Assembly (NCBI RefSeq): GCF_026151205.1
Contig: NC_087074.1
Span: forward strand, 17,274,712 to 17,338,711
Reading direction: 5' to 3'
From: Bolinopsis microptera
Lineage: Eukaryota; Ctenophora; Tentaculata; Lobata; Bolinopsidae
Length of the DNA: 64,000 nt
In this document: positions 1-64,000 of the stretch, one piece after another
Layout of the letters: each line of letters begins with the position of its first letter
How positions within the stretch are numbered: position 1 is the stretch's first letter
Notes under the pieces: model-generated
Databases searched by the model: none
Seen by the model: the letters and a program-made list of their open reading frames with translations, nothing else
Told to the model about the DNA's origin: nothing
Translations under genes and position numbers: made by a program

Positions 1-3000
1 CTGTTACTGTGTTGAGGTGGATAGTGGGGTTCTTGGAGGACGACCTGAGAGCCCAGAAACAGAGTTCTATTGTCTTGACTCTGGAGAGCTTGTTGTTCTG
101 ACTCTCTGTAGGAAGCAAGGGGTTCTAGAATGTTCAACAGATGGGCAGTTCACTCCAGAGCAGTTTGTTAAGGATGTCTATTTCTGTGTGTTTTCAGATT
201 CCGGCGAGGTAATTGAGGACACTAAGTCTATTACAGCTGATATTGAGTGCTCCATATTGACCGATCAAAGAACACCTTGCCAAAATGCCCGGGACGATAT
301 TTGTCCAACTGAACTTACGGAAATGAACGTCTATTCCAGACCAGAAGATTGTACTGCTCTGACATGCGATGCCTCAAGTGGAAGATACTCGATAAAGCAA
401 TGCTCTGATGATGACAGCTGTTTCTGTGTTGACCCTGCCTCAGGGTCGGTCACCTCTGACTCAGCACCTGATCACACCTTTGTGTGTGACGAGGAAGGTG
501 TGATGACAATCCTCACACTTTGTCAGCAGCAGGATCTTCTGATCTGCACTGAGGAGGGTGACTTTCAGTCCAAACAATGTTTCTCCGACCAAGGTCCTTG
601 TTACTGTGTATATTCCGATTCAGGAATTTTAGTTCACAACTCTGATGTGACAGTGTATAGGTGTGATGTGGTTGTGGATGAAAGAACAGACTGCCAGCTT
701 GTTCTAGACGAAGAGTGTCCTGCCAAACTCAGGTCAGATCACTTAGCAAGACCAGGAGACTGTTCAGCTTTATCCTGCACGGAGGACGGAGAATTTCCTA
801 CCATGCTCTGTGTTGGAAATGCTTGCTATTGTGTGGATATTAAAACAGGGACTTTGATAGAGGACACTAGAGGACCCAGAGACACGTTCGTTTGCAGTAG
901 GGAGGGTGAGAGACTGAGATTGACTCCATGCCGACGACAATCCCTCTACTCTTGTGACAGTCGAGGTAATTTCCACGCTACCCAGTGCGACCCATCAGGA
1001 GAGTGCGTGTGTGTGTTTGTGGACAGTGGTTACATTAGAGAGGCAGTGGAGTGGTGTGATGCTCAGGTGGACAACAGGACCGACTGTCAGAAGGAGAGGG
1101 ATGCAGGGTGTGGTAATCTGAGCGATTGTTTCCTTCCTGACTGCGATTTCCACGGTGAGTTGTCTTACTATTGATTCACTTCAATCTACATACTATGTAT
1201 GATAAATAATTATGACAGTTCAGCTTTTCCTATTTTAATTAAAATTCGATCTTAATTAAGGTACACGTTATAAACAGTAAACACTTTAACAGTTTGAAGT
1301 TTAGTTATGGTAGACGTTAACAGTTTGATAAAGTAGGAACCTGTCAGGTAACTATGAAAGAGAACAGTGTAGAGGAACAGAATGCCAATGTACTGACCCC
1401 TTCACCGGGGAACCAACCAACGACAACAAGTTCCGTTCCGGATCCCATTGGTGTGACGAGAGTGGAGCTCCTCGTCTTATCACCCTGTGCAAGGCTCAGG
1501 GCTTGTTGGAGTGCGACACTGAGGGGAACTTCGAGCCGGCTCAGTGCAACACTAAGTTCTGTTTCTGTGTGTACTTTGATACTGGAAATGTTAGGGAGAA
1601 CACTGAGAGTATATTCTTCCCTGGTTAGTGAAGTTAGATCACAATATTGCCACAAATCCCACAATATTGCCACAAATCTCACAATATTACCACAAATCTC
1701 ACAATATTGCCACAATATAAATATGAGAGATTCATTGATTCCACTCAGTGGTAATTCTACAGCCAATTATATTAATTAGGGCAGTGTTGTTTTCTTTATT
1801 CGTGGGGTTAATAAGGCTATACTAGTAGATACTACTACTAATAAAGCTATCTGTAACCGTTCTATAATTAGTCGGATCTCTATTGGCTCCCTTACCCAAA
1901 CATTATCCCCACAGAAAACTGTCCCGTACTCCGAGAGGACAGAACACTCTGTCAGATAGCCTCCTATAAATCCTGTCCTAAACAGATCCGACCTGGAACT
2001 ACAGATATCACCAGGTATTTCATAATCACATCCTATTTTATTTCGAATATCCCCTTTTCTACGAACTAAGTTGGATGATCTCCACCACGATGTTTTATGT
2101 GCTATGTGTTGAGTGTTTGTTAAACAACTTAACCTTGTGACCCGGCAGGGACGAGGGATGTGAGTTGCTGGAATGTAGGGATGACGGATCCTTCTACCCC
2201 ATGTACTGCGAGGGTAACATATGTTGGTGTATGGATGTGGGAAAGGGACATGAGATTGAAGACACCAGAGGAGAAAAGGACTCCTTCCACTGTACAGAAC
2301 AGGGAGAAAAGGTTACTTACGTTTTTAAACTTAAATTTTCATTATGAAGTTACTGAGTAAATGCATTCATTACATGCAATTTCAGTTCAAACTATCAACA
2401 CTACTTTATGAAAAATGAATTGATAAATAGACATGACGAAAAAACAAATTTAAATACTTTAAAAGTATTACTTTTGACGTTGTAAATTTCAAAGAAGTGC
2501 CCCCCAGATAGTGTACTCGGGATGCGAGCGGAGGAGACATAACGTGTGTGGACTAGACTTTGACAGGCAGAACAGCAGATGGATCATGTCTGAGGAGTGT
2601 AACGAGTATCCGTGCGATCCTGTGGACAAGCTCTTCGTTGCTAAACAGTGTCTCGGGCCACACCTTTGCTGGTACTTAATATTTACTGTGTATTCTTGTC
2701 TCTAGTTCATTCAAGCAAACCGCGACAGATAATTCTTTATTATAACCCTAGATACGAATTTGACGGCCCCCTAGCTATAGTTAATCAATAAATTTCTATA
2801 GTTAACCCCCCCCCCTCCCCCGGCCCCCGACTGATTCCAAATGTGCAGGTGTATTGACCGATATAACGGAGACGTAGCCCAGGGTTCAGTGAGTTCTAAC
2901 TGCTCACTAGAGTGTCACTCTAACAACACCTACACCATCTCTCCATGCGTGCAAACCACCAGCTGTCTGGAACAAACTGTCAAGGAATGTGACTACACTG

Positions 3001-6000
3001 GGGAGTACTTCCAGTTCCAGGTTGGTCACGTTTTATTATACTGATCACGTGAGGTCATGCTGGTCACGTTTTATACCGAGGTCATGTGAGGTTATGCTGG
3101 TCACGCTGGTCATGCTGGTCACATGAGATCATGCTGGTCAAAATAGAAAATTCCCACTATTAGTAATTGTTATTTACATTATTTTCATATTCATTATTCG
3201 ACCATGAGTTTTATAACAGGTGGCCCAAGATGGTGTACCTATTTGTGTGTATATGGACTCAGGGAGGTACATGCCCTTCTCGGAGGCGGGGACTAACGAA
3301 TGTACTCGAGTTAGAGACAACAGAGGTAATACTCTCCGAATTGTATCTAGTTACTTTGATTCTTTATCGGTTGCAGTTAACTGGTCATTTAATTCATGCA
3401 TCCGAAGTTTTAAACTGGGCGACAATCAGAAACTGGGCACCAAACAAAAGAGCAGCTTACTAACTTAAGATTTATATTAACTCTTTGTTTTTAACCATGT
3501 AGTTGTTTTGAACATTTCCGCTTATTGTTCTGTTTCAGGAAACTGTATGGTGGATTACCATGAGAGTTGTACGAGAACGTTCAACAGTGCAATCGGGGAG
3601 TACGAGTATCCACCGGACTGCTTCAGACCAAAATGTGCATCCGACGAAAGGTAACTGTTTGTCATTATTAGCTAAATCGTAACTGTTTCCAAGTTTACAT
3701 ACAGTTTTATTTATGTTTAAGCTGAGCCACCTCGCAACCATGTCTGGAATGCCTGCAATGATTTACAAGATATTCTCGGGTTTTTCTATTGAGCACTTTT
3801 ATCTTTTATTTTAGATATACTAAAGAGAATTGCATACACCTAAACAAATTCAAATTGTAATACCCTGAAAAAGAAAGCAGTTAGTAATGACTGCCCCGGT
3901 CCCTATAGGTACGTGTCAAGACAGTGTGAAGGTGAGATATGTTGGTGTGTAGATCAGGACACCGGAACTAGACTTCCTGGTACCACCGGGGTCAGCTACC
4001 AGGTCAGTCCAACTTTTAGAAGAAAGCTCGTACTAATTATCCCGTACTAAATATCGCAATATTTCAATTCCATTCTGTGACTGAATTCTGTGACAGCGAA
4101 AGGTCCGATTTTACGAAAAGTCCAATTTCGTCAAGTCTATAAAGTCTATAACATAATATAAAGATGATGTTACGAAAGGTCCAATTTCGTCAAGTCTATA
4201 AAGTCTATAACATAAAGTCTATAAAGTCTATAAGTCTATAAAGTCTATAACATAATATAAAGATGATGTTACCTTAGGTTGAGTGTGCGCCGCCTCGGTC
4301 AGGCCGTTGCACTGACCAGTACCAGCTGAGGTGTGACGGGAGTTACTACAAGGAGACCCAGTGTACTGACAGGTTCTGTTACTGCGTCTTCATCGACACT
4401 GGCAAGGTGAGCTACCATTTATTAAACCAACATTTTATCTTTTCTTAAATTTACATCTTATTTTTAATGACGATATGGCCTGCCCTTGAGTTAAACAATT
4501 GATGTACCTCGTATTTTGCCCTGGTAATGCGCCCGTGAATCCGAAATTATGTAGTCTTGTCCCTCAGCTAATATGGGGGTCAATGACTCGAGGAATCGCA
4601 AACTGTACGAGGCAGTACGATACTAGAGGTCACTGTAGACGAGCTAGAGAAGAAACTTGTCGCATGTTTTACTTCGACTACACAGGTTCACTTTGCAGAC
4701 AATCAGCGTTGCCTATATATTTCAGATTAATTGTGACTTTTATTTTCACCGATTTATTATATTATGTTGATCAAGTATTTTATTTGCTTGGAACTGGAGT
4801 CTGGAAGACCTCTGTTAGTCTATGGAATTATAAAAGATTAATTTATATTTCAGGAACATTCGGCACACTACCTGGGTGCGAGTTTGACAAAGAATGTGAC
4901 CGTGACGGTAATTTCCCTAAAATGGAATGTGTTGGTGGTACCTGCATGTGCACAGACCCCAGAACCGGAGAAGTACGCAGGGAGACTAGCGGGCCTAGCG
5001 GTACCTTCACTTGCAACGAGAAGGGGGAGAAGATTCTTATCATTCTTAGAGATAAGACCAAGTGCGAGGTAGATATACCAGGGTTTTCTAACAACATTAT
5101 CAGGGTCATCCAGATTCCCGGAACTCATTATATCGAGAAATTGAGGGAATTGAGTTTAGCGCGCCCATCACATACAGCTGGTCTATCTGGGTCAGCAGCT
5201 GTATGACTCACGTCCGTGAAGCTTCTGCAAAAAATAAGTTAAACGAATAGCTCTTTTCTTTTGCATTCATTACAGAATTTCAGACTGATATTAGTCAAGT
5301 TGTGCGGCGGACTGTTCTCCGTTAGACTGGCTGACTACTTCTCCGCTAAGATAACTGGATAACATGCTTCTTAGAGTTAAAACCGCCGCAAAATGTAATA
5401 TTCCCCATTCTCCAGGTTGAAGGAATTGAACAGTGCACCCCAGAAGGCTGGTACCCGACTCCTGATTGTTCCAATGGGGTATGCTACTGTGTCTATGCTG
5501 ATTCTGGAACCCCAATCTATGGTACAGAGGTTCCTGGCGCATTTCCTGACTGCGAGGAGGAATTTGACGACCGTTCTATTTGTAGGAAGTAAGTGCCAGA
5601 ACCTTTGAAACCTTATAGGCACTTGAACGCCTGCCAGCCGCATATTCGGTTACCAGACTCGTAATGAAGGGCTTCTCCGCTGGTTAATTCTGACTTTAAA
5701 TTAATCTTTAAGTATATTCCGGAAAGGAGTAAATTCAATGATATTATTGTTTACCATGGTTTATTTATCAACGTTTGTTTTAACCTCGCTACTCTGCCTT
5801 GGCCGGCCCCTACCGACAATAGAACTCCTAACTAACCACCCCTGTCCCAGACACAATGAAGCAGTTTGTCCCCACGAGTATATAGAGGGTAGGATAGTTA
5901 AACTAAGTTCCTGTCCCCTGGTGCTAGAGTGCTGGGATAACGGTCTCTTCGCTCCTAACCAGTGCAGATCTGATGGAATGTGCTTCTGTGTCAATGTCAC

Positions 6001-9000
6001 GTTAGTTAAATTACCGTCCTCTTTCAATATGTCGTATTTTCATAATATTTTGAATTAGTATACTAAATTTTCATTAAAATTATAACTAAGATATGTTCGC
6101 TTACAACGGTTGAACTGTACAGGGATGGTGAACTTATCGAGGACTCGTTTGGCGAGAGAGGCAAATTTGCGTGTGACGAGTTCGGTAACATTGAGGTCCT
6201 ACCCACCAACCCTCCGACGTCTTGCCAAGCACAGGTTTGTTAGTCATTACAGTTGACCATTACTTAGCGTATATGTAGAGTGACTATGTAAAAGTTAAAA
6301 TGATAGAGCTCCGAGTAACTATGTAAAAGTTAAGATAAGCTTTGAATTCACCTCATTCTCTCCAGGACCAGCTGACTTGTGACTCGTTCGGGAACTTCTT
6401 GCCAAGACAGTGCACTAAACCAGTCTGTTTCTGTGTTTTCATGGACAGTGGCCGAGTGGTACCAAACAGCTTCACCACTGTTCTCGGGGTAACTTGACTC
6501 TTACAATACTCATTACTTTTCAACTGATAAATTTATCTTATTAGTACTCGTTAAGTCTTTCTACCTTACCATTTATCTTAATTCTAGTTTAAAGAAGACA
6601 TTACAGTAAATCCAAGAGTGATTGATCCCGCTGTTAATCACTCTGTAACCCCAGGCAACAGATCAAGTTTGTGAGGAGCTGCTTGACACGAGGACTGAGT
6701 GTGAGATACGGAGAGATGAAGCCTGCATGCCAGTCTTCAATCACACCACGTGTCAGTACTTCACACTTATTAATTAATACTACTAATACTACTAATTATA
6801 CTACTTCACACTTATTAATACTACTAGCAGGAACCCGTCAAACCTTTAAGACTGGTGTCAAGGCTCTTTGGTGGCCGGATCAGTTTCCTACCCTACTTCC
6901 TAAAGTCCCCCGGTGAAAATAATTATTACCTATTTAATTCGCGTTTTTGACACCACTTGTGGGTCCAAATTTTGGGTACTAAAATTCTTATTCCTTGGCC
7001 AATTTACGATTTTTTCATGCTGATTTGAAGGCTATTAAAGCATTTGAATCAGTTAAAAAAGTTTCAGTTTTATATCTTGTACGGTTTTTGCGGAAACCCG
7101 TGTTAAAGTTGATGCCGTGGTGTCAGTAAAATGGTGCGGATAAATAAATATATATATATCGTCTCGCTTTATATATAGTAAGATTACAACTACTACTACT
7201 TCACACTTATAACAACATAAATCACCTGTACCACTACCGCTAATGCAACTGGATCCATTAGTACCAATACTGATGGAAACTGACGGATTCGGTGGTGGCA
7301 CTGTATTCAGTGGTGTTAAAGTCAATAGACTCCTCGACTCGATTGAAGCCATCTGTAACAGGGCCATCTTAATACCGTTATTGGAACCATTATATCTTGC
7401 CATTCAAATAACACCAACATAGTTCATTGTCTATACAATTACTGCTACTGATTGCAGAATCTTGTTACCTATACTAAACCATATTACCGTATAATTTAAA
7501 TAAACCTTTTAACCCTCCTCATATAGACGAGTTTGAAAGTACGGAAGAGTGTTACAATGTGAGGTGTCGGAGTGACGGCACCTTCAGAGCGATGCAGTGT
7601 CTCTCCAGATACGCCTGTCACTGTGTTAACACTCAATCTGGAGAAATGATTACAGGTTAGATATTAGGACACACAGCTTATCATATTGTTATCGTGATAT
7701 TGTTAGCGGCAGCATCTAACCACCTCCCACTTGGACGACACGGCCTTTGGTATTAGGAGATGGTGGAACATATTATTCCCTCTTAAACCCCTCTTGAACC
7801 CCTCTTAAACCCCTCTTAAACCCCTCTTGAACCCCCATTATTCAGGAAGTTCGACACCAGTAGGACAGTTAGTTTGCGGTCAGGAGGTGTGTGAGGGAGA
7901 TCAGTGTTCCTGTTTCGACGAACGAGGACGACCCTTGTCACGTGTCTCATCTCCTCCCTGCTTCTTTAGTTAGTTATTTTCCCTTTTCCTCAGTAGTCAG
8001 GTTCTAATCAGCTTCTGGTGTGTTTTATAATAACTGTTAACTAAAGGCTGTGATAAAGCTTTTACATTACATAATGTTAGGGTTGGAAGCAATGCGGTGT
8101 CCTGAAAAGAGGAAGATACACCAGAGAATGGGATCAAGATATGTTGTGCAGTGCGATCCTGATGATTCAGACAAGTGCGCCTCTTAAGATTATTTCAAAT
8201 CTTTACTTTGACACCAAGTAATTACCAGCTTACCACCAAATAATTACTAGGTTACCACATACGACAGAATACATGCTATAACAAGGAGAAAGAGTTTATT
8301 GTTTCTATTTCTTTAATGACCTTATTTATAGGTACGATTTAAAGCAGTGTTACCGAGATATCGAGTGTTGGTGTGTTGACCCCTTCAACGGGACTATGAT
8401 AGAGGGATCTATGGGACCTCCTGACTCCGTTATTTGCATATGTGAGCACACATTCAATATAATTAATACTGACCTTTTTATTTTTAGTGATCGTTCTCTT
8501 ATAACATCAGCATCCTTGGGAGGGGGTTTCGAAATAATGAAGCTGCTGTGATTTTCACATAATAGCTATGCATAAACTTGCAGACGTCAGGGAGGAAGCT
8601 TCAATATCTTGAAGTTGGTGACGTAAACTTGAACTTAACCTTATTATTTGTAAGGTGCTCACCGAAGGTTCTACAATCTCCATAACAAGATTGCTTTGTA
8701 TCGGCCGTTTCTAAACTTGAAATTACCCTCTATAATTGGACAATATAAGTACCTGGAGGGCGGCGGGAGGTTCTTGAAACATAATTACCGTTAACTCCCA
8801 TTCACCAGACGACCCACCGTGCGTACGACAACAGAAAGCAGAAATTGCTTCAGCTGTCAGTGTAGAAGGTTTCTATCCTGTCTCAATGTACTCAATCACT
8901 CAGGTGAGTTTTAATTTTATAGTGTGATCACTGATCAAATGTCGTCGAAAAAGCTTACAGATTTTAGTTGAAAATACAATGTAATCGTACGAACAGTAGC

Positions 9001-10841
9001 AGGCTATGGTGAGCCACTCATTTAACTGAACCCCTTTTTTCGCAGTGTGAGCCAGATGGAGAATACTACCCACAACAATGTAACGTCCGTTCCAAGGAAT
9101 GTTGGTGTGTGGATCATGAGACAGGGGTCGAGATAAAGGTTAGTTTATAATTCTACCCCTCTCTCTGGAGACTTTTTCTATGCTATTTGATGTGTTATCT
9201 ATTCTATAATTCATTCTGTAACTTGTTTAATTTCTAACAGGGTACCAGAGCGTTGCCCTGGGTATCAGATATTAAGTGTGTTCGGATACTCCCTCCTAAG
9301 TCAACACAGAGAAGACCTAAAGTTACAATCAAGTGTCCGAGTAATCGTGATCCTGTGTTCTGTCCCAGGAACAACTGCAACCGTAAGTTTAATCTACCTT
9401 TATAGATTACCTGGTGTTCGTGAAGTACCTTTACACTTTTACAGTTTACTAATAAACAGTTTATAAAACAACTATTATCTATGATGCGCAGGAGCGAGAT
9501 GTGCGGCCTCCCCGAACGCTGCATGTGTACAATACAAGTGTCAGTCTTGTGGGGCTGTGTTCTACGACTCAGAGACTCTCTACCCCGTCTCTTGCTTACG
9601 TGAGTTGTTATTTCATAAGTAAACTGCAAACTGTATGAACAGCAATTGGTTGTTGATCTTGTAATTGTGTTTTAAATATAGAATTTGACGGTTGGTAAAT
9701 GGTAATATCTCTGTAGTGCTCTCTTCCTTCTCGGGAGTTAGTACCTCCAAACCTTTAGAAATACGATCGAAATGTGCATGATTGTACCTCTAACTTAGTT
9801 AATTATACACGTTTAAACGAATGTACAGAGTTGTTAACTAAATTTACACCGCCCTAGAAAACAAGCTGCAGTGTTACTACGCTGACAGATACTACAGACA
9901 CGGAGAAGAGTTTGATATGGGCTGCAGTTTAACTTGCTTCTGTTATATGGTGAGAATGATTTACTATTTAGTTGCCCTGGCAACAGTATCACGTGATGCC
10001 CTGGCAACAGTATCACGTGATGCCCTGGCAACAGTATCACGTGATGCCCCGGCAACAGTATCACGTGATGCCCCGGCAACAGTATCACATGATGCCCTGG
10101 CAACAGTATCACGTGATGCCCTGGCAACAGTATCACGTGATGCTTTATTTCTATTTAGTTTTACTGAATGGTGCCATGGATCCGTTTGGGCCGACTGCTG
10201 ATTGTTTAAACAGTTATCATATCAACGTTTGGATAACTGAACAACTTTTCAAGTGATAGATCCATAGCATTAAGTAAACTTCCCACCTAGCCCACTACTA
10301 ATAACTAAACCGTCACTCACAGGGAGGATTACGCTGCAGACCGCGGTGTTTGCTGCAGAACAGACCGGCCTGTCCTGATCCGGTCATCGTTCAGGACCCA
10401 CTGGATCCTTGCTGTAAAGTTTACGCTTGTAGAGGTATGTGTCTTATCGTTACTATGGTTACCTAAAGTTTCCATGGTTAGTTAGTAGTTGTGTCCGTTT
10501 AAGTGATTTTGGATTTGTATAAAAATTAAACGTATGAAAGTTCCAATTTTATTCACTTAAACTATACCTTAAAATATGCATTCAAAATGTCAAAAACCCT
10601 ATCTGGTAGCTATTCCTTAATAAATTATGGGCATTTGAGAACTTCTCATTTCGTATTAAGACTAAAGAGGCAAAGTACCAAGTATCGAATAATGAATATG
10701 TTCTTTAATCTATAATTTCCCATCTAATTTGAGTCCCGTCTTTCAGATAAAAGTTTCATGGCAAACTCGTTATCTATGTTCGACGATCTGAAAAGTCGAA
10801 GGAGGAGAGACATTAAATCCGATTTGTTACAGTTAGAATGA
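1..10841 (+). CDS. Thyroglobulin type-1 repeat protein with C-terminal VWC-like domain (3' part, 28 exons)
   Basis: Secreted cysteine-rich protein; the 5' end lies before the window, with coding already open at base 2. Exons I infer from GT..AG sites with matching phase: 1-1154, 1348-1623, 1915-2014, 2149-2311, 2508-2671, 2849-3020, 3220-3325, 3539-3650, 3909-4002, 4278-4406, 4568-4685, 4854-5068, 5416-5588, 5851-6000, 6123-6234, 6366-6488, 6655-6751, 7527-7655, 7846-7968, 8081-8174, 8332-8441, 8809-8903, 9046-9138, 9241-9382, 9492-9599, 9858-9949, 10323-10434, 10747-10841 (TGA). Each repeat carries the Tg1 pattern QC...CWCVD/CYCV followed by a G-rich tail, for example CWCVDQDTGTRLPGT (exon 9), CWCVDPFNGTMIEGS (exon 21) and CWCVDHETG (exon 23). 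Many repeats have the variant C(F/Y)CV(F/Y)xDSG. Tg1 domains are known in protease inhibitors and matrix proteins; an extracellular inhibitor or matrix role is inference. Exon 17 to 18 is the least certain junction. Confidence 0.85.
1641..1720. repeat. 20-bp tandem repeat in intron 2 of the Tg1 gene
   Basis: Four head-to-tail copies of a 20-base unit beginning acaatattgccacaaatc, with a few substitutions, directly after the splice donor at 1624. Confidence 0.85.
3041..3140. repeat. Degenerate minisatellite in intron 6 of the Tg1 gene
   Basis: Imperfect repetition of a unit based on ggtcatgctggtcacg, about seven partial copies between exons 6 and 7. Confidence 0.7.
4113..4270. repeat. Compound tandem repeat in intron 9 of the Tg1 gene
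   Basis: A ~57-base block (acgaaaggtccaatttcg to aagatgatgtt) occurs about twice, and within it an 8-9-base unit (aagtctata) is iterated several times. It fills the intron up to the acceptor of exon 10. Confidence 0.75.
7779..7840. repeat. 11-bp tandem repeat in intron 18 of the Tg1 gene
   Basis: About five copies of a unit resembling aacccctctta, immediately upstream of the exon 19 acceptor, so the repeat also supplies the pyrimidine tract. Confidence 0.8.
9858..10841 (+). other. VWC-like C-terminal module and tail of the Tg1 repeat protein
   Basis: The last three exons (9858-9949, 10323-10434, 10747-10841) read a cysteine pattern unlike the upstream Tg1 repeats: CYYADRYYRHGEEF, then CxxxCFC, a GG-L-x-C turn, and a closing CC-x4-C. 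This fits a von Willebrand factor C domain (pattern C..G..Y..G..C..C.C..G...C....CC..C). The final exon adds a short basic tail with an RRRRD run and the stop codon TGA at 10839-10841. The basic run could be a proprotein-convertase site or a matrix-binding tail; that is inference. Confidence 0.65.
9975..10142. repeat. 24-bp minisatellite, seven copies, in intron 26 of the Tg1 gene
   Basis: Seven nearly identical 24-base units (ccctggcaacagtatcacgt plus gatg) in exact register. Each contains the palindrome tcacgtga with an E-box core CACGTG; one unit has lost it (cacatg). Open frames through the array are an artefact of the repeat length being a multiple of three. Confidence 0.95.
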
Positions 10842-12886
10842 TCATTTTATTTGGGTTATAATTTTTTTAATGGATTGCAATGAAGATGTTGGTTAATTTA
10901 TCAGGTCGAACTGACTCTGATTTAAATTTCGTGCATAAATCAAATGGACTTATAATATGACAAATTAATGACAAGATAGATAAACCAAAACCGTGATCCT
11001 ATACCAGCTTTCTTTAAGATTTTAACATTTTGATACCAGATAGAATTTTCAGAAACTTATTTACACATAGGTTCTATCAAAACTTATTTTTCATTTCCTT
11101 CGACCCAACCAACTTAAATTTGATGTCCAAGATTGGAATTGATAGTATTATGGGATAGAATATGTACAGCGACCCCGTGACTTAGAATTTTATGTTATTT
11201 AACTGTTATAACTTTGCTATATCGATTGCAATTTGAACTCTTTTACTCTTACGTTTATTAAACTCGTTTTTTAACCATTATGTAACCTCTTGCTTCTGCC
11301 GGGCCAGAACTCTGATAGTTGAGGGCTATATTAGATTTTTTTGAAATATCGCAAAGTGTGCGATTTCTTTGAATTAAAAACTATCTCACCTAGAAGAATA
11401 GAAGTAACTGGTCACATGGTCAGTACGTCGCGTTACTTAAATTGCCTGCACAAATAAACAATGCGCGGCGTGCGCGCGTTCCAACGCAACACGATTGCGC
11501 GAAAACCGGTGTATTTTGAACAGGAATTATGACTTAAAACTAGCAATACAAAATACCGCGACTAACACCGCTTGAGGAATAGGAATTAAAACAGCTTTGT
11601 AAAGACTACGGTAGGAAAACTCATAAAAGATACAAAATACTACAAAGCTTACTAATAACACATAATAAAATACCACTGAAGAACAACGCCCATTTCCCAA
11701 TAAATATTTCATTAAAACCCAGCATAAAATTGAGTTGTGTCATTACTAGACCAATTAAGACTGGGGCTTTTAGCAAAAAAAAACGTGTAAGTTAACTGAA
11801 CTATGATATTACACATATCTAGAGTTGAAAAGCACCTACTTAAATCAGCAAATTCTTATCAAACCCACGTTAACAGTTAAAACTAGTTATCACCACTGTA
11901 AGTTAAGCTGATCAGGGTAATGTTAGAGTAACACACGCTTAGTGTTATCATTTTACAGGATTTAACACACATCAACAAGTGAGTACAGTCCAGATCTCCA
12001 TTGTTCACATGAACATGGGGCCGGGGGGGGGGCCGGGGGTATAATAATTGGCGCGTTTAGTATGTGTTAATAGGTAGAGGTATAATGGACCACACTTACA
12101 TATTATTGTATTGTGTTTACATTCCGGAACAAACAGTACAGTGATATAAAGTTTTAGTCTGTGATACGAATAAGTCAAGTATCATAGGGCTTGAATGTTT
12201 AAATAATATATCATTAAACAATATACTAGTTACTTCAAGAATGGTTACAAGCTTACTGAACTACATGTAAATGTGCAAACAATCAATTACAAAACGCAAA
12301 CTTTATCATTAGGAAAGAATTTAATATCAAATAAAATACCAAAACACATTCATAGGGTATACAGGTTACCTGACTAAACTTCAAAAAACCATCACTTTTC
12401 AAACTCCTGCTAAAAATTTTCAGGTTCATAACGTGAATATATCAAACCTATTAGAAACTCTATTAGAGATCCTCATAGTTCGATTATGTGAATAGAGAAA
12501 CGATGAATTAAATTGTAGGATAATGTTTTCCATATCTATATATATAGAACTTCTGTTAACTTATTGAACAACCGTCAATATATAATATGATCTGATCAAC
12601 AAAACTCGATCATTATAATGTCACCACTAAAGTAGGATTATAAATATCTTTTATCAATATTCCATAACTTGACAATATAATAAGTCACTGCAATAAACTA
12701 TTTACAAGATTAGTTTGCTCAAATTTTACATTTTGTATATTATTAGTGTGATATTATCAGACATAATTTCAACCTACACATTACTCCAAGAAAATTGAGC
12801 AAACTCATTAGAATCAAACTATCTGTTCTATAAATATAACAACTACAACTCGACTCATAAGTGATAAGTCAGTATTAAACTAAACT
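10842..12886. other. Intergenic region between two convergent genes
   Basis: No coding exon is visible. The segment holds the 3' flanks of the Tg1-repeat gene and of the SLC27 gene, which face each other. It is AT-rich apart from a short GC/CpG-rich patch at about 11458-11515 (gcgcggcgtgcgcgcg) and a G-rich run at 12016-12040. Confidence 0.6.
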
Positions 12887-15094
12887 TTATAGTTTTACTT
12901 GTCCACGAATGATCTTTTCATATAGAATATTGTCTAAACGAACATAATTTCCTATTGAAGGATCGCAGAAATAGAGCGGCGAACTGATCTTCGAAGGGTC
13001 GAAGCCTTCCCGAGAAAGTATTGTTTTTATGTGTTTAAACGTTCCAGTAGTTTCTATTATCTCCTGCAATGTGAACTATTTAGACATGTAAGCAAAGTGT
13101 GAATAATTTTTATAAGTGGATTAACTACAGGATAATTTCCAAGTAGAGGACTAATGTTAACATTTTTTATGTTTAATATCATCAGTGTTACACAATACCA
13201 AACAATAAAATAATCACGCAATAAATAGCATAGTTCAGTTACCTGTATTCTGATGAAGAGAGGTCGAGCATAGGCTGGCAGTCTCACACATATGTGATCA
13301 TAAAGCGCCTCCAAGTCCAGAGCGCTGGAACTGCGGCACACCAGCGCTACCATTCCAGCGCGCCCGTCGTGTCCGGGGATCTGGACCCCATACGCGTTCA
13401 CCTCTTCTACCTGCAATGGAGTAAGTTGCACGTGTGTGATGATGGAGAGTCTAGTCTCATATTGTTCCTAATGTAAATATTCGGAGAAACTCAGCTAATC
13501 AAAAATATCACTTGATCTAACACTCGGGATATCCTAAAAAGCTAAAAAGGATAATAAAACGTTTTAAAAATGCATTAAGAAATATTAACATAAGAATACA
13601 AACCTGTTGGAAGGATGAGATAGCTTGAGCTACCTCAGTAGTTGCCACATTCTCTCCCTTCCACCTAAACGTATCTCCGATCCTATCAATAAAGTACATG
13701 TTCCTGTATTGGTCCTCTTTAAACAGATCCCCTGTATTAAACCAACTATCTCCCCCACTAAACACATTCCGTAATATCTTCTTGTTAGTTATGGACTTGT
13801 CTCCCACGTAACCATCAAACGGGTACCGGGCTGACATTTTACCTATCAATAATCCAACTTCGTCAGCTGCTGCTTCTTGGCAGTATCCGTTAGCATCAGT
13901 GTACACTTGGTCTGTTTCTATATTGTATCTGATAATCCTCGCGCAGTGCAGGAAGGGAAGAACACAGGGAGCGAAGCCTACTGAGTGTCGTACATTGTGC
14001 CGGTTAACGAAGATAACATTTCCCTCGGTCGAAGCGTAGAATTCTCCGATTTGTGGAATGTTGAATTTCTCCCTGAAGATATCCCAGACATCAGGCCGGA
14101 GACCGTTACCAAATGCAAGACGGAGCTTATGTTGCTGCTGAAAAGGAGAAGTTGGAGTGTTACAGAGATATCTACACAACTCTCCTACATACTGGAACAC
14201 AGTGACGTTCTCTTCCGCCACATCCTGCCAGAATCTGGTGGTAGAGAACTTTTTCCTCAGAATTACAGCACACCCAGTTGTTATCATGATACCGAACCCA
14301 ACAGTGGAGGCAGCACTGTGGTACATGGGTAGGGTGATGTAGAGCCGGTCTTCTTTTGTGAAGCGGAACAGAGCAGCGTACCCGTACGCTACCCACATTG
14401 ACTTCTTATGCTTCATGATAGCAGCCTTGGGGAGACCCGTCGTTCCACTGGTGAATATGTAATAAAGTGGGCTGAGGTATGTTACATTCTTCCTGAAGAT
14501 AGCGGGAGGAGCACACGCGGACCTAGTTTCGGGTTTTATTGAGTTAGAGTCATCGCCACCAATGGTGAAGGAGGAAATTAGGAGCTCACACAGTTCAGAC
14601 TGGATTGGCTGCAGAAACTCTGCCAGCTCATGGTTTACAATGACTGCTCTTGCTTTGCATGTTTTAATTCCGTGTAGCAAGCTAACACCTCTGATGTTGT
14701 TGTTAAGAAACGCACATTCAACCCCAACCTTAGCAAAACCCATCCACAGAGCAAAGAAATCCGGACAGTTTGGTAGGAAAAGAGCGATGACATCTCCCTT
14801 GATAAACCCAGAATCAAGTGCCCAGTGAGAAAATTGGTTGATCCTCGATTCAACTTGTCCGAATGTTAATGTTTTACCCTCGAACACGATACAAGGTCGA
14901 TCTTTGTGCTTGGCAGAAGTTATCTCCCACTGGTCCACGAGGGTGAAGTTTCCTTTTATCAACTGGATCAGGTCCACACCAACCCTCACTTTGTAGTTTA
15001 TAAAACCAATCCGGGCATCTCGGAAAAATGTGGGGTATTTCCAAAGAAAGATGGAGAACAAAACCACAGACCCCACTGCCAACCACAATACCAT
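12887..15094 (-). CDS. SLC27: Very-long-chain acyl-CoA synthetase / fatty acid transport protein (SLC27 family)
   Basis: Three coding exons on the minus strand: 15094-13604, 13410-13243 and 13063-12887, all joined in phase 0, giving about 611 residues, normal for the family. Residues 1-20 form a hydrophobic N-terminal membrane segment. The AMP-binding P-loop YIFTSGTTGLPKAA is at about 212-225. It is followed by the FATP signature region with YIGELCRYL-like sequence (here YVGELCRYL), GNGLRPDVW and FYASTEGN, and then GDSWFNTGDLF and the RIGDTFRWKGENVAT hinge. The enzyme activates long and very-long fatty acids to acyl-CoA at the ER or plasma membrane, driving uptake. The paralogue number cannot be fixed from sequence alone. 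The C-terminal exon ends GQVKL, without the extended tail of some vertebrate members. Confidence 0.93.
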
Positions 15095-15866
15095 GCTTCT
15101 TCCAAGATTTAGTTCATGATCTGAAAATAGTTTAAATAGTTTACATTTATGATGTCATGATATGGTTATCGTTGCTATCTGTGAAAAAATGTACGATAGA
15201 ATATCTGAAATCGAGAAATACCTTAAAAATCGAATTTCATTGAATTAGTCTTTTTTTGGAATTATATTACATAATGTTATACATTTCAAGATGGAATTAT
15301 CATGTTTTGAAAAGCAAAGAAAACAATTTAGATCAGTAATAAATAATATATCATCATTATATTTGATAATCAGAATAAATTCAGAATATAATGTAAAATT
15401 TTTAGTTTTCAAAACTAAGTCTTAAAATAATTTATTAAGTTTACAGGATATAATGACTTCGTTATCCGTACAAAATAGACAATCATATTCAATTCCTGGG
15501 AACCGAAAAACGTTGCAAAATATTATGCGTTCAAACATTCCTAGTTTACATTACATATTCTTAGGTACATATTACAAAAGATCACACGCAACATTCGTAA
15601 CATCGTAAACCATAATTTTAAAACAACAGAGATAAAATTTAACAAAAACCAAGAAAATTGCAATAGAATTGGGGAGAATTAAAAATAAGTCATATAATAT
15701 ATTAAAAACAAAGTAAGTTGATACAATGATGGTGCTTACTGTTATATAAGATTTAGATAAATCGAGCTTCAAACATGAATTCATGAAAGTTGTCGTAAAG
15801 ACACGACAATTAAACGGGGCGTTGAACAATCCATCCTTTTCACCCATGTTTCATAAAATTAGAATC
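15095..15866. other. Intergenic, upstream of the SLC27 gene
   Basis: AT-rich sequence with no exon I can support. It should contain the promoter and 5' UTR of the minus-strand SLC27 gene. The minus-strand open frame here (15572-15847) has no recognisable protein features. Confidence 0.5.
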
Positions 15867-16235
15867 GCTTGTTGCTTGAGACACTTTTCTTTTCTACAGC
15901 TTTGCTAAATTGAAAACTGTCCAAAATAAGGTTCTTTGTCAAGCAGCAGTTTCATTTTGTAATCCTTGAAGATATCTTGATGGGGCTGTCAGGTGTAGCA
16001 CTTCGAATCTAGGTGATCTACTCGTCACAATCTATGAGTACAGAGTAAAGGACTCAGGCTTCGTTAGCTGTAATTATGTAGGTTTCACTAGCTTGATCTG
16101 GATGGGTCGACTTCTGAGTGACAATTTTAAGGTATCATAAACATGAAAGATTCACTATATAAAAATTCCCTCGACCACACCCTTCAAATATTGCAGATAC
16201 GATGTTCTAAATTGACGTTCCCTCCTGTCCGAATC
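15867..16235 (-). pseudogene. Degenerate partial copy of the RalGAPA 3' coding end
   Basis: This segment aligns by eye, in the same orientation, with 17998 to about 18450 of the intact gene. Corresponding blocks are tttgtcaagcagcag (15935) versus tttgtcgagcagcag (18074), aatccttgaagat (15961) versus gatccttgaagat (18102), gggtcgacttctgagtgaca (16104) versus gggtcggttctgggtgaca (18292), and tccctcgacca...gataccatgtt-like sequence near 16168-16210 versus 18364-18410. Many indels and substitutions destroy the reading frame. The copy ends abruptly at the mariner-like element. It is the remnant of a tandem or retroposed duplication. Confidence 0.75.
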
Positions 16236-17763
16236 ACTTGAGACTCGCTTCTTCACACTCCGACAAGCGTTCGTAGCAAACGCTGGGTCCCATATTATGG
16301 ATGATGTCGATCTGTGTTCTTTACAGGGAATGAGTAGCTGCGTGATGATTGCAATAGGATATCCTTAAAGAGTGGTCCTTCACCCACCCCCACAGGAAGA
16401 AGTCACACGGTGTAAGGTCAGGACTTCTAGCCGGCCAGTGTGTTCCAAGATGTTGTCCGATGGTTCTGTGGGCGAACTTGTTAGCGAGGAAATTCTGAAC
16501 TGGTCGAACGATGTGAGGTCGAGCTCCATCCTGCATGAACCACCAGTCCGTGGTGAGGTAGGGGTTGTTGAAGGAGAACTGCGACAGATCAGGATACTTG
16601 TTCTCCAGCAGATCCATATAGCGAACTCCGTTGACTGTCACTCTACTTCCGTTTTCTTCGTAAAAGTAAGGTCCTAGGATTCCACGAGAACTGATGGCGC
16701 ACCAGATCGTGACCTTTTCAGGAAAAGCCGTTCTCTCCACCACTTCATCCGGTCTAGTAGAGCCCCAGTGAATTGCATTCTGGGAGTTGAAATCTATCCT
16801 CGATTGGAAATCACGGTCCAAAAGTTTGTGTTTCTTTGTGATTCGGTAGGCTCGGTTAGAAACGTCTTGCTTTAGGATTCGCTGAAGGGTTGTTCTGCTG
16901 ATGTCTAAGGCAGGAGCTCGTTTCCGGGTGCCAATCTTAGGTGTGTCCATCACGTCACCAACAACCATCGTGATGTTTTCTACAGTCCTCACAGTTCGTC
17001 TTCTGCCGACTCTTCGCCGATCGTGTGCAGAAAACGTAAACTTGATCTTGTGATGAATGTCAAAGCAGCTTTTCCGGCAAGGGGGTGGTCGGTTGAATTT
17101 CATCTGAAATTGTCGTTTAATCTGAGGGTAGAACTCCCCATTTTCTTTCTTCAGGTAGACGAACAATCGTTGTTCTGCAGTAAAGGGAGGATAGTGAACC
17201 ATTTTCGATGATTCAATGGATTGTTCATTCCTTTTTATTGATTGTAAGGAACCTGTGACTAGCAGGGCTAACAAGCCCTGAAATGGTGACACCACCATAA
17301 ATTCGTGTGATAGCGTTTTAGGTGCTGTCAGCTGTATAGGCCGGCCCATAAGCAGGCTGCAACCAATCAAGCGGTGCATGTGAGCCAAACAGGCCATTAA
17401 CCAAGTGACGAGATCACTGACTGAGTGCTCGGATCACGTATCCGATGAGTTTTGAAATGGTCATAACTTAGCCATATTTTAACCAATGAACTTGAAACTT
17501 TGGGAAAAGTTTTCAATTATCAAGCCAAATGTGTGCAAAAAATTTTGAGTTCTTAGCTTAAAGCGTTCTCATTTTATGAAGACAATAGTGAAAAAGAGGG
17601 AGTGTCACGCCACGCCCACTGTAATTGGGCGTGGCTTACGAAACTTTCAGGAAATCTAAGTTTGACCCATATCTATAATCTCTGACATTTTGGTGCAATT
17701 TGGAGACGAATTACGTGAGTTATTAAGAGGTTGCGTGTGGGTAGTCACTTATGGGCCACCCTG
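16236..17763 (-). mobile_element. Mariner/IS630-like DNA transposon, one end missing
   Basis: The right end carries a typical terminal inverted repeat, reading outward as cagggtggcccataagt (complement of 17747-17763) next to a TA dinucleotide, as expected for TA-targeting IS630-Tc1-mariner elements. A transposase-like frame runs leftward. No matching inverted repeat is seen at the left boundary, where the sequence passes directly into the RalGAPA pseudogene, so that end is truncated. Confidence 0.8.
16321..17202 (-). pseudogene. Mariner-like transposase, inactivated
   Basis: Starting at the Met at 17202 the frame gives 293 residues: an HTH region (FTAEQRLFVYL onward), GRRRTVRT linker, ISRTTLQRIL second HTH, then the catalytic part with VTIWCAISSRGILGPYF, WFMQDGARPH and SPDLTPCDFFLWG. 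The last two aspartates fit a DD34D spacing. The stretch that should hold the first catalytic Asp (FSDEAxF-type motif) seems deleted between FQSRIDF and NSQNAIHW. A stop at 16321-16323 is followed by in-frame sequence that still resembles the transposase C-terminus. The protein is therefore unlikely to be active. An upstream in-frame extension to 17397 is probably non-coding. Confidence 0.8.
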
Positions 17764-17957
17764 TAATATAAAATAATCAAATAATCTGGCACTCCTATTA
17801 AAACTCTCATGCGCTGTTTCCGAAACAATTAGTTTAGGCCAAAATTGAACTAAAACTGATTTAGCATAAATCAACTTCCAAAGATGAAAAATTCATTAAT
17901 TTAGTAACAGTAAAAACTTAAGAAATAAACGTCTTAACTAAATAAAACCATCCTGTG

Positions 17958-20900
17958 CTACCTCCTAGTAGTATAAACATTATCCGAATCTGACAGTTCC
18001 CGTTGCTTGGGCCACTTTTTCTTTTTCTCAGCTCGCTCACTCTCGGACATGTCCTGGCTAGAATAACTGGTACTTTGTCGAGCAGCAGGTTTCTTTTTGT
18101 AGATCCTTGAAGATCCAGCTCTTTGATGTGGCTGCTTGGTTTCAGGCACTGTCGATCTAGCGTAATCCTTGTACTCGTCAAAGTCTATGAGGGAAGGTGA
18201 CATTAGCTCACAAGCGAACTCCTCAAAGGTCACGTCTCGTTTGTAGTTCTGCAATTTGTCCAGATTTCTAGCTCTATCCCTGTAGAATGTGGGTCGGTTC
18301 TGGGTGACAGTTATGGCTCTCTTAGCGTTGATGATGGTTTTCCGGACTAGTTCAGGTAAAATGTCCCTGTCGACCAGGGCCCCGTCAAATAGCGGCCCGA
18401 TACCATGTTCTATCTTGGACTTCTCCTCCTTGTCACGGAAATTAACAATGACTTGAACTCGGCACTTCTTCAAATCCTTCATAGGGTAGATAACGATAAC
18501 GTAATTCAGGTAGGACGATTTGAAAGTGTCTATGTTAACATCTCGGTTATGTTCGGACCAGATAACCCCAATGTAATCGTTCCCGATGTACTTAAACCGG
18601 TAAAGAGCAGCTTCTTGGTTGCCCGGTTCCAGTCTAGTTCCAATGTGAAACACAACCTCTACTGTAGCAGTGGCGTAGTGCACTGTTGTGCTCTTCATCA
18701 CGTCTGTACCGATAGTTGGCACGTAGCCATGCAGATCGCTCCAGTTTACCTCCCATCCTAAACCTTGAACGAATTCTTCAAATTCCTTAGATCCCACGTT
18801 GTGACTGAGAGCATCCTTGCGTTTCTCGTCCCCCAGAGCGATGTAGATGAGACCGAACTTGTGTATTTCTCGATTGACAACGTTGTCCAGTTCATTTATA
18901 GCTCCCAGCACATCTTTCTCCTTCTCGATAATCTTTGATTGGTTGAGGAGTTCTACTTGTCTACCGTACTCCTCAAAACGCTTGTTCCAGGAGAGCAATC
19001 CTAGTGCACTTGCGAGACTGCGACATTGTTGAAAGGGGGATCCTGTCTCAAAGAAGATGGACCGGCTGGCCGAGACATCGCTCCCTATTGTCAGATTATC
19101 AGGTGTGTCAGATGTCATGGAATTCTCATTCTCCTCGTTAATCTTCTGATTACGGAGCATGCTGCCCACTTTGTTAAACAAATCCTCCTGTCTGTTTGGT
19201 TTCTTCAGTTCACGGTAGAAGGGCAGTTCAGGTGATGTTGCTTTTATGTAATCTATCGTCTGATAAAGTCTGTCCCTCCCATTATCAGGGCAAGATGGAG
19301 CACCAGAGTCTGTTCTGCAGAGGGTTCGGGAGGGAGTCAGAGTGGGACAGTCTTCTAAATCAACTTGATCAGAAGTGCCATCAACCAGCTCTGAGGGGGG
19401 AAGGGGAGAGTCTGGAGTCTCTTTAAGAGCAAACAACTTTTTACTCAACCAAGAAAACCTTCCGGCAATGTTTCTGAAAATAACCCTGCTGTAGCCAGGC
19501 TGAGATTCAAACGGTAGGTCGAGGAAAAGTTCAACCTTGTGGGGCAAACTACCAAACTCCACCAACGAAATAACGCTGCTTTTGTCCATCATAAGAATTT
19601 GCAGATCCTGCTTCTGGCTGAGGTGGGTGGTCTCCCCATTATTATCCTCTCGGTTGTACTCGTAGACCATGCTAGAAGAGTAGTCAGGTCCACCACATAG
19701 AGGAAACTGGTGATAACGCTGACATAAGATGAGCAGAGCAGCAGCTGCACAACACTTGATGTTCTTGTGGATATGGGGTTCTTGAGAACCTGGGAGGACA
19801 GGGTAGGACATGTCGATAGTTTCCAGGTTCACGTCCCCTTCCCTCATGTCTGTTATCTTGTAGTCTCTCAGTCTATCTAGGTGTGTTGAACAGTATGCTC
19901 CCACCTGATCACTGAATGTTTTCTCCAGTGCCACCAGTTGGAGTACTTTGAAAACAGTTTTAAGAAGTGAGGTGTACTCAGCATAGAGTACATTCCTAGG
20001 TCTGCTCAGATCGTCTGGTGAGGCATTGGTGTTGTGGATGTTTTCTGGCATGCACAACACCCAGTCAAGTAGTGCCATAATAGTTGTTGTGATAACTGCC
20101 TCCTGATAAGATTTCAAAACATTATCCTTGGCAGGAGGAGGCTTGGGAGTAGAATTAAAACTAGAGCTCTGGGAACTAGAGATAGGGTCAAACAGAGGGG
20201 TGGAACCTGGGGTAGTGGGACTACCACAATCATACTCATCATCAGTCAGGGTCTGAGCATCCATGTATTGGTGCAGAGAGGACAGTAGTGTTTCTATAAT
20301 TTGTTTAGGAAGAGTGGGGTCGACCTGGAGGAGTTTGTTAAAGTCATCAGCAACGTCTCTGACAACGGAGAGTGCGGATAAAGCAACCTTACTGTTGGTA
20401 GACCGCACCTGTAACATCACGATATTGATGAGATCTGTGAGGTTCCTGACATCAGCATACTTGGTGTTGGATCTTGAGGACGATATCTCGCTGGGTGATG
20501 ATATCTCTATTTTGTTGATAATCTGAGTGGGAGACTCGCGACCTGCTTCCACTCTCAAATCTGTTCTCTTTGAGAGCAAGGTAACTATCACGTACCCCAA
20601 CATCTGGATAGCTTGGCTCCTGTTGAACTGATCAGTCTCAGATTTAGCAACTTCCTTCATTGTGATAACTATCTGCTGTTTGAGTGATTCATCAGCCCAC
20701 GGGTACGTATAGAGGGAGCCAAGTAGAACGATTGCATCTGCTTTAGGACCACTAGCTAGGGTCGGGTCCAGGACACTGATGGCTCCCTCGGACAAACACT
20801 TCATAAGATCGTGCAGCTGACACCCGTTCAGGTTGATGGAGAAGAGGTGTTTTGTTCCTTTCACCACTTCAAACAGCAGGTCTTGCTTCGTTTTCTGGTA

Positions 20901-23789
20901 GCACCTGTTGTTACCCATGTAGCTTATCTTCTCTACCGGTCTAACTCCCTCTTTCTTAAGGCAGTTCAACAATACATTGTAGAACAGATGAAGCATTGGT
21001 ACAGGAGGTTTTATCGGATTTAACCTGACCAGGCACTTGCAAAGCATCCTCATGGCCGACTTCTTCCCGGGTAGGAACTCTTCTGACGGGTTCATGAGGA
21101 AAGCTTCAAAGAACCAGGGAAGAATATGGTAGATGTAGGTGAATACAGGGTGGTCAGGCACGTTGTCTCGATAGTTGCTGCCTGTGTGCTTCCTGTCTTG
21201 CTTTCCCTTGTTGTCATCTAGCCACAGTAACATGTCCAGAATATCACTCAGACTCTCAAACATCCTCTTATGAAGGATGGCGCTCTTCGAGAACTTGTTT
21301 GGGTTTCCCTTCAATGTAAGGAATCGTCTCCAGAGGATTATGGGGTGCTCTCCGTTGTTAGGTCGCAACTCATCATCATCGTTATTGTGGTCATCCCATT
21401 GCTGGTTGTTCCCGTTTCTTATGGAGACAGATTGTATGAAGATCTTGTTCAGACCGTGATAGTGATACTCGATTGAATGGCAGGGATGAATCCTCTCTCC
21501 ACTTTTTGTTTTACTTTTCTGAATCGTCGATTTTTCACTTCTAAAAGGACGTTGAAGTTTTGGAAGTTTTGCCAGGGCAGCGTTGAATTTAGCATTTAGA
21601 TGCGACTTTTCCTCGATATGGCTCTGTAGTTTACCTTTTGCTTTCGGAGTTTTTTCGTCTTTTTCACAGTGAGGTTTCCACTCTACACCGTACACCTGAA
21701 CAAATATCTCTTGAGTGAGTGTTTTCATGACTTCGTGCCAAAACTCGTTTGCCTTTGGAGCAGTTTCGTCTTTCTCCTCAAGTTTGGATAGAAGGTTTCT
21801 AAGATGTTTCCACGTGTTGATCGGCAGAACAACCTTCCTGCCCACAAACCTTACAACGTGCAGCAGGTTTAGAAGCTGCTTCTCGTACGTTTGTATGGGG
21901 AAGTTGTTGTCGAAGTTATGCTCGATACCCTTGATCATGCAGAGAATAATCCTAAAGCAGGTGTTAGCATCTGCCTGCTCTATCTGCTGAACAATCAGAC
22001 TGTAATATCCCATGGTAGTTTGAGCAACTAACTCGATCATTTTCTTTGTCTGCCCTGAGAAGTTCGAGTAGGAATAAGGATATCTGAGAAGGGGAGCAAC
22101 GTTCAGAGTCGCTGACTTCAGAAAGCTCCTAATTACTTTAGAGTTTTTCTGCCTCCGTCTCTTGCTGTTCCTAGGATTATCAGAGAGGAACTCGGGACAA
22201 TGCTGGCTCTCCGTCTTGTTCCCCAGCACATTGCAGTCTTTAATGTTGTAGATCAGTTCGCTGTACAATGTTATCATCTTGATGAAGCTAAACTCCTGGT
22301 GTTCCTCTAGCGACATGAGATCTGCAAAGTTACTCTCCGTTCTTCTCTGCAAAATGAGAGGTCCATGTTCGAAAGCGTCGTTCATAAGTTTAACGTTGTC
22401 TCTGTCCGTGAAGAGCACTCTATCCACTATCCGACACACTTCAATCTGTTCTTTATAATTCTCCGCCTCTGTATACGTGTCACCCATTTTAGAAACAAAC
22501 ATACAATTGGTCTTTTCGTGCGGTAAAATTGATTTCCCGTGCTTCACAAACCACTTCATGATCTTATCACTCAGCAGGAAGATGCTCTCCAACTGATCGT
22601 TTGGCAATTCATTCATTGGTTTGTTGAAGTGGTCTCCCACCTCTTTCTCAATGATCAGCGGGCAGTCAGTTCCCCTGTGGTTAGATTCACAGCGTGGACA
22701 AAGCGGACAGTTCCTGGTGCTGTGTCCGGAACTTCTACATTTGGTGCACCGCTCCTCTACCTCCTCGTAATCGTGATAGCTAAGGGGCTTGATAGCAAAG
22801 ATATTATCGTCTGTGGGCAATGACTGAGGTAAGGGTGAGTCGGGAGTGCCTGTGTCCGGGTCGGATCTGTAGGAGGAGGTAGAGGAGTGGACCCGTTCTA
22901 GTCTGTGTTCACGAGGTGGGAGAGCTGGTGGCAGTGACGCTGACTGACTGTGTTCACTCCGGTGTTCGGGAATGTTCTCGTAGAGTCTCACGTGACCACT
23001 TGAGGATAACGTTGAAGAGCGTTTACACTCTGACGTTGTCCGGTGTTTCGAGCTTCTTTCTTTACGTTTTTCGTAACCTCGAAGTATCTCTTCGAGGTAG
23101 TTTTTCTTGCAGAGGTTAAAAACTGTTCTAAACCCTTTGATGCGGCGTTCTTGCAGCTCCACTTCAGTGACATTGGGCCAGTGTATGTGTGTTATGTTGC
23201 AAGTGAGACTGTCCAGTAGGAACTCGAACCGTGGGACGACTGTTTCTCTGTCAGGACTGTCTTGTTCGGGATGCTTTATTTCCGGTAAGATGTGGTTGAA
23301 AACATCAACCGCTATTGAGTTGTGCTTGTGTTTCAAATCCATGAGACCCAAAATCCAAAGTACCGTTAGCCTTATACCTTTTTGTTTAAGTGTCGCTGTA
23401 TTATTTGGAGCGAGATTGACGGTTGATGATAATATCTCTTTGAGCATCCCAGCGATCCCATGGTAATGCCACAAATCATTGATTTTGTCCGGTAGGTATT
23501 GTAAAACTCTTTCTAAAGTCGGTATAATAACATCCAATAAATCAGCTTCCTCAGCCCCACTTTTCTTGTGTTTCTTCATTTGTACATGGTCAAGATAGTG
23601 CCAGAAAGCTTCGTAGATCAAGAATATGATCTCACCACAATTATCCCTCAAGAAGGAGGTACCTTCATACGGGTCCTTACTGCGACCATCTTTAGCATGT
23701 AGATAAGCCTGTAACCGCTCCTTTGGACTCTTGCTAGTGTCCGCAAACTTGCTGATGCAGCCCCCATCTTTGGGCTTCTTCAGTTTCAT
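17958..23789 (-). CDS. RALGAPA: Ral GTPase-activating protein subunit alpha, intronless, with zinc knuckles
   Basis: One uninterrupted frame of 1943 residues. An in-frame TGA lies two codons before the ATG, supporting the start. The N-terminal region matches the RalGAPA start pattern (SPKERLQAYL, YEAFWHYLDHV, GIRLTVLWILGLM). The mid-region is long and helical, and a conserved block NIKCCAAAALLILCQRYHQFPL precedes the GAP domain. The Rap/Ran-GAP domain spans about 1640-1850 with the catalytic asparagine thumb in IGND (Asn 1737), then IWSEH, VIVIYPMKD and GPLFDGA. The known complex (alpha plus beta) inactivates RalA/RalB downstream of Akt. Unusual features are a CCHC zinc knuckle (CTKCRSSGHSTRNC, 348-361), a second related cluster (CPRCESNHRGTDC, 364-376) in a Ser/Pro-rich linker, and the absence of introns over 5.8 kb. 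Confidence 0.92.
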   Translation of the reverse strand: MKLKKPKDGGCISKFADTSKSPKERLQAYLHAKDGRSKDPYEGTSFLRDNCGEIIFLIYEAFWHYLDHVQMKKHKKSGAEEADLLDVIIPTLERVLQYLPDKINDLWHYHGIAGMLKEILSSTVNLAPNNTATLKQKGIRLTVLWILGLMDLKHKHNSIAVDVFNHILPEIKHPEQDSPDRETVVPRFEFLLDSLTCNITHIHWPNVTEVELQERRIKGFRTVFNLCKKNYLEEILRGYEKRKERSSKHRTTSECKRSSTLSSSGHVRLYENIPEHRSEHSQSASLPPALPPREHRLERVHSSTSSYRSDPDTGTPDSPLPQSLPTDDNIFAIKPLSYHDYEEVEERCTKCRSSGHSTRNCPLCPRCESNHRGTDCPLIIEKEVGDHFNKPMNELPNDQLESIFLLSDKIMKWFVKHGKSILPHEKTNCMFVSKMGDTYTEAENYKEQIEVCRIVDRVLFTDRDNVKLMNDAFEHGPLILQRRTESNFADLMSLEEHQEFSFIKMITLYSELIYNIKDCNVLGNKTESQHCPEFLSDNPRNSKRRRQKNSKVIRSFLKSATLNVAPLLRYPYSYSNFSGQTKKMIELVAQTTMGYYSLIVQQIEQADANTCFRIILCMIKGIEHNFDNNFPIQTYEKQLLNLLHVVRFVGRKVVLPINTWKHLRNLLSKLEEKDETAPKANEFWHEVMKTLTQEIFVQVYGVEWKPHCEKDEKTPKAKGKLQSHIEEKSHLNAKFNAALAKLPKLQRPFRSEKSTIQKSKTKSGERIHPCHSIEYHYHGLNKIFIQSVSIRNGNNQQWDDHNNDDDELRPNNGEHPIILWRRFLTLKGNPNKFSKSAILHKRMFESLSDILDMLLWLDDNKGKQDRKHTGSNYRDNVPDHPVFTYIYHILPWFFEAFLMNPSEEFLPGKKSAMRMLCKCLVRLNPIKPPVPMLHLFYNVLLNCLKKEGVRPVEKISYMGNNRCYQKTKQDLLFEVVKGTKHLFSINLNGCQLHDLMKCLSEGAISVLDPTLASGPKADAIVLLGSLYTYPWADESLKQQIVITMKEVAKSETDQFNRSQAIQMLGYVIVTLLSKRTDLRVEAGRESPTQIINKIEISSPSEISSSRSNTKYADVRNLTDLINIVMLQVRSTNSKVALSALSVVRDVADDFNKLLQVDPTLPKQIIETLLSSLHQYMDAQTLTDDEYDCGSPTTPGSTPLFDPISSSQSSSFNSTPKPPPAKDNVLKSYQEAVITTTIMALLDWVLCMPENIHNTNASPDDLSRPRNVLYAEYTSLLKTVFKVLQLVALEKTFSDQVGAYCSTHLDRLRDYKITDMREGDVNLETIDMSYPVLPGSQEPHIHKNIKCCAAAALLILCQRYHQFPLCGGPDYSSSMVYEYNREDNNGETTHLSQKQDLQILMMDKSSVISLVEFGSLPHKVELFLDLPFESQPGYSRVIFRNIAGRFSWLSKKLFALKETPDSPLPPSELVDGTSDQVDLEDCPTLTPSRTLCRTDSGAPSCPDNGRDRLYQTIDYIKATSPELPFYRELKKPNRQEDLFNKVGSMLRNQKINEENENSMTSDTPDNLTIGSDVSASRSIFFETGSPFQQCRSLASALGLLSWNKRFEEYGRQVELLNQSKIIEKEKDVLGAINELDNVVNREIHKFGLIYIALGDEKRKDALSHNVGSKEFEEFVQGLGWEVNWSDLHGYVPTIGTDVMKSTTVHYATATVEVVFHIGTRLEPGNQEAALYRFKYIGNDYIGVIWSEHNRDVNIDTFKSSYLNYVIVIYPMKDLKKCRVQVIVNFRDKEEKSKIEHGIGPLFDGALVDRDILPELVRKTIINAKRAITVTQNRPTFYRDRARNLDKLQNYKRDVTFEEFACELMSPSLIDFDEYKDYARSTVPETKQPHQRAGSSRIYKKKPAARQSTSYSSQDMSESERAEKKKKWPKQRELSDSDNVYTTRR

Positions 23790-25753
23790 TATTCAGGTGA
23801 TCATTTCTACTCAGATATAATTAGTTATCAAACAATATTTAAACTCGTTATATTATAATTGAGAGTTAAAATGGATCAAAGAATTATAGAATAGACATAA
23901 TATGTTACCATGGGGAGGTGACATGAATTTTCTTCCAAACATTGAGCCAGGAAAACTAAGTAATATGGCCTTGAAGAGGATGCAAGATATTCCTAACAGC
24001 CACATTTAAACGCCTTCTATAAGCTATAATTTTTATAGCGAAAATTTAGGCCGCCTCCCCATAGCCGTGATTTCCTTTATCTTTAGACCTACAATCATTC
24101 AGTTACAAAACAGTAATACTAAAACTAAAATTGGTTACGAAATCAATTATAATTCATTAAAAAACAGCACGGCAATCATCATGATCTATCAGATAGTGCT
24201 ATCTGCTTTATTCATTATTAATTGTTGAATATAGCACTTAAAAAAAACATGATAATCTTACAGTCAAACACAAAGTAACAAATTATTTAGATATGTTTTT
24301 TGAGACATCGATTAAATCGTTGATTTTTGATCAATGAAACTAAGCTCTACTCTTTGCATGTAATATTTGGGCTTGGCAAATTGCATAAGATTTTCTGGAT
24401 AATCTAACTGTAACAAACAAACAAACTATCAAAAGGTTGAAAGCGGCAATTTTCTAATTTCAAGGCGATAAATAATAGATGGAATTACATTTTGAGAAGA
24501 AACAGCTAGGGTCAGAAAAACAAAATACCGGAAATGTTTCACTAGGCCGGAAAACATTCAGCTATCCTAAATCATCTGCCGTTAAATTCGGAAAAACTTC
24601 AAAGTCATGATTTAATCCAGAGAGTTACGTAGTGCTCCATTACATAATATAAATATGTACAATATAATGTACATTGTACACATCATGTTGATTTGGAAAC
24701 AGAATTCTAGTTGCGGGATAATGGGGTTGGTGAACAAGTGGTGAACGTATTGTTGGGTAACTTAATGAAAACAATTGACATAACAATTAACAACAGACAA
24801 ATTAAGAAGCTTGCAAGGAATGTGAAATTTGTGTAGGGACCTAAAATGACAATTTGACCAATTATCCGGTTCAGCAGTTCGAGTTACGTTACACATTGTG
24901 TTACACATTGTGTTACACATTGTGTTACACATTGTGTTACACATTGTGTTACACATTGTGTTACACATTGTGTTACGTGTCAAACCTAATGTTATGCTCA
25001 GTTTTGTGACATCATTATACAACCAGCACCAATCACCCTGTCAATAGTATTTAATACACTGATGAACGCTATGTACCCAGCTTGTTACGACATAATATGT
25101 GTAAGTATAAAACTGTATATTTCAACAGGTAATTTAAACTATTTCTAGGGTACAAAAGAAGTACGTAATTTCATAATTACTCTACCATGCCCCTTGTTAT
25201 ATGTTAGCTATTCTAGGTCCCCTACCTTCTGTCAGGGATGACCATAAAAATAGGATCCGGTTGGAAGTTTCTAATCCTCTAACTGCGCTAATAATTACAT
25301 TGCATTAATTAATTAATTACACGTTATGCAAGTGCAAACACTTGCAACAGTTCTACAATGTTCACATGCTACGTAGTGATTTACAACAAGTTAATGTATT
25401 ACTTCTGAGTTCTGTTAATGACCACATATCATAGACTTATAACAATGCTGATCGCTCTTTTTGTGAATTTAGTGTAAAGAGTCGCAGATGTAGAAGGAGC
25501 AGATTTTAAGCCGGTATTCTTTAATACCATCGACATCACTTAAACGATCTTGAATTCAAAGCTATAAAAGATTGGTCTGTGATCACAGCTATAGCTATCT
25601 AACTTAATTAATCGTATAAAGTCTGATGTGCTCATAATAAGCACCAATAGCAAGTAAATGACATCATTATTACCATTCTCCAAAAACACTTCCCAGAGTC
25701 AAATTACCACCATTAAATTTACCAGCATTCATAAATTATCACTAGTTCAATCA
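23790..25753. other. Intergenic, upstream of RALGAPA
   Basis: AT-rich, no exon recognised. The part near 23790-24100 is the presumed promoter and 5' UTR of RALGAPA. A 12-bp minisatellite occupies 24889-24972. Confidence 0.5.
24889..24972. repeat. 12-bp minisatellite, seven perfect copies
   Basis: Seven identical copies of ttacacattgtg without spacers. The array reads as a Met-Cys-Asn-Thr repeat on the minus strand, but nothing around it supports coding. Confidence 0.95.
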
Positions 25754-26263
25754 TCACTGTTCAGGTAGCAAACGAAATAACAAAACATCCTCCAACTGAT
25801 TCAAACCTCTAGTTAAATTACTTTTAGTACTGTGACAGTCAGATGTGACCCTCTCTAGGTTAGCTTGTAAAGCTTTACAGTCAGTGTTTAGAAATCTTAT
25901 CCTGTTCACAACTCTATCAAAATAACCGTTAACTAAACCGGTTATCTGGTTTGAAAATACTGCGTTCCTTTCTCGTAAGTTTTCCTCGAAGAGGGTGAGA
26001 GAAGGAGAAGGAGGAGGGAAGGAGCTTGTGGAGACTACTGATTTCACTTCAGTGTCAGGTCCTACAACTGGGGAGACATTGTAAGTTGTCATGACAACCG
26101 GGGTGGAGTCTGCAGGTATTTCCTCGTTATTCGTGGTAGCTGGCTTAGTTGCTGAATCAGGAATAGTAGAATTGTCAATAGCTTCAGAAAATTCCTCTTC
26201 TGAGTCAGAGTATTCTGATTCTGTTTCTGAGGCCTCGCCGTCAACAACAACATTTGCATCCAT
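25754..26263 (-). CDS. Uncharacterised acidic/coiled-coil protein, 169 residues
   Basis: Single-exon minus-strand frame with a plausible Met start. Residues 10-30 are strongly acidic and Ser-rich (ETESEYSDSEEEFSEA), followed by a Ser/Thr/Pro-rich disordered part to about 90. A helical C-terminal half (about 92-165) has heptad-like hydrophobics (ITGLVNGYFDRVVNRIRFL ... LNQLEDVLLFRLL) that predict a coiled coil. The arrangement of disordered acidic head and short coiled-coil tail resembles small subunits of trafficking complexes such as BLOC-1 or BORC, but I cannot identify it. No intron, transmembrane segment or signal peptide is visible. It lies between RALGAPA and the SNARE gene on the same strand. 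Confidence 0.6.
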   Translation of the reverse strand: MDANVVVDGEASETESEYSDSEEEFSEAIDNSTIPDSATKPATTNNEEIPADSTPVVMTTYNVSPVVGPDTEVKSVVSTSSFPPPSPSLTLFEENLRERNAVFSNQITGLVNGYFDRVVNRIRFLNTDCKALQANLERVTSDCHSTKSNLTRGLNQLEDVLLFRLLPEQ

Positions 26264-27085
26264 GATGATAACCTGGAGTATTAGTTGTTATCTACAAATT
26301 ATATCACATTTTCAGCATAACTGCTCGTTTTAATTTTTTCTAAATTTGAATACAGAAGAACATGATTTAAAAACTTTAGTATATAAAATACTAAAGTTTT
26401 TATATAATATAATCAACTTTGCAAGATTATTTATTTTATCAGAGAGAATGAAGTAAAACTCAAAGAAATGAAAAGTTGGATTTATAAAAATCAAAATGTA
26501 TTATTTCATCTCAAATAGTATTTAATTTTGCAGTATTATATATATATATAATTATTGAACAACATAATATCAATACCATCGTTATATTATATTATAAAGA
26601 TTGAAGTGTAGCGTGCAAGTAAGGTTTGACTTAACTTATAATATCGATACAAAAAAAGATCTCATGGAAAGTTAATAGTTTAATTTGCACATAGCTGTTT
26701 AAACTTTTAAAGTTTTGTTAAAATATTGTATCTTGATATTCGCTCTCAACAGTTTTGCTTCAACACTTTGAAATTAACAAAATTTTATACCAATTCAAAA
26801 GCAGTATGGAAATTGATGTCAAAATAAACTGAACTTTTCTCGAAGGTCTACGAAGGTAGATGTTATGACCTAAAATACAAATCAAAATTAAATGGTTAAT
26901 ACAAAAATCAACCTCATGTATGAAAAGAGTTTTTACAAATGTATAGTATGCTGTAAACCAGCCAGCAGCAACAATCAACATCTATGACCCAGAAAAAATG
27001 ATGTAATACATGAAATATCAGATCAAAATCATTACTTATCTATCGACCACAGAAATCTAGAAATTAATCTCTACGGTACATATCA
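26264..27085. other. Intergenic, AT-rich
   Basis: No coding feature seen. A (TA)n stretch lies near 26538-26552. The minus-strand frame at 26760-26981 has no recognisable motif and is probably spurious. Confidence 0.5.
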
Positions 27086-27736
27086 TTAAGATTTGGCTAT
27101 AATCTTGTTCATGTCCTTGGTAAGCTTGTTGACCCCAAGATTAGCCTTATCAGCCTCCTGATTCACATCTACTAGTTTCTTGTTCTGCCTATCCAGTTCC
27201 CCTCCCATAGCTAGCGCCATTTCCCTCATGCTCTGTACACCCACACCTATCTGCTGCAAATTGTCGTGTGTCCGGTCTGTGTCCAGCCTGTGTTTCTCCT
27301 GTGTGAACACTGGGCCAGATCTCACATCTCTCCCTGGTCCTGCGGCTGGGCGTGGTGGAGCTGCTACTGGTTCTACTTTAGGAATGTTGACTTGCTCTTT
27401 CGGAGGACCTGTTGCTCTGTTCCACAGGGCCCCGAATATGCTCTTAATCCCCCTCACGTGATGCTCGCTCTTCTTCACTGACTGGTTTATATCCACCAGG
27501 TTGTCATGGATCTTGTCTATCTGTTTCCCCTGACCCTCTAGTTCAGCAGCTGTTGCAGCTCCCATGTTCAATGTTTCCTGGACTAATCGGAGGGATTCAG
27601 TGGTGCTGTCCTCGATATTCTTCTGTTTCTCCTGACATTGTTCCTGGACAGCTTGGTGGTCTCGGTAGTTGTACGATGTTCTGGGTCGGGAGTAGTTTCG
27701 GGAACTTGAACTTGGCTCGTCAAACGGGTTAGACAT
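27086..27736 (-). CDS. SNAP29: SNAP29-like Qbc-SNARE
   Basis: Intronless frame of 216 residues beginning MSNPFDEP; an N-terminal NPF motif is characteristic of SNAP29 and is known to bind EH-domain proteins. Two SNARE coiled coils are seen. The Qb helix spans about 37-98 (STTESLRLVQETLNMG...QIDKIHDNL), with the zero-layer Gln in GKQIDKIH. The Qc helix spans about 146-216 with its Gln in ELDRQNKKL. There is no Cys-rich palmitoylation loop between them, unlike SNAP25 and SNAP23, which supports SNAP29. The protein would act as a soluble t-SNARE in endosomal, autophagosomal and secretory fusion. It is somewhat shorter than the vertebrate protein, mainly in the linker. Confidence 0.88.
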   Translation of the reverse strand: MSNPFDEPSSSSRNYSRPRTSYNYRDHQAVQEQCQEKQKNIEDSTTESLRLVQETLNMGAATAAELEGQGKQIDKIHDNLVDINQSVKKSEHHVRGIKSIFGALWNRATGPPKEQVNIPKVEPVAAPPRPAAGPGRDVRSGPVFTQEKHRLDTDRTHDNLQQIGVGVQSMREMALAMGGELDRQNKKLVDVNQEADKANLGVNKLTKDMNKIIAKS

Positions 27737-28140
27737 AAGAACTGAGAAACAGGAGTTTTGTTAGACAGCTTATAATGTGTACACATTCTGCATTATATAC
27801 GTATTTATTTTGAACAATGAAATACTTGAACGCTACTTGAAGACCAGCGAAACATAATTAAGATGTTTTTGAAACTTGTAAATACAATAAAACCAATTTC
27901 GAATATTTCATGCAAATTGTTTATATTTGTAACAAATGCAGTTATCTATTATCGTACAATGTTTATAATTCATATTCATAGCTATGGATATACTATTTAC
28001 CTAGTTGTACGTTATGTAAATATTTAATGTCTAATACGAAATGCAAATTGATTATGAATACTTTGTGGTATGTTAAGTTGATTAAGTTGGAATTTACAAA
28101 AACGCTATTTCAACCAAGTACGGCAACAGAACAATAGATT

Positions 28141-29062
28141 AAAATACTTACTTGTACTTGTACTTGAAAAGGTCTCCTCCTAGTCGTTGGAGTGGCCTGC
28201 ACCACATAGTAACTCCTTTCTCCGGTGTATTAGACCTCTCCAGTGAACCCTATCTGTAGCTTGTTGTTCTGCATCTTCTATCGTGATGTTATCGACACCT
28301 GTGAAGATTGCTGCATCCTCCCGGACGCATGACAACCAGTTTTTCCGAGGTCTGCCTCTTGATCTTTTACCATGTTTTGGGATCCAGTGCAGAAGATAGT
28401 TGGGAATTCTTTCTTCTGGCATCCTCACCACATGGCCAAACCATCGGAGCCTAGCTGCTCGTACGAAAGTATCAACAGGGGCGATGTTAGCCCGCTTAAG
28501 TACGTCAGCATTAGATACGTGATAAAACCATTTGATTTTCAGGATTCTTCTCAGACATCTATGATGGAACACCTCGAATCTTTTCATCTGCGTCTGAGTG
28601 GTATTCCATACCTCACTTCCATATAGCAGTATAGTGAGGACAGCCGCTTTGTATATCCTGATTTTAGTTGGTGTCTTGATGTTGCGACTGTACCATATAC
28701 TGCTAAGCTGATAGAATGCCCCAGAGGCCTTTTGAATTCGAGCTGACAGTTCTTTGTCAATTGTTCCATTCCCACTGATGATAGCACCCAAGTAAGTGAA
28801 ACTGCTAACCTGCTGTATTGGGAGACCTTCCACACTGATGTCCATAGTGTCGTCTTTAGAATACGGCCTCTGCGATGCACTTTTACTGACAACCATGCTC
28901 TGTGTTTTGCCAGCATTAATCTTCAGACCCGCATAGGCACTGTATTTGCAGAGAAGGTCAGTGGTTTCCTGCAGCCCTTCTTTTGAGTTATCTAACATGG
29001 CCATGTCATCAGCGTAATCAGTGTCCAAGAGATGTTTTTCTTCTACCCCGGGGGCTGGCAGC
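28141..29062 (-). mobile_element. 5'-truncated RTE-like non-LTR retrotransposon
   Basis: Minus-strand copy retaining only the end of the reverse transcriptase and the C-terminal region. It begins just before the catalytic YADD box, and its 3' end (minus strand) is a short tandem tail of agtacaagtacaagtaag (28141-28165). This type of microsatellite-like tail is typical of RTE elements. The 5' break at 29062 directly follows a pyrimidine-rich tract ending in cag on the minus strand. Confidence 0.8.
28180..29028 (-). CDS. Reverse transcriptase C-terminal part of the RTE-like copy
   Basis: A 282-residue open frame with no stop. It starts at the DYADD catalytic motif and goes on through GLKINAGKTQSMV, FTYLGAIIS, LLYGSEVWN, RCLRRILKIKW, RLRWFGHVVRMPEER and GRPRKNW. 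These motifs are standard for the region downstream of the RT palm in RTE-like and related LINEs. The endonuclease and most of the RT are missing, so it cannot support transposition. The open state suggests recent insertion or chance preservation. Confidence 0.85.
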   Translation of the reverse strand: MDTDYADDMAMLDNSKEGLQETTDLLCKYSAYAGLKINAGKTQSMVVSKSASQRPYSKDDTMDISVEGLPIQQVSSFTYLGAIISGNGTIDKELSARIQKASGAFYQLSSIWYSRNIKTPTKIRIYKAAVLTILLYGSEVWNTTQTQMKRFEVFHHRCLRRILKIKWFYHVSNADVLKRANIAPVDTFVRAARLRWFGHVVRMPEERIPNYLLHWIPKHGKRSRGRPRKNWLSCVREDAAIFTGVDNITIEDAEQQATDRVHWRGLIHRRKELLCGAGHSND

Positions 29063-29604
29063 TGTAAAAATAAAAAAATACACTATCAAATTATATCATT
29101 ATGTCAAACAATTTAGCTCATGTTGAAAGTCAAAATAGTACAAGGTTAAAAGCAAGATTATCAAAAATAATAATTTAGTCTTTAAAATATACCTACCTAA
29201 AGTATTCTTTAAAAATTTAAATTCACAAAAACCTGAACCATGTGCAACAACAACGATAAAAAAGGGCAGCAGCATTCAGGAATGATTAAAAAAGCCGATT
29301 GACTTGACAGCTGTTTTTGTGATTGCAATTTGTTTATACTAGTTTGCAATAATTTAACCAAAGTAATAACATTACGTGCGTTCTCTAGTAGGATTAAATA
29401 GGATTAAACCCGATCCCACACATCTTCATACCGGTACAATGCTTATAATACCCATGCTATACTGTTACTCATGTACATGCTTCATCTACCCCACATACTA
29501 ACAAGTTTAAGTGATTAGTACGACCAGCTTATTGTACTCGAAAATCCATCAAATAGACAAACTAAACATCACAAATTCTTCATAAAACTAACTAATAATT
29601 CAAT
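29063..29604. other. Intergenic, AT-rich
   Basis: No gene or recognisable repeat seen. It contains the 3' flank of the minus-strand SLC10A7-like gene. Confidence 0.5.
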
Positions 29605-30787
29605 CTAAAATGGAATAACTTTTTCTTCTAACATCCATGTCCTTAATTTGGGTGCAAGCAGTCCACCTAGCAGAATCTGACAAGGGTGATACATCAACAG
29701 AGGAATGGTAATGAAGCTGAGAGTCGGATCTCCACTATACATTATTTTCAGCATGGGAATACCAAGAGTGAGACTTTTGTGAGTAGCACAATACATGGCA
29801 CACACTGTATCAGCACGACTGAAGCTGCACCACGAGGATTGGGAGACAGAGAATACGGTGTAGAGAAGGAACATCTGGATGAGAAGAACACAGAACATAA
29901 CTGTTACCAGCTCAGAACGTGGCAGATCAATGTCCTTGTTAGAGAATGTATCACAAAATGCAGAGTAGATAATGAGCAATAAAGTGCAGCTCGCTATTGT
30001 ACCAAAAGGAGGTTTCTTCTCCTCCATCCAGTGGACAATTTTAGGGCGGATATATTGTCCAATCATAATAGGCAACACAACAGTGCAGCACAACTGAGCA
30101 AAGATTTTGAAGAAAGGGACATCTCCAGAGAGACCTAGTGTCATCAGTATGAGGACTGGAGAGACAAATATACCAATGAAGCTACCTAGAGCTGAGTTGA
30201 ATATGGCAGCAGCATCATTTCCTCCAACAGCTTTAGTGAGAATAGCAGCAGAAGAAACAGGTGGGGGCATACAACTGACCACAATAAATCCGTTAATCAG
30301 GGTGGGGCTGAGCAGGCCGTGATTGGTGAGAACAATTGCCACAAACTGCATGAAAACAGGAATAAACATCATGGTAAACATCTGGATGAAGGTGTGCAGT
30401 TGGACCTGAAAATGTAGATGGTTAGTTATCATAGGTGGCTAAAAGATGATAGGTGGTCTGCTTTCAAGGGTCTTATAATAAGGCTTATAATGATACAGAA
30501 CTTTTAGTAAGCTATCCATTTTTTTGCCTCCATTTTATAGTCAGAAAATACAGTTAAACCAGACAAACCTGAGACATTGCCTTCTTAAACTCTTCTGATT
30601 TAAGGGATAGTCCACTGTTCAAAAAGATCAGACAAACAGCAAAGTACTTTATTGTTATTTCAGGCATCAGAATACCACCTTTTTTACCAACACTGGGCTC
30701 TAATTTAGCAAGAAATATTGCCATGAACAACCCAATAAGAAACCAATTCTTCGCTATGAAGGTGGTCATAATCAGTCTTGACACCAT
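29605..30787 (-). CDS. SLC10A7: SLC10A7-like sodium/bile-acid cotransporter family protein
   Basis: Two minus-strand exons, 30787-30569 and 30405-29605, joined in phase 0 (ACTCAG-type end, gtttgt donor; ttttcag-type acceptor), give 339 residues, matching the roughly 340 of SLC10A7. The protein is almost all membrane segments: FLIGLFMAIFLAKLEP start, LIFLNSGLSLKSEE, VVSCMPPPVSSAAILTKAVGGNDAAA (central P7-type core), LCCTVVLPIMIGQYIRP and GIPMLKIMYSGDP, ending LLGGLLAPKLR. In vertebrates SLC10A7 acts in Golgi/ER glycosaminoglycan and Ca2+ homeostasis rather than bile transport; the same role here is inference. Confidence 0.93.
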
Positions 30788-31897
30788 CTTTCACGATTTG
30801 AAACTTCCTGATTAGTTAAAGATTAGTTAAGTCTAGAGTAGTTGAGAGTGCATCAGCGTACATGTGTTCACAACAACCGACAATGTCTATCACAAGAACT
30901 TGCAATGACAACTTGCGAAAGAATAATCATTAAAGCTGTACTTGTAGAGGTGATGTCACTGATGCATGTAATCAACACTGTTTAATCTGTAAGTATTGAA
31001 ACAGGACGGCAGTAAAAGCAAGTTATAACTACGACTAAATAAAAAGAATTACGATTCTGCAAGAAATTAAGAGTAGAAAAGCGGAGCAAAACCACAACAC
31101 AATGCATTTTTTGTTCACTCAATCTAAGAGTGCATCATGTGGGCAAAGGATTCGATCGAGAAGACTCTTTTGGAATCTTTCCTTCACAATCCGTTGTCTA
31201 GTTGTTTCGGTAGTGAAATACCTGCTTCATTAAACATGTTAATAAATCTAGATTCAAGAAGGACTTATTATTACTAATCAGGCCTCCATAGTTGATGCTG
31301 ATACACAACCAGTCTCTCAACTCCCAAGAGACATCAGGCAAATTAAAATCTTCTATCAACAAATTTCAAAATCATGATCTACATTACAAATATTTTTAAA
31401 TATTCATTTGAAAATTTTTTCAAATAAATATTTAAAAAAAGATAAAAGAAAAGAATACCGGGTATCTCGGTATAGGTTTGCCAACCGATATTATCGACCA
31501 ATAATTATCAGCGATAATTTTCTAAAAATCGTTAATTTTCGAGAATTATCGCGATAATCAACAAATTTTTATAATGGTAAAATGGCCAACATTTAACATA
31601 TTTTTCGAATCTATTTCTCTGTTTGTAAAGTTAAAACCCAGTGCTAGCATAATTTGCAGTGTGATGGTCTACTGACGTGCTGTGTAGTGTGTACTGTGTA
31701 GTGTGTATGAATTTGTGGCAGTGAAAATTGAAATGTTGCGTTATCACATCTAGTAGGTATAACTTGGAGGTTTAGTTGTATGGTCAGACCTCGGCGAGGC
31801 CCAGTCATGCAGTGTATTTTGCCGATCTACCGAAAAGAAAAATTATTTGATGCGCGGCACGGCCCAATAGTAAATAGCCCAGGTCAATATCATTACA
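30788..31897. other. Intergenic, upstream of the SLC10A7-like gene
   Basis: No firm gene. The + frame at about 31254-31380 gives a short peptide-like stretch (QASIVDADTQPVSQLPRDI), which may be a decayed coding fragment of unknown origin. Positions 31872-31897 match, inverted, 34634-34659 across the retroelement copy. Confidence 0.4.
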
Positions 31898-34050
31898 TTT
31901 TTTTTTTTTTTTTTGAAATAAATTTTCGTGCACATACAGAATGAATGGTTAATAATTTAATATATATGTAGACCAAGGTCTGTGCACGGGATGCTTCCTG
32001 GAAGAATCCAGTTCTTTTAGCGGGGCACCCTACCTAAAGCCAAATTGAGATATAATAATCATATTCCTAGAGAAATAATCAGAAATCGAATACCAATCAA
32101 ATAATATGATATATAGGAGTAGTAACCATATTTACTATGCAAAATGCCCCAACCACATAGTGTAAATTTATATAGAATTCAAATTCCATATCATCATTAA
32201 ACCTCAATAGTCAATATAATAGCCCAAGCAAAATTAAATAACTTCTTATATATATATACCTTACTGTCATACTACAAATTAATTAAACATTTGAAATCTG
32301 TTAACCAGAGAATAAATTTCTAAACCTAATGCAAGTGAAATAATTTAGATGCAATAATGAATGCCTAATGTGAGTATCATCTGTCAATGTCCTTGTAAAA
32401 AAGTCTGTAAAAGAGATATGAGTAACTAATATAGAAGAAAAAACAGGAAGTTGTCGTCTGTTGAAAAATAAATAAAATATCTAGAATATAAATTAGAATA
32501 TAAAATAACATTCAGTCAATGTGTCGTTAATAAACTGTACAATTATCAAATGTTAAAACTGGGTGATACAGTCACCAAAAATAAATACTAAGTATAATAA
32601 GTAAATAAATTAAATGTGGTCTATAAAACTACCACTAGGTATAATAGGTCAATAAATTAAAAGTGGTTTATAAAACTACCACTGTGCGAACCCTTCCTCC
32701 AGTTAAAACATGTCAGTCATGTGCAAAATCAATCAAAAAAAGGTAAAAAAAAGGGAAAATCCTTTCGATACATCAATTATATATGCCTCAGATTTAAAAG
32801 AATTAGAAGATACTTAGTTATCGTCGACTATGATTGCAGTGTAAAATTTGTCATATGAATTGTCGACGGTATAATTAGGGTCTGTTGTTATAGATGAGAG
32901 TAGCTGTTTCTTATACGAATCACTTAAGCTTTTAACATCGGGCAGATTTCGTAGATCTGTTGGAACATTATTCCAACATTTTGCCCCCAAGTATTGAAAG
33001 TTTTTATGTGATGTTGATCTATTAACATATAGGTTGCAGCTTTCGCCGCTCCTACTACCTCCTGATATGTAACTAAATTTGTTCATAAAGTTTGTAGGAC
33101 AATTGTCATGGATGATTCTAAACATATAATTTGACAGATGGAGTTGTCGTCTAAGATGGAGTGGTAACCATTTCATGTCTCTATAAACATTAAGGCTGCT
33201 CTCTGTTTGTGGAACGTTGAGAGCTATTTTGGCTACCTTTTTGTACAGAGTGTCAAGTTCAGCAAGTTTTGTCTTGCCAGCTCTACAATAGATCGTGTCT
33301 AAATAATCGAATTGTGGCAACATGAGTGCATTGGCAAACATTTTCCTATATTTAATGGGTAGCAGTGCTTTACTTCTATACATGGCACCAATTCTCTTCA
33401 TGACCTTCTTAATAATATAATCTACATGGCTTTTGAAGTTTAATTTACTATCTAGAATGAGGCCAAGATATTTTGTCTCTTTGCACTCCTTGATTGTGAA
33501 AGTTACCTCATTACATTCAATGGTTAATTCATCATGTTGATCAACAGAATCAAACAATAGGAATTCAGTCTTCGTTTCATTGAGTGATAATTTATTTACA
33601 CTGAGCCATTTAAAGATTGTCATAAGTTCTATTTTCATGTTTATAAATGTGCTTCTGCAGGTTTGATCAAAGAATAGTGCACCATCATCTGCAAATAGAA
33701 AGGGCTTAGATAGGTTACAGGCATAAATGATGTCATTTATGAAGATACTAAATAATATAGGCCCAATGATGCTTCCTTGTGGTACACCACTCAGAACTTC
33801 TAAAAATGAGCTTATTTTGCCATTGATCCTTGTGCATTGATATCTACAAGATAAGAAGTTCTTAAACCAGGTTAAAGCAATGCCACCAATTCCATAATAT
33901 GCCAATTTTTGAAGCAATATTTCATGATTCACTGTGTCAAAGGCCTTCTTAAGATCAAGAAAGATGATTCCTGGTTTATAAGACTTAGATTTACTCATAT
34001 ATATTTCGTCCATCAGATCGTACATCAAATAAGTTGTGGAGTGATTAATT
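31898..34050 (-). mobile_element. 5'-truncated CR1/L2-like non-LTR retrotransposon with poly(A)
   Basis: Minus-strand copy. Its 3' end is marked by a 17-base T run on the + strand (31898-31914), i.e. a poly(A) tail, and its 5' break is inside the RT near 34046. About 900 bp of non-coding 3' sequence separates the stop codon from the tail. Confidence 0.8.
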
Positions 34051-34121
34051 TCGCATATTATATATAGATGACATATTTCGCATATTAATATACGACATAT
34101 TTCGAAGGAAAACCACGACAT
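32814..34121 (-). CDS. Reverse transcriptase, partial, of the CR1/L2-like copy
   Basis: A 435-residue open frame. RT homology begins near residue 26 (NHSTTYL); the first 25 residues come from flanking sequence. Catalytic boxes are LDLKKAFDTVNH and FLFADDGALF, with the SGVPQGSIIGPILFSIFINDI block between them. The C-terminal part KWLPLHLRRQLHL...AKCWNNVPTDLR is also typical. The endonuclease domain is absent. No stop interrupts the RT part, which implies modest age. Confidence 0.85.
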   Translation of the reverse strand: MSWFSFEICRILICEICHLYIICEINHSTTYLMYDLMDEIYMSKSKSYKPGIIFLDLKKAFDTVNHEILLQKLAYYGIGGIALTWFKNFLSCRYQCTRINGKISSFLEVLSGVPQGSIIGPILFSIFINDIIYACNLSKPFLFADDGALFFDQTCRSTFINMKIELMTIFKWLSVNKLSLNETKTEFLLFDSVDQHDELTIECNEVTFTIKECKETKYLGLILDSKLNFKSHVDYIIKKVMKRIGAMYRSKALLPIKYRKMFANALMLPQFDYLDTIYCRAGKTKLAELDTLYKKVAKIALNVPQTESSLNVYRDMKWLPLHLRRQLHLSNYMFRIIHDNCPTNFMNKFSYISGGSRSGESCNLYVNRSTSHKNFQYLGAKCWNNVPTDLRNLPDVKSLSDSYKKQLLSSITTDPNYTVDNSYDKFYTAIIVDDN

Positions 34122-35173
34122 AACAAAATTATTGTTAAATTAAGTTACAAATTAATTTAATTTCAGAAATAGTTGATTACAGAATTCCTTTTTAAAAAAT
34201 TTTTTCGAAAAAATTTCTTGAAAAAATTTTGCGAATATTTTGATATTTTCATGACATCCGAAATCATGACATCCGAAATCTTGACATCATGTCATGATTT
34301 ACAAATATCTGAGAAAGGTGACGCATATTTTTACCTGTATTTTACAGGCAAAACTTGACATGAAAAACGTCCCCGCATATTTGATAAGATGAGCGCATAT
34401 TTGACATGGATCTAAATATCTGACGGGGGATATCATATAAAAAATATCCTTGTGTTTGAAAAATTATATCAAAAAAGTTAAGAATTTTTTAATAAATTTT
34501 TCTAGGACTCGCCTGTAACAGGCTTTGTCCCCCTGGATCGGGCTCTGCCAATTTGGATCATTGTGGGGCCCAAAAATGCCCCATCGGGTGATAAAAACCA
34601 TGACATATTTCACCCAGATATAATAATATACGACATATTTTTAATGATATTGACCTGGGGTAAATAGTGCATTGTAGTAGAGGCTCTTACGGGCATTGTC
34701 TGCTCGATACGCTAGGGACCCCAGATACACCTTACTAGACGTATTTTTGACCGTAGAATCGATTAAAAGTGGTTTTAAGATGATTGGACTGACTTTTTGG
34801 GGGTAAAATTGCAAAAAACCGATTTTTGGGCAAAAATAGGCCAAAAAACCATGTTTTTTGATATTTTGAACAAGTTAATTTTGTTGGCATGTCGGCAAAA
34901 CTTGCATGGAGATAGCTAAAACACAGCCGCACAAGATGATATAAAAATTTGAAAAATCCCTCTATTTTTTTGGGGGTAAAAATCCAAAAAAGTGGTAAAA
35001 ATTTGACTTTTTTTGCTTGAAGTTTGAATAATTTTTTGCAGTTGCATTAAATCAACCCAAAAATAGTCACATCGTGTTTGCCTAAATTTTTCCTTTCCGA
35101 GAAGTACCCACTTCATATACTTTATCGAAGTTTGAATATTGTCACTCCGCAAGCGTTTTTGCCAAATTTTCGA
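34122..35173. other. AT-rich repetitive spacer
   Basis: No gene. It contains several iterated fragments such as cgacatattt and gacatccgaaatc, and long runs of T/A/G (ttttttggccaa-like). Around 34670-34720 the sequence resembles, inverted, 42590-42655 beyond the Copia element, so it is probably built of older dispersed repeats. Confidence 0.5.
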
Positions 35174-35384
35174 CGAGGTTAAGTGAGTGAGAGTTGTGTT
35201 TGAGGTCTGTGTAGAGTAACGTGCAGTGATAGTGAGTGCAGCGTTAGTGTGCTAACCCATTACCAATTTGTTAACAATTCATTTACTAACCCATTTAACC
35301 AATTGTTACCAATTTAGTTACTAACCCAAATTACAACTTGTTTTACTTTGTCTCCCGTGATTGATCAGAACATACAATTTAACA
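35174..35384 (+). repeat. 5' LTR remnant of the Copia element
   Basis: Identical except for one base (gtgcagtgat versus gtgcaatgat) to the last 211 bp of the 3' LTR; the start of the LTR is missing at the junction with flanking DNA. Confidence 0.93.
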
Positions 35385-35400
35385 GTGGTAGCAGGAAGGA
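35385..35400 (+). promoter_or_regulatory. Primer-binding site of the Copia element
   Basis: Directly after the LTR end is gtggtagcaggaagg. The stretch tggtagcag is complementary to the 3' end (CUGCUACCA) of animal initiator-methionine tRNA, the usual primer for Copia-type elements. Confidence 0.7.
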
Positions 35401-35415
35401 ACGATTAGATCAATC

Positions 35416-38400
35416 ATGGGGGAAGACAAAGTCCCTAGGTTAACAGATACAACGTGTTATGGGGATTGGAAGAGAAGGGTTACTGTATGGGAAGTCTCAA
35501 CAAGCACAACTAAGAACAAGAGAGCAGCTACCCTTATAACGTGTATGAGCGGTAGACCAGAGCAGGCTGCTATCCAACTCAAAATCGACGATTTGAAAGG
35601 AGAAGATGGAGTAAAGAAACTGATAGCAGAAATGGACAAACTGTTCCTACCAGACAATACCCAGCAAGTGTTTAACGCTTTGGATGCTTTTTTGGAGTAT
35701 AAAAGACCAGCTGATCTATCTATGGAAGACTACTGCAGGTAGTTTCACTACAAGAAGAAAATAGCAGAACAGATGAGCGACAAGACAGACAGGTTTGATG
35801 ATGGTGTCCTTGGCTATTTCCTACTCAAGAACAGTGGTCTTGAACAGAACAGTATGACCTTAATTAGAGCTACAGTGACTAAGCTCGAGCTCAGTTTGGT
35901 GGAAGGAGCTTTGAAGAGAACGTTTGGAACAGGACTATCAGGTACGCTGATGGGTTCTTCGGGACTGGGAACATCAGCTATGTCGATTAAACAAGAAGTG
36001 ATGTACAATCGACACTCTTCAAGCGAGACTGATCAGTCAGGGGACTGTTCCTCAAGAAATCAAGCATCTACATCGCTCACTAGTTCAGATGAGGCAGAGA
36101 ACGAGACCTTCTACAACAAAGACTCAAAATCGTATGGAAACAGAGGATCATACCATGGTTATAAGGCAGGAAACAGTTTTAGCTCAAGAGGTAACTACAG
36201 AGGTAACCACAGCGGTGATTACAGAGGCAGAGGTAACTACCAAGGGAACTACAGCAACAGAGGAGGCAGATACGGCAGCAGAGGGGGTTCCAGCTTCAGG
36301 GGAAGAGGAAAGTACAGTGTCCAGAACAACCAGCAGAACAACAGGAAGGATCAGAACTTTGTTTGTTTCTACTGTGGGGGTGAAGGACATAAGATTGCAG
36401 ACTGTCCCAAGAGACTAGCTGAGAAGTCTACGCAATACTTCCAGTCCTTTGCTAACGTCCAAAACAGTGAGACTTTCTTGTGCCATAAGACCTATAACGG
36501 TGCCTTGTTGGATTCAGGCGCTAGTGCTACAGTTTGTGGGGAACAGTGGATGACGAAGTTTGAGTATTCACTGACGACTAGGGAGAAGAAACTGGTGCAA
36601 GAAGAGCCGTGTCATCAAGTGTTCAGATTTGGTGACAGTGACCCCATCATATGTACGACGAGGAAGAACATACCCATAACCATCTGTGGGAATGATATCA
36701 TGCTATGGACATACGTTGTGGAGAGTGACGTACCCTTACTCTTGTCCAGAACAACTATGTCAAAGATGGGCTGTCAGATAGATTTCCAGAGGAGCGAAAT
36801 CAAGGTATTTGGACGGACAAAGAAGCTTGTTATAACAGATTCTGGTCACATGATTATCCCATTCGAAGCCAGAAAAGTGATCAAGTGTGATGAACCAGAA
36901 CCAAGCCCAAAGACTAAGCCAGCTTCAACTGATCAAGCATCATACATTGTAGATTTGGAGAATAGTAAAAAGACGGCAGAACATCTACACAAGTATTTTG
37001 CCCACGGATCTGCTAACAAGATCAAAGAAGTTGTGTTAGAGTCAAGCTTGGAAAAGAAGAGCGAAGTGTGCAAAGAGCTTGATCTGATAGAAAAATCTTG
37101 TGATCAATGCCTGAGACACAAGAGTAAGAAGATACCGCATAGAAAAGTTGCTCTACCTGCAGGGAAAGCTTTCAACGAAAGAGTTGCGATGGATCTAAAG
37201 ATGCTTGAGTCTGGGGATACTATTTTGCACATGATCGATTGTGTAACCCGATATGCAATGGCGATCAGTGTAAAGAGCAAAACAGCTACTGAAATACTGG
37301 AGAAAATATTCAGAGTCTGGATCTCAGTATTTGGAAGACCTGGTCAGTTCTTAACTGACAACGGAGGAGAGTTTGTCAATCAAGAGTTTAACGAGATGTG
37401 CCAACTACTTGACATCGTTATCTCCACTAGTCCTGCAGAATCACCTTTCTGTAACGGTATGGTTGAGCGCCATAATGGCATCCTGGGAAAGATGATAGAC
37501 TCAACTATGGGAGACACAGGATGTAGCTTGGAAACTGCGATTTCCTGGTCTGTAAATGCCGAAAACACACTGACTAACGTGCAAGGATTCTCCCCAAGTC
37601 AGCTAGTGTTCGGCTACAATCCTAGCAACAGCAGCTTACTTGATGAAAGACTGAAGCTATCAGTTCTTAAGACTGAAACTACAAGCAAATTGGTAGCTAA
37701 TATGATAAACGCCAGGGATACAGCAAGAAAGAAGTTTGTACAACTTGAGAACACCAGCACCATCAAGAAAGCTCTTACTGAACGTGTGTATGCAGGGAGG
37801 AATAAACAGTATAAGAATGGAGATAATGTTTATTTCAAACGTGAGAAAAGCAAGTCATGGCAAGGACCTGCTGTGGTAGTTGGACAGATTGACAACATAA
37901 TTGTTATCAAGCATGGGGGACTGCTATATCGTGTCCATCCTTGCAAGATAATAGAGAAGCACGAGGCTGACAGTCAGATTAATGGGGATGCAGAAGAAGG
38001 AAAATCTGATCAGTTGGAGGAGCCTGACACAGCAGCTGTCAAACGAATGCTATCAACACTGGATAGTGATGCAGATCCAGATTCTGATAGCAACTATGAC
38101 ATCCTTGAACCCAGTGACTTGGTTCAAGAGCTGGAAGAAGACGAGATTCAAAGACCCTCGGAAGAACAGAGTCAGGTGGGAGTTGGAGGACAAAAACCCT
38201 CTGAAAAGCAGAATCAGACGGGAGTTGGAGTTCCCAGAATGAGCCAGAACGCTGCTAAGCCTAATACAGGAAGTACACCTTCGCAATCCAGCGGATGGAA
38301 GCCTGTGCCAACTTCTAACGGAAAGTTGAAACTGAAGAAAGATGATGTGATACGGTACAAGAATAGTAATGAAGAAGAATGGAAAAATGGTATCATCATC

Positions 38401-38925
38401 GGCAGAGCTGGTAAGGCTACTGGGAAGATGAAGAACGAGTTTAACATCTTGACAGAAGATATAGAAGACCCAGAACCCATACTGCTTGATAAAGTTGAGG
38501 TTGAGGTACAAGGTACCTACCACCTTGTAACGGATGTTGAAAAGGACGACCCAGCTCTCATCAAGGCGAAAGAGGAGGAGATCAAGAGATTTCAAGAATT
38601 CGACGTGTTTGTTGAAGTTAAAGACCATGGACAAACCAGTGTAACGTCTAGGTGGGTCATAACTTCAAAAGGAGATGGAAAGTACAAGACAAGACTAGTT
38701 GCCAGAGGATTCCAAGAAGAACTTAACGGACAGTCCGATGCTCCGACTGTGAATAAAATTAGTAAGAGGCTCATGTTCACAGTTGCTGCATGCCGAAAAT
38801 GGGAAGTAAAGAGTTTAGATGTAACAAGTGCTTTTCTCCAAGCAGATGAACTCGACAGGGAGATTTTTGTCAAACCACCAACTGACATAAGGAGAAAAGG
38901 CATTGTTTGGAAGCTAAAGAAATAG
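35416..38925 (+). pseudogene. Copia gag-pol, first part (gag, protease, integrase, start of RT)
   Basis: One reading frame from ATG 35416, interrupted only by TAG at 35743-35745 in gag. After it come an RG/GY-rich segment and a CCHC zinc knuckle (CFYCGGEGHKIADC, ~36363). Next are the aspartic protease LLDSGASATVCG (~36507), the integrase zinc region with CDQCLRHK, and the integrase core with LTDNGGEFVN and a PFCNGMVERHNG motif carrying the catalytic Glu. The RT start is WVITSKGDGKYKTRLVARGF followed by LDVTSAFLQA. The frame ends at 38925, where the sequence that should encode the conserved YGL region is deleted and the frame shifts. Confidence 0.88.
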
Positions 38926-38932
38926 TGCTAGA

Positions 38933-39347
38933 AGATGGTATCTAACTTTAAGAGATAGACTCATAGAGGCTGGATGTGTTATCTCAGTTCTAGATCAGTC
39001 AGTATTCAGGTACTATGATGAGAGGAATAGTTTGTGTGGTATCATAGTAACCCACGTTGATGATCTACTGTATGCTGGGAACACCAAGTTCCAGAGAGAG
39101 ATTATGAGAAAAGTACTGTCATACTTCAAGATATCAAGAATGAACGGAAAAGATTTCACATACCTTGGATGGTCAATAACTCAAGAAGATGGTTACATAT
39201 CTGTGAATCAGCGAGAATACTGCAAGTCAATTGAACCTGTAACTGTCAACTCAAAATCGCCTAAAGACAGTGAGCGTTTCTTGAATGATTCAGAGAAGAC
39301 CAAATATCAAGAAACATTGGGGAAGTTGTTAATGGTTGTTATGGCTA
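38933..39347 (+). pseudogene. Copia RT, middle part after the frameshift
   Basis: RT resumes in another frame (ARRWYLTLRDRL) and includes the catalytic HVDDLLYAGN box (Copia YVDD-type) near 39053. It is broken by the RTE-like insertion after the target site at 39338-39347. Ten extra bases (39331-39340) next to the insertion point also disturb the frame. Confidence 0.85.
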
Positions 39348-40866
39348 CTCATCCTTCAGCATGTCAGAACTCGACACGGTTCTGAAGTCCGCCAAATCCT
39401 CCAAGTCACCCGGTCTGGATAGCATCCCTCCCTCAGTCTGGAAGCTTCCCCAGCTACGTGAAAACCTCCTCGGATTCTGTAACAAAGCACTCATGGATGG
39501 TGTGATCCCTCAAGCCTGGAAAACGGCCTCAATCATTCCTATCCCCAAAAAGGGTGATCTTACTAATCCAGGAAACTACCGTGGCATTTCACTGGCACCG
39601 GTTGCAGCAAAAGTTTTTAACAAGCTCATCCTCAACCGGATCTACCCATTCATTGATCCCCTCTTGCGGCCAAACCAAAATGGTTTCCGTAGAGGAAGAT
39701 CCACACTCCCACAGGTCCTTGCTCTACGTCGTATACTCGAGGAATGCAAGATCGGAAATCGCTCAGCCGCAATTGTGTTTGTCGATTTTTCGAAAGCGTT
39801 CGACAGCATTAACCGGGATGCCCTTTTCCACATCCTCTCCCTCTACGGTATCCCTGCTCCACTTGTAGATGCTATCAGGCTTCTTTATGACTCATCATTC
39901 TCTCGTGTCCAGACCATCGACGGCCTTACTGACTTTTTTAGGACACTTATTGGAGTTCTCCAAGGGGACACTCTAGCACCCTTTCTCTTCATCATCGTCC
40001 TTGACTATGTCCTCAGAAGCTGCATGGGTGAAGAATTCGGTCTTACCATCGTGCCTAGGAAAAGTCGAAGAGTGCCTGCGGTCAAAATCACAGACCTTGA
40101 CTTTGCTGATGATTTGGCCTTAATGTCAGACACCATAGAGCAAGTCCAACTTCTGCTGACAGACCTTGAAAATGCAGCCGCACAAGTTGGTCTTGCTATG
40201 AATGCTTCTAAGACCGAGTTCATGACCATCAACATCCCCGACACTGTCGACTTACATTCCATCTCAGGCCGCCAGATTAAACAGGTTGATGACTTTAAAT
40301 ACCTCGGCTCTTTCATTGCGGACAGTAGAAAGGATTTCAACACAAGGAAAGGAATGGCCTGGTCAGCCTGTATTAAACTGCAAAAAGTCTGGTCCTCTGG
40401 CATTTCCGAACAACTGAAAGTCAAGTTCTTTAGAGCCTGTGTCGAACCAGTATTGCTCTATGGATCAGAGACATGGACCATAAACAAGCAGCTTGAGAAG
40501 CGCCTCAACGGATGCTACACCCGTCTTTTAATGAAGGCCAAGAACATCTCGTGGAAGAAACATCCAACCCTCAAGCAGATCTATGGCAACCTTCCATCTA
40601 TTGCCTCAGTGGTTGCGTCGAGGCGTTCCAGGTTTGCTGGGCATTGCATGAGAGCTTCTGACCAAGTTATCTCCACTATCCTCCCCTGGCGACTTGCCCA
40701 ATCCGGCCGTGGAAGGAGACCACTCACCTTCCTGGACGTAGTAGCTCGTGACACTGGGCTCCAGTTAGACGACCTTCGAACTGTTATGTGCGATCGAGAC
40801 GTGTGGAGGCAGACAGTGAATGGGATTTCGATTGAGGATCGCCCAAAGTAAAGTAAAAGTAAGTAA
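39348..40866 (+). mobile_element. Nested 5'-truncated RTE-like retrotransposon
   Basis: Inserted into the Copia RT. It is flanked by a perfect 10-bp direct repeat, gttatggcta, at 39338-39347 and 40867-40876, the target-site duplication. The 3' end is the short repetitive tail agtaaaagtaagtaa, as in the other RTE-like copy at 28141. The 5' end is truncated inside ORF2. Confidence 0.92.
39361..40851 (+). CDS. RTE-like reverse transcriptase, intact frame
   Basis: A 496-residue open frame lacking the endonuclease. RT motifs in order: ASIIPIPKKGD, NYRGISLAP, RPNQNGFRRGRST, FVDFSKAFDSI (catalytic Asp), GVLQGDTLAPFLFIIVLDY, LDFADDLALM (catalytic DD), ASKTEFM and FKYLGSFI. Downstream come LLYGSETWT, RRSRFAGHCMRA and a GRGRRP stretch. 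The uninterrupted frame and the perfect duplication show a young insertion. The ATG is internal, since the element is 5'-truncated, so the frame is probably not translated as such. Confidence 0.9.
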   Translation: MSELDTVLKSAKSSKSPGLDSIPPSVWKLPQLRENLLGFCNKALMDGVIPQAWKTASIIPIPKKGDLTNPGNYRGISLAPVAAKVFNKLILNRIYPFIDPLLRPNQNGFRRGRSTLPQVLALRRILEECKIGNRSAAIVFVDFSKAFDSINRDALFHILSLYGIPAPLVDAIRLLYDSSFSRVQTIDGLTDFFRTLIGVLQGDTLAPFLFIIVLDYVLRSCMGEEFGLTIVPRKSRRVPAVKITDLDFADDLALMSDTIEQVQLLLTDLENAAAQVGLAMNASKTEFMTINIPDTVDLHSISGRQIKQVDDFKYLGSFIADSRKDFNTRKGMAWSACIKLQKVWSSGISEQLKVKFFRACVEPVLLYGSETWTINKQLEKRLNGCYTRLLMKAKNISWKKHPTLKQIYGNLPSIASVVASRRSRFAGHCMRASDQVISTILPWRLAQSGRGRRPLTFLDVVARDTGLQLDDLRTVMCDRDVWRQTVNGISIEDRPK

Positions 40867-40876
40867 GTTATGGCTA

Positions 40877-41545
40877 AGTAGTCAAACCAGACCTGACCTC
40901 AGCTATGACACGATGGAACTGTCGACCTACACAAGTTCAGCTAAAGTCAAACACCTCAGTATTCTTAACAAGGTCGTTAAGAAAGTTAACTATGGACCCC
41001 AAGAGATCAAATATACCGAAATGGATATTGATCAAGGTGAACTGCAAGTAATATTCTACTCAGATGCCAGTTTGGGTAACCTGCCCAACAAGATAGACAG
41101 TGGGAGAGGCTATCTAGTCTTTATATCTGATGGAAGGCGAGCTTCACTTGTTGCCTGGTCTAGTAACAAGATCAAGAGGGTAGTTCACTCTGTGTTTGGA
41201 GCAGAAACTTTGGGATGTGTAGATGGTTGTTCAGCAGCCATTTATGTCAGACAACTGATATCAGAGATACTCTACGATGATCCTACAAAGGCAGTCATAC
41301 CTATTGTTGGATATGTGGATTCCAATCAGCTTTACCAACAGGTTACATCTACAAAACAGTGTCTAGACATGAGAATGAGGCTAGACATAGCTGGTATCAG
41401 ACAGACAGTGAAATCAGGAGAAGTTCAAGCTATCAAGTGGATTCCTACTAAAGAGATGCTTGCTGATTGTCTCACAAAGAAGAACGCAGACTGCAGTAAA
41501 CTGAAGATCATATCATATTTTACCTTTAAGTTATTATATTCATAG
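40877..41545 (+). pseudogene. Copia RT end and RNase H
   Basis: After the nested insertion the Copia frame continues with the SSQTRPDLSYD motif at the RT end. RNase H follows: FYSDASLGN (first Asp), FGAETLGCVDG (catalytic Glu), VGYVDSNQLYQQ (Asp), then KEMLADCLTK, ending at the stop at 41543-41545. All RNase H catalytic positions appear present, so the loss of function comes from the upstream lesions. Confidence 0.88.
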
Positions 41546-41672
41546 ACATGTCTGAGTGGTTATGTTTTGTTGTTTCACACACACTCATTCCCTTAGCATG
41601 TAAATACAACAAAGATGTAAATATAGAGGATTCAGGTGAACGGAACGAGAGCTAACCCTGAAGGGCAGGTAG

Positions 41673-42298
41673 TGTAATGTTTAGCTTATTTTGGTTTCTA
41701 TGTAGTAGTTTCAGTTTCTTTGTAGTAGTTCCTTTAGTCCTAGGTTTGTAGTTTTGGGGTTACTACTTTCTAACATACTTTCTTATATTTACAGGGTTGT
41801 TTTTAGTTCTAGTGAGTGTCTGCTGCTGTAAGAGTGAAAGCCAGACAAGTCAAGTTCCAGTGTGTGTGTGTGTGTCACGGAGACCACACAGAAGAACCTA
41901 AAGAGAAGATCTAGTGTTTGTGAGTAAGGGAATTATCACAACACGTTCACATCACTTCTGGGGAAGTGATAGAAGAATTAGTTTCTAAGAAGTTAGAAGA
42001 AGTAGTTTCTAAGAAGTTTGAACTGTTATTAAGAAGGATTTACAGTTTTGGGAAGATTTGTTTGTAATCACATTACCACACCACTCACGAGGTTAAGTGA
42101 GTGAGAGTTGTGTTTGAGGTCTGTGTAGAGTAACGTGCAATGATAGTGAGTGCAGCGTTAGTGTGCTAACCCATTACCAATTTGTTAACAATTCATTTAC
42201 TAACCCATTTAACCAATTGTTACCAATTTAGTTACTAACCCAAATTACAACTTGTTTTACTTTGTCTCCCGTGATTGATCAGAACATACAATTTAACA
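41673..42298 (+). repeat. 3' LTR of the Copia element
   Basis: 626 bp starting tgtaatgttt and ending atttaaca (TG..CA). It is preceded by a purine-rich stretch (gaagggcaggtag, 41660-41672) that fits a polypurine tract. A short (gt)n run lies at about 41860-41874. Confidence 0.85.
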
Positions 42299-43510
42299 CA
42301 CTACGCGCAAAAACATTTAGTTGTTATCAATTGGCAGCCGCCCGTTCATCATAAATTTCAAACAGCTATAACTCAGCGAGATTATGTCCGTTCTAGCTCA
42401 TATTTTCACACTAAATAGAAAATAATGTGATCTTATTGCTGACAAAATATGAATATAATTACTCTATTTGCCTTAGAGTAATAGACTGTCAAAGTTTAAA
42501 ACGCGCATTGGTATAGCACGTGACTAATAAGGCCAAATTTATACTTCTTAACATATTATCGATCCTTAGACATCATACTATTGTGTCCAATTAGCGGTTA
42601 GGTCTCTAAACTCGTAGCAGAAAACACGTCTTTTTGCCCGTAAGACCCTCTACTAATATTGTATATGCATAATTAAAGTGGATGTGCTTTCTGTGCAGAT
42701 ATAGCAGTATAGCATATTACTGGGCCGCGCTCAGCCTGTCATTCCGCCGAATCTCTATTCTATGTTTATGAACATGATAGCCTGAGGTCCCCAGGTAAAT
42801 AGCACATAGTGCGCGCCTTATTATTTTAATTAAAATAAAATTGCCGACTTTGAAATAGCTAAGGTCGCAAAAACTTGCAGTTAAATTTAAATTACGCTTG
42901 CACTTTACTGGGCCGCGCTCAGCCTGTCATTCCGCCAAATCTTTATTAATGAACATAATAGCCTGGGGTCCTCAGGTAAGCTTGCACTATACTAGTATGT
43001 ACCATTTTTATAACTTTTAATTTATTATGTATTGTTATTCGAACTGTTCATTTTCGAGAGTGTCTATCCTTATAGCTAGACAATTACCATTGTTGGAATT
43101 ATCTGTATACTGTTAGAAACATTTTTAATCATTCTAGCATATAATATTTGTATTTTAAATTTCGTTGGGTACATGTTCATTTCTTTAGTAATTTGTGCAC
43201 AAATTACAAAAACCTAACATGCTACCTTTGTAATGGGTAAAATATAGTTTTTCAGGAACTACAAGTAATTCATAGCTCATTTAAATTTGAAATTGCTTCC
43301 TAGTATTTTGTGACTCGAAGCCAAGACGTATTTTAAAGTACTTTTATACCGATCTTCCATGCTTAAAGATTTTTACTCTTACTCCGGTACCCTTCAGTAC
43401 AAATTAAATGAACATATTTTTCCTTATCTGGAAGTCTGTGAATAAAGCGCAATGCTGGAATTTAGATTAAACATATTTTACAACGAAATATTATGTACAG
43501 TTCAATTTTA
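42299..43510. other. Spacer with an internal direct duplication
   Basis: No gene seen. Two copies of an ~75-bp segment starting ttactgggccgcgctcagcc lie at about 42717-42797 and 42904-42976. Confidence 0.55.
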
Positions 43511-43789
43511 GATCCTGGAAGTAGAGAAAGGAAGCTTCACGCCGTTAGTTTTCTCAACGTCTGGTGGAATGGGTGGTGAAGCTGAAAGACTAGTAAAGAA
43601 GCTGGCTAGTAAGATGGAATACCACACAGGGCAGAGGTACTCAGATGCTGTGGGATACATTAGGAAGCGCCTTCGTTTCGAAATCTTAAGAACGACGGTA
43701 ATTTCTCTCCGGGGAGACAGAGGGGCGAGAAAGAACTTTGTCAATATAGACAGTTTAGATTTGAACTTGGAGCCGCAAGGCCAAGGGTG
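43511..43789 (+). CDS. Exon-like C-terminal fragment of a transposon-type protein
   Basis: Begins after a splice-acceptor-like sequence (ttcaattttag at 43502-43512) and reads ILEVEKGSFTPLVFSTSGGMG, then KRLRFEILRTTVISLRG, to a TGA stop at 43787-43789. I recall the same SFTPLVFS-x-GGMG ... LRF-x-LLR pattern from the C-terminal end of transposon-type proteins in invertebrate genomes, but I cannot name the family. No upstream partner exon is visible, so this is a fragment or the last exon of a disrupted gene. Confidence 0.5.
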
Positions 43790-44627
43790 ATTTTCAAAAT
43801 ATTGAATTTTTGAAGGGTTATTTTTATATAGGGTCATTGTGACATTATGTGTATACTGTTTGAAACAATTTATTATTTTAGATCTGTCTTTTTGATAGGC
43901 AGTTTACAACTCGTGGTGTTCTTAATTGTCTTGCAATGCTTCCACGACCTTATCATTTCCAATCTAAGGCGATGATTGAATTGATAGTCACATATCTTAA
44001 GCTTTGTTTCACATGAAAGGGAAAATGTATCTATTATACTTGCAAGTGTGTCTCATGAAACTGCTCTAGGTTAGCCTTGTACTGCCTTATGTTAGCCTTA
44101 TGTTAGCCTTAAATTGTGGGGTTGTGAACAAAGGAAGAAAGATCTCAAGGTACCCTACACAGCAAACCATGGAACAAGGTGTCTCCAAAAGATGCCATTA
44201 AGTTACTTTTGTCAATACTCTCCTTATCTTTAAACGTTTAAGTGTCTAGTGCACTGTGTCCCAAATCGAAAGCCAAATTGACTCCCTAAATTTCAAGGCT
44301 CTAACTCCTTCAAGAGCTGAGCGAAAATCATCATATCTACCTTGTCAACAACCACAGGATCTAATTAGCGTGTGGGACCTCATTTATCGATTAAATGCCT
44401 AGTACTTAGCTGCATGCTATTGAGTCAGCAATTCTGTTTTCGAGTGAAACGAATCGATCAAGTACCCAATCAGCACATGGCCCCTGCAATAAATTGCTAA
44501 TTTTCTTTGTTTGACAATTCCATTTGTCATTGTATGTGCGAATCAAGCATTACAATTTCATTTTTACAACATGCCTTTGCTATTTATTCTTTATATTAAT
44601 GATTTACCTGATATTCAGTTCAGTTAG
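43790..44627. other. Spacer without recognised genes
   Basis: AT-rich; nothing coding seen apart from the flanking retroelement fragments. Confidence 0.45.
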
Positions 44628-45094
44628 TTCACTCCAATATTCTCTGTTTCATAGACTACTGCAACTCAGTCTATTATGGTATAACAGAAAAGAATCTCCA
44701 TAAGCTACAAAAGATACAGAACAATGCTGCTAGATTTATTTTTGGTCTTTACGGAAAAAATATACGTGAACCTATCATGCCTTACCTCAAAAAGCTCCAC
44801 TTTTTACCTGTTCGGTTCAGAATCAAGTTCAAAATATCACTTCTGCTCTTCAAGTGTCTTAATAACATAGCCCCTCAGTACTTACAAGGACACATCAATC
44901 TAAGGGAAGTACGAAGACAAAGTTCCAGACTAGATGATGACTTTTATTTGTTGAAAGTTCCTCCTGCTCCTCATTTCAGACGAACGGATGCTGCATTTAT
45001 GTTTTGTGGACCAAAAATTTGGAATGAACTACCCTACTCAGTGAGATCATTATCATCTGTAGAATGTTTTAAAAATGCTCTAAAGACGTTTTAA
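44628..45094 (+). pseudogene. CR1/L2-like LINE ORF2, C-terminal fragment
   Basis: The frame reads FIDYCNSVYYGITEKNLHKL, QKIQNNAARFIFGL, LKKLHFLPVRFRIKFKISLL and FCGPKIWNELPYSVRS, then a stop. This is the well-known post-RT region of L2/CR1-type LINEs. The RT domain itself and the 5' region are missing. Confidence 0.8.
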
Positions 45095-45349
45095 TTCCAC
45101 CTAGCTTTTGATAATATTTCTAATATTTGTCCATAAAGTCTGAACTGATATGAAAGTGCATAATTTTGGGAACTTCATGCAAATATTTGTTCATAAAATC
45201 TGAACTGATAAAAGTCCATCCAACTGATAAAAGTCCATAATCTTGGTATTTCAACACTAAGTCTCGCTTGAATGACTTAAATGTACATCTTTGTTGGGTA
45301 TATTTTAATGTCGAAGCGTGTAATAAATGTTAGAATTTATTTATTTATT

Positions 45350-47289
45350 TATATAGTCAAGAATAAGATTAAATTATTTGCAGATGACCTCAAGTTGATT
45401 GATAATGCAGCTAACCACAGCAGTGTTGCTGAAGATATTGTAGAACTGCAGGTCTGGGAGAGTATTTGGCTCTTAAAGTTTAATCCTGCCAAATGTAAAG
45501 TTGTTCATATTAATCTTAATAGCAACCCTAACTTAAATTATTACACGATTTTTACACGATTTTTACACGATTAGAAAATTTATTTGTTATACTGGAATAA
45601 TAACAATTTTAAAATATAAAATAAATCACTTCCCTCTGAAGTAGAACAGATGATGGGAGAGCTTCAAACATGGCGATGGAGGGAAGCGGTGTCTCACCGC
45701 TGGGAGGTAAATTAATACCCGTATCGCGATGGTAAAATTTTATGATATGAGATCTCAAGTAAAAAATAACACAAAAAATAAAAAGTGAATGTTGTCAGTG
45801 TAGTGAAATCGGAGGCAACATTAATAAAGACGTATACACTTAAACCGTTACAATTATAGTCCCCATCTTGTTTTAAATACTCACAATAAAATACACACAA
45901 AAAACACACAAACGTCCCCAAAACATTAACTTCAATTTATATTTCCCTAGTTGAAATTAACTTATTTTATGAAATTGATACATTCGAGAAGATGTCGTGA
46001 TTACATGGTAGCCATCCATGATCCCCATTTAGCCCTAGGTTTTGTATATGAAGCAAATGGTTCTTAAATCTGTTTTTAAATAGTGAAATTGACAAAATAT
46101 GATACGGTACATCATGATCAAGGAGATAATTTAAAATTTTGGATGCATTAAAAACAAAATTACTATTCTTGGTCTTAGACATTGAGAATTTAGGATATAG
46201 AAGTCTGCATGATCTACTTGACTTGCTAAACCGGCGATAAACATCAACAGGAATTTGTTCTTTAAGTAGCCTCATTGCAATACATCCAGTAAAGTATGTA
46301 AATAAGTTAAACAAGGTTAATAATTTCAAACGAAAGAACATTGGTTTCGTATGTTGAAACTTGTGATCAATCTTTATTGTTTTTCTACTCACAATACGAA
46401 TACATTTTTTCTGCAACACAAACAGTTTTTGCAGCAAAGGATGGTGAAAAACAGCACCCCACAGTGGTATACAATACATTAAATATGGTTGAACAAGTGA
46501 AATATATACTTGTCTTAACACTTTGGCTGGTACTATAGAACTTATGGAGTAGAGTGATCCGCAAGATTTTGAAACTTGCGTTATTACATTGGTAATATGA
46601 TCATTCCACGTTAAATTAGAATTAATAATGACTCCCAAAAATTTACACTTATTCACTTGATTAAACTGGTTGTTAAGTATTATTTATTAAATAGTGAAGA
46701 ACTTGAAGTTTCTGATCAGGAAAAAGATTTGGGGGTTATTACCCATAGTTCCCTGCTTTGGAATGAACAGATAAAAGCATGTATTTCCAAGGCAAATCGT
46801 ATGATTTGCTGGATTGTAAGGAATTTGATAATTAGAGAAAAATGTGTAATGATAGCCATCTATAAGGCTTTGATAAGACCTCTTCTAGAGTATTGTGTCC
46901 AATTGTGGAATCCAGTTGCGGCTTATGGAAGTTGGGGGACTGTTTTGGAGCTGGAGAGCGTCCAGAGGCGATTTACCCGTCTGATTGATGAGGTGAGTAC
47001 TCTTCCTTACAGCGGTAGACTGGAAATCCTTAATTTGACAATGCTGGCAGAGCGGCAAATACGTGGGGACCTTATTGAAGCTTTTAAGGTAATTAATGGT
47101 TTGACTGAATATGGTTCAGACTTGTTCAGACAAAGCAGATCAGGTCTTAATCTGGTGTCATCCAATAGATATAGTAAGAGTATGACAAAGGTCAAGAATC
47201 TTCAGTGTTCTTTTCTTCCAGAAGGTTGTTCCTTATTGGAACAAACTCCCTTCAGAGGTAAAGAACTGCTTGACAGTTTTCAGTTTTAA
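45350..47289 (+). pseudogene. CR1-like LINE fragment split by another LINE
   Basis: Left part 45350-45545 carries the RT catalytic box KLFADDLKL and PAKCKVVHINL. Right part (about 46670-47289) continues with EELEVSDQEKDLGVI, NEQIKACISKANRM, PLLEYCVQLWNP and LESVQRRFTRLI to the stop. The two parts belong to consecutive regions of one protein. They are separated by a minus-strand element (about 45546-46665), with similar attatta-type sequence on both sides. Confidence 0.8.
45546..46665 (-). mobile_element. 5'-truncated CR1-like LINE inserted into a + strand LINE
   Basis: Minus-strand copy with a post-RT open frame at 46656-45967 (CKFLGVIINSNLTWNDHI, QPYLMYCIPLWGAV, FVLQKKCIRIV). Its 3' end abuts three copies of ttacacgattt on the + strand (45540-45573), a tandem 3' tail. 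It interrupts the LINE at 45350-47289. Confidence 0.75.
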
Positions 47290-47562
47290 AATTGGATTGG
47301 AAAGTTTGAAAAAGGACATGATTTCTTAATGTATTGTAAAATACATACATAAAATAAATCAATCCTGTCTATGTTGGTCTGTCAGTGTGTCAGTCTATAG
47401 ATTCTTATTATGATTATTTCTATATAGCTATGATATTTCACATCCTTCACGTTGCTCATTATTATACTCTATACTACTCTTCTCTCTCCCAGGTCCTGAG
47501 GCCTGTCTGACGGGACACCACCCCGAACGGTCCACCGGCTGCCCCCGCCTTTTCTCATAATC

Positions 47563-49104
47563 ATGGTACACGATAGATCTCTACGGAATGCTCGTCCTCA
47601 CAAGGCTCCACCCAACGATCCGAATAACAGCCTCTATGACTCACCTCAATCAAGAGTTTCCCTCTTCAAGGAGCAACTGAAGAGTAACACCGAATCTCCT
47701 ACTGTCATACCAGAAAGCCCCATTGATGTTACTGGAGACAAATTCTTTGATGCAGAGTGCCTTGTCCCCAAAACCCCATCAAACCAGGGTACTCCTAGTG
47801 CAAGTGCCAAGAGCACACCTTCTCAAAACAAGAGAACTCCTACCCAAAACAAAAAGAAGTGTCCATGCAAGAAGAGTGACAAAAACTCAACCTACATCAC
47901 CTGCAACAAGTGTCAACAGCAATGGCATAATAGGTGCAGTAATCTACTCGGCCTTTCACCATCAGATATTAAGAAAATGGAACTGTGGGAGTGCCCAAGC
48001 TGTTATGTCTGTCCCGCACTTAGTAAGGTACCTTCATCCCTCTACGCTGACATCCGTTCAACTAAGGAGGTTGTCACTGCATTATGTCTTAGCGAACGCT
48101 CTTCAAACCAGGGGTTGGTTAATGATGATGTCACAGAGAAACTGAACATGCTACAGCAAGAGATAAAAGGCCTCCGTGAGTCTGCCTTCCAGAGAGTTGA
48201 CCAGCCACACCCAGAGAGCACGACCCTGTTGACAGCTGAAGCTGTCACTAGCATCCAAAACAGCCTATTACACCTGACTGAACAAGTCACATCCATGAAG
48301 TCGTCGCTTGGCAACAGAAGCAGCAGCAGCCCTCGGCCTCCACCAAACAGGATGCCACAGCCTAACCATGGTCCTGGTCCCACATCCCCTCCCCTACCTA
48401 ATACTGTCTCTCCACACACAAAGAAACATGTGACACCGTGCAAGCCCTATGAAATGTATGACCCTCTAGCCCTTACACCAGAACTTAAGGAGGAAGTCCA
48501 AGCGTTCATCAGTGGTAACTGTAGCGAATTTACTAGTGTTGGTGAGAACTCTCGTGAAGTAATGTACTTTGGTGACTTCTCGTATAGGTACACTGGCACT
48601 GAGCACCCAGCAAGAGAAATGCCGCACGTGCTGAAGAAGCTTATTGACACAATTGTTCCTAAAATACCTTCTCCAGTGAATGATAGGAATATCAAGATTA
48701 ACTCGTGTCTCATTAGTAAGTATAGCTCTGGTGCTAACCACATTCCAATGCACAGAGATGATGAGCCTGTGATTGATCCCGAATCTCACATCCTTACGAT
48801 CTCACTAGGAGCTGCCCGTACCATGTCCTTCTGCAATAATGATGACAGCCAATCAGAAGATCTCCCCCTTCAGGACAACAGCTTGTTAGTCACAACGAGA
48901 TATGCGCAGGACTTTTGGAAACACGGGATCCTCCCAGACGAGAATGTCTCCACAGAGAGAGTGAGCCTGACCTTTAGACACATTTCTCCTCACTTCATCA
49001 ATTCGACCATCATTCTGGGTGATTCAAACACCTCCAGGATGACATTTGGTGACTCAGTACAGGTACCTTTGGTCGTTGGGTCCCTGGGAAGCGTGTTTTG
49101 GTAG
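47563..49104 (+). CDS. LINE ORF1, first part: PHD finger, coiled coil, AlkB dioxygenase, start of SGNH
   Basis: 513 residues. A C4HC3 PHD finger (C100, C102, C114, C117, H122, C125, C144, C147) is followed by a helical segment (190-250) and a Pro/Ser-rich linker. An AlkB-type 2-oxoglutarate/Fe(II) dioxygenase spans about 330-475: CLISKYSSGANHIPMHRDDE with the iron-binding H397-x-D399, SHILTISLGAARTMSF, distal H454 (WKHGI) and ERVSLTFR with the two 2-oxoglutarate-binding arginines (R466, R472). The SGNH esterase then begins with ILGDSN (catalytic Ser 488). The frame closes at 49104 through a frameshift at about 49060-49085, after which the esterase continues in another frame. PHD plus esterase ORF1 is known in CR1 elements; the AlkB domain is the unusual part. 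Confidence 0.9.
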   Translation: MVHDRSLRNARPHKAPPNDPNNSLYDSPQSRVSLFKEQLKSNTESPTVIPESPIDVTGDKFFDAECLVPKTPSNQGTPSASAKSTPSQNKRTPTQNKKKCPCKKSDKNSTYITCNKCQQQWHNRCSNLLGLSPSDIKKMELWECPSCYVCPALSKVPSSLYADIRSTKEVVTALCLSERSSNQGLVNDDVTEKLNMLQQEIKGLRESAFQRVDQPHPESTTLLTAEAVTSIQNSLLHLTEQVTSMKSSLGNRSSSSPRPPPNRMPQPNHGPGPTSPPLPNTVSPHTKKHVTPCKPYEMYDPLALTPELKEEVQAFISGNCSEFTSVGENSREVMYFGDFSYRYTGTEHPAREMPHVLKKLIDTIVPKIPSPVNDRNIKINSCLISKYSSGANHIPMHRDDEPVIDPESHILTISLGAARTMSFCNNDDSQSEDLPLQDNSLLVTTRYAQDFWKHGILPDENVSTERVSLTFRHISPHFINSTIILGDSNTSRMTFGDSVQVPLVVGSLGSVFW

Positions 49105-49625
49105 GTCACATGGAGGCTCTCCCTGATGCAATTGAGATTGGCCCTTACCGTAATATTGTCATCCATACTGGAATCAACAGTATTAACTCCCGGTCTCATC
49201 CACGATCAGAAGCCTACCTCCTCCATGTCCTCGAATCCAAGTGCAGAGACATTACTGAAACCTACCCCAAATCCAAAATCCACTTGTCAATGTTACTTCC
49301 AACTAGACTAAACTCTCTAAATAGAAAAGTTGAAAGCTTTAATCGGGGCATCCTCGATGTGTCTTATCAGCAAAGAAACATTTTTATTATTGATAACTCT
49401 ATTTTTGGTCGCCAGCTCTCTGATGAGTATGGCAGATGGGATATTGCTGCAAATGGCCCTCTTACCTCAGATATTGTCCACCTTGGTAAAAGTGGTATCC
49501 GTAAATTTGCTGCGAATATTAAGGAATCTGTAGCTGGCAGAAGGAGTAGCCAGTCTAGAGCACGTTTTAACACCAGTCAGGGGAACTTCGGCGGAGCGGT
49601 AGAGGGTGGTAGGCGCCCACCATAA
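49084..49625 (+). pseudogene. LINE ORF1, SGNH esterase remainder after a frameshift
   Basis: Continues the SGNH/GDSL hydrolase begun in the previous frame: PGKRVLVGHMEALPD, block III IHTGINSIN, and the C-terminal catalytic dyad block DIVHL (Asp and His). The C-terminus is basic (RRSSQSRARF), suiting nucleic-acid binding. The stop TAA at 49623-49625 is separated from the ORF2 ATG by two bases, an arrangement compatible with termination-reinitiation. Confidence 0.85.
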
Positions 49626-49627
49626 TT

Positions 49628-51847
49628 ATGATGATCAAACAACCACAAATTACTAAGAATGTTTGCAAGGGATGCAATAAATTTATCTCAACACACCACA
49701 AAATTTTGAACTGTAGCTCCTGTGGAACAGTTACTCACTCTAAATGTGCCAAAAATCTCTTCCAATACACCCACACCAATGATAGCTGGCAATGCTACAT
49801 CTGCATCGCCAGCTTACCACAACGGTACTGCCCATTTGCTTCTGCACTTATACGTGACAAACATGACCCAGTCCACCTTGATGAAATTGAAGATGTTTCT
49901 GAAATCAATGAAATCCATAAAAGCTGTAAAAATTATGATCATAAAAGCTTTAAGAACCTCATAAAGCTGTATCATAGAAATGGGCAGAACCTTACTGGTA
50001 TTTTTAACAATATTGATGGAAATGCTGCAAATTTTGATACATTTGTCACAGAAATCTCACAGTACAGTCATCCACTCTCGTTTATTGGCTTGGCTGAGAC
50101 AAATATTGATGCAAACCTCAAAGACCTGTATAGGATACCCGGTTATCTCTCTGAATACACCAATAAATTACGTGACAAATCTAAAGGTAGTGGAGTGGGA
50201 ATTTACATCAATGAGTCACTTACTTACACCCGTATTGACAAACTATGTATGTGTACCCCTAACCTTGAATCAGTGTTTGTCTCCATAACAAATGTTGGCA
50301 GGCCCCAAACAGTTGGCGTCCTATACAGACCACCTGGTGGATCTGACAAAGATGCCCTACACGAATTTGAGAGCCTTCTTAATCAGGTTCCTGATAGGAA
50401 CGTTATCCTGCTTGGAGATTTCAACTTTAATCTATTTAATAAAGGCTCTGCCAGCTTTGAAAACATTTTATATGGAAATAACTTCATCCCACTTATATCA
50501 CTGGCAACGCACCATAAACCAGGCTGTGTCCCATCGCTTATTGACAATATTCTGACAAACTCCACTGACAATATTGTGTCAGCTGGACTACTGGATACCA
50601 GGGTTTCGCATCACTCTCCAATTTTCTGTATTCTCGAATGTAGCATGCCTGAAGAACCAGAACTTGACCCTTGTAAACCAAAATACGACTACTGTGAATC
50701 TAATATGACCAAGTTCTTAGAAGATATTCAAACAAATTTTTGTGGGCAGGTGTGCTACAACGTAGAAAACTTTGAAATTTTTGCAAATAAGATAAAACTT
50801 TTGATCGAAGAAAACTTTTTAATTGAATCTGAATCGTTCAAAAAGTCAAAAAGAAATATGATTGCAAACCCTTGGATCACACCAGGGATCATTGCATCAG
50901 TGAAAAAGAAAGAATATCTTTACAAGCAGTGGAAGAGTACAATTAAGGAACCCAACCCTCTTGGAGACTCTGATCTATACTTAACCTATAGTAAATTCCG
51001 TCGACAGTTAAAATACATTATCAGATCTGCCAAGAAATTGTACTATTGCAGAAAATTCTCAAAAGTCTCAGGTAATATGAAGCAAACATGGGCACTGATC
51101 AATGAACTGAGGGGAAAAACAAAAACTGGAATAAAGGCCTCGTTCAAAATAGATGGTAGTTTAGTAAAAGACAAGCGTGTCATATCGAATGGCTTTAACA
51201 TGTTCTTCTCTTCCATTGCAGGTAAACTTAATGCGAAGCTCTGCTCCTCCAAACCAATAAGTCGTGACACAGCTTGCCAGAGGCCCCTTAATTATAAGAA
51301 CTACTTTAACAAAAGAGTTACCAACAGTATGTTCTTAAACCCCTGTGATTCTGAGGAAATCGAAAAAATTGTTAAAACCTTCCAGGGTGACAAGGCTAGT
51401 GACATATCAATAGCTGTTCTTAAGAAATGTTGCACTACAATCTCTAAACACCTAGCTGGTTTCCTAAACTCATTCATGAAGCTGGGTCTATTTCCAAATA
51501 TTCTCAAAATAGGTAAGGTCACCCCCGTATTTAAGAAAGGAGACCCACAGCTGTTTGATAACTACAGGCCTATATCCATTCTACCTATCTTTGGTAAGAT
51601 ATTTGAAAAAGTAATTTACTGCCGACTATATAGCTTCTTTACTTCACATATGGTCATATACGATAAACAGTTTGGATTCAGATCCAACCACTCAACGGCA
51701 CATGCCATCAATTACTCCATTGACCACATTCTTAAAAACCTAGAAAGTAAGAATCATGTAATTGGCATATTCATTGACTTAAGCAAAGCGTTTGACACAA
51801 TCGACCACAGAAAATTACTTGTCAAACTTGAACACTATGCTGCATAA
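49628..51847 (+). CDS. LINE ORF2, first part: PHD-like finger, endonuclease, RT start
   Basis: 739 residues. A second C4HC3 finger lies at the N-terminus (C13, C16, C29, C32, H37, C40, C56, C59). The apurinic-type endonuclease follows: FIGLAETN, GVGIYINE, GVLYRPPGG, LLGDFNFNL, LIDNILTN and the SHHSPI active-site His. The RT starts with KVTPVFKKGD, NYRPISILPIFGKIFEK, KQFGFRSNHST and the catalytic IDLSKAFDTIDH. It stops at 51845-51847 because of what looks like a 2-base insertion; RT resumes in another frame just downstream. Confidence 0.92.
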   Translation: MMIKQPQITKNVCKGCNKFISTHHKILNCSSCGTVTHSKCAKNLFQYTHTNDSWQCYICIASLPQRYCPFASALIRDKHDPVHLDEIEDVSEINEIHKSCKNYDHKSFKNLIKLYHRNGQNLTGIFNNIDGNAANFDTFVTEISQYSHPLSFIGLAETNIDANLKDLYRIPGYLSEYTNKLRDKSKGSGVGIYINESLTYTRIDKLCMCTPNLESVFVSITNVGRPQTVGVLYRPPGGSDKDALHEFESLLNQVPDRNVILLGDFNFNLFNKGSASFENILYGNNFIPLISLATHHKPGCVPSLIDNILTNSTDNIVSAGLLDTRVSHHSPIFCILECSMPEEPELDPCKPKYDYCESNMTKFLEDIQTNFCGQVCYNVENFEIFANKIKLLIEENFLIESESFKKSKRNMIANPWITPGIIASVKKKEYLYKQWKSTIKEPNPLGDSDLYLTYSKFRRQLKYIIRSAKKLYYCRKFSKVSGNMKQTWALINELRGKTKTGIKASFKIDGSLVKDKRVISNGFNMFFSSIAGKLNAKLCSSKPISRDTACQRPLNYKNYFNKRVTNSMFLNPCDSEEIEKIVKTFQGDKASDISIAVLKKCCTTISKHLAGFLNSFMKLGLFPNILKIGKVTPVFKKGDPQLFDNYRPISILPIFGKIFEKVIYCRLYSFFTSHMVIYDKQFGFRSNHSTAHAINYSIDHILKNLESKNHVIGIFIDLSKAFDTIDHRKLLVKLEHYAA

Positions 51848-53076
51848 GAGGGCCCTGTCTTGACCTAATTGAAAGCTATTTGTGTAACCGACAGCAGTAT
51901 GTTGATTTCCAAAATACACACTCTGATCACTGCAAAATTGAATATGGGGTACCACAGGGATCAGTTCTAGGCCCTCTCCTCTTCTTACTCTACATTAATG
52001 ACATTACCAACTCTAGCAAACTTGGACACTTCATACTGTTTGCAGATGACACGAACATATTTGTTGCTGGAAAAACTGAACAAGAAGCCTATTTGAATGC
52101 TAATAAAGTACTTGAATCTGTAAATGACTATATGGAATCTAACTTGCTGCACATTAACCAAAGCAAATCGGTCTACATGTTATTCAGACCTGGCCGGTAC
52201 TCGTCCTGTGCACGTGCTCGTGAATATGGCTCTGAGAACTCACTCACGTTATCAGGCAACACGCTTACACGAGTAGATAAAGTGAGATTCCTTGGTGTTA
52301 TCATAGACCATGAACTATCCTGGGAACCCCAACTAGATAACATAAAAAGTAAACTAACTACAAGTATAGCTATAATTAAACGTATTATGAAGTTTATTCC
52401 AGAAACAGAGTACCATAAGCTGTATGACTCCTTATTCAAGTCTCATATGAGCTACTGTATCAGTAGCTGGGGTGGTGTCACACCTTATAGACTATCTAAA
52501 CTGTTCTCCATCCAAAAAAGATGTGTACGCCTTCTATTTGGAAGCAAACCAAGCTTTGACCGGGCAGAGTATTATGAAACATGTGCACGTGCAAGACCAT
52601 ACAGTGAACACATCGCAAAAAGGAGCTTTGCTTTGGAAAACACTAAGCCAATATTCAATACCGAGAAAATCATGTCAATCCACAACCTGTACACCCAACA
52701 TATATCCACTGAACTGTTTAAAATCTTGAAACTGCATCAACCTATCTCTCTGACAAGTTTATTCCAAACAAGTTCCAGAGCATGTAGCCAAACTATGCGG
52801 GTCCCCCGACACAAACTTGAAATTTCTAAACACAATTTTGTCTTCAAAGGTACGACTATATGGAACAGTTTGGTTGATAAAATATTCGACAAATGCACTC
52901 CTAATGAAAACAATGTCATGGTCCCTGGCTCTAGTAAATTTTCCGACCTTTCCTCCCCCATCTCAATTATCAAGAGCCGTATCAAAAAGCTCTTACTTGA
53001 AACCCAGCAATTGACAACACCTGGGCGTGAAATTGAGTGGCTCCCCCTAAATAGCTGGGGCATTGAACCAGCTTAG
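51848..53076 (+). pseudogene. LINE ORF2, RT remainder after a frameshift
   Basis: Continues with RGPCLDLIESYL, EYGVPQGSVLGPLLFLLYIND and the catalytic FILFADDTNIF, then LLHINQSKS, VRFLGVIIDHELSW, FKSHMSYCISSWGG and IQKRCVRLLFG, to the stop at 53074-53076. With the preceding frame it forms a full-length CR1-type RT. Apart from one lesion per ORF the copy is complete, so it is young. Confidence 0.9.
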
Positions 53077-54067
53077 TCAATCAGCATCCCATCCCTTGCA
53101 TACAACTAATTACAAAAGCGCTAATTATACCTGTTTCAAAAGCATCCTGTCTGGAAGTTCCCTGACTGCCGTGTGAATCTTTGGATCTATTTTTGGATCT
53201 ATTTTTATATTGATATGATTTTTATATACCTATATATTCCTCGCATAATTTCCATGTCCGCCTGAACAAACCTGGCACCATCAAATCTTACTCTAGAAAC
53301 CCCAGAACTCATCAAGCCTAGTCTGAATTCAAAACTAGTTGACCAGCTACGTACAGTTTCCTGGACAGCTGGAACCTTTTGGGCCATGCACAAGCCAATA
53401 GCATGTATGGTCCTGCAGTGGGGTCTCCTTGTCCTTGGATCTGTGTTTTGATCCGTCTTTTCTTAAAATTTTCCATTTGTGTCACTTAGAATCACCTTTT
53501 AAAATGTTAATCGACACCACTGGTCCTAGTTAAATTTAGCCATGGCACGACTACTCGAACGTAACAGTTAAATAGGTGTGACATACTATTATATTCTTAT
53601 AATTATATCATATGAATTGATTGCACTGCTAATAAATAAAATACTTTGTTTTACTAAAATACTTTGTTTTACTAAATGACTTTCATTTTTGGAATGTTTC
53701 GAAAGAAGTTTTAACAAGAATTGAAGGTACCAATTATGTCAGTAATAAGAAAAAACACAATAATTATCTTTGGTTTCATCCTTATGTAGCAAATCTTTAC
53801 TCCACTGGAAAGTATGAATAAATGTTTAATGTTGTTGTTATTCATGATTAATATTTGATAAATTATTACCTTTAAATTTGATGGAGAAATAGTTACTGTA
53901 TATTTTTCCATGTAGTGCGATGATACTTTGTAGACATTGGTGATGATTTTATGTCATAATTTTTTCCCGATCCATGACTCAAAGTGCCGAAGGCACAAAA
54001 GAGTCAAGGACAAGGGTTAGCGAACAAGGTTTTTTTTGTATCAGAATAAAACAAATATTCAGAATAA
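53077..54067. other. LINE 3' UTR and flank
   Basis: The first ~600 bp are the LINE 3' UTR and tail. Beyond it is AT-rich sequence with a perfect compound stem-loop at 53976-54005 (gactc-aaa-gtgcc-gaa-ggcac-aaaa-gagtc). Confidence 0.55.
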
Positions 54068-54238
54068 AACAAATATTATATTCAAATCTCTTTATTCAAC
54101 AATATTAAATCATTATGGGGACCTAATTTGTGGCGTGATCGTTATGTTAGGGCTATTCTGTTAGCTGATGCTGACAGGCACCGCATGGGGCAGAGACTTA
54201 GGACCATTACGCTGAAGGCTTACAATGACCCTTTTTGA
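54068..54238 (+). CDS. Short coding-like fragment of unknown origin
   Basis: Open stretch of 56 codons ending in TGA, reading SLWGPNLWRDRYVRAI, LLADADRHRMGQRLR and ITLKAYNDPF. The composition (Trp/Arg/Asp rich, no low complexity) looks protein-coding, but no start codon or clean acceptor is present and a TAA precedes it in frame. It may be the last exon of an unrecognised gene or a transposon remnant. Confidence 0.25.
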   Translation, partial: NKYYIQISLFNNIKSLWGPNLWRDRYVRAILLADADRHRMGQRLRTITLKAYNDPF

Positions 54239-54390
54239 ACCCCATGGCAGTGCTAGTTTTATTATGGTACAAATTGTAAATCGAAGTTATGAAAACGATC
54301 AGGTCACTCCTGTTTTACACTATCAACAGCTACTTAAAACAACCTAGATTGTACAACTCACTTTGAAGATTAAACTGTTAAGTGATGAGT

Positions 54391-54545
54391 GATTTTTTTT
54401 TTTTTTTTTTAGAGAGGCTGGGCCTGGTTGGCCCACGAGAGGATAGCATATGAATGCTTTGCCTACCTCTGGGGTATGGCAGTCCTGTGGGAGGATGCCA
54501 GTGGAATCAAGATGTGTAATCAAGGATGATGGTAAGTGTTGTGGG
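54391..54545 (-). repeat. Possible SINE-like retroposed sequence with poly(A)
   Basis: A T run of about 20 bases on the + strand is followed by a GC-richer segment (agagaggctgggcctggttg...). Read on the minus strand this is a short sequence ending in poly(A). No clear A/B boxes or target duplication were found. Confidence 0.35.
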
Positions 54546-54631
54546 GTGTGTCATAGATAAACGCTTAAGTGGTGGTTGAGTGTGGAAGATAGAGGCGAAA
54601 TAAGACGGTGATGAGTGATAGGGCTCATTAA

Positions 54632-55360
54632 GGGGGCCGGGGGGGTCTTCATCAAAATTCTCTCGAAATTGACTTTGTAGTTGTTTCTGATGGAGGGGAT
54701 TGATGTCTATCAGCTGTTTTTGGTCCCATGGAAAAATATTGTTCCTAGCCGAAATTATTGCCGGTCAAAGGTCAGCGCTTATGTGTAATTGTATTGCGCG
54801 AGCAATTTTCAATCGCGCGCCCTGAAAATCGAGTCTAAAAATCTATCTTCTCCTACATTTTTTGAGCAATCACTCTGAAACTTTCAGGATATGTTCTAAG
54901 GACCATTTAGAAGAGATTGTCGGGCCAGAATTTTGAGATAGGCCTTAGACATTTTTTTATTCGATTTTGAAAATCTTGGACCTGAAAAAATCGTCAAAAT
55001 ACGAGGTCCAAGATTTTCAAAATCGAATAAAAAATGTTCTAAGGCCTATCTCAAAATTCTGGCCCGACAATCTCTTCTAAATGGTCCTTAGAACATATCC
55101 TGAAAGTTTCAGGGTGATTGCTCAAAAAATGTAGGAGAAGATAGATTTTTAGACTCGATTTTCAGGGCGCGCGATTGAAAATCGCTCGCGCAATACAATT
55201 ACACATAAGCGCTGACCTTTGACCGGCAATAATTTCGGCTAGGAACAGTATTTTTCCATGGGACTAAAAACAGCTGATAGATATCACTCCCCTTCATCAG
55301 AAACAACTACAAAACTTCAATTTCGAGAGAATTTTGATGAAGACCCCCCCCCCGGCCCCC
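54632..55360. mobile_element. Foldback element copy 1 with TTAA flanks
   Basis: About 729 bp forming a nearly complete inverted repeat: the left arm starts gggggccgggggggtcttca and the right arm ends with the complement. The centre is near 55000 (ggacctgaaaaaatcgtc / gaggtccaag). TTAA occurs at both borders (54628-54631 and 55361-55364), as in piggyBac-type insertion. No coding capacity. Confidence 0.88.
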
Positions 55361-55888
55361 TTAAACATTTTAGTAGCAGAGACATGCAGATCAGCTTCTT
55401 TAGGTTCTAATAGTTCATTCAAACAAGAAATTTTACTTTTTCAAATTTAGTCGTTCAAGCTGCCTGAGTTCAGAAAGTTTGCCAAAGGGGCCCAGGTATT
55501 CTTGTCACCTTTACCCTGGGACGAGAGAAAAACTTTTTTACCTTTGATTTGAATACACCATGAGTGATTTCAAGGTCGTTCAGTGCCAACATCTGACGGA
55601 ATGAATTCCAAAGGCAACTAGATTGGTAAACAAAACTGTTTGAGGGCATGGTTGTTATAAGAAGAGTTTCTTTGCCGGGTCTTTTAGACAAACAGAAAAG
55701 TTCAAATAGTGCAATTGGTGTTCAATATTTAAAGACTTTAAAAAGTTCATTGCAGCAGTGATACGCGTATAAATTATGCAATGTCATGAGTGATTGACGG
55801 GCATAAATTGGCTTGGTGTGCTCTCTCTCAAAGAATTTGCTCGTAAGTTTCTGTTCACTGATAGGTCTAGTTCTAGCACATATCATAA

Positions 55889-56577
55889 CCCCAGTGACAT
55901 AAAGTGATGAATCTAAGAATCTAATTCCTAGCCATATTAATTTCCATAGCCACGCCGACTAATTTTTGTCAACAAAATTATTAAATCAACTTTAAAATAG
56001 TCGCTCTCGGTTGTTACACACTGTAACGCCGCGCACTGTACTTTAATTCTATATTTATCCGAGAAGATGTTCAAATCGAGCGCAAATGCCAGATTCCTGC
56101 AGATTCCTAGTTCTTGCGCTTAACTTGCGCGTTACCAAATAATCCAAGATATTCCTGTCAGGATCCAAGATTTTCCTACTACCAGTATGGCCTGGTAGTA
56201 TGGACTGTTTGGTAGTATGGTAGTATGGTAGTTGCAGGAACGCGCGAAGACCTATATGTAAATATTACATTAGCGTACATGGAATCGTGGCCTAGTTGGT
56301 AAATCCGTCGGTACTATATTGGCAGATCGCGAGTTCGAGACCCGGAAAGGAAATCTTTCACAATCTTTTGGCAATTATGAATAACTATACTAATGAATTA
56401 ATAACTATACTAATGAATAACTAAACCTCTGTAATATAACTAGCAAAGTAAAATGAAATCGTTATCCGGCCGCGGAGCGGCCGAAAAATTTATGGTAGTC
56501 GTTTTAAAAATATATGGTAGCCGTTTTTTCTTTCCAGACTGGATTCCTAGTCCCTTTTTAAATTTATGTCACTGGGG
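55889..56577. mobile_element. Non-autonomous DNA transposon with 15-bp TIRs and 6-bp TSD
   Basis: 689 bp bordered by perfect 15-bp inverted repeats (ccccagtgacataaa ... tttatgtcactgggg) and flanked by the direct repeat tcataa at 55883-55888 and 56578-56583. It sits inside a LINE reading frame. No transposase is encoded. A tRNA-like Pol III promoter lies inside. Confidence 0.88.
56281..56350 (+). ncRNA. tRNA-like Pol III promoter (A and B boxes) inside the DNA transposon
   Basis: The A box tggcctagttgg (56288-56299) fits TRGYNNARNNGG exactly, and the B box gttcgagac (56333-56341) fits GWTCRANNC, spaced like a tRNA gene. The acceptor and anticodon stems do not pair well, so this is a tRNA-derived (SINE-type) remnant rather than a functional tRNA. 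Confidence 0.45.
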
Positions 56578-57323
56578 TCATAACTTTATCAAGGTATGCT
56601 TTTTTGTCACCAAACATGATACGAACACACTTTTTCTGGGCTACAAATAGTGGTTGAAGTTTATTATTACTTGCACCTCCCCAAACGGTAATACCATAAG
56701 ATAGGTGACTTTCAAACAGTGTGTGGTACAGGTCCTTATGGATTGATGATGGAATTTTATCCTTAATCATGTACAGCCTCCCAGAACAGGACGAGAGTTT
56801 TCTAACTAGTTTGTCTCTATAGGGATTGAAAGTTAGGCCTTTGTCGACAATTACTCCCAGGAATTTCGTTTCCTGCACCTTTGAGAGAGGTAGGCCGTTG
56901 AGGTAAAGTCTATTTTCGATTAAAAAAGATTGCTCATCAAGATTTCTTTTAGCTGTATTGAATTCTATATAGCAACTTTTCTTGGTGTGTATATGGTAGC
57001 TTGCGACCGTGCGTACGTGCCCTCGCCCCCAGTTATCGCCGTGCCCACGTTTCTACCTGCGCAAAGTTATTTTGCGCGATGTAGTTTGTGCGTAATGCGT
57101 ATTCCTTACGGTCTGCTCTCTAAGATCAGCCTGCTTATCCCTTTTACCGTGCTTAAATTCTAGTTTCTATAGATAAAATTCAAGAGCATGTTTACCAATC
57201 TTAATCTGCTTAACTACTCAGAATGATAGGAAACTTAATTGAGGGTTAAATGAGAGGTATGTACCTGTTAAAAGTTCAAGAAACTTCCTAGGATACCCCT
57301 TCAGAGCATACTGTAAACATAGT

Positions 57324-57390
57324 ACTATTAACTATTAACTATTAACTATTAACTATTAACTATTAACTAATATTAACTATTAACTATTAA
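57324..57390. repeat. (CTATTAA)n microsatellite
   Basis: About nine heptamer units, with one interruption. The run resumes at 58115-58131 on the other side of foldback copy 2, showing that the element inserted into a TTAA inside the array. Confidence 0.92.
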
Positions 57391-58114
57391 GGGGGCCGCG
57401 CCGGGGGGGGGGTTGGTCTTCATCAAAATTCTCTCGAAATTGACTTTATAGTTGTTTCTGATAGAGGGGAGTGATATCTATCAGCTGTTTTTGGTCCCAT
57501 GGAAAAATATTGTTCTTAGCCGAAATTATTGCCGGTCAAAGGTCAGCGCTTATGTGTAATTGTATTGCGCGAGCAATTTTGAATCGCGCGCCCTGAAAAT
57601 CGAGTCTAAAAATCTATCTTCTCCTACATTGTTTTAGCAATCACCCTGAAACTTTCAAGATATGTTCTAAGGACCATTTAGAAGAAATTGTCGGGCCAGA
57701 ATTTTGAGATAGGCCTTAGAACATTTTTTATTCGATTTTGAAAATCTTGGACCTGAAAAAATCGTCAAAATCGAATAAAAAATGTTCTAAGGCCTATCTC
57801 AAAATTCTGGCCTGACAATCCCTTCTAAATGGTCCTTAGAACATATATATCCTGAAAGTTTCAGGGTGATTGCTCAAAAAATGTAGGAGAAGATAGATTT
57901 TTAGACTCGATTTTCAGGGCGCGCGATTCAAAATCGCTCGCGCAATACAATTACACATAAGCGCTGACCTTTGACCGGCAATAATTTCGGCTAAGAACAA
58001 TATTTTTCCATGGGACCAAAAACAGCTGATAGATATCACTCCCCTCTATAATCAGAAACAACTATAAAGTCAATTTCGAGATAATTTTGATGAAGACCCC
58101 CCCCCCCGGCCCCC
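57391..58114. mobile_element. Foldback element copy 2 with TTAA flanks
   Basis: About 724 bp, closely similar along its length to the copy at 54632 and likewise self-complementary. The borders are TTAA (57387-57390 and 58115-58118). It is inserted into a heptamer microsatellite. Confidence 0.9.
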
Positions 58115-58412
58115 TTAACTATTAACTATTATTGCTTAACTACTCAGTAGTCTAAGTCACCATACATTCCTCAATAGTGGAACAATTTTTATGTCTAAAT
58201 TCAGATAAAATTTAATTGCTATTAATTGAAATACAAATTTGTTGTTTTCTATAGAAATATTTGGGCATGCAAATGAATTACTACACAAAACGGTTTCTGT
58301 CAAGTGATATAGTTCAAATTAACAGCACATTCCCTCTATTACCAATACCCGCTTACTGTATATTTTTTCATTGTTAAATGTAGATTTGCACTAACAAATT
58401 CCTCTATTTTAG

Positions 58413-58487
58413 CTCAATAATAGTTCAGTAATTGGACAACAGCTCCTGTCAGTGAGACAACACAAAATCCCCTGCGATCCGGATTGG
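58413..58487 (+). CDS. Isolated exon-like segment
   Basis: A 75-base open segment (25 codons, SVIGQQLLSVRQHKIPCDPDW) between a good acceptor (cctctattttag) and a good donor (gtgagt), phase 0 on both sides. No neighbouring exon could be linked to it, so it is a candidate exon of an unidentified + strand gene. Confidence 0.3.
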
Positions 58488-60968
58488 GTGAGTTCAATTC
58501 TTATTTAAGAATATAATTATCATTTCAATTCTGTTTGGTCACGCAAATTCTATGACAATTGCAGTATGGAAAAATGTTTTTCATTTCTTTCAACTTGAGG
58601 TTTCAAACTGAAATATCAATGAAACTATTATAAGTACGTTTTAGGCCTAAGGGCAATTAATTCAAATTAGGAATAATTCCATGCTGGCATATTTCTTCAC
58701 TCGGATGTATTCTCATTCTGTAATACTGGAGTTTTATCTCAAAAACCCACTAAAATGGATAATTTTAGATAATAATTATCGCCAATAATATTAATATAAT
58801 ATATCAAATTAATGATAATTTAATATATTAGGTCTTGATGCCAATCATTTTTCAAAGCTCTATAATTATAATAATCGTTTCATAATATAGTTTTATTGCC
58901 TGAGGTATTTCTAGGCCAATGCTAATTCTGAGTGTTTTGGTCAATCATTCTATCATCCAGCATTGCCGTCAGTGCAGGCAAAACTTGCTCTGCCTCATAG
59001 TCCCTGCCTAAATAAAAACGTGATTTAACCTCTTATTAAAATGAATAAACGGATACTAAATACGATTGTTTTCTCTAACCAATCTAGCGCAAGCTATGCC
59101 CTAAAATTACAATTTACAACTAAATAACTCTCAGTCTTTAACAAAACAGTCTTTATCCACCATCTATCCACGTAATGATCATTAAAAAGCTATTTGACTG
59201 GTTACTGTGTTTGGAATAAAACGTGCTATTTAAAAAAATGTTCTACAGAAGTCTAACAAATGATTGGTATAAGTCTACAGAAATTAGAACTATTATATCT
59301 TTAGAATAGTACATGCAACTTTATTTTTCAACTTTTGATCAAATGAGACTACTCCTAAAGACAAAGAGAAATTTGGATTTGGGGGAAAAAGTACAATGTC
59401 CACAATAAGCAGTAAGTATTAATGATTACACTCAGCCGACAGTAGGACGTTATGCTGGGCCTTAGACCCAGTTTTCCCAACACTAAATCAAATTTAAGTT
59501 CTGTAGAATATTTGGTGGCATTTAAGTCGGGACAGATTCTTATCTTTGCTTCCAGTCATGCATTAGCGAGGCTATATACATTTAAGACTTTTCAACACTA
59601 AATAAAATAATTCATTTGAGCAAACCATGGAGCTGAGGGACCAGGCTTTTTGTTGGACAGATATTGGTCAAGAAACAACTATGAACATTTCAAGATATAA
59701 CTCCACTTTTGACCTATTTGACGGCCACTTATTATTTTCATTATTGCACCGGTTTTTTTCATGGAGTGCGATTACAAAACTAATTGCACTGTTTTGAGAG
59801 TAACCGAAAACATATTCGGTGCGATTACAAAACTAATCGCACTGATTTTCTGAAAGATACTGTGATATATTAATAGCTTTCAGAGGTGATTTAACGGGTG
59901 GTCTGAAAATCCACAGCAGGCAAGCAAAACGTTCAAACAATCATCACAACTGCAGATAATAGGGACGGGCCGATTCTTGGTCCATCCCGTCCTAGCGGCC
60001 AATCGCAATCGATGAGTTATGTCACGTGACTCAGATCCGACCAATCGCATAACAGGAGCAATTAGCATCGGACGGTTATCCTATGTTTACTTTTCTTATC
60101 TGTATTTGACCCTCCATTGAGGTGGTTATCAGACATTTTTGTGGAGTTACTAGATTGTACAAATCAACCGAGAGAGAGAGTCGGCGGATGACGTCACTTC
60201 GTTTCTCGGAAGAGGTTTCGGGTTGAAGTGGAGGGTTGAAGTGCGCTGTTCTTGCTCAGTACTCTCAAACAGTGCGATTAATTTATAATCTTACTGATTT
60301 TAGAGCAACTAACAACACAGTCCGTGCAATTATAAACTAATCGCACCTATTATATAATAATACCAGAAGCGTGTAGTTATACACGAATCTAACTGCATAT
60401 GCAGTTATAATACGATTACACCAGTTATTGCACTCGGCTGTGCCTCGTGAAATAACTGCAATAATTGATCGCACTTTATCAAATCTGCATCATCATCTCG
60501 ATACCTGATATTTCAGCTGCTCTAAATTATTAACTTTTATTTCTACTCAGCTTACTCCGTATTTGGCTGTGAGACTACTATGCACTAGTAAAATAAGCCT
60601 CTGTACTATTAGTATAATATTGCGTGCTTACAAGTGTCATTGTAAAATGTACATGAGAAGTGCGGTTTTTGAACAATAACATTGCCAACATCACGTCTGT
60701 CCCAGGAATAGGGATACTTTACAATTTACATTGTCCCTTCCCAACACTCATGATGCTTATTTCATCTGCCCCACGAAAACCCCACCGAACCTCCACGCGG
60801 TGTGGGGTGGGTGGCTCGAACGGGAGGTGCATGGGTGTTTCTAACCTATGCAAAGGAAGGGACTAGCCATCTCTACAACAAAGGAAAGGCTCTAATAGCC
60901 TCTACTAACCTTAGAACCGCAGCATAACCGCTTTTCCCACAGGCAAATAACACCTTCCGCAGGAAACT
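58488..60968. other. Gene-poor AT-rich region with repeated palindromic motifs
   Basis: No supported gene. Between 59766 and 60475 the motif gtgcgatta and its complement taatcgcac recur several times, for example in gtgcgattacaaaactaatc at 59819. A (ga)n run lies at 60167-60180. Confidence 0.5.
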
Positions 60969-61435
60969 AACACGCTCACAGGCTCCCACATCTCGTGTAA
61001 CCCCAGGGTTTGGTTTTAAATCGGACATTCAAAACAACGATAGAGGAGAGGTCTACACGCTCACAGGCTACCATGTCTCGTGTAAATCCAGGATTTGACA
61101 CGCTCACAGGCTACCATGTCTCGTGTTAATCCAGGATTTGACACGTTCACAGGCTACCAAGCCACGTCTAGTGTAACCCCAGGATTTAAAAAGCTCACAT
61201 GCACAGGCTACCACGTCTCGTGTAACCCTAGGACTCTTAACACTTAACAGACTCTAACACGCTCACAGGCTTCCGCGTCTCGTGTACCCTAGCATTTGGA
61301 TTTGGATCGGACACTCAAAACAACGATAGAGGAGCGGTCTACACGCTCACAGGCTACCATGTCTCGTGTAACCCTAGGATTTGGTTTTGGATTGGCCACT
61401 CAAAAAAAAGGAAAGAGGAGCAGTCTACAGTGACG
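60969..61435. repeat. Degenerate minisatellite cluster
   Basis: Seven or so copies of a ~43-base unit containing cacgctcacaggctaccatg and tctcgtgtaa-ccaggattt. Some copies are extended by a further ~45 bases (aatcggacattcaaaacaac...gaggagaggtct), giving a two-level repeat. Confidence 0.85.
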
Positions 61436-62736
61436 TTACAGGAACATTGCATACTCCTACGAGTTGCACGTTGCTGGCCATGACCTCCCCTGGAAGTCCC
61501 TGTCTCTCTGTCGTTAATCCGGCGGGGTTGCACCAGGGGCGGTGGTAACAGAACTTCAAGACTCTCGGAGTCTGTTGTTGATATCTATGTTCAATATATT
61601 TATGGTATATAATTTGGGAGTCTCTCTCTCCAGCAGCAGGAGTTGTGAAAGCCACCGTAAGGAAGGCTTACTGTCGACGCCGACCAATCAAAAGAAGCTT
61701 ATTTCATCTACCACTGCACTGACCCCCTCTCCCAATGTACATCCAACAAAACATATCTTGTTCTAACTTGATAATTTATTTGTGTTTAGGTTAAAGAGGA
61801 AGTGACTTTACAGGTTTACTGAATACATACATGTTCTCATTAGGACACGTTAACGCTTTAAACATTTGTACTCTCACTAAAATGTGTAAAATGTGTAAAA
61901 TGTTTGAAACATTACACGAGTGAGATATATCATATATTGAGTTTATTTGTATACCTTACTTCTATATTGCGACATATTTCTGCTCTACTTGGTAAAGTAT
62001 TCCTATTAGCTAACAATGCCCCAGCATATCTCGTATCGCACATATATTAATTTGCGGGCTCTACTTTCAATCACAACGAATACAGCGAAATTCATTTTCT
62101 GCGAAATCTAAAATGGAGCCCATATAACATGCACTACAATCCGATTCTTCATAATATACTTTTCTTTCTATGAGAAATTTACAATAAAGGAATATGTCGC
62201 CCCATTTGAACAAAGAAGAAATATTTGGATATATTGTCATTTTTATATGACGGCTCTCTCATATTATGCCTTTTGGGGGCAAGGTTGCAGCACTTTGTAC
62301 TACCAAATTGAGTATTATGAGTTATGAGAGTGAATATTAGAAATTGTTTGAATTACCTAACAGTTTAAATGGAGTAGTGATCTACACACATTTTAGTGAG
62401 TGAGTCTTCTGTGTTATCCGTTTTGTAAGTAAATACCCTCAATGCAAACAGTTGCGACACCGTAAATTGTGAACTGTTATTACCCAAATAATAACTTCCA
62501 CTGCACTGCACTTGACAGAAAAATGATGGGTATTTGAACTCTCACCAACTTTTTTCTCGGGATCTTTATTGCCATTGCCAACTTATTACCGATCACATTC
62601 TATGTAGATACCATGATCTGTAGATACCATGGTACAATTTGAGAAGCTCCGATATCAAAAGTCGATCGGTTATAATTTTAATGACGTTTCAGATGGAGTG
62701 AAAAGTTGACGGCAGCAAACTGAAAAGGAAGAAATA
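61436..62736. other. Region upstream of a + strand gene
   Basis: AT-rich, no exon seen. It should include the promoter and 5' UTR of the gene starting at 62737. Confidence 0.4.
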
Positions 62737-63867
62737 ATGATGGAGAATGATAACCGTAAGTTATTCTTTAAACTATGATAAATTATTGCATAAAGTAAGT
62801 AAATAAGTAGTTGCTTTTTTAATCTGTTAATATGTTAGATTACCAGTTGGTCAAATCAATAAACTTAGCTTCTTGTGGGGAAGTGAGCCACGTTCCTCTG
62901 ACACGTGACACCCATTTACCAATCAGATCGATGCATTGACCACGTGTCTAGATAGATCTGGCTTACCTCCCCACTAGTAACAGAGTCGATTTGATTAGAA
63001 ATATCTCGCTCAATGTTATTAATTTGTATGATTTGGCAGCGAAGTGGTAGGGTTACGACTGTTCTCATAACTTATCTAGCCAAATGTGAGCAGCACATAA
63101 ATTATCCGTACTGCCCAATAGAATGAAGTGCTTAGAGTCAGGTACTGTTGTTGAGCCTTACCATTGAAACCACTAGGAAATGCCTTAATTTGGCATTCAG
63201 CCAAAACGTAACTAGCAGTAGTTTTGCTCATAATTTGCAAGGAGGATGTTAATGCAATCCTTATGCAATCCTAATGAGAGATGCTAAACCATCAATACAT
63301 ACTTTTAGTACCTAGTTGATTGAACAATCGGTGTACAGCATGTACTGGAAAGGCTGTAACTTTGCTTAGGCGACATAATAAATATTCATTAAGTATGATT
63401 GTGATACTGAAACGGAACGCGCGCAGCTTTCAGTGTTATGCTGGCGCAATCAAGTTCATTGCAATTTCCGAGTATATTTGCGCGCAATGCGCGCTTTTTG
63501 CAATTCGTTCGCATTATTTAGCTAGTCACGCTTAGTAAAACTGGGAAATCCAGAAACCTAATGCCATCCTAGCACATTAGAGATCATTCATAATTAACCA
63601 AGATTATGAAACGGGTTAAATGTGAAATTAAATCCCTTAATACTTCAGAACAAAACAACTGTGTCACTGGGAATCGCAATGAAGGTAAAGAGTGAAAATA
63701 TTATCTTAGTTGTTACATTAGATCCTACTCTCACAGCAAGATATTGCACACGATAAGCTTCTTGACTTGAAAATTTCTTTGTCAAACATTCTCCATATAG
63801 TTATTGCTCACTACCTACTATATTTCAGCTGGATTCGGATCTGTCGAGAGCACGACATCCTCAAATT
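62737..63867 (+). CDS. 5' end of an unidentified gene (first two coding exons)
   Basis: ATG ATG at 62737 begins a short exon (MMENDN, ending 62755, phase 1, donor gtaagt). Exon 2 at 63829-63867 (acceptor tatttcag, donor gtaagt, phase 1) continues PGFGSVESTTSSN. The matching phases and consensus splice sites support a real gene continuing past the window. Too little protein is present to name it. Confidence 0.5.
62875..62974. repeat. Hairpin-forming inverted repeat in intron 1
   Basis: Ends gtggggaagtgagcc and ggcttacctccccac are near-perfect inverted repeats, with inner complementary segments including cacgtg on both sides; total ~100 bp. It could be a very short MITE. Confidence 0.6.
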
Positions 63868-64000
63868 GTAAGTCGCACTGTGTTATCAGTACTGTTAGGG
63901 ATCATTTATACTATTTATTTGCATTGATATCTTAGTTTATTAAATAACGAAATTTACAACAAAGAGATAAGGTTGCCGGAATGCAAGTTCTTCTGTTACC

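What the first reader, a model, noticed from the sequence alone, without database searches (positions are those of the whole stretch)
47563..53076. CR1-like LINE whose ORF1 encodes an AlkB-type dioxygenase between a PHD finger and an SGNH esterase
Seen directly: the ORF1 protein carries HxD (H397, D399), a distal His (H454) and RxSxTxR (R466, R472), with a YSSG-x-HIPMHRDDE context that is the AlkB family signature. It lies in the same frame as the PHD finger and the GDSN start of an SGNH hydrolase. Known: PHD and esterase domains occur in CR1 ORF1, and AlkB domains occur in some plant RNA viruses, where they are thought to repair or demethylate RNA. Inference: this element may carry its own RNA/DNA demethylase to protect or unmask its transcript or cDNA. 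All metal- and cofactor-binding residues are intact.
Basis: partly seen in the sequence, partly recalled or inferred. Interest (0 to 1): 0.95.

Follow-up and report, generated by a model that had tools for sequence, protein, structure and literature searches.

The report
Jumping genes carrying a demethylase enzyme
In comb jellies, many families of copy-and-paste jumping genes, and also some rolling-circle jumping genes, carry what looks like an intact AlkB-type methyl-removing enzyme, which may repair or unmask their own genetic material while they copy themselves.

The parts
47358..53675 (+). full-length LINE copy
   Evidence: 5' end: L005, L006 and L007 (3 of 7 other fetched same-family copies; L002 is the window itself) stop matching at 47358, L008 at 47354. 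3' end: 33 of 39 other copies scored (of 1509 candidates) end at query 1071-1078 = window 53670-53677.
47563..49104 (+). ORF1 reading frame of this copy, 513 aa, ends inside SGNH
47860..48003 (+). PHD-like zinc finger, ORF1 residues 100-147
   Evidence: Pfam PF00628 E 0.0042, below its cut-off
48577..48978 (+). AlkB (2OG-Fe(II) dioxygenase) domain, residues 339-472; the stretch modelled is 48421-49011
   Evidence: PF13532 E 2.4e-21; AlphaFold pLDDT 91.3; ALKBH2/3 fold
48751..48765 (+). H397-x-D399-x-E401 (iron ligands and the Glu that matches AlkB E136)
   Evidence: each invariant in 111 of 111 distinct sequences; the match to E136 of E. coli AlkB is recalled
48922..48924 (+). H454, distal iron ligand
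   Evidence: 111 of 111
48958..48978 (+). R466-x-S-x-T-x-R472, 2-oxoglutarate-binding motif
   Evidence: R466 in 110 of 111, R472 in 111 of 111
49012..49529 (+). SGNH esterase, split over two frames in this copy
   Evidence: profile match in frame 49053-49622; uninterrupted in same-family copies; a profile of 16 SGNH domains from this and related families matches ZfL2-1 ORF1p esterase 4c1b at 6.1e-10
49628..51847 (+). ORF2, first frame: zinc finger, apurinic-type endonuclease, N-terminal part of RT
   Evidence: PF03372 1e-7, PF00078 4.7e-15; zinc finger PF14446 1.7e-4, below its cut-off
51880..53076 (+). ORF2, second frame: rest of RT and C-terminus
   Evidence: PF00078 3.2e-16
53640..53675 (+). 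3' tail, two copies of an 18-base unit
   Evidence: read from the sequence; coincides with the 3' end

Best explanation
These are LINEs whose ORF1 protein is (PHD-like finger and/or coiled coil) - AlkB - SGNH esterase. Shown by computation: the AlkB domain has the ALKBH2/ALKBH3 fold, keeps its catalytic residues in almost every distinct copy examined, is carried by many LINE families and by Helitrons, and is under purifying selection where divergence is enough to tell. Inferred: ORF1p packages the element's RNA, and its AlkB domain, as an Fe(II)/2-oxoglutarate demethylase held next to that RNA and its cDNA, removes methyl groups from the Watson-Crick face of bases (m1A/m3C type). Such groups block reverse transcription and arise above all in single strands (recalled), so the enzyme would keep the template readable or undo a host mark. 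The same domain in Helitrons, which move as single-stranded DNA without reverse transcription (recalled), suggests that the common need is single-stranded nucleic acid rather than reverse transcription alone.
Against: No activity, expression or substrate data. The residue before the Glu (AlkB D135) is not conserved: D 47, N 34, S 17, other 13 of 111, so substrate choice may vary or differ from ALKBH2/3. Five of 12 AlkB pairs do not reach p 0.05: L021-L024 0.44 (p 0.13), L023-L028 0.36 (p 0.12), L001-L006 0.18 (p 0.07), L001-L008 0.27 (p 0.11), Helitron pair L032-L035 0.87 (p 0.64) (pairs share sequences and p is uncorrected). The ALKBH2 insert is also missing in one host ALKBH3-like gene (L031), so its absence is a weak pointer. 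PMC4120745, which sorts 448 LINEs of the Jockey superfamily, does not mention AlkB, so most LINEs seem to do without it. The 111 sequences are related, so the invariance is not 111 independent events; all were found with profiles or queries of this family, and most database ones come from unnamed contigs not shown to be elements.
Confidence: 0.55

Rival explanations
1. The domain removes m6A from the element's RNA, or 6mA from its DNA, so that host readers or silencing cannot act on it.
For: A Gypsy element of orchids carries an ALKBH5-like AlkB with demethylase activity in vitro, described as an m6A RNA demethylase (PMC9289625, abstract and passages). ALKBH5 and FTO share the fold.
Against: The Glu that matches AlkB E136 is invariant in 111 of 111; that it disfavours m6A is recalled. 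The model is closer to ALKBH2/3 than to FTO. In human cells m6A helps L1, and ALKBH5 overexpression represses it about 4-fold (PMC7873242, passages).
Confidence: 0.2
2. It repairs alkylated bases, such as 3mC left by DNA methyltransferases, in cDNA or in the new insert: DNA repair rather than RNA unmasking.
For: Nearest Foldseek match ALKBH2; ALKBH2 is surveyed with DNMTs as a sign of a working DNA-methylation system (PMC11294593, passages); that DNMTs leave 3mC is recalled. Mnemiopsis has CG methylation, elevated at transposon-rich promoters in loops (PMC12221973, passages). Helitrons move as DNA (recalled).
Against: The ALKBH2 insert, which probes dsDNA (recalled), is missing. Methylation is low, 6.8% in Mnemiopsis. 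Not distinguishable from the best explanation by sequence.
Confidence: 0.15
3. It acts on protein or lipid-linked substrates together with the esterase, not on nucleic acid.
For: AlkB and SGNH travel as a pair, also in Helitrons; the ZfL2-1 esterase binds phospholipids (PMC3905857, abstract); some AlkB homologues act on proteins (recalled).
Against: Closest folds are nucleic-acid repair enzymes with the base-recognition Glu kept.
Confidence: 0.07
4. It is a nucleic-acid-binding module whose catalysis no longer matters.
For: Esterase ORF1ps lack other RNA-binding domains.
Against: Iron ligands and both 2OG-site arginines are kept in 110 of 111 sequences.
Confidence: 0.03

Closest known systems
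Esterase-type (type IV) ORF1p of CR1/L2 LINEs, e.g. zebrafish ZfL2-1 (PMC3905857, PMC4120745; passages seen)
   Same: Coiled coil then SGNH esterase in ORF1, endonuclease plus RT in ORF2; SGNH profile matches 4c1b at 6.1e-10; the model of L022 ORF1 shows a helix 55-96 and an alpha/beta domain 460-645 where SGNH lies.
   Different: An AlkB domain of about 160 aa between them; host phylum Ctenophora. PMC4120745 (passages) sorts 448 Jockey-superfamily elements into five ORF1 types; 'alkb' occurs 0 times in its text (search listing).
AlkB-bearing Ty3/Gypsy elements of Phalaenopsis (PMC9289625; abstract and passages seen)
   Same: A retroelement with its own AlkB-type protein; demethylase activity shown there in vitro.
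   Different: LTR element, separate ORF, ALKBH5-like m6A type, one plant lineage; here non-LTR, inside ORF1, ALKBH2/3-like, many families.
Cellular ALKBH2 and ALKBH3
   Same: Fold and H-x-D-x-E...H...R...R.
   Different: Element AlkBs fall on one side of a branch from host ALKBH2/3 (95/80; 88/80 and 92/90, both under the starred level), and main-LINE and Helitron ones lack the ALKBH2 insert.
AlkB domains of plant RNA viruses and of giant viruses
   Same: AlkB in a selfish element's protein; similar fold (the 50 viral Foldseek rows shown have E 1.1e-14 to 3e-10).
   Different: No sequence-level link tested; different replication machinery.

Membership tests
AlkB family of 2OG-Fe(II) dioxygenases | Profile match above the curated cut-off | tested here: met
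   77.3 bits against 31.2; 17 of 17 family ORF1s. Of the partial copies, L036 scored 18.3 bits and L039 had no match.
AlkB family of 2OG-Fe(II) dioxygenases | HxD...H iron triad and RxxxxxR 2OG motif | tested here: met
   110 of 111 distinct sequences; the exception is L009
AlkB family of 2OG-Fe(II) dioxygenases | Double-stranded beta-helix fold of AlkB type | tested here: met
AlkB family of 2OG-Fe(II) dioxygenases | Oxidative demethylation in vitro | not testable with these tools
   needs protein
ALKBH2 subfamily | Insert before P-R-K that probes dsDNA (function recalled) | tested here: not met
   present in host ALKBH2-like L029, absent in 17 of 17 main-LINE and Helitron rows; L033 has a short stretch there
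Non-LTR retrotransposon with apurinic endonuclease (LINE) | ORF2 with endonuclease and RT | tested here: met
   uninterrupted 1147- and 1201-aa ORF2 frames in relatives L010 and L016
Non-LTR retrotransposon with apurinic endonuclease (LINE) | Multiple copies sharing one 3' end, variable 5' start | tested here: met
   33 of 39 other scored copies end at 53670-53677; matches of fetched copies start at 47354 to 48315
CR1 or L2 clade | RT groups with reference CR1 or L2 elements | not tested
   no reference RT set was at hand
Type IV (esterase) ORF1 | SGNH domain with Ser, GxN, His | tested here: met
   Ser 103 of 104 rows (1 gap), G and N 104 of 104, His 102 of 104 (2 gaps); 4c1b 6.1e-10
Type III/PHD-bearing ORF1 | PHD finger | tested here: inconclusive
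   sub-threshold match in the window and in 6 of 17 family ORF1s
Helitron (for the second carrier) | Rep (Helitron_like_N) plus PIF1 helicase in one protein | tested here: met
   L035, one 3015-aa frame: PF14214 4.7e-22, PIF1 8.1e-22, AlkB 7.4e-21; L032 and L034
Helitron (for the second carrier) | 5' TC, 3' CTRR with hairpin, insertion in AT (recalled) | not tested
   ends were not mapped
AlkB-bearing Gypsy element | gag-pol with integrase | tested here: not met
   no integrase match in ORF1 or ORF2, EN-RT instead; LTRs were not looked for

The most novel reading that the evidence does not exclude
AlkB-SGNH is a transferable enzyme cassette of mobile elements: in comb jellies it is shared by LINEs of at least three reverse-transcriptase lineages and by Helitrons, and it crossed between class I and class II elements. 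A need common to such different movers would point to a host defence, or a chemical insult, that methylates mobile single-stranded nucleic acid, with AlkB as the elements' counter-measure.
Probability: 0.3. Interest if true: 0.93.

Novelty: new variant of a known kind. Interest (0 to 1): 0.82.

Why it matters
A retrotransposon-borne nucleic-acid demethylase would link base methylation directly to selfish-element fitness, and it can be tested: the domain is small, well modelled, and present in intact ORFs. If active, it would show that template methylation limits LINEs in an animal, and it would give an ORF1 function beyond RNA packaging. The sharing with Helitrons would be an unusual case of one enzymatic module serving both RNA- and DNA-based movers.

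Tried and rejected
Chance or mis-call of AlkB: rejected. One-off capture or chimera: rejected; 150 matches were scored of 775 candidates in the genome, 145 of the 150 without a stop inside (window included; ranked by score, so biased to good copies). AlkB-less sister LINEs: I picked 4 RT families (L036–L039) because I saw no AlkB match near them in the lists (capped lists, compared by eye); all 4 turned out to carry AlkB, 1 whole and 3 partial. This is a small sample, so 'general' is not shown. LINEs in which I saw no AlkB: L020B, a single-ORF element bounded by its insertion into L020, and window 39289–40848 (no AlkB match in the window outside the studied element); both belong to another RT group. 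Helitron AlkB as a branch outside LINEs: not rejected at first (p-AU 0.39), rejected after the LINE L040 was added (LINE plus L040 held apart from Helitrons, p-AU 0.0027); L040 was chosen after its 40% match was seen, and the branches are long. AlkB-bearing main RT set as one clade: 21 rows, 100/99, but L040 falls among them on a long branch. Target-site duplication of the window copy: none of 6 bases or more found near the ends. SGNH by single-sequence search in PDB gave only weak unrelated matches, by profile succeeded; the fold search with the whole L022 ORF1 showed only AlkB-type chains in its 50 rows, so the esterase part was not tested by fold. Literature: ten searches showed no AlkB in a LINE or Helitron; I saw listings, and passages of 8 papers. 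The library lacks preprints and most subscription papers, Repbase was not searched, and two papers I wanted are not held, so prior mention is not excluded. Unnamed database proteins could not be assigned to species; all 16 hits with an organism in their name are comb jellies (14 Mnemiopsis, 2 Bolinopsis); P0075 ('AlkB') and the unrelated P0070 have a name but no organism; one search has no named hit.

Full report
WHAT IS THERE. The 513-aa ORF at 47563–49104 has an AlkB domain (PF13532, residues 339–472, E 2.4e-21) after a weak PHD finger (E 0.0042, below cut-off) and before the start of an SGNH hydrolase; EN–RT follows in ORF2. The copy is full length, 47358 to about 53675, but broken: SGNH and ORF2 each lie in two frames. 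Same-family copies L001, L005, L006 and L007 have an uninterrupted 706–707-aa frame with AlkB and SGNH. The family is young: of 39 other 3' copies scored (1509 candidates), 38 are 97–100% and one is 96% identical to the window.

HOST. The ORF1 of L033 (from contig C1) is 100% identical, over 88% of its length, to Bolinopsis microptera LOC134811101 (P0071), whose contig length of 23,028,209 equals that of C2 of this genome; P0074, also named Bolinopsis microptera, lies on a contig of the length of C9 (17,428,893). Bolinopsis is a comb jelly. That the window is from this species is an inference from these matches.

A WIDESPREAD FEATURE OF THESE LINES. The AlkB query gave 150 scored matches of 775 candidates, and the Pfam AlkB model 151 listed matches of 587 candidates, all over cut-off, with more not listed (the three best are host-type genes, see below). 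I fetched 20 representatives chosen from the AlkB list. Their AlkB frames are 403–779 aa (1163 in one); 19 of 20 have EN–RT matches downstream (not L009; broken up in some, and interrupted by an insertion in L020), with RT or EN–RT matches of about 22% to 54% identity to the window's. PF13532 is above cut-off in 17 of 17 ORF1s scanned; a sub-threshold PHD match is seen in 6 of 17 (L009, L010, L013, L020, L023, L028). Four further RT families, picked because I saw no AlkB listed near them, all had it, one whole and three partial. RT tree: 21 rows (20 from AlkB-bearing loci and one window fragment without AlkB) are separated 100/99 from L033, L020B and the window RT at 39289–40848, and contain groups supported at 100/99, 99/97 and 100/99. 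L033 and L040 are AlkB–SGNH LINEs with other RTs; L040 falls among the 21 on a long branch.

CONSERVATION. Of 111 distinct AlkB sequences of at least 140 aa (27 from this genome, 84 database proteins; L040 was fetched later and is not among them), all keep H, D, E, the distal H and the last R; 110 keep the first R (exception L009). The Asn of the N-x-Y motif is N in 91, D in 19, T in 1; the Tyr is Y in 102 and F in 9. SGNH keeps Ser in 103 of 104 rows (1 gap), G-x-N in 104, His in 102 (2 gaps). dN/dS (Nei–Gojobori) for AlkB, 12 pairs: L017–L024 0.12 (p 9e-25), L017–L021 0.13 (1e-22), L011–L013 0.18 (3e-7), L010–L013 0.21 (1e-5), L014–L016 0.24 (0.006), L001–L007 0.16 (0.013), L017–L018 0.20 (0.04); not significant for L021–L024, L023–L028, L001–L006, L001–L008 and the Helitron pair L032–L035. 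The two scripts cut the domain differently, so one search gives somewhat other values (AlkB 0.09–0.27).

ORIGIN AND SPREAD. Host-type genes L029 (ALKBH2-like) and L030/L031 (ALKBH3-like; L030 best PDB match ALKBH3 at 1.9e-39), of which only 1.4–2 kb each was read, lie apart from all element AlkBs, which sit on one side of a branch (95/80, 88/80 and 92/90; only the first reaches the starred level). So an old capture from an ALKBH2/3-like gene is likely; the number of captures is unresolved. Helitrons: L035 carries AlkB, Helitron_like_N and PIF1 in one frame; L032 has SGNH (26.9 bits, below cut-off), AlkB and Helitron_like_N in one frame, continued by PIF1 in the overlapping L034. The genome has ten near-full matches to this AlkB at 71–100% identity, itself included (only two loci were read), and four of six database hits combine PF14214, PIF1, AlkB, SGNH and DUF6570. 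With L040 in the tree, Helitron AlkBs and this LINE form a clade (100/99), and holding LINEs apart from Helitrons is rejected (p-AU 0.0027); without L040 it was not (p-AU 0.39). The direction of transfer is unknown and the branches are long.

HOW IT PROBABLY WORKS. Shown by computation: a conserved ALKBH2/3-type fold with intact residues, under selection, in ORF1. Inferred: nucleic-acid demethylation in cis. The invariant Glu, the lack of the ALKBH2 insert (17 of 17 rows; a weak pointer, as host L031 lacks it too), and the presence in movers that handle single strands favour m1A/m3C-type marks on RNA or ssDNA. m6A removal is less likely: in human cells m6A promotes L1 and ALKBH5 represses it (PMC7873242, passages), though an orchid Gypsy AlkB is reported as an m6A demethylase (PMC9289625). 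Use of AlkB enzymes to clear methyl groups before reverse transcription in RNA sequencing is a suggestive parallel (recalled; the title of ARM-seq is).

NOVELTY. ORF1s of 448 Jockey-superfamily elements were sorted into five types (PMC4120745, passages), and the text does not hold 'alkb' (listing). That paper finds esterase ORF1s only in vertebrate groups of that superfamily, while PMC3905857 reports them from CR1, RTEX and Penelope elements of chordates, cnidarians and sponges. Ten searches showed no LINE or Helitron AlkB; the library is partial.

Noticed in passing
L032:3483-9899 with L034:1-3846; L035:956-10000 (-): Helitrons with AlkB (and DUF6570; SGNH in L032) in the Rep-helicase reading frame; ten near-full matches to this AlkB at 71-100% identity in the genome, two loci read.
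   Followed up: partly
L017 and L024 (also L021): Almost identical ORF2 (dS 0.042) joined to deeply diverged ORF1 (AlkB dS 1.1): an ORF1 swap between LINE families.
   Followed up: partly
L040 (C3:18319600-18325200): AlkB-SGNH LINE with a quite different RT; closest sampled relative of the Helitron AlkB.
   Followed up: yes
L020 (oriented 4925-8523): A single-ORF LINE (988 aa EN-RT, weak DUF6451, no AlkB) inserted in the ORF2 of an AlkB LINE.
   Followed up: partly
window 35392-41542: Copia-type LTR element (RVT_2, integrase, zinc knuckle in 35743-38922), apparently interrupted by a LINE RT at 39289-40848.
   Followed up: partly
window 32817-34139 (-): RT fragment 99% identical over 294 columns to that of the AlkB LINE L017; no AlkB found with this copy.
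   Followed up: partly
window 28183-29082 (-), 45970-46683 (-), 46615-47286 (+), 56567-57052 (-): Further LINE RT fragments; the one at 46615-47286 ends just before the 5' end of the studied element.
   Followed up: no
window 17961-23792 (-): Uninterrupted 1944-aa frame with a C-terminal Rap_GAP domain.
   Followed up: no
window 2-1171 (+), 13520-15154 (-), 27089-27760 (-), 29608-30438 (-): Thyroglobulin type-1 repeats, AMP-binding enzyme, V-SNARE and SBF-like transporter frames, probably ordinary host genes.
   Followed up: no
protein P0067 (Mnemiopsis leidyi): Gene model that fuses part of AlkB-SGNH with C2H2 zinc fingers: mis-joined model or a domesticated copy.
   Followed up: no
several contigs (frames of 697, 699, 455, 478 aa): More AlkB families in the genome that I did not fetch.
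   Followed up: no
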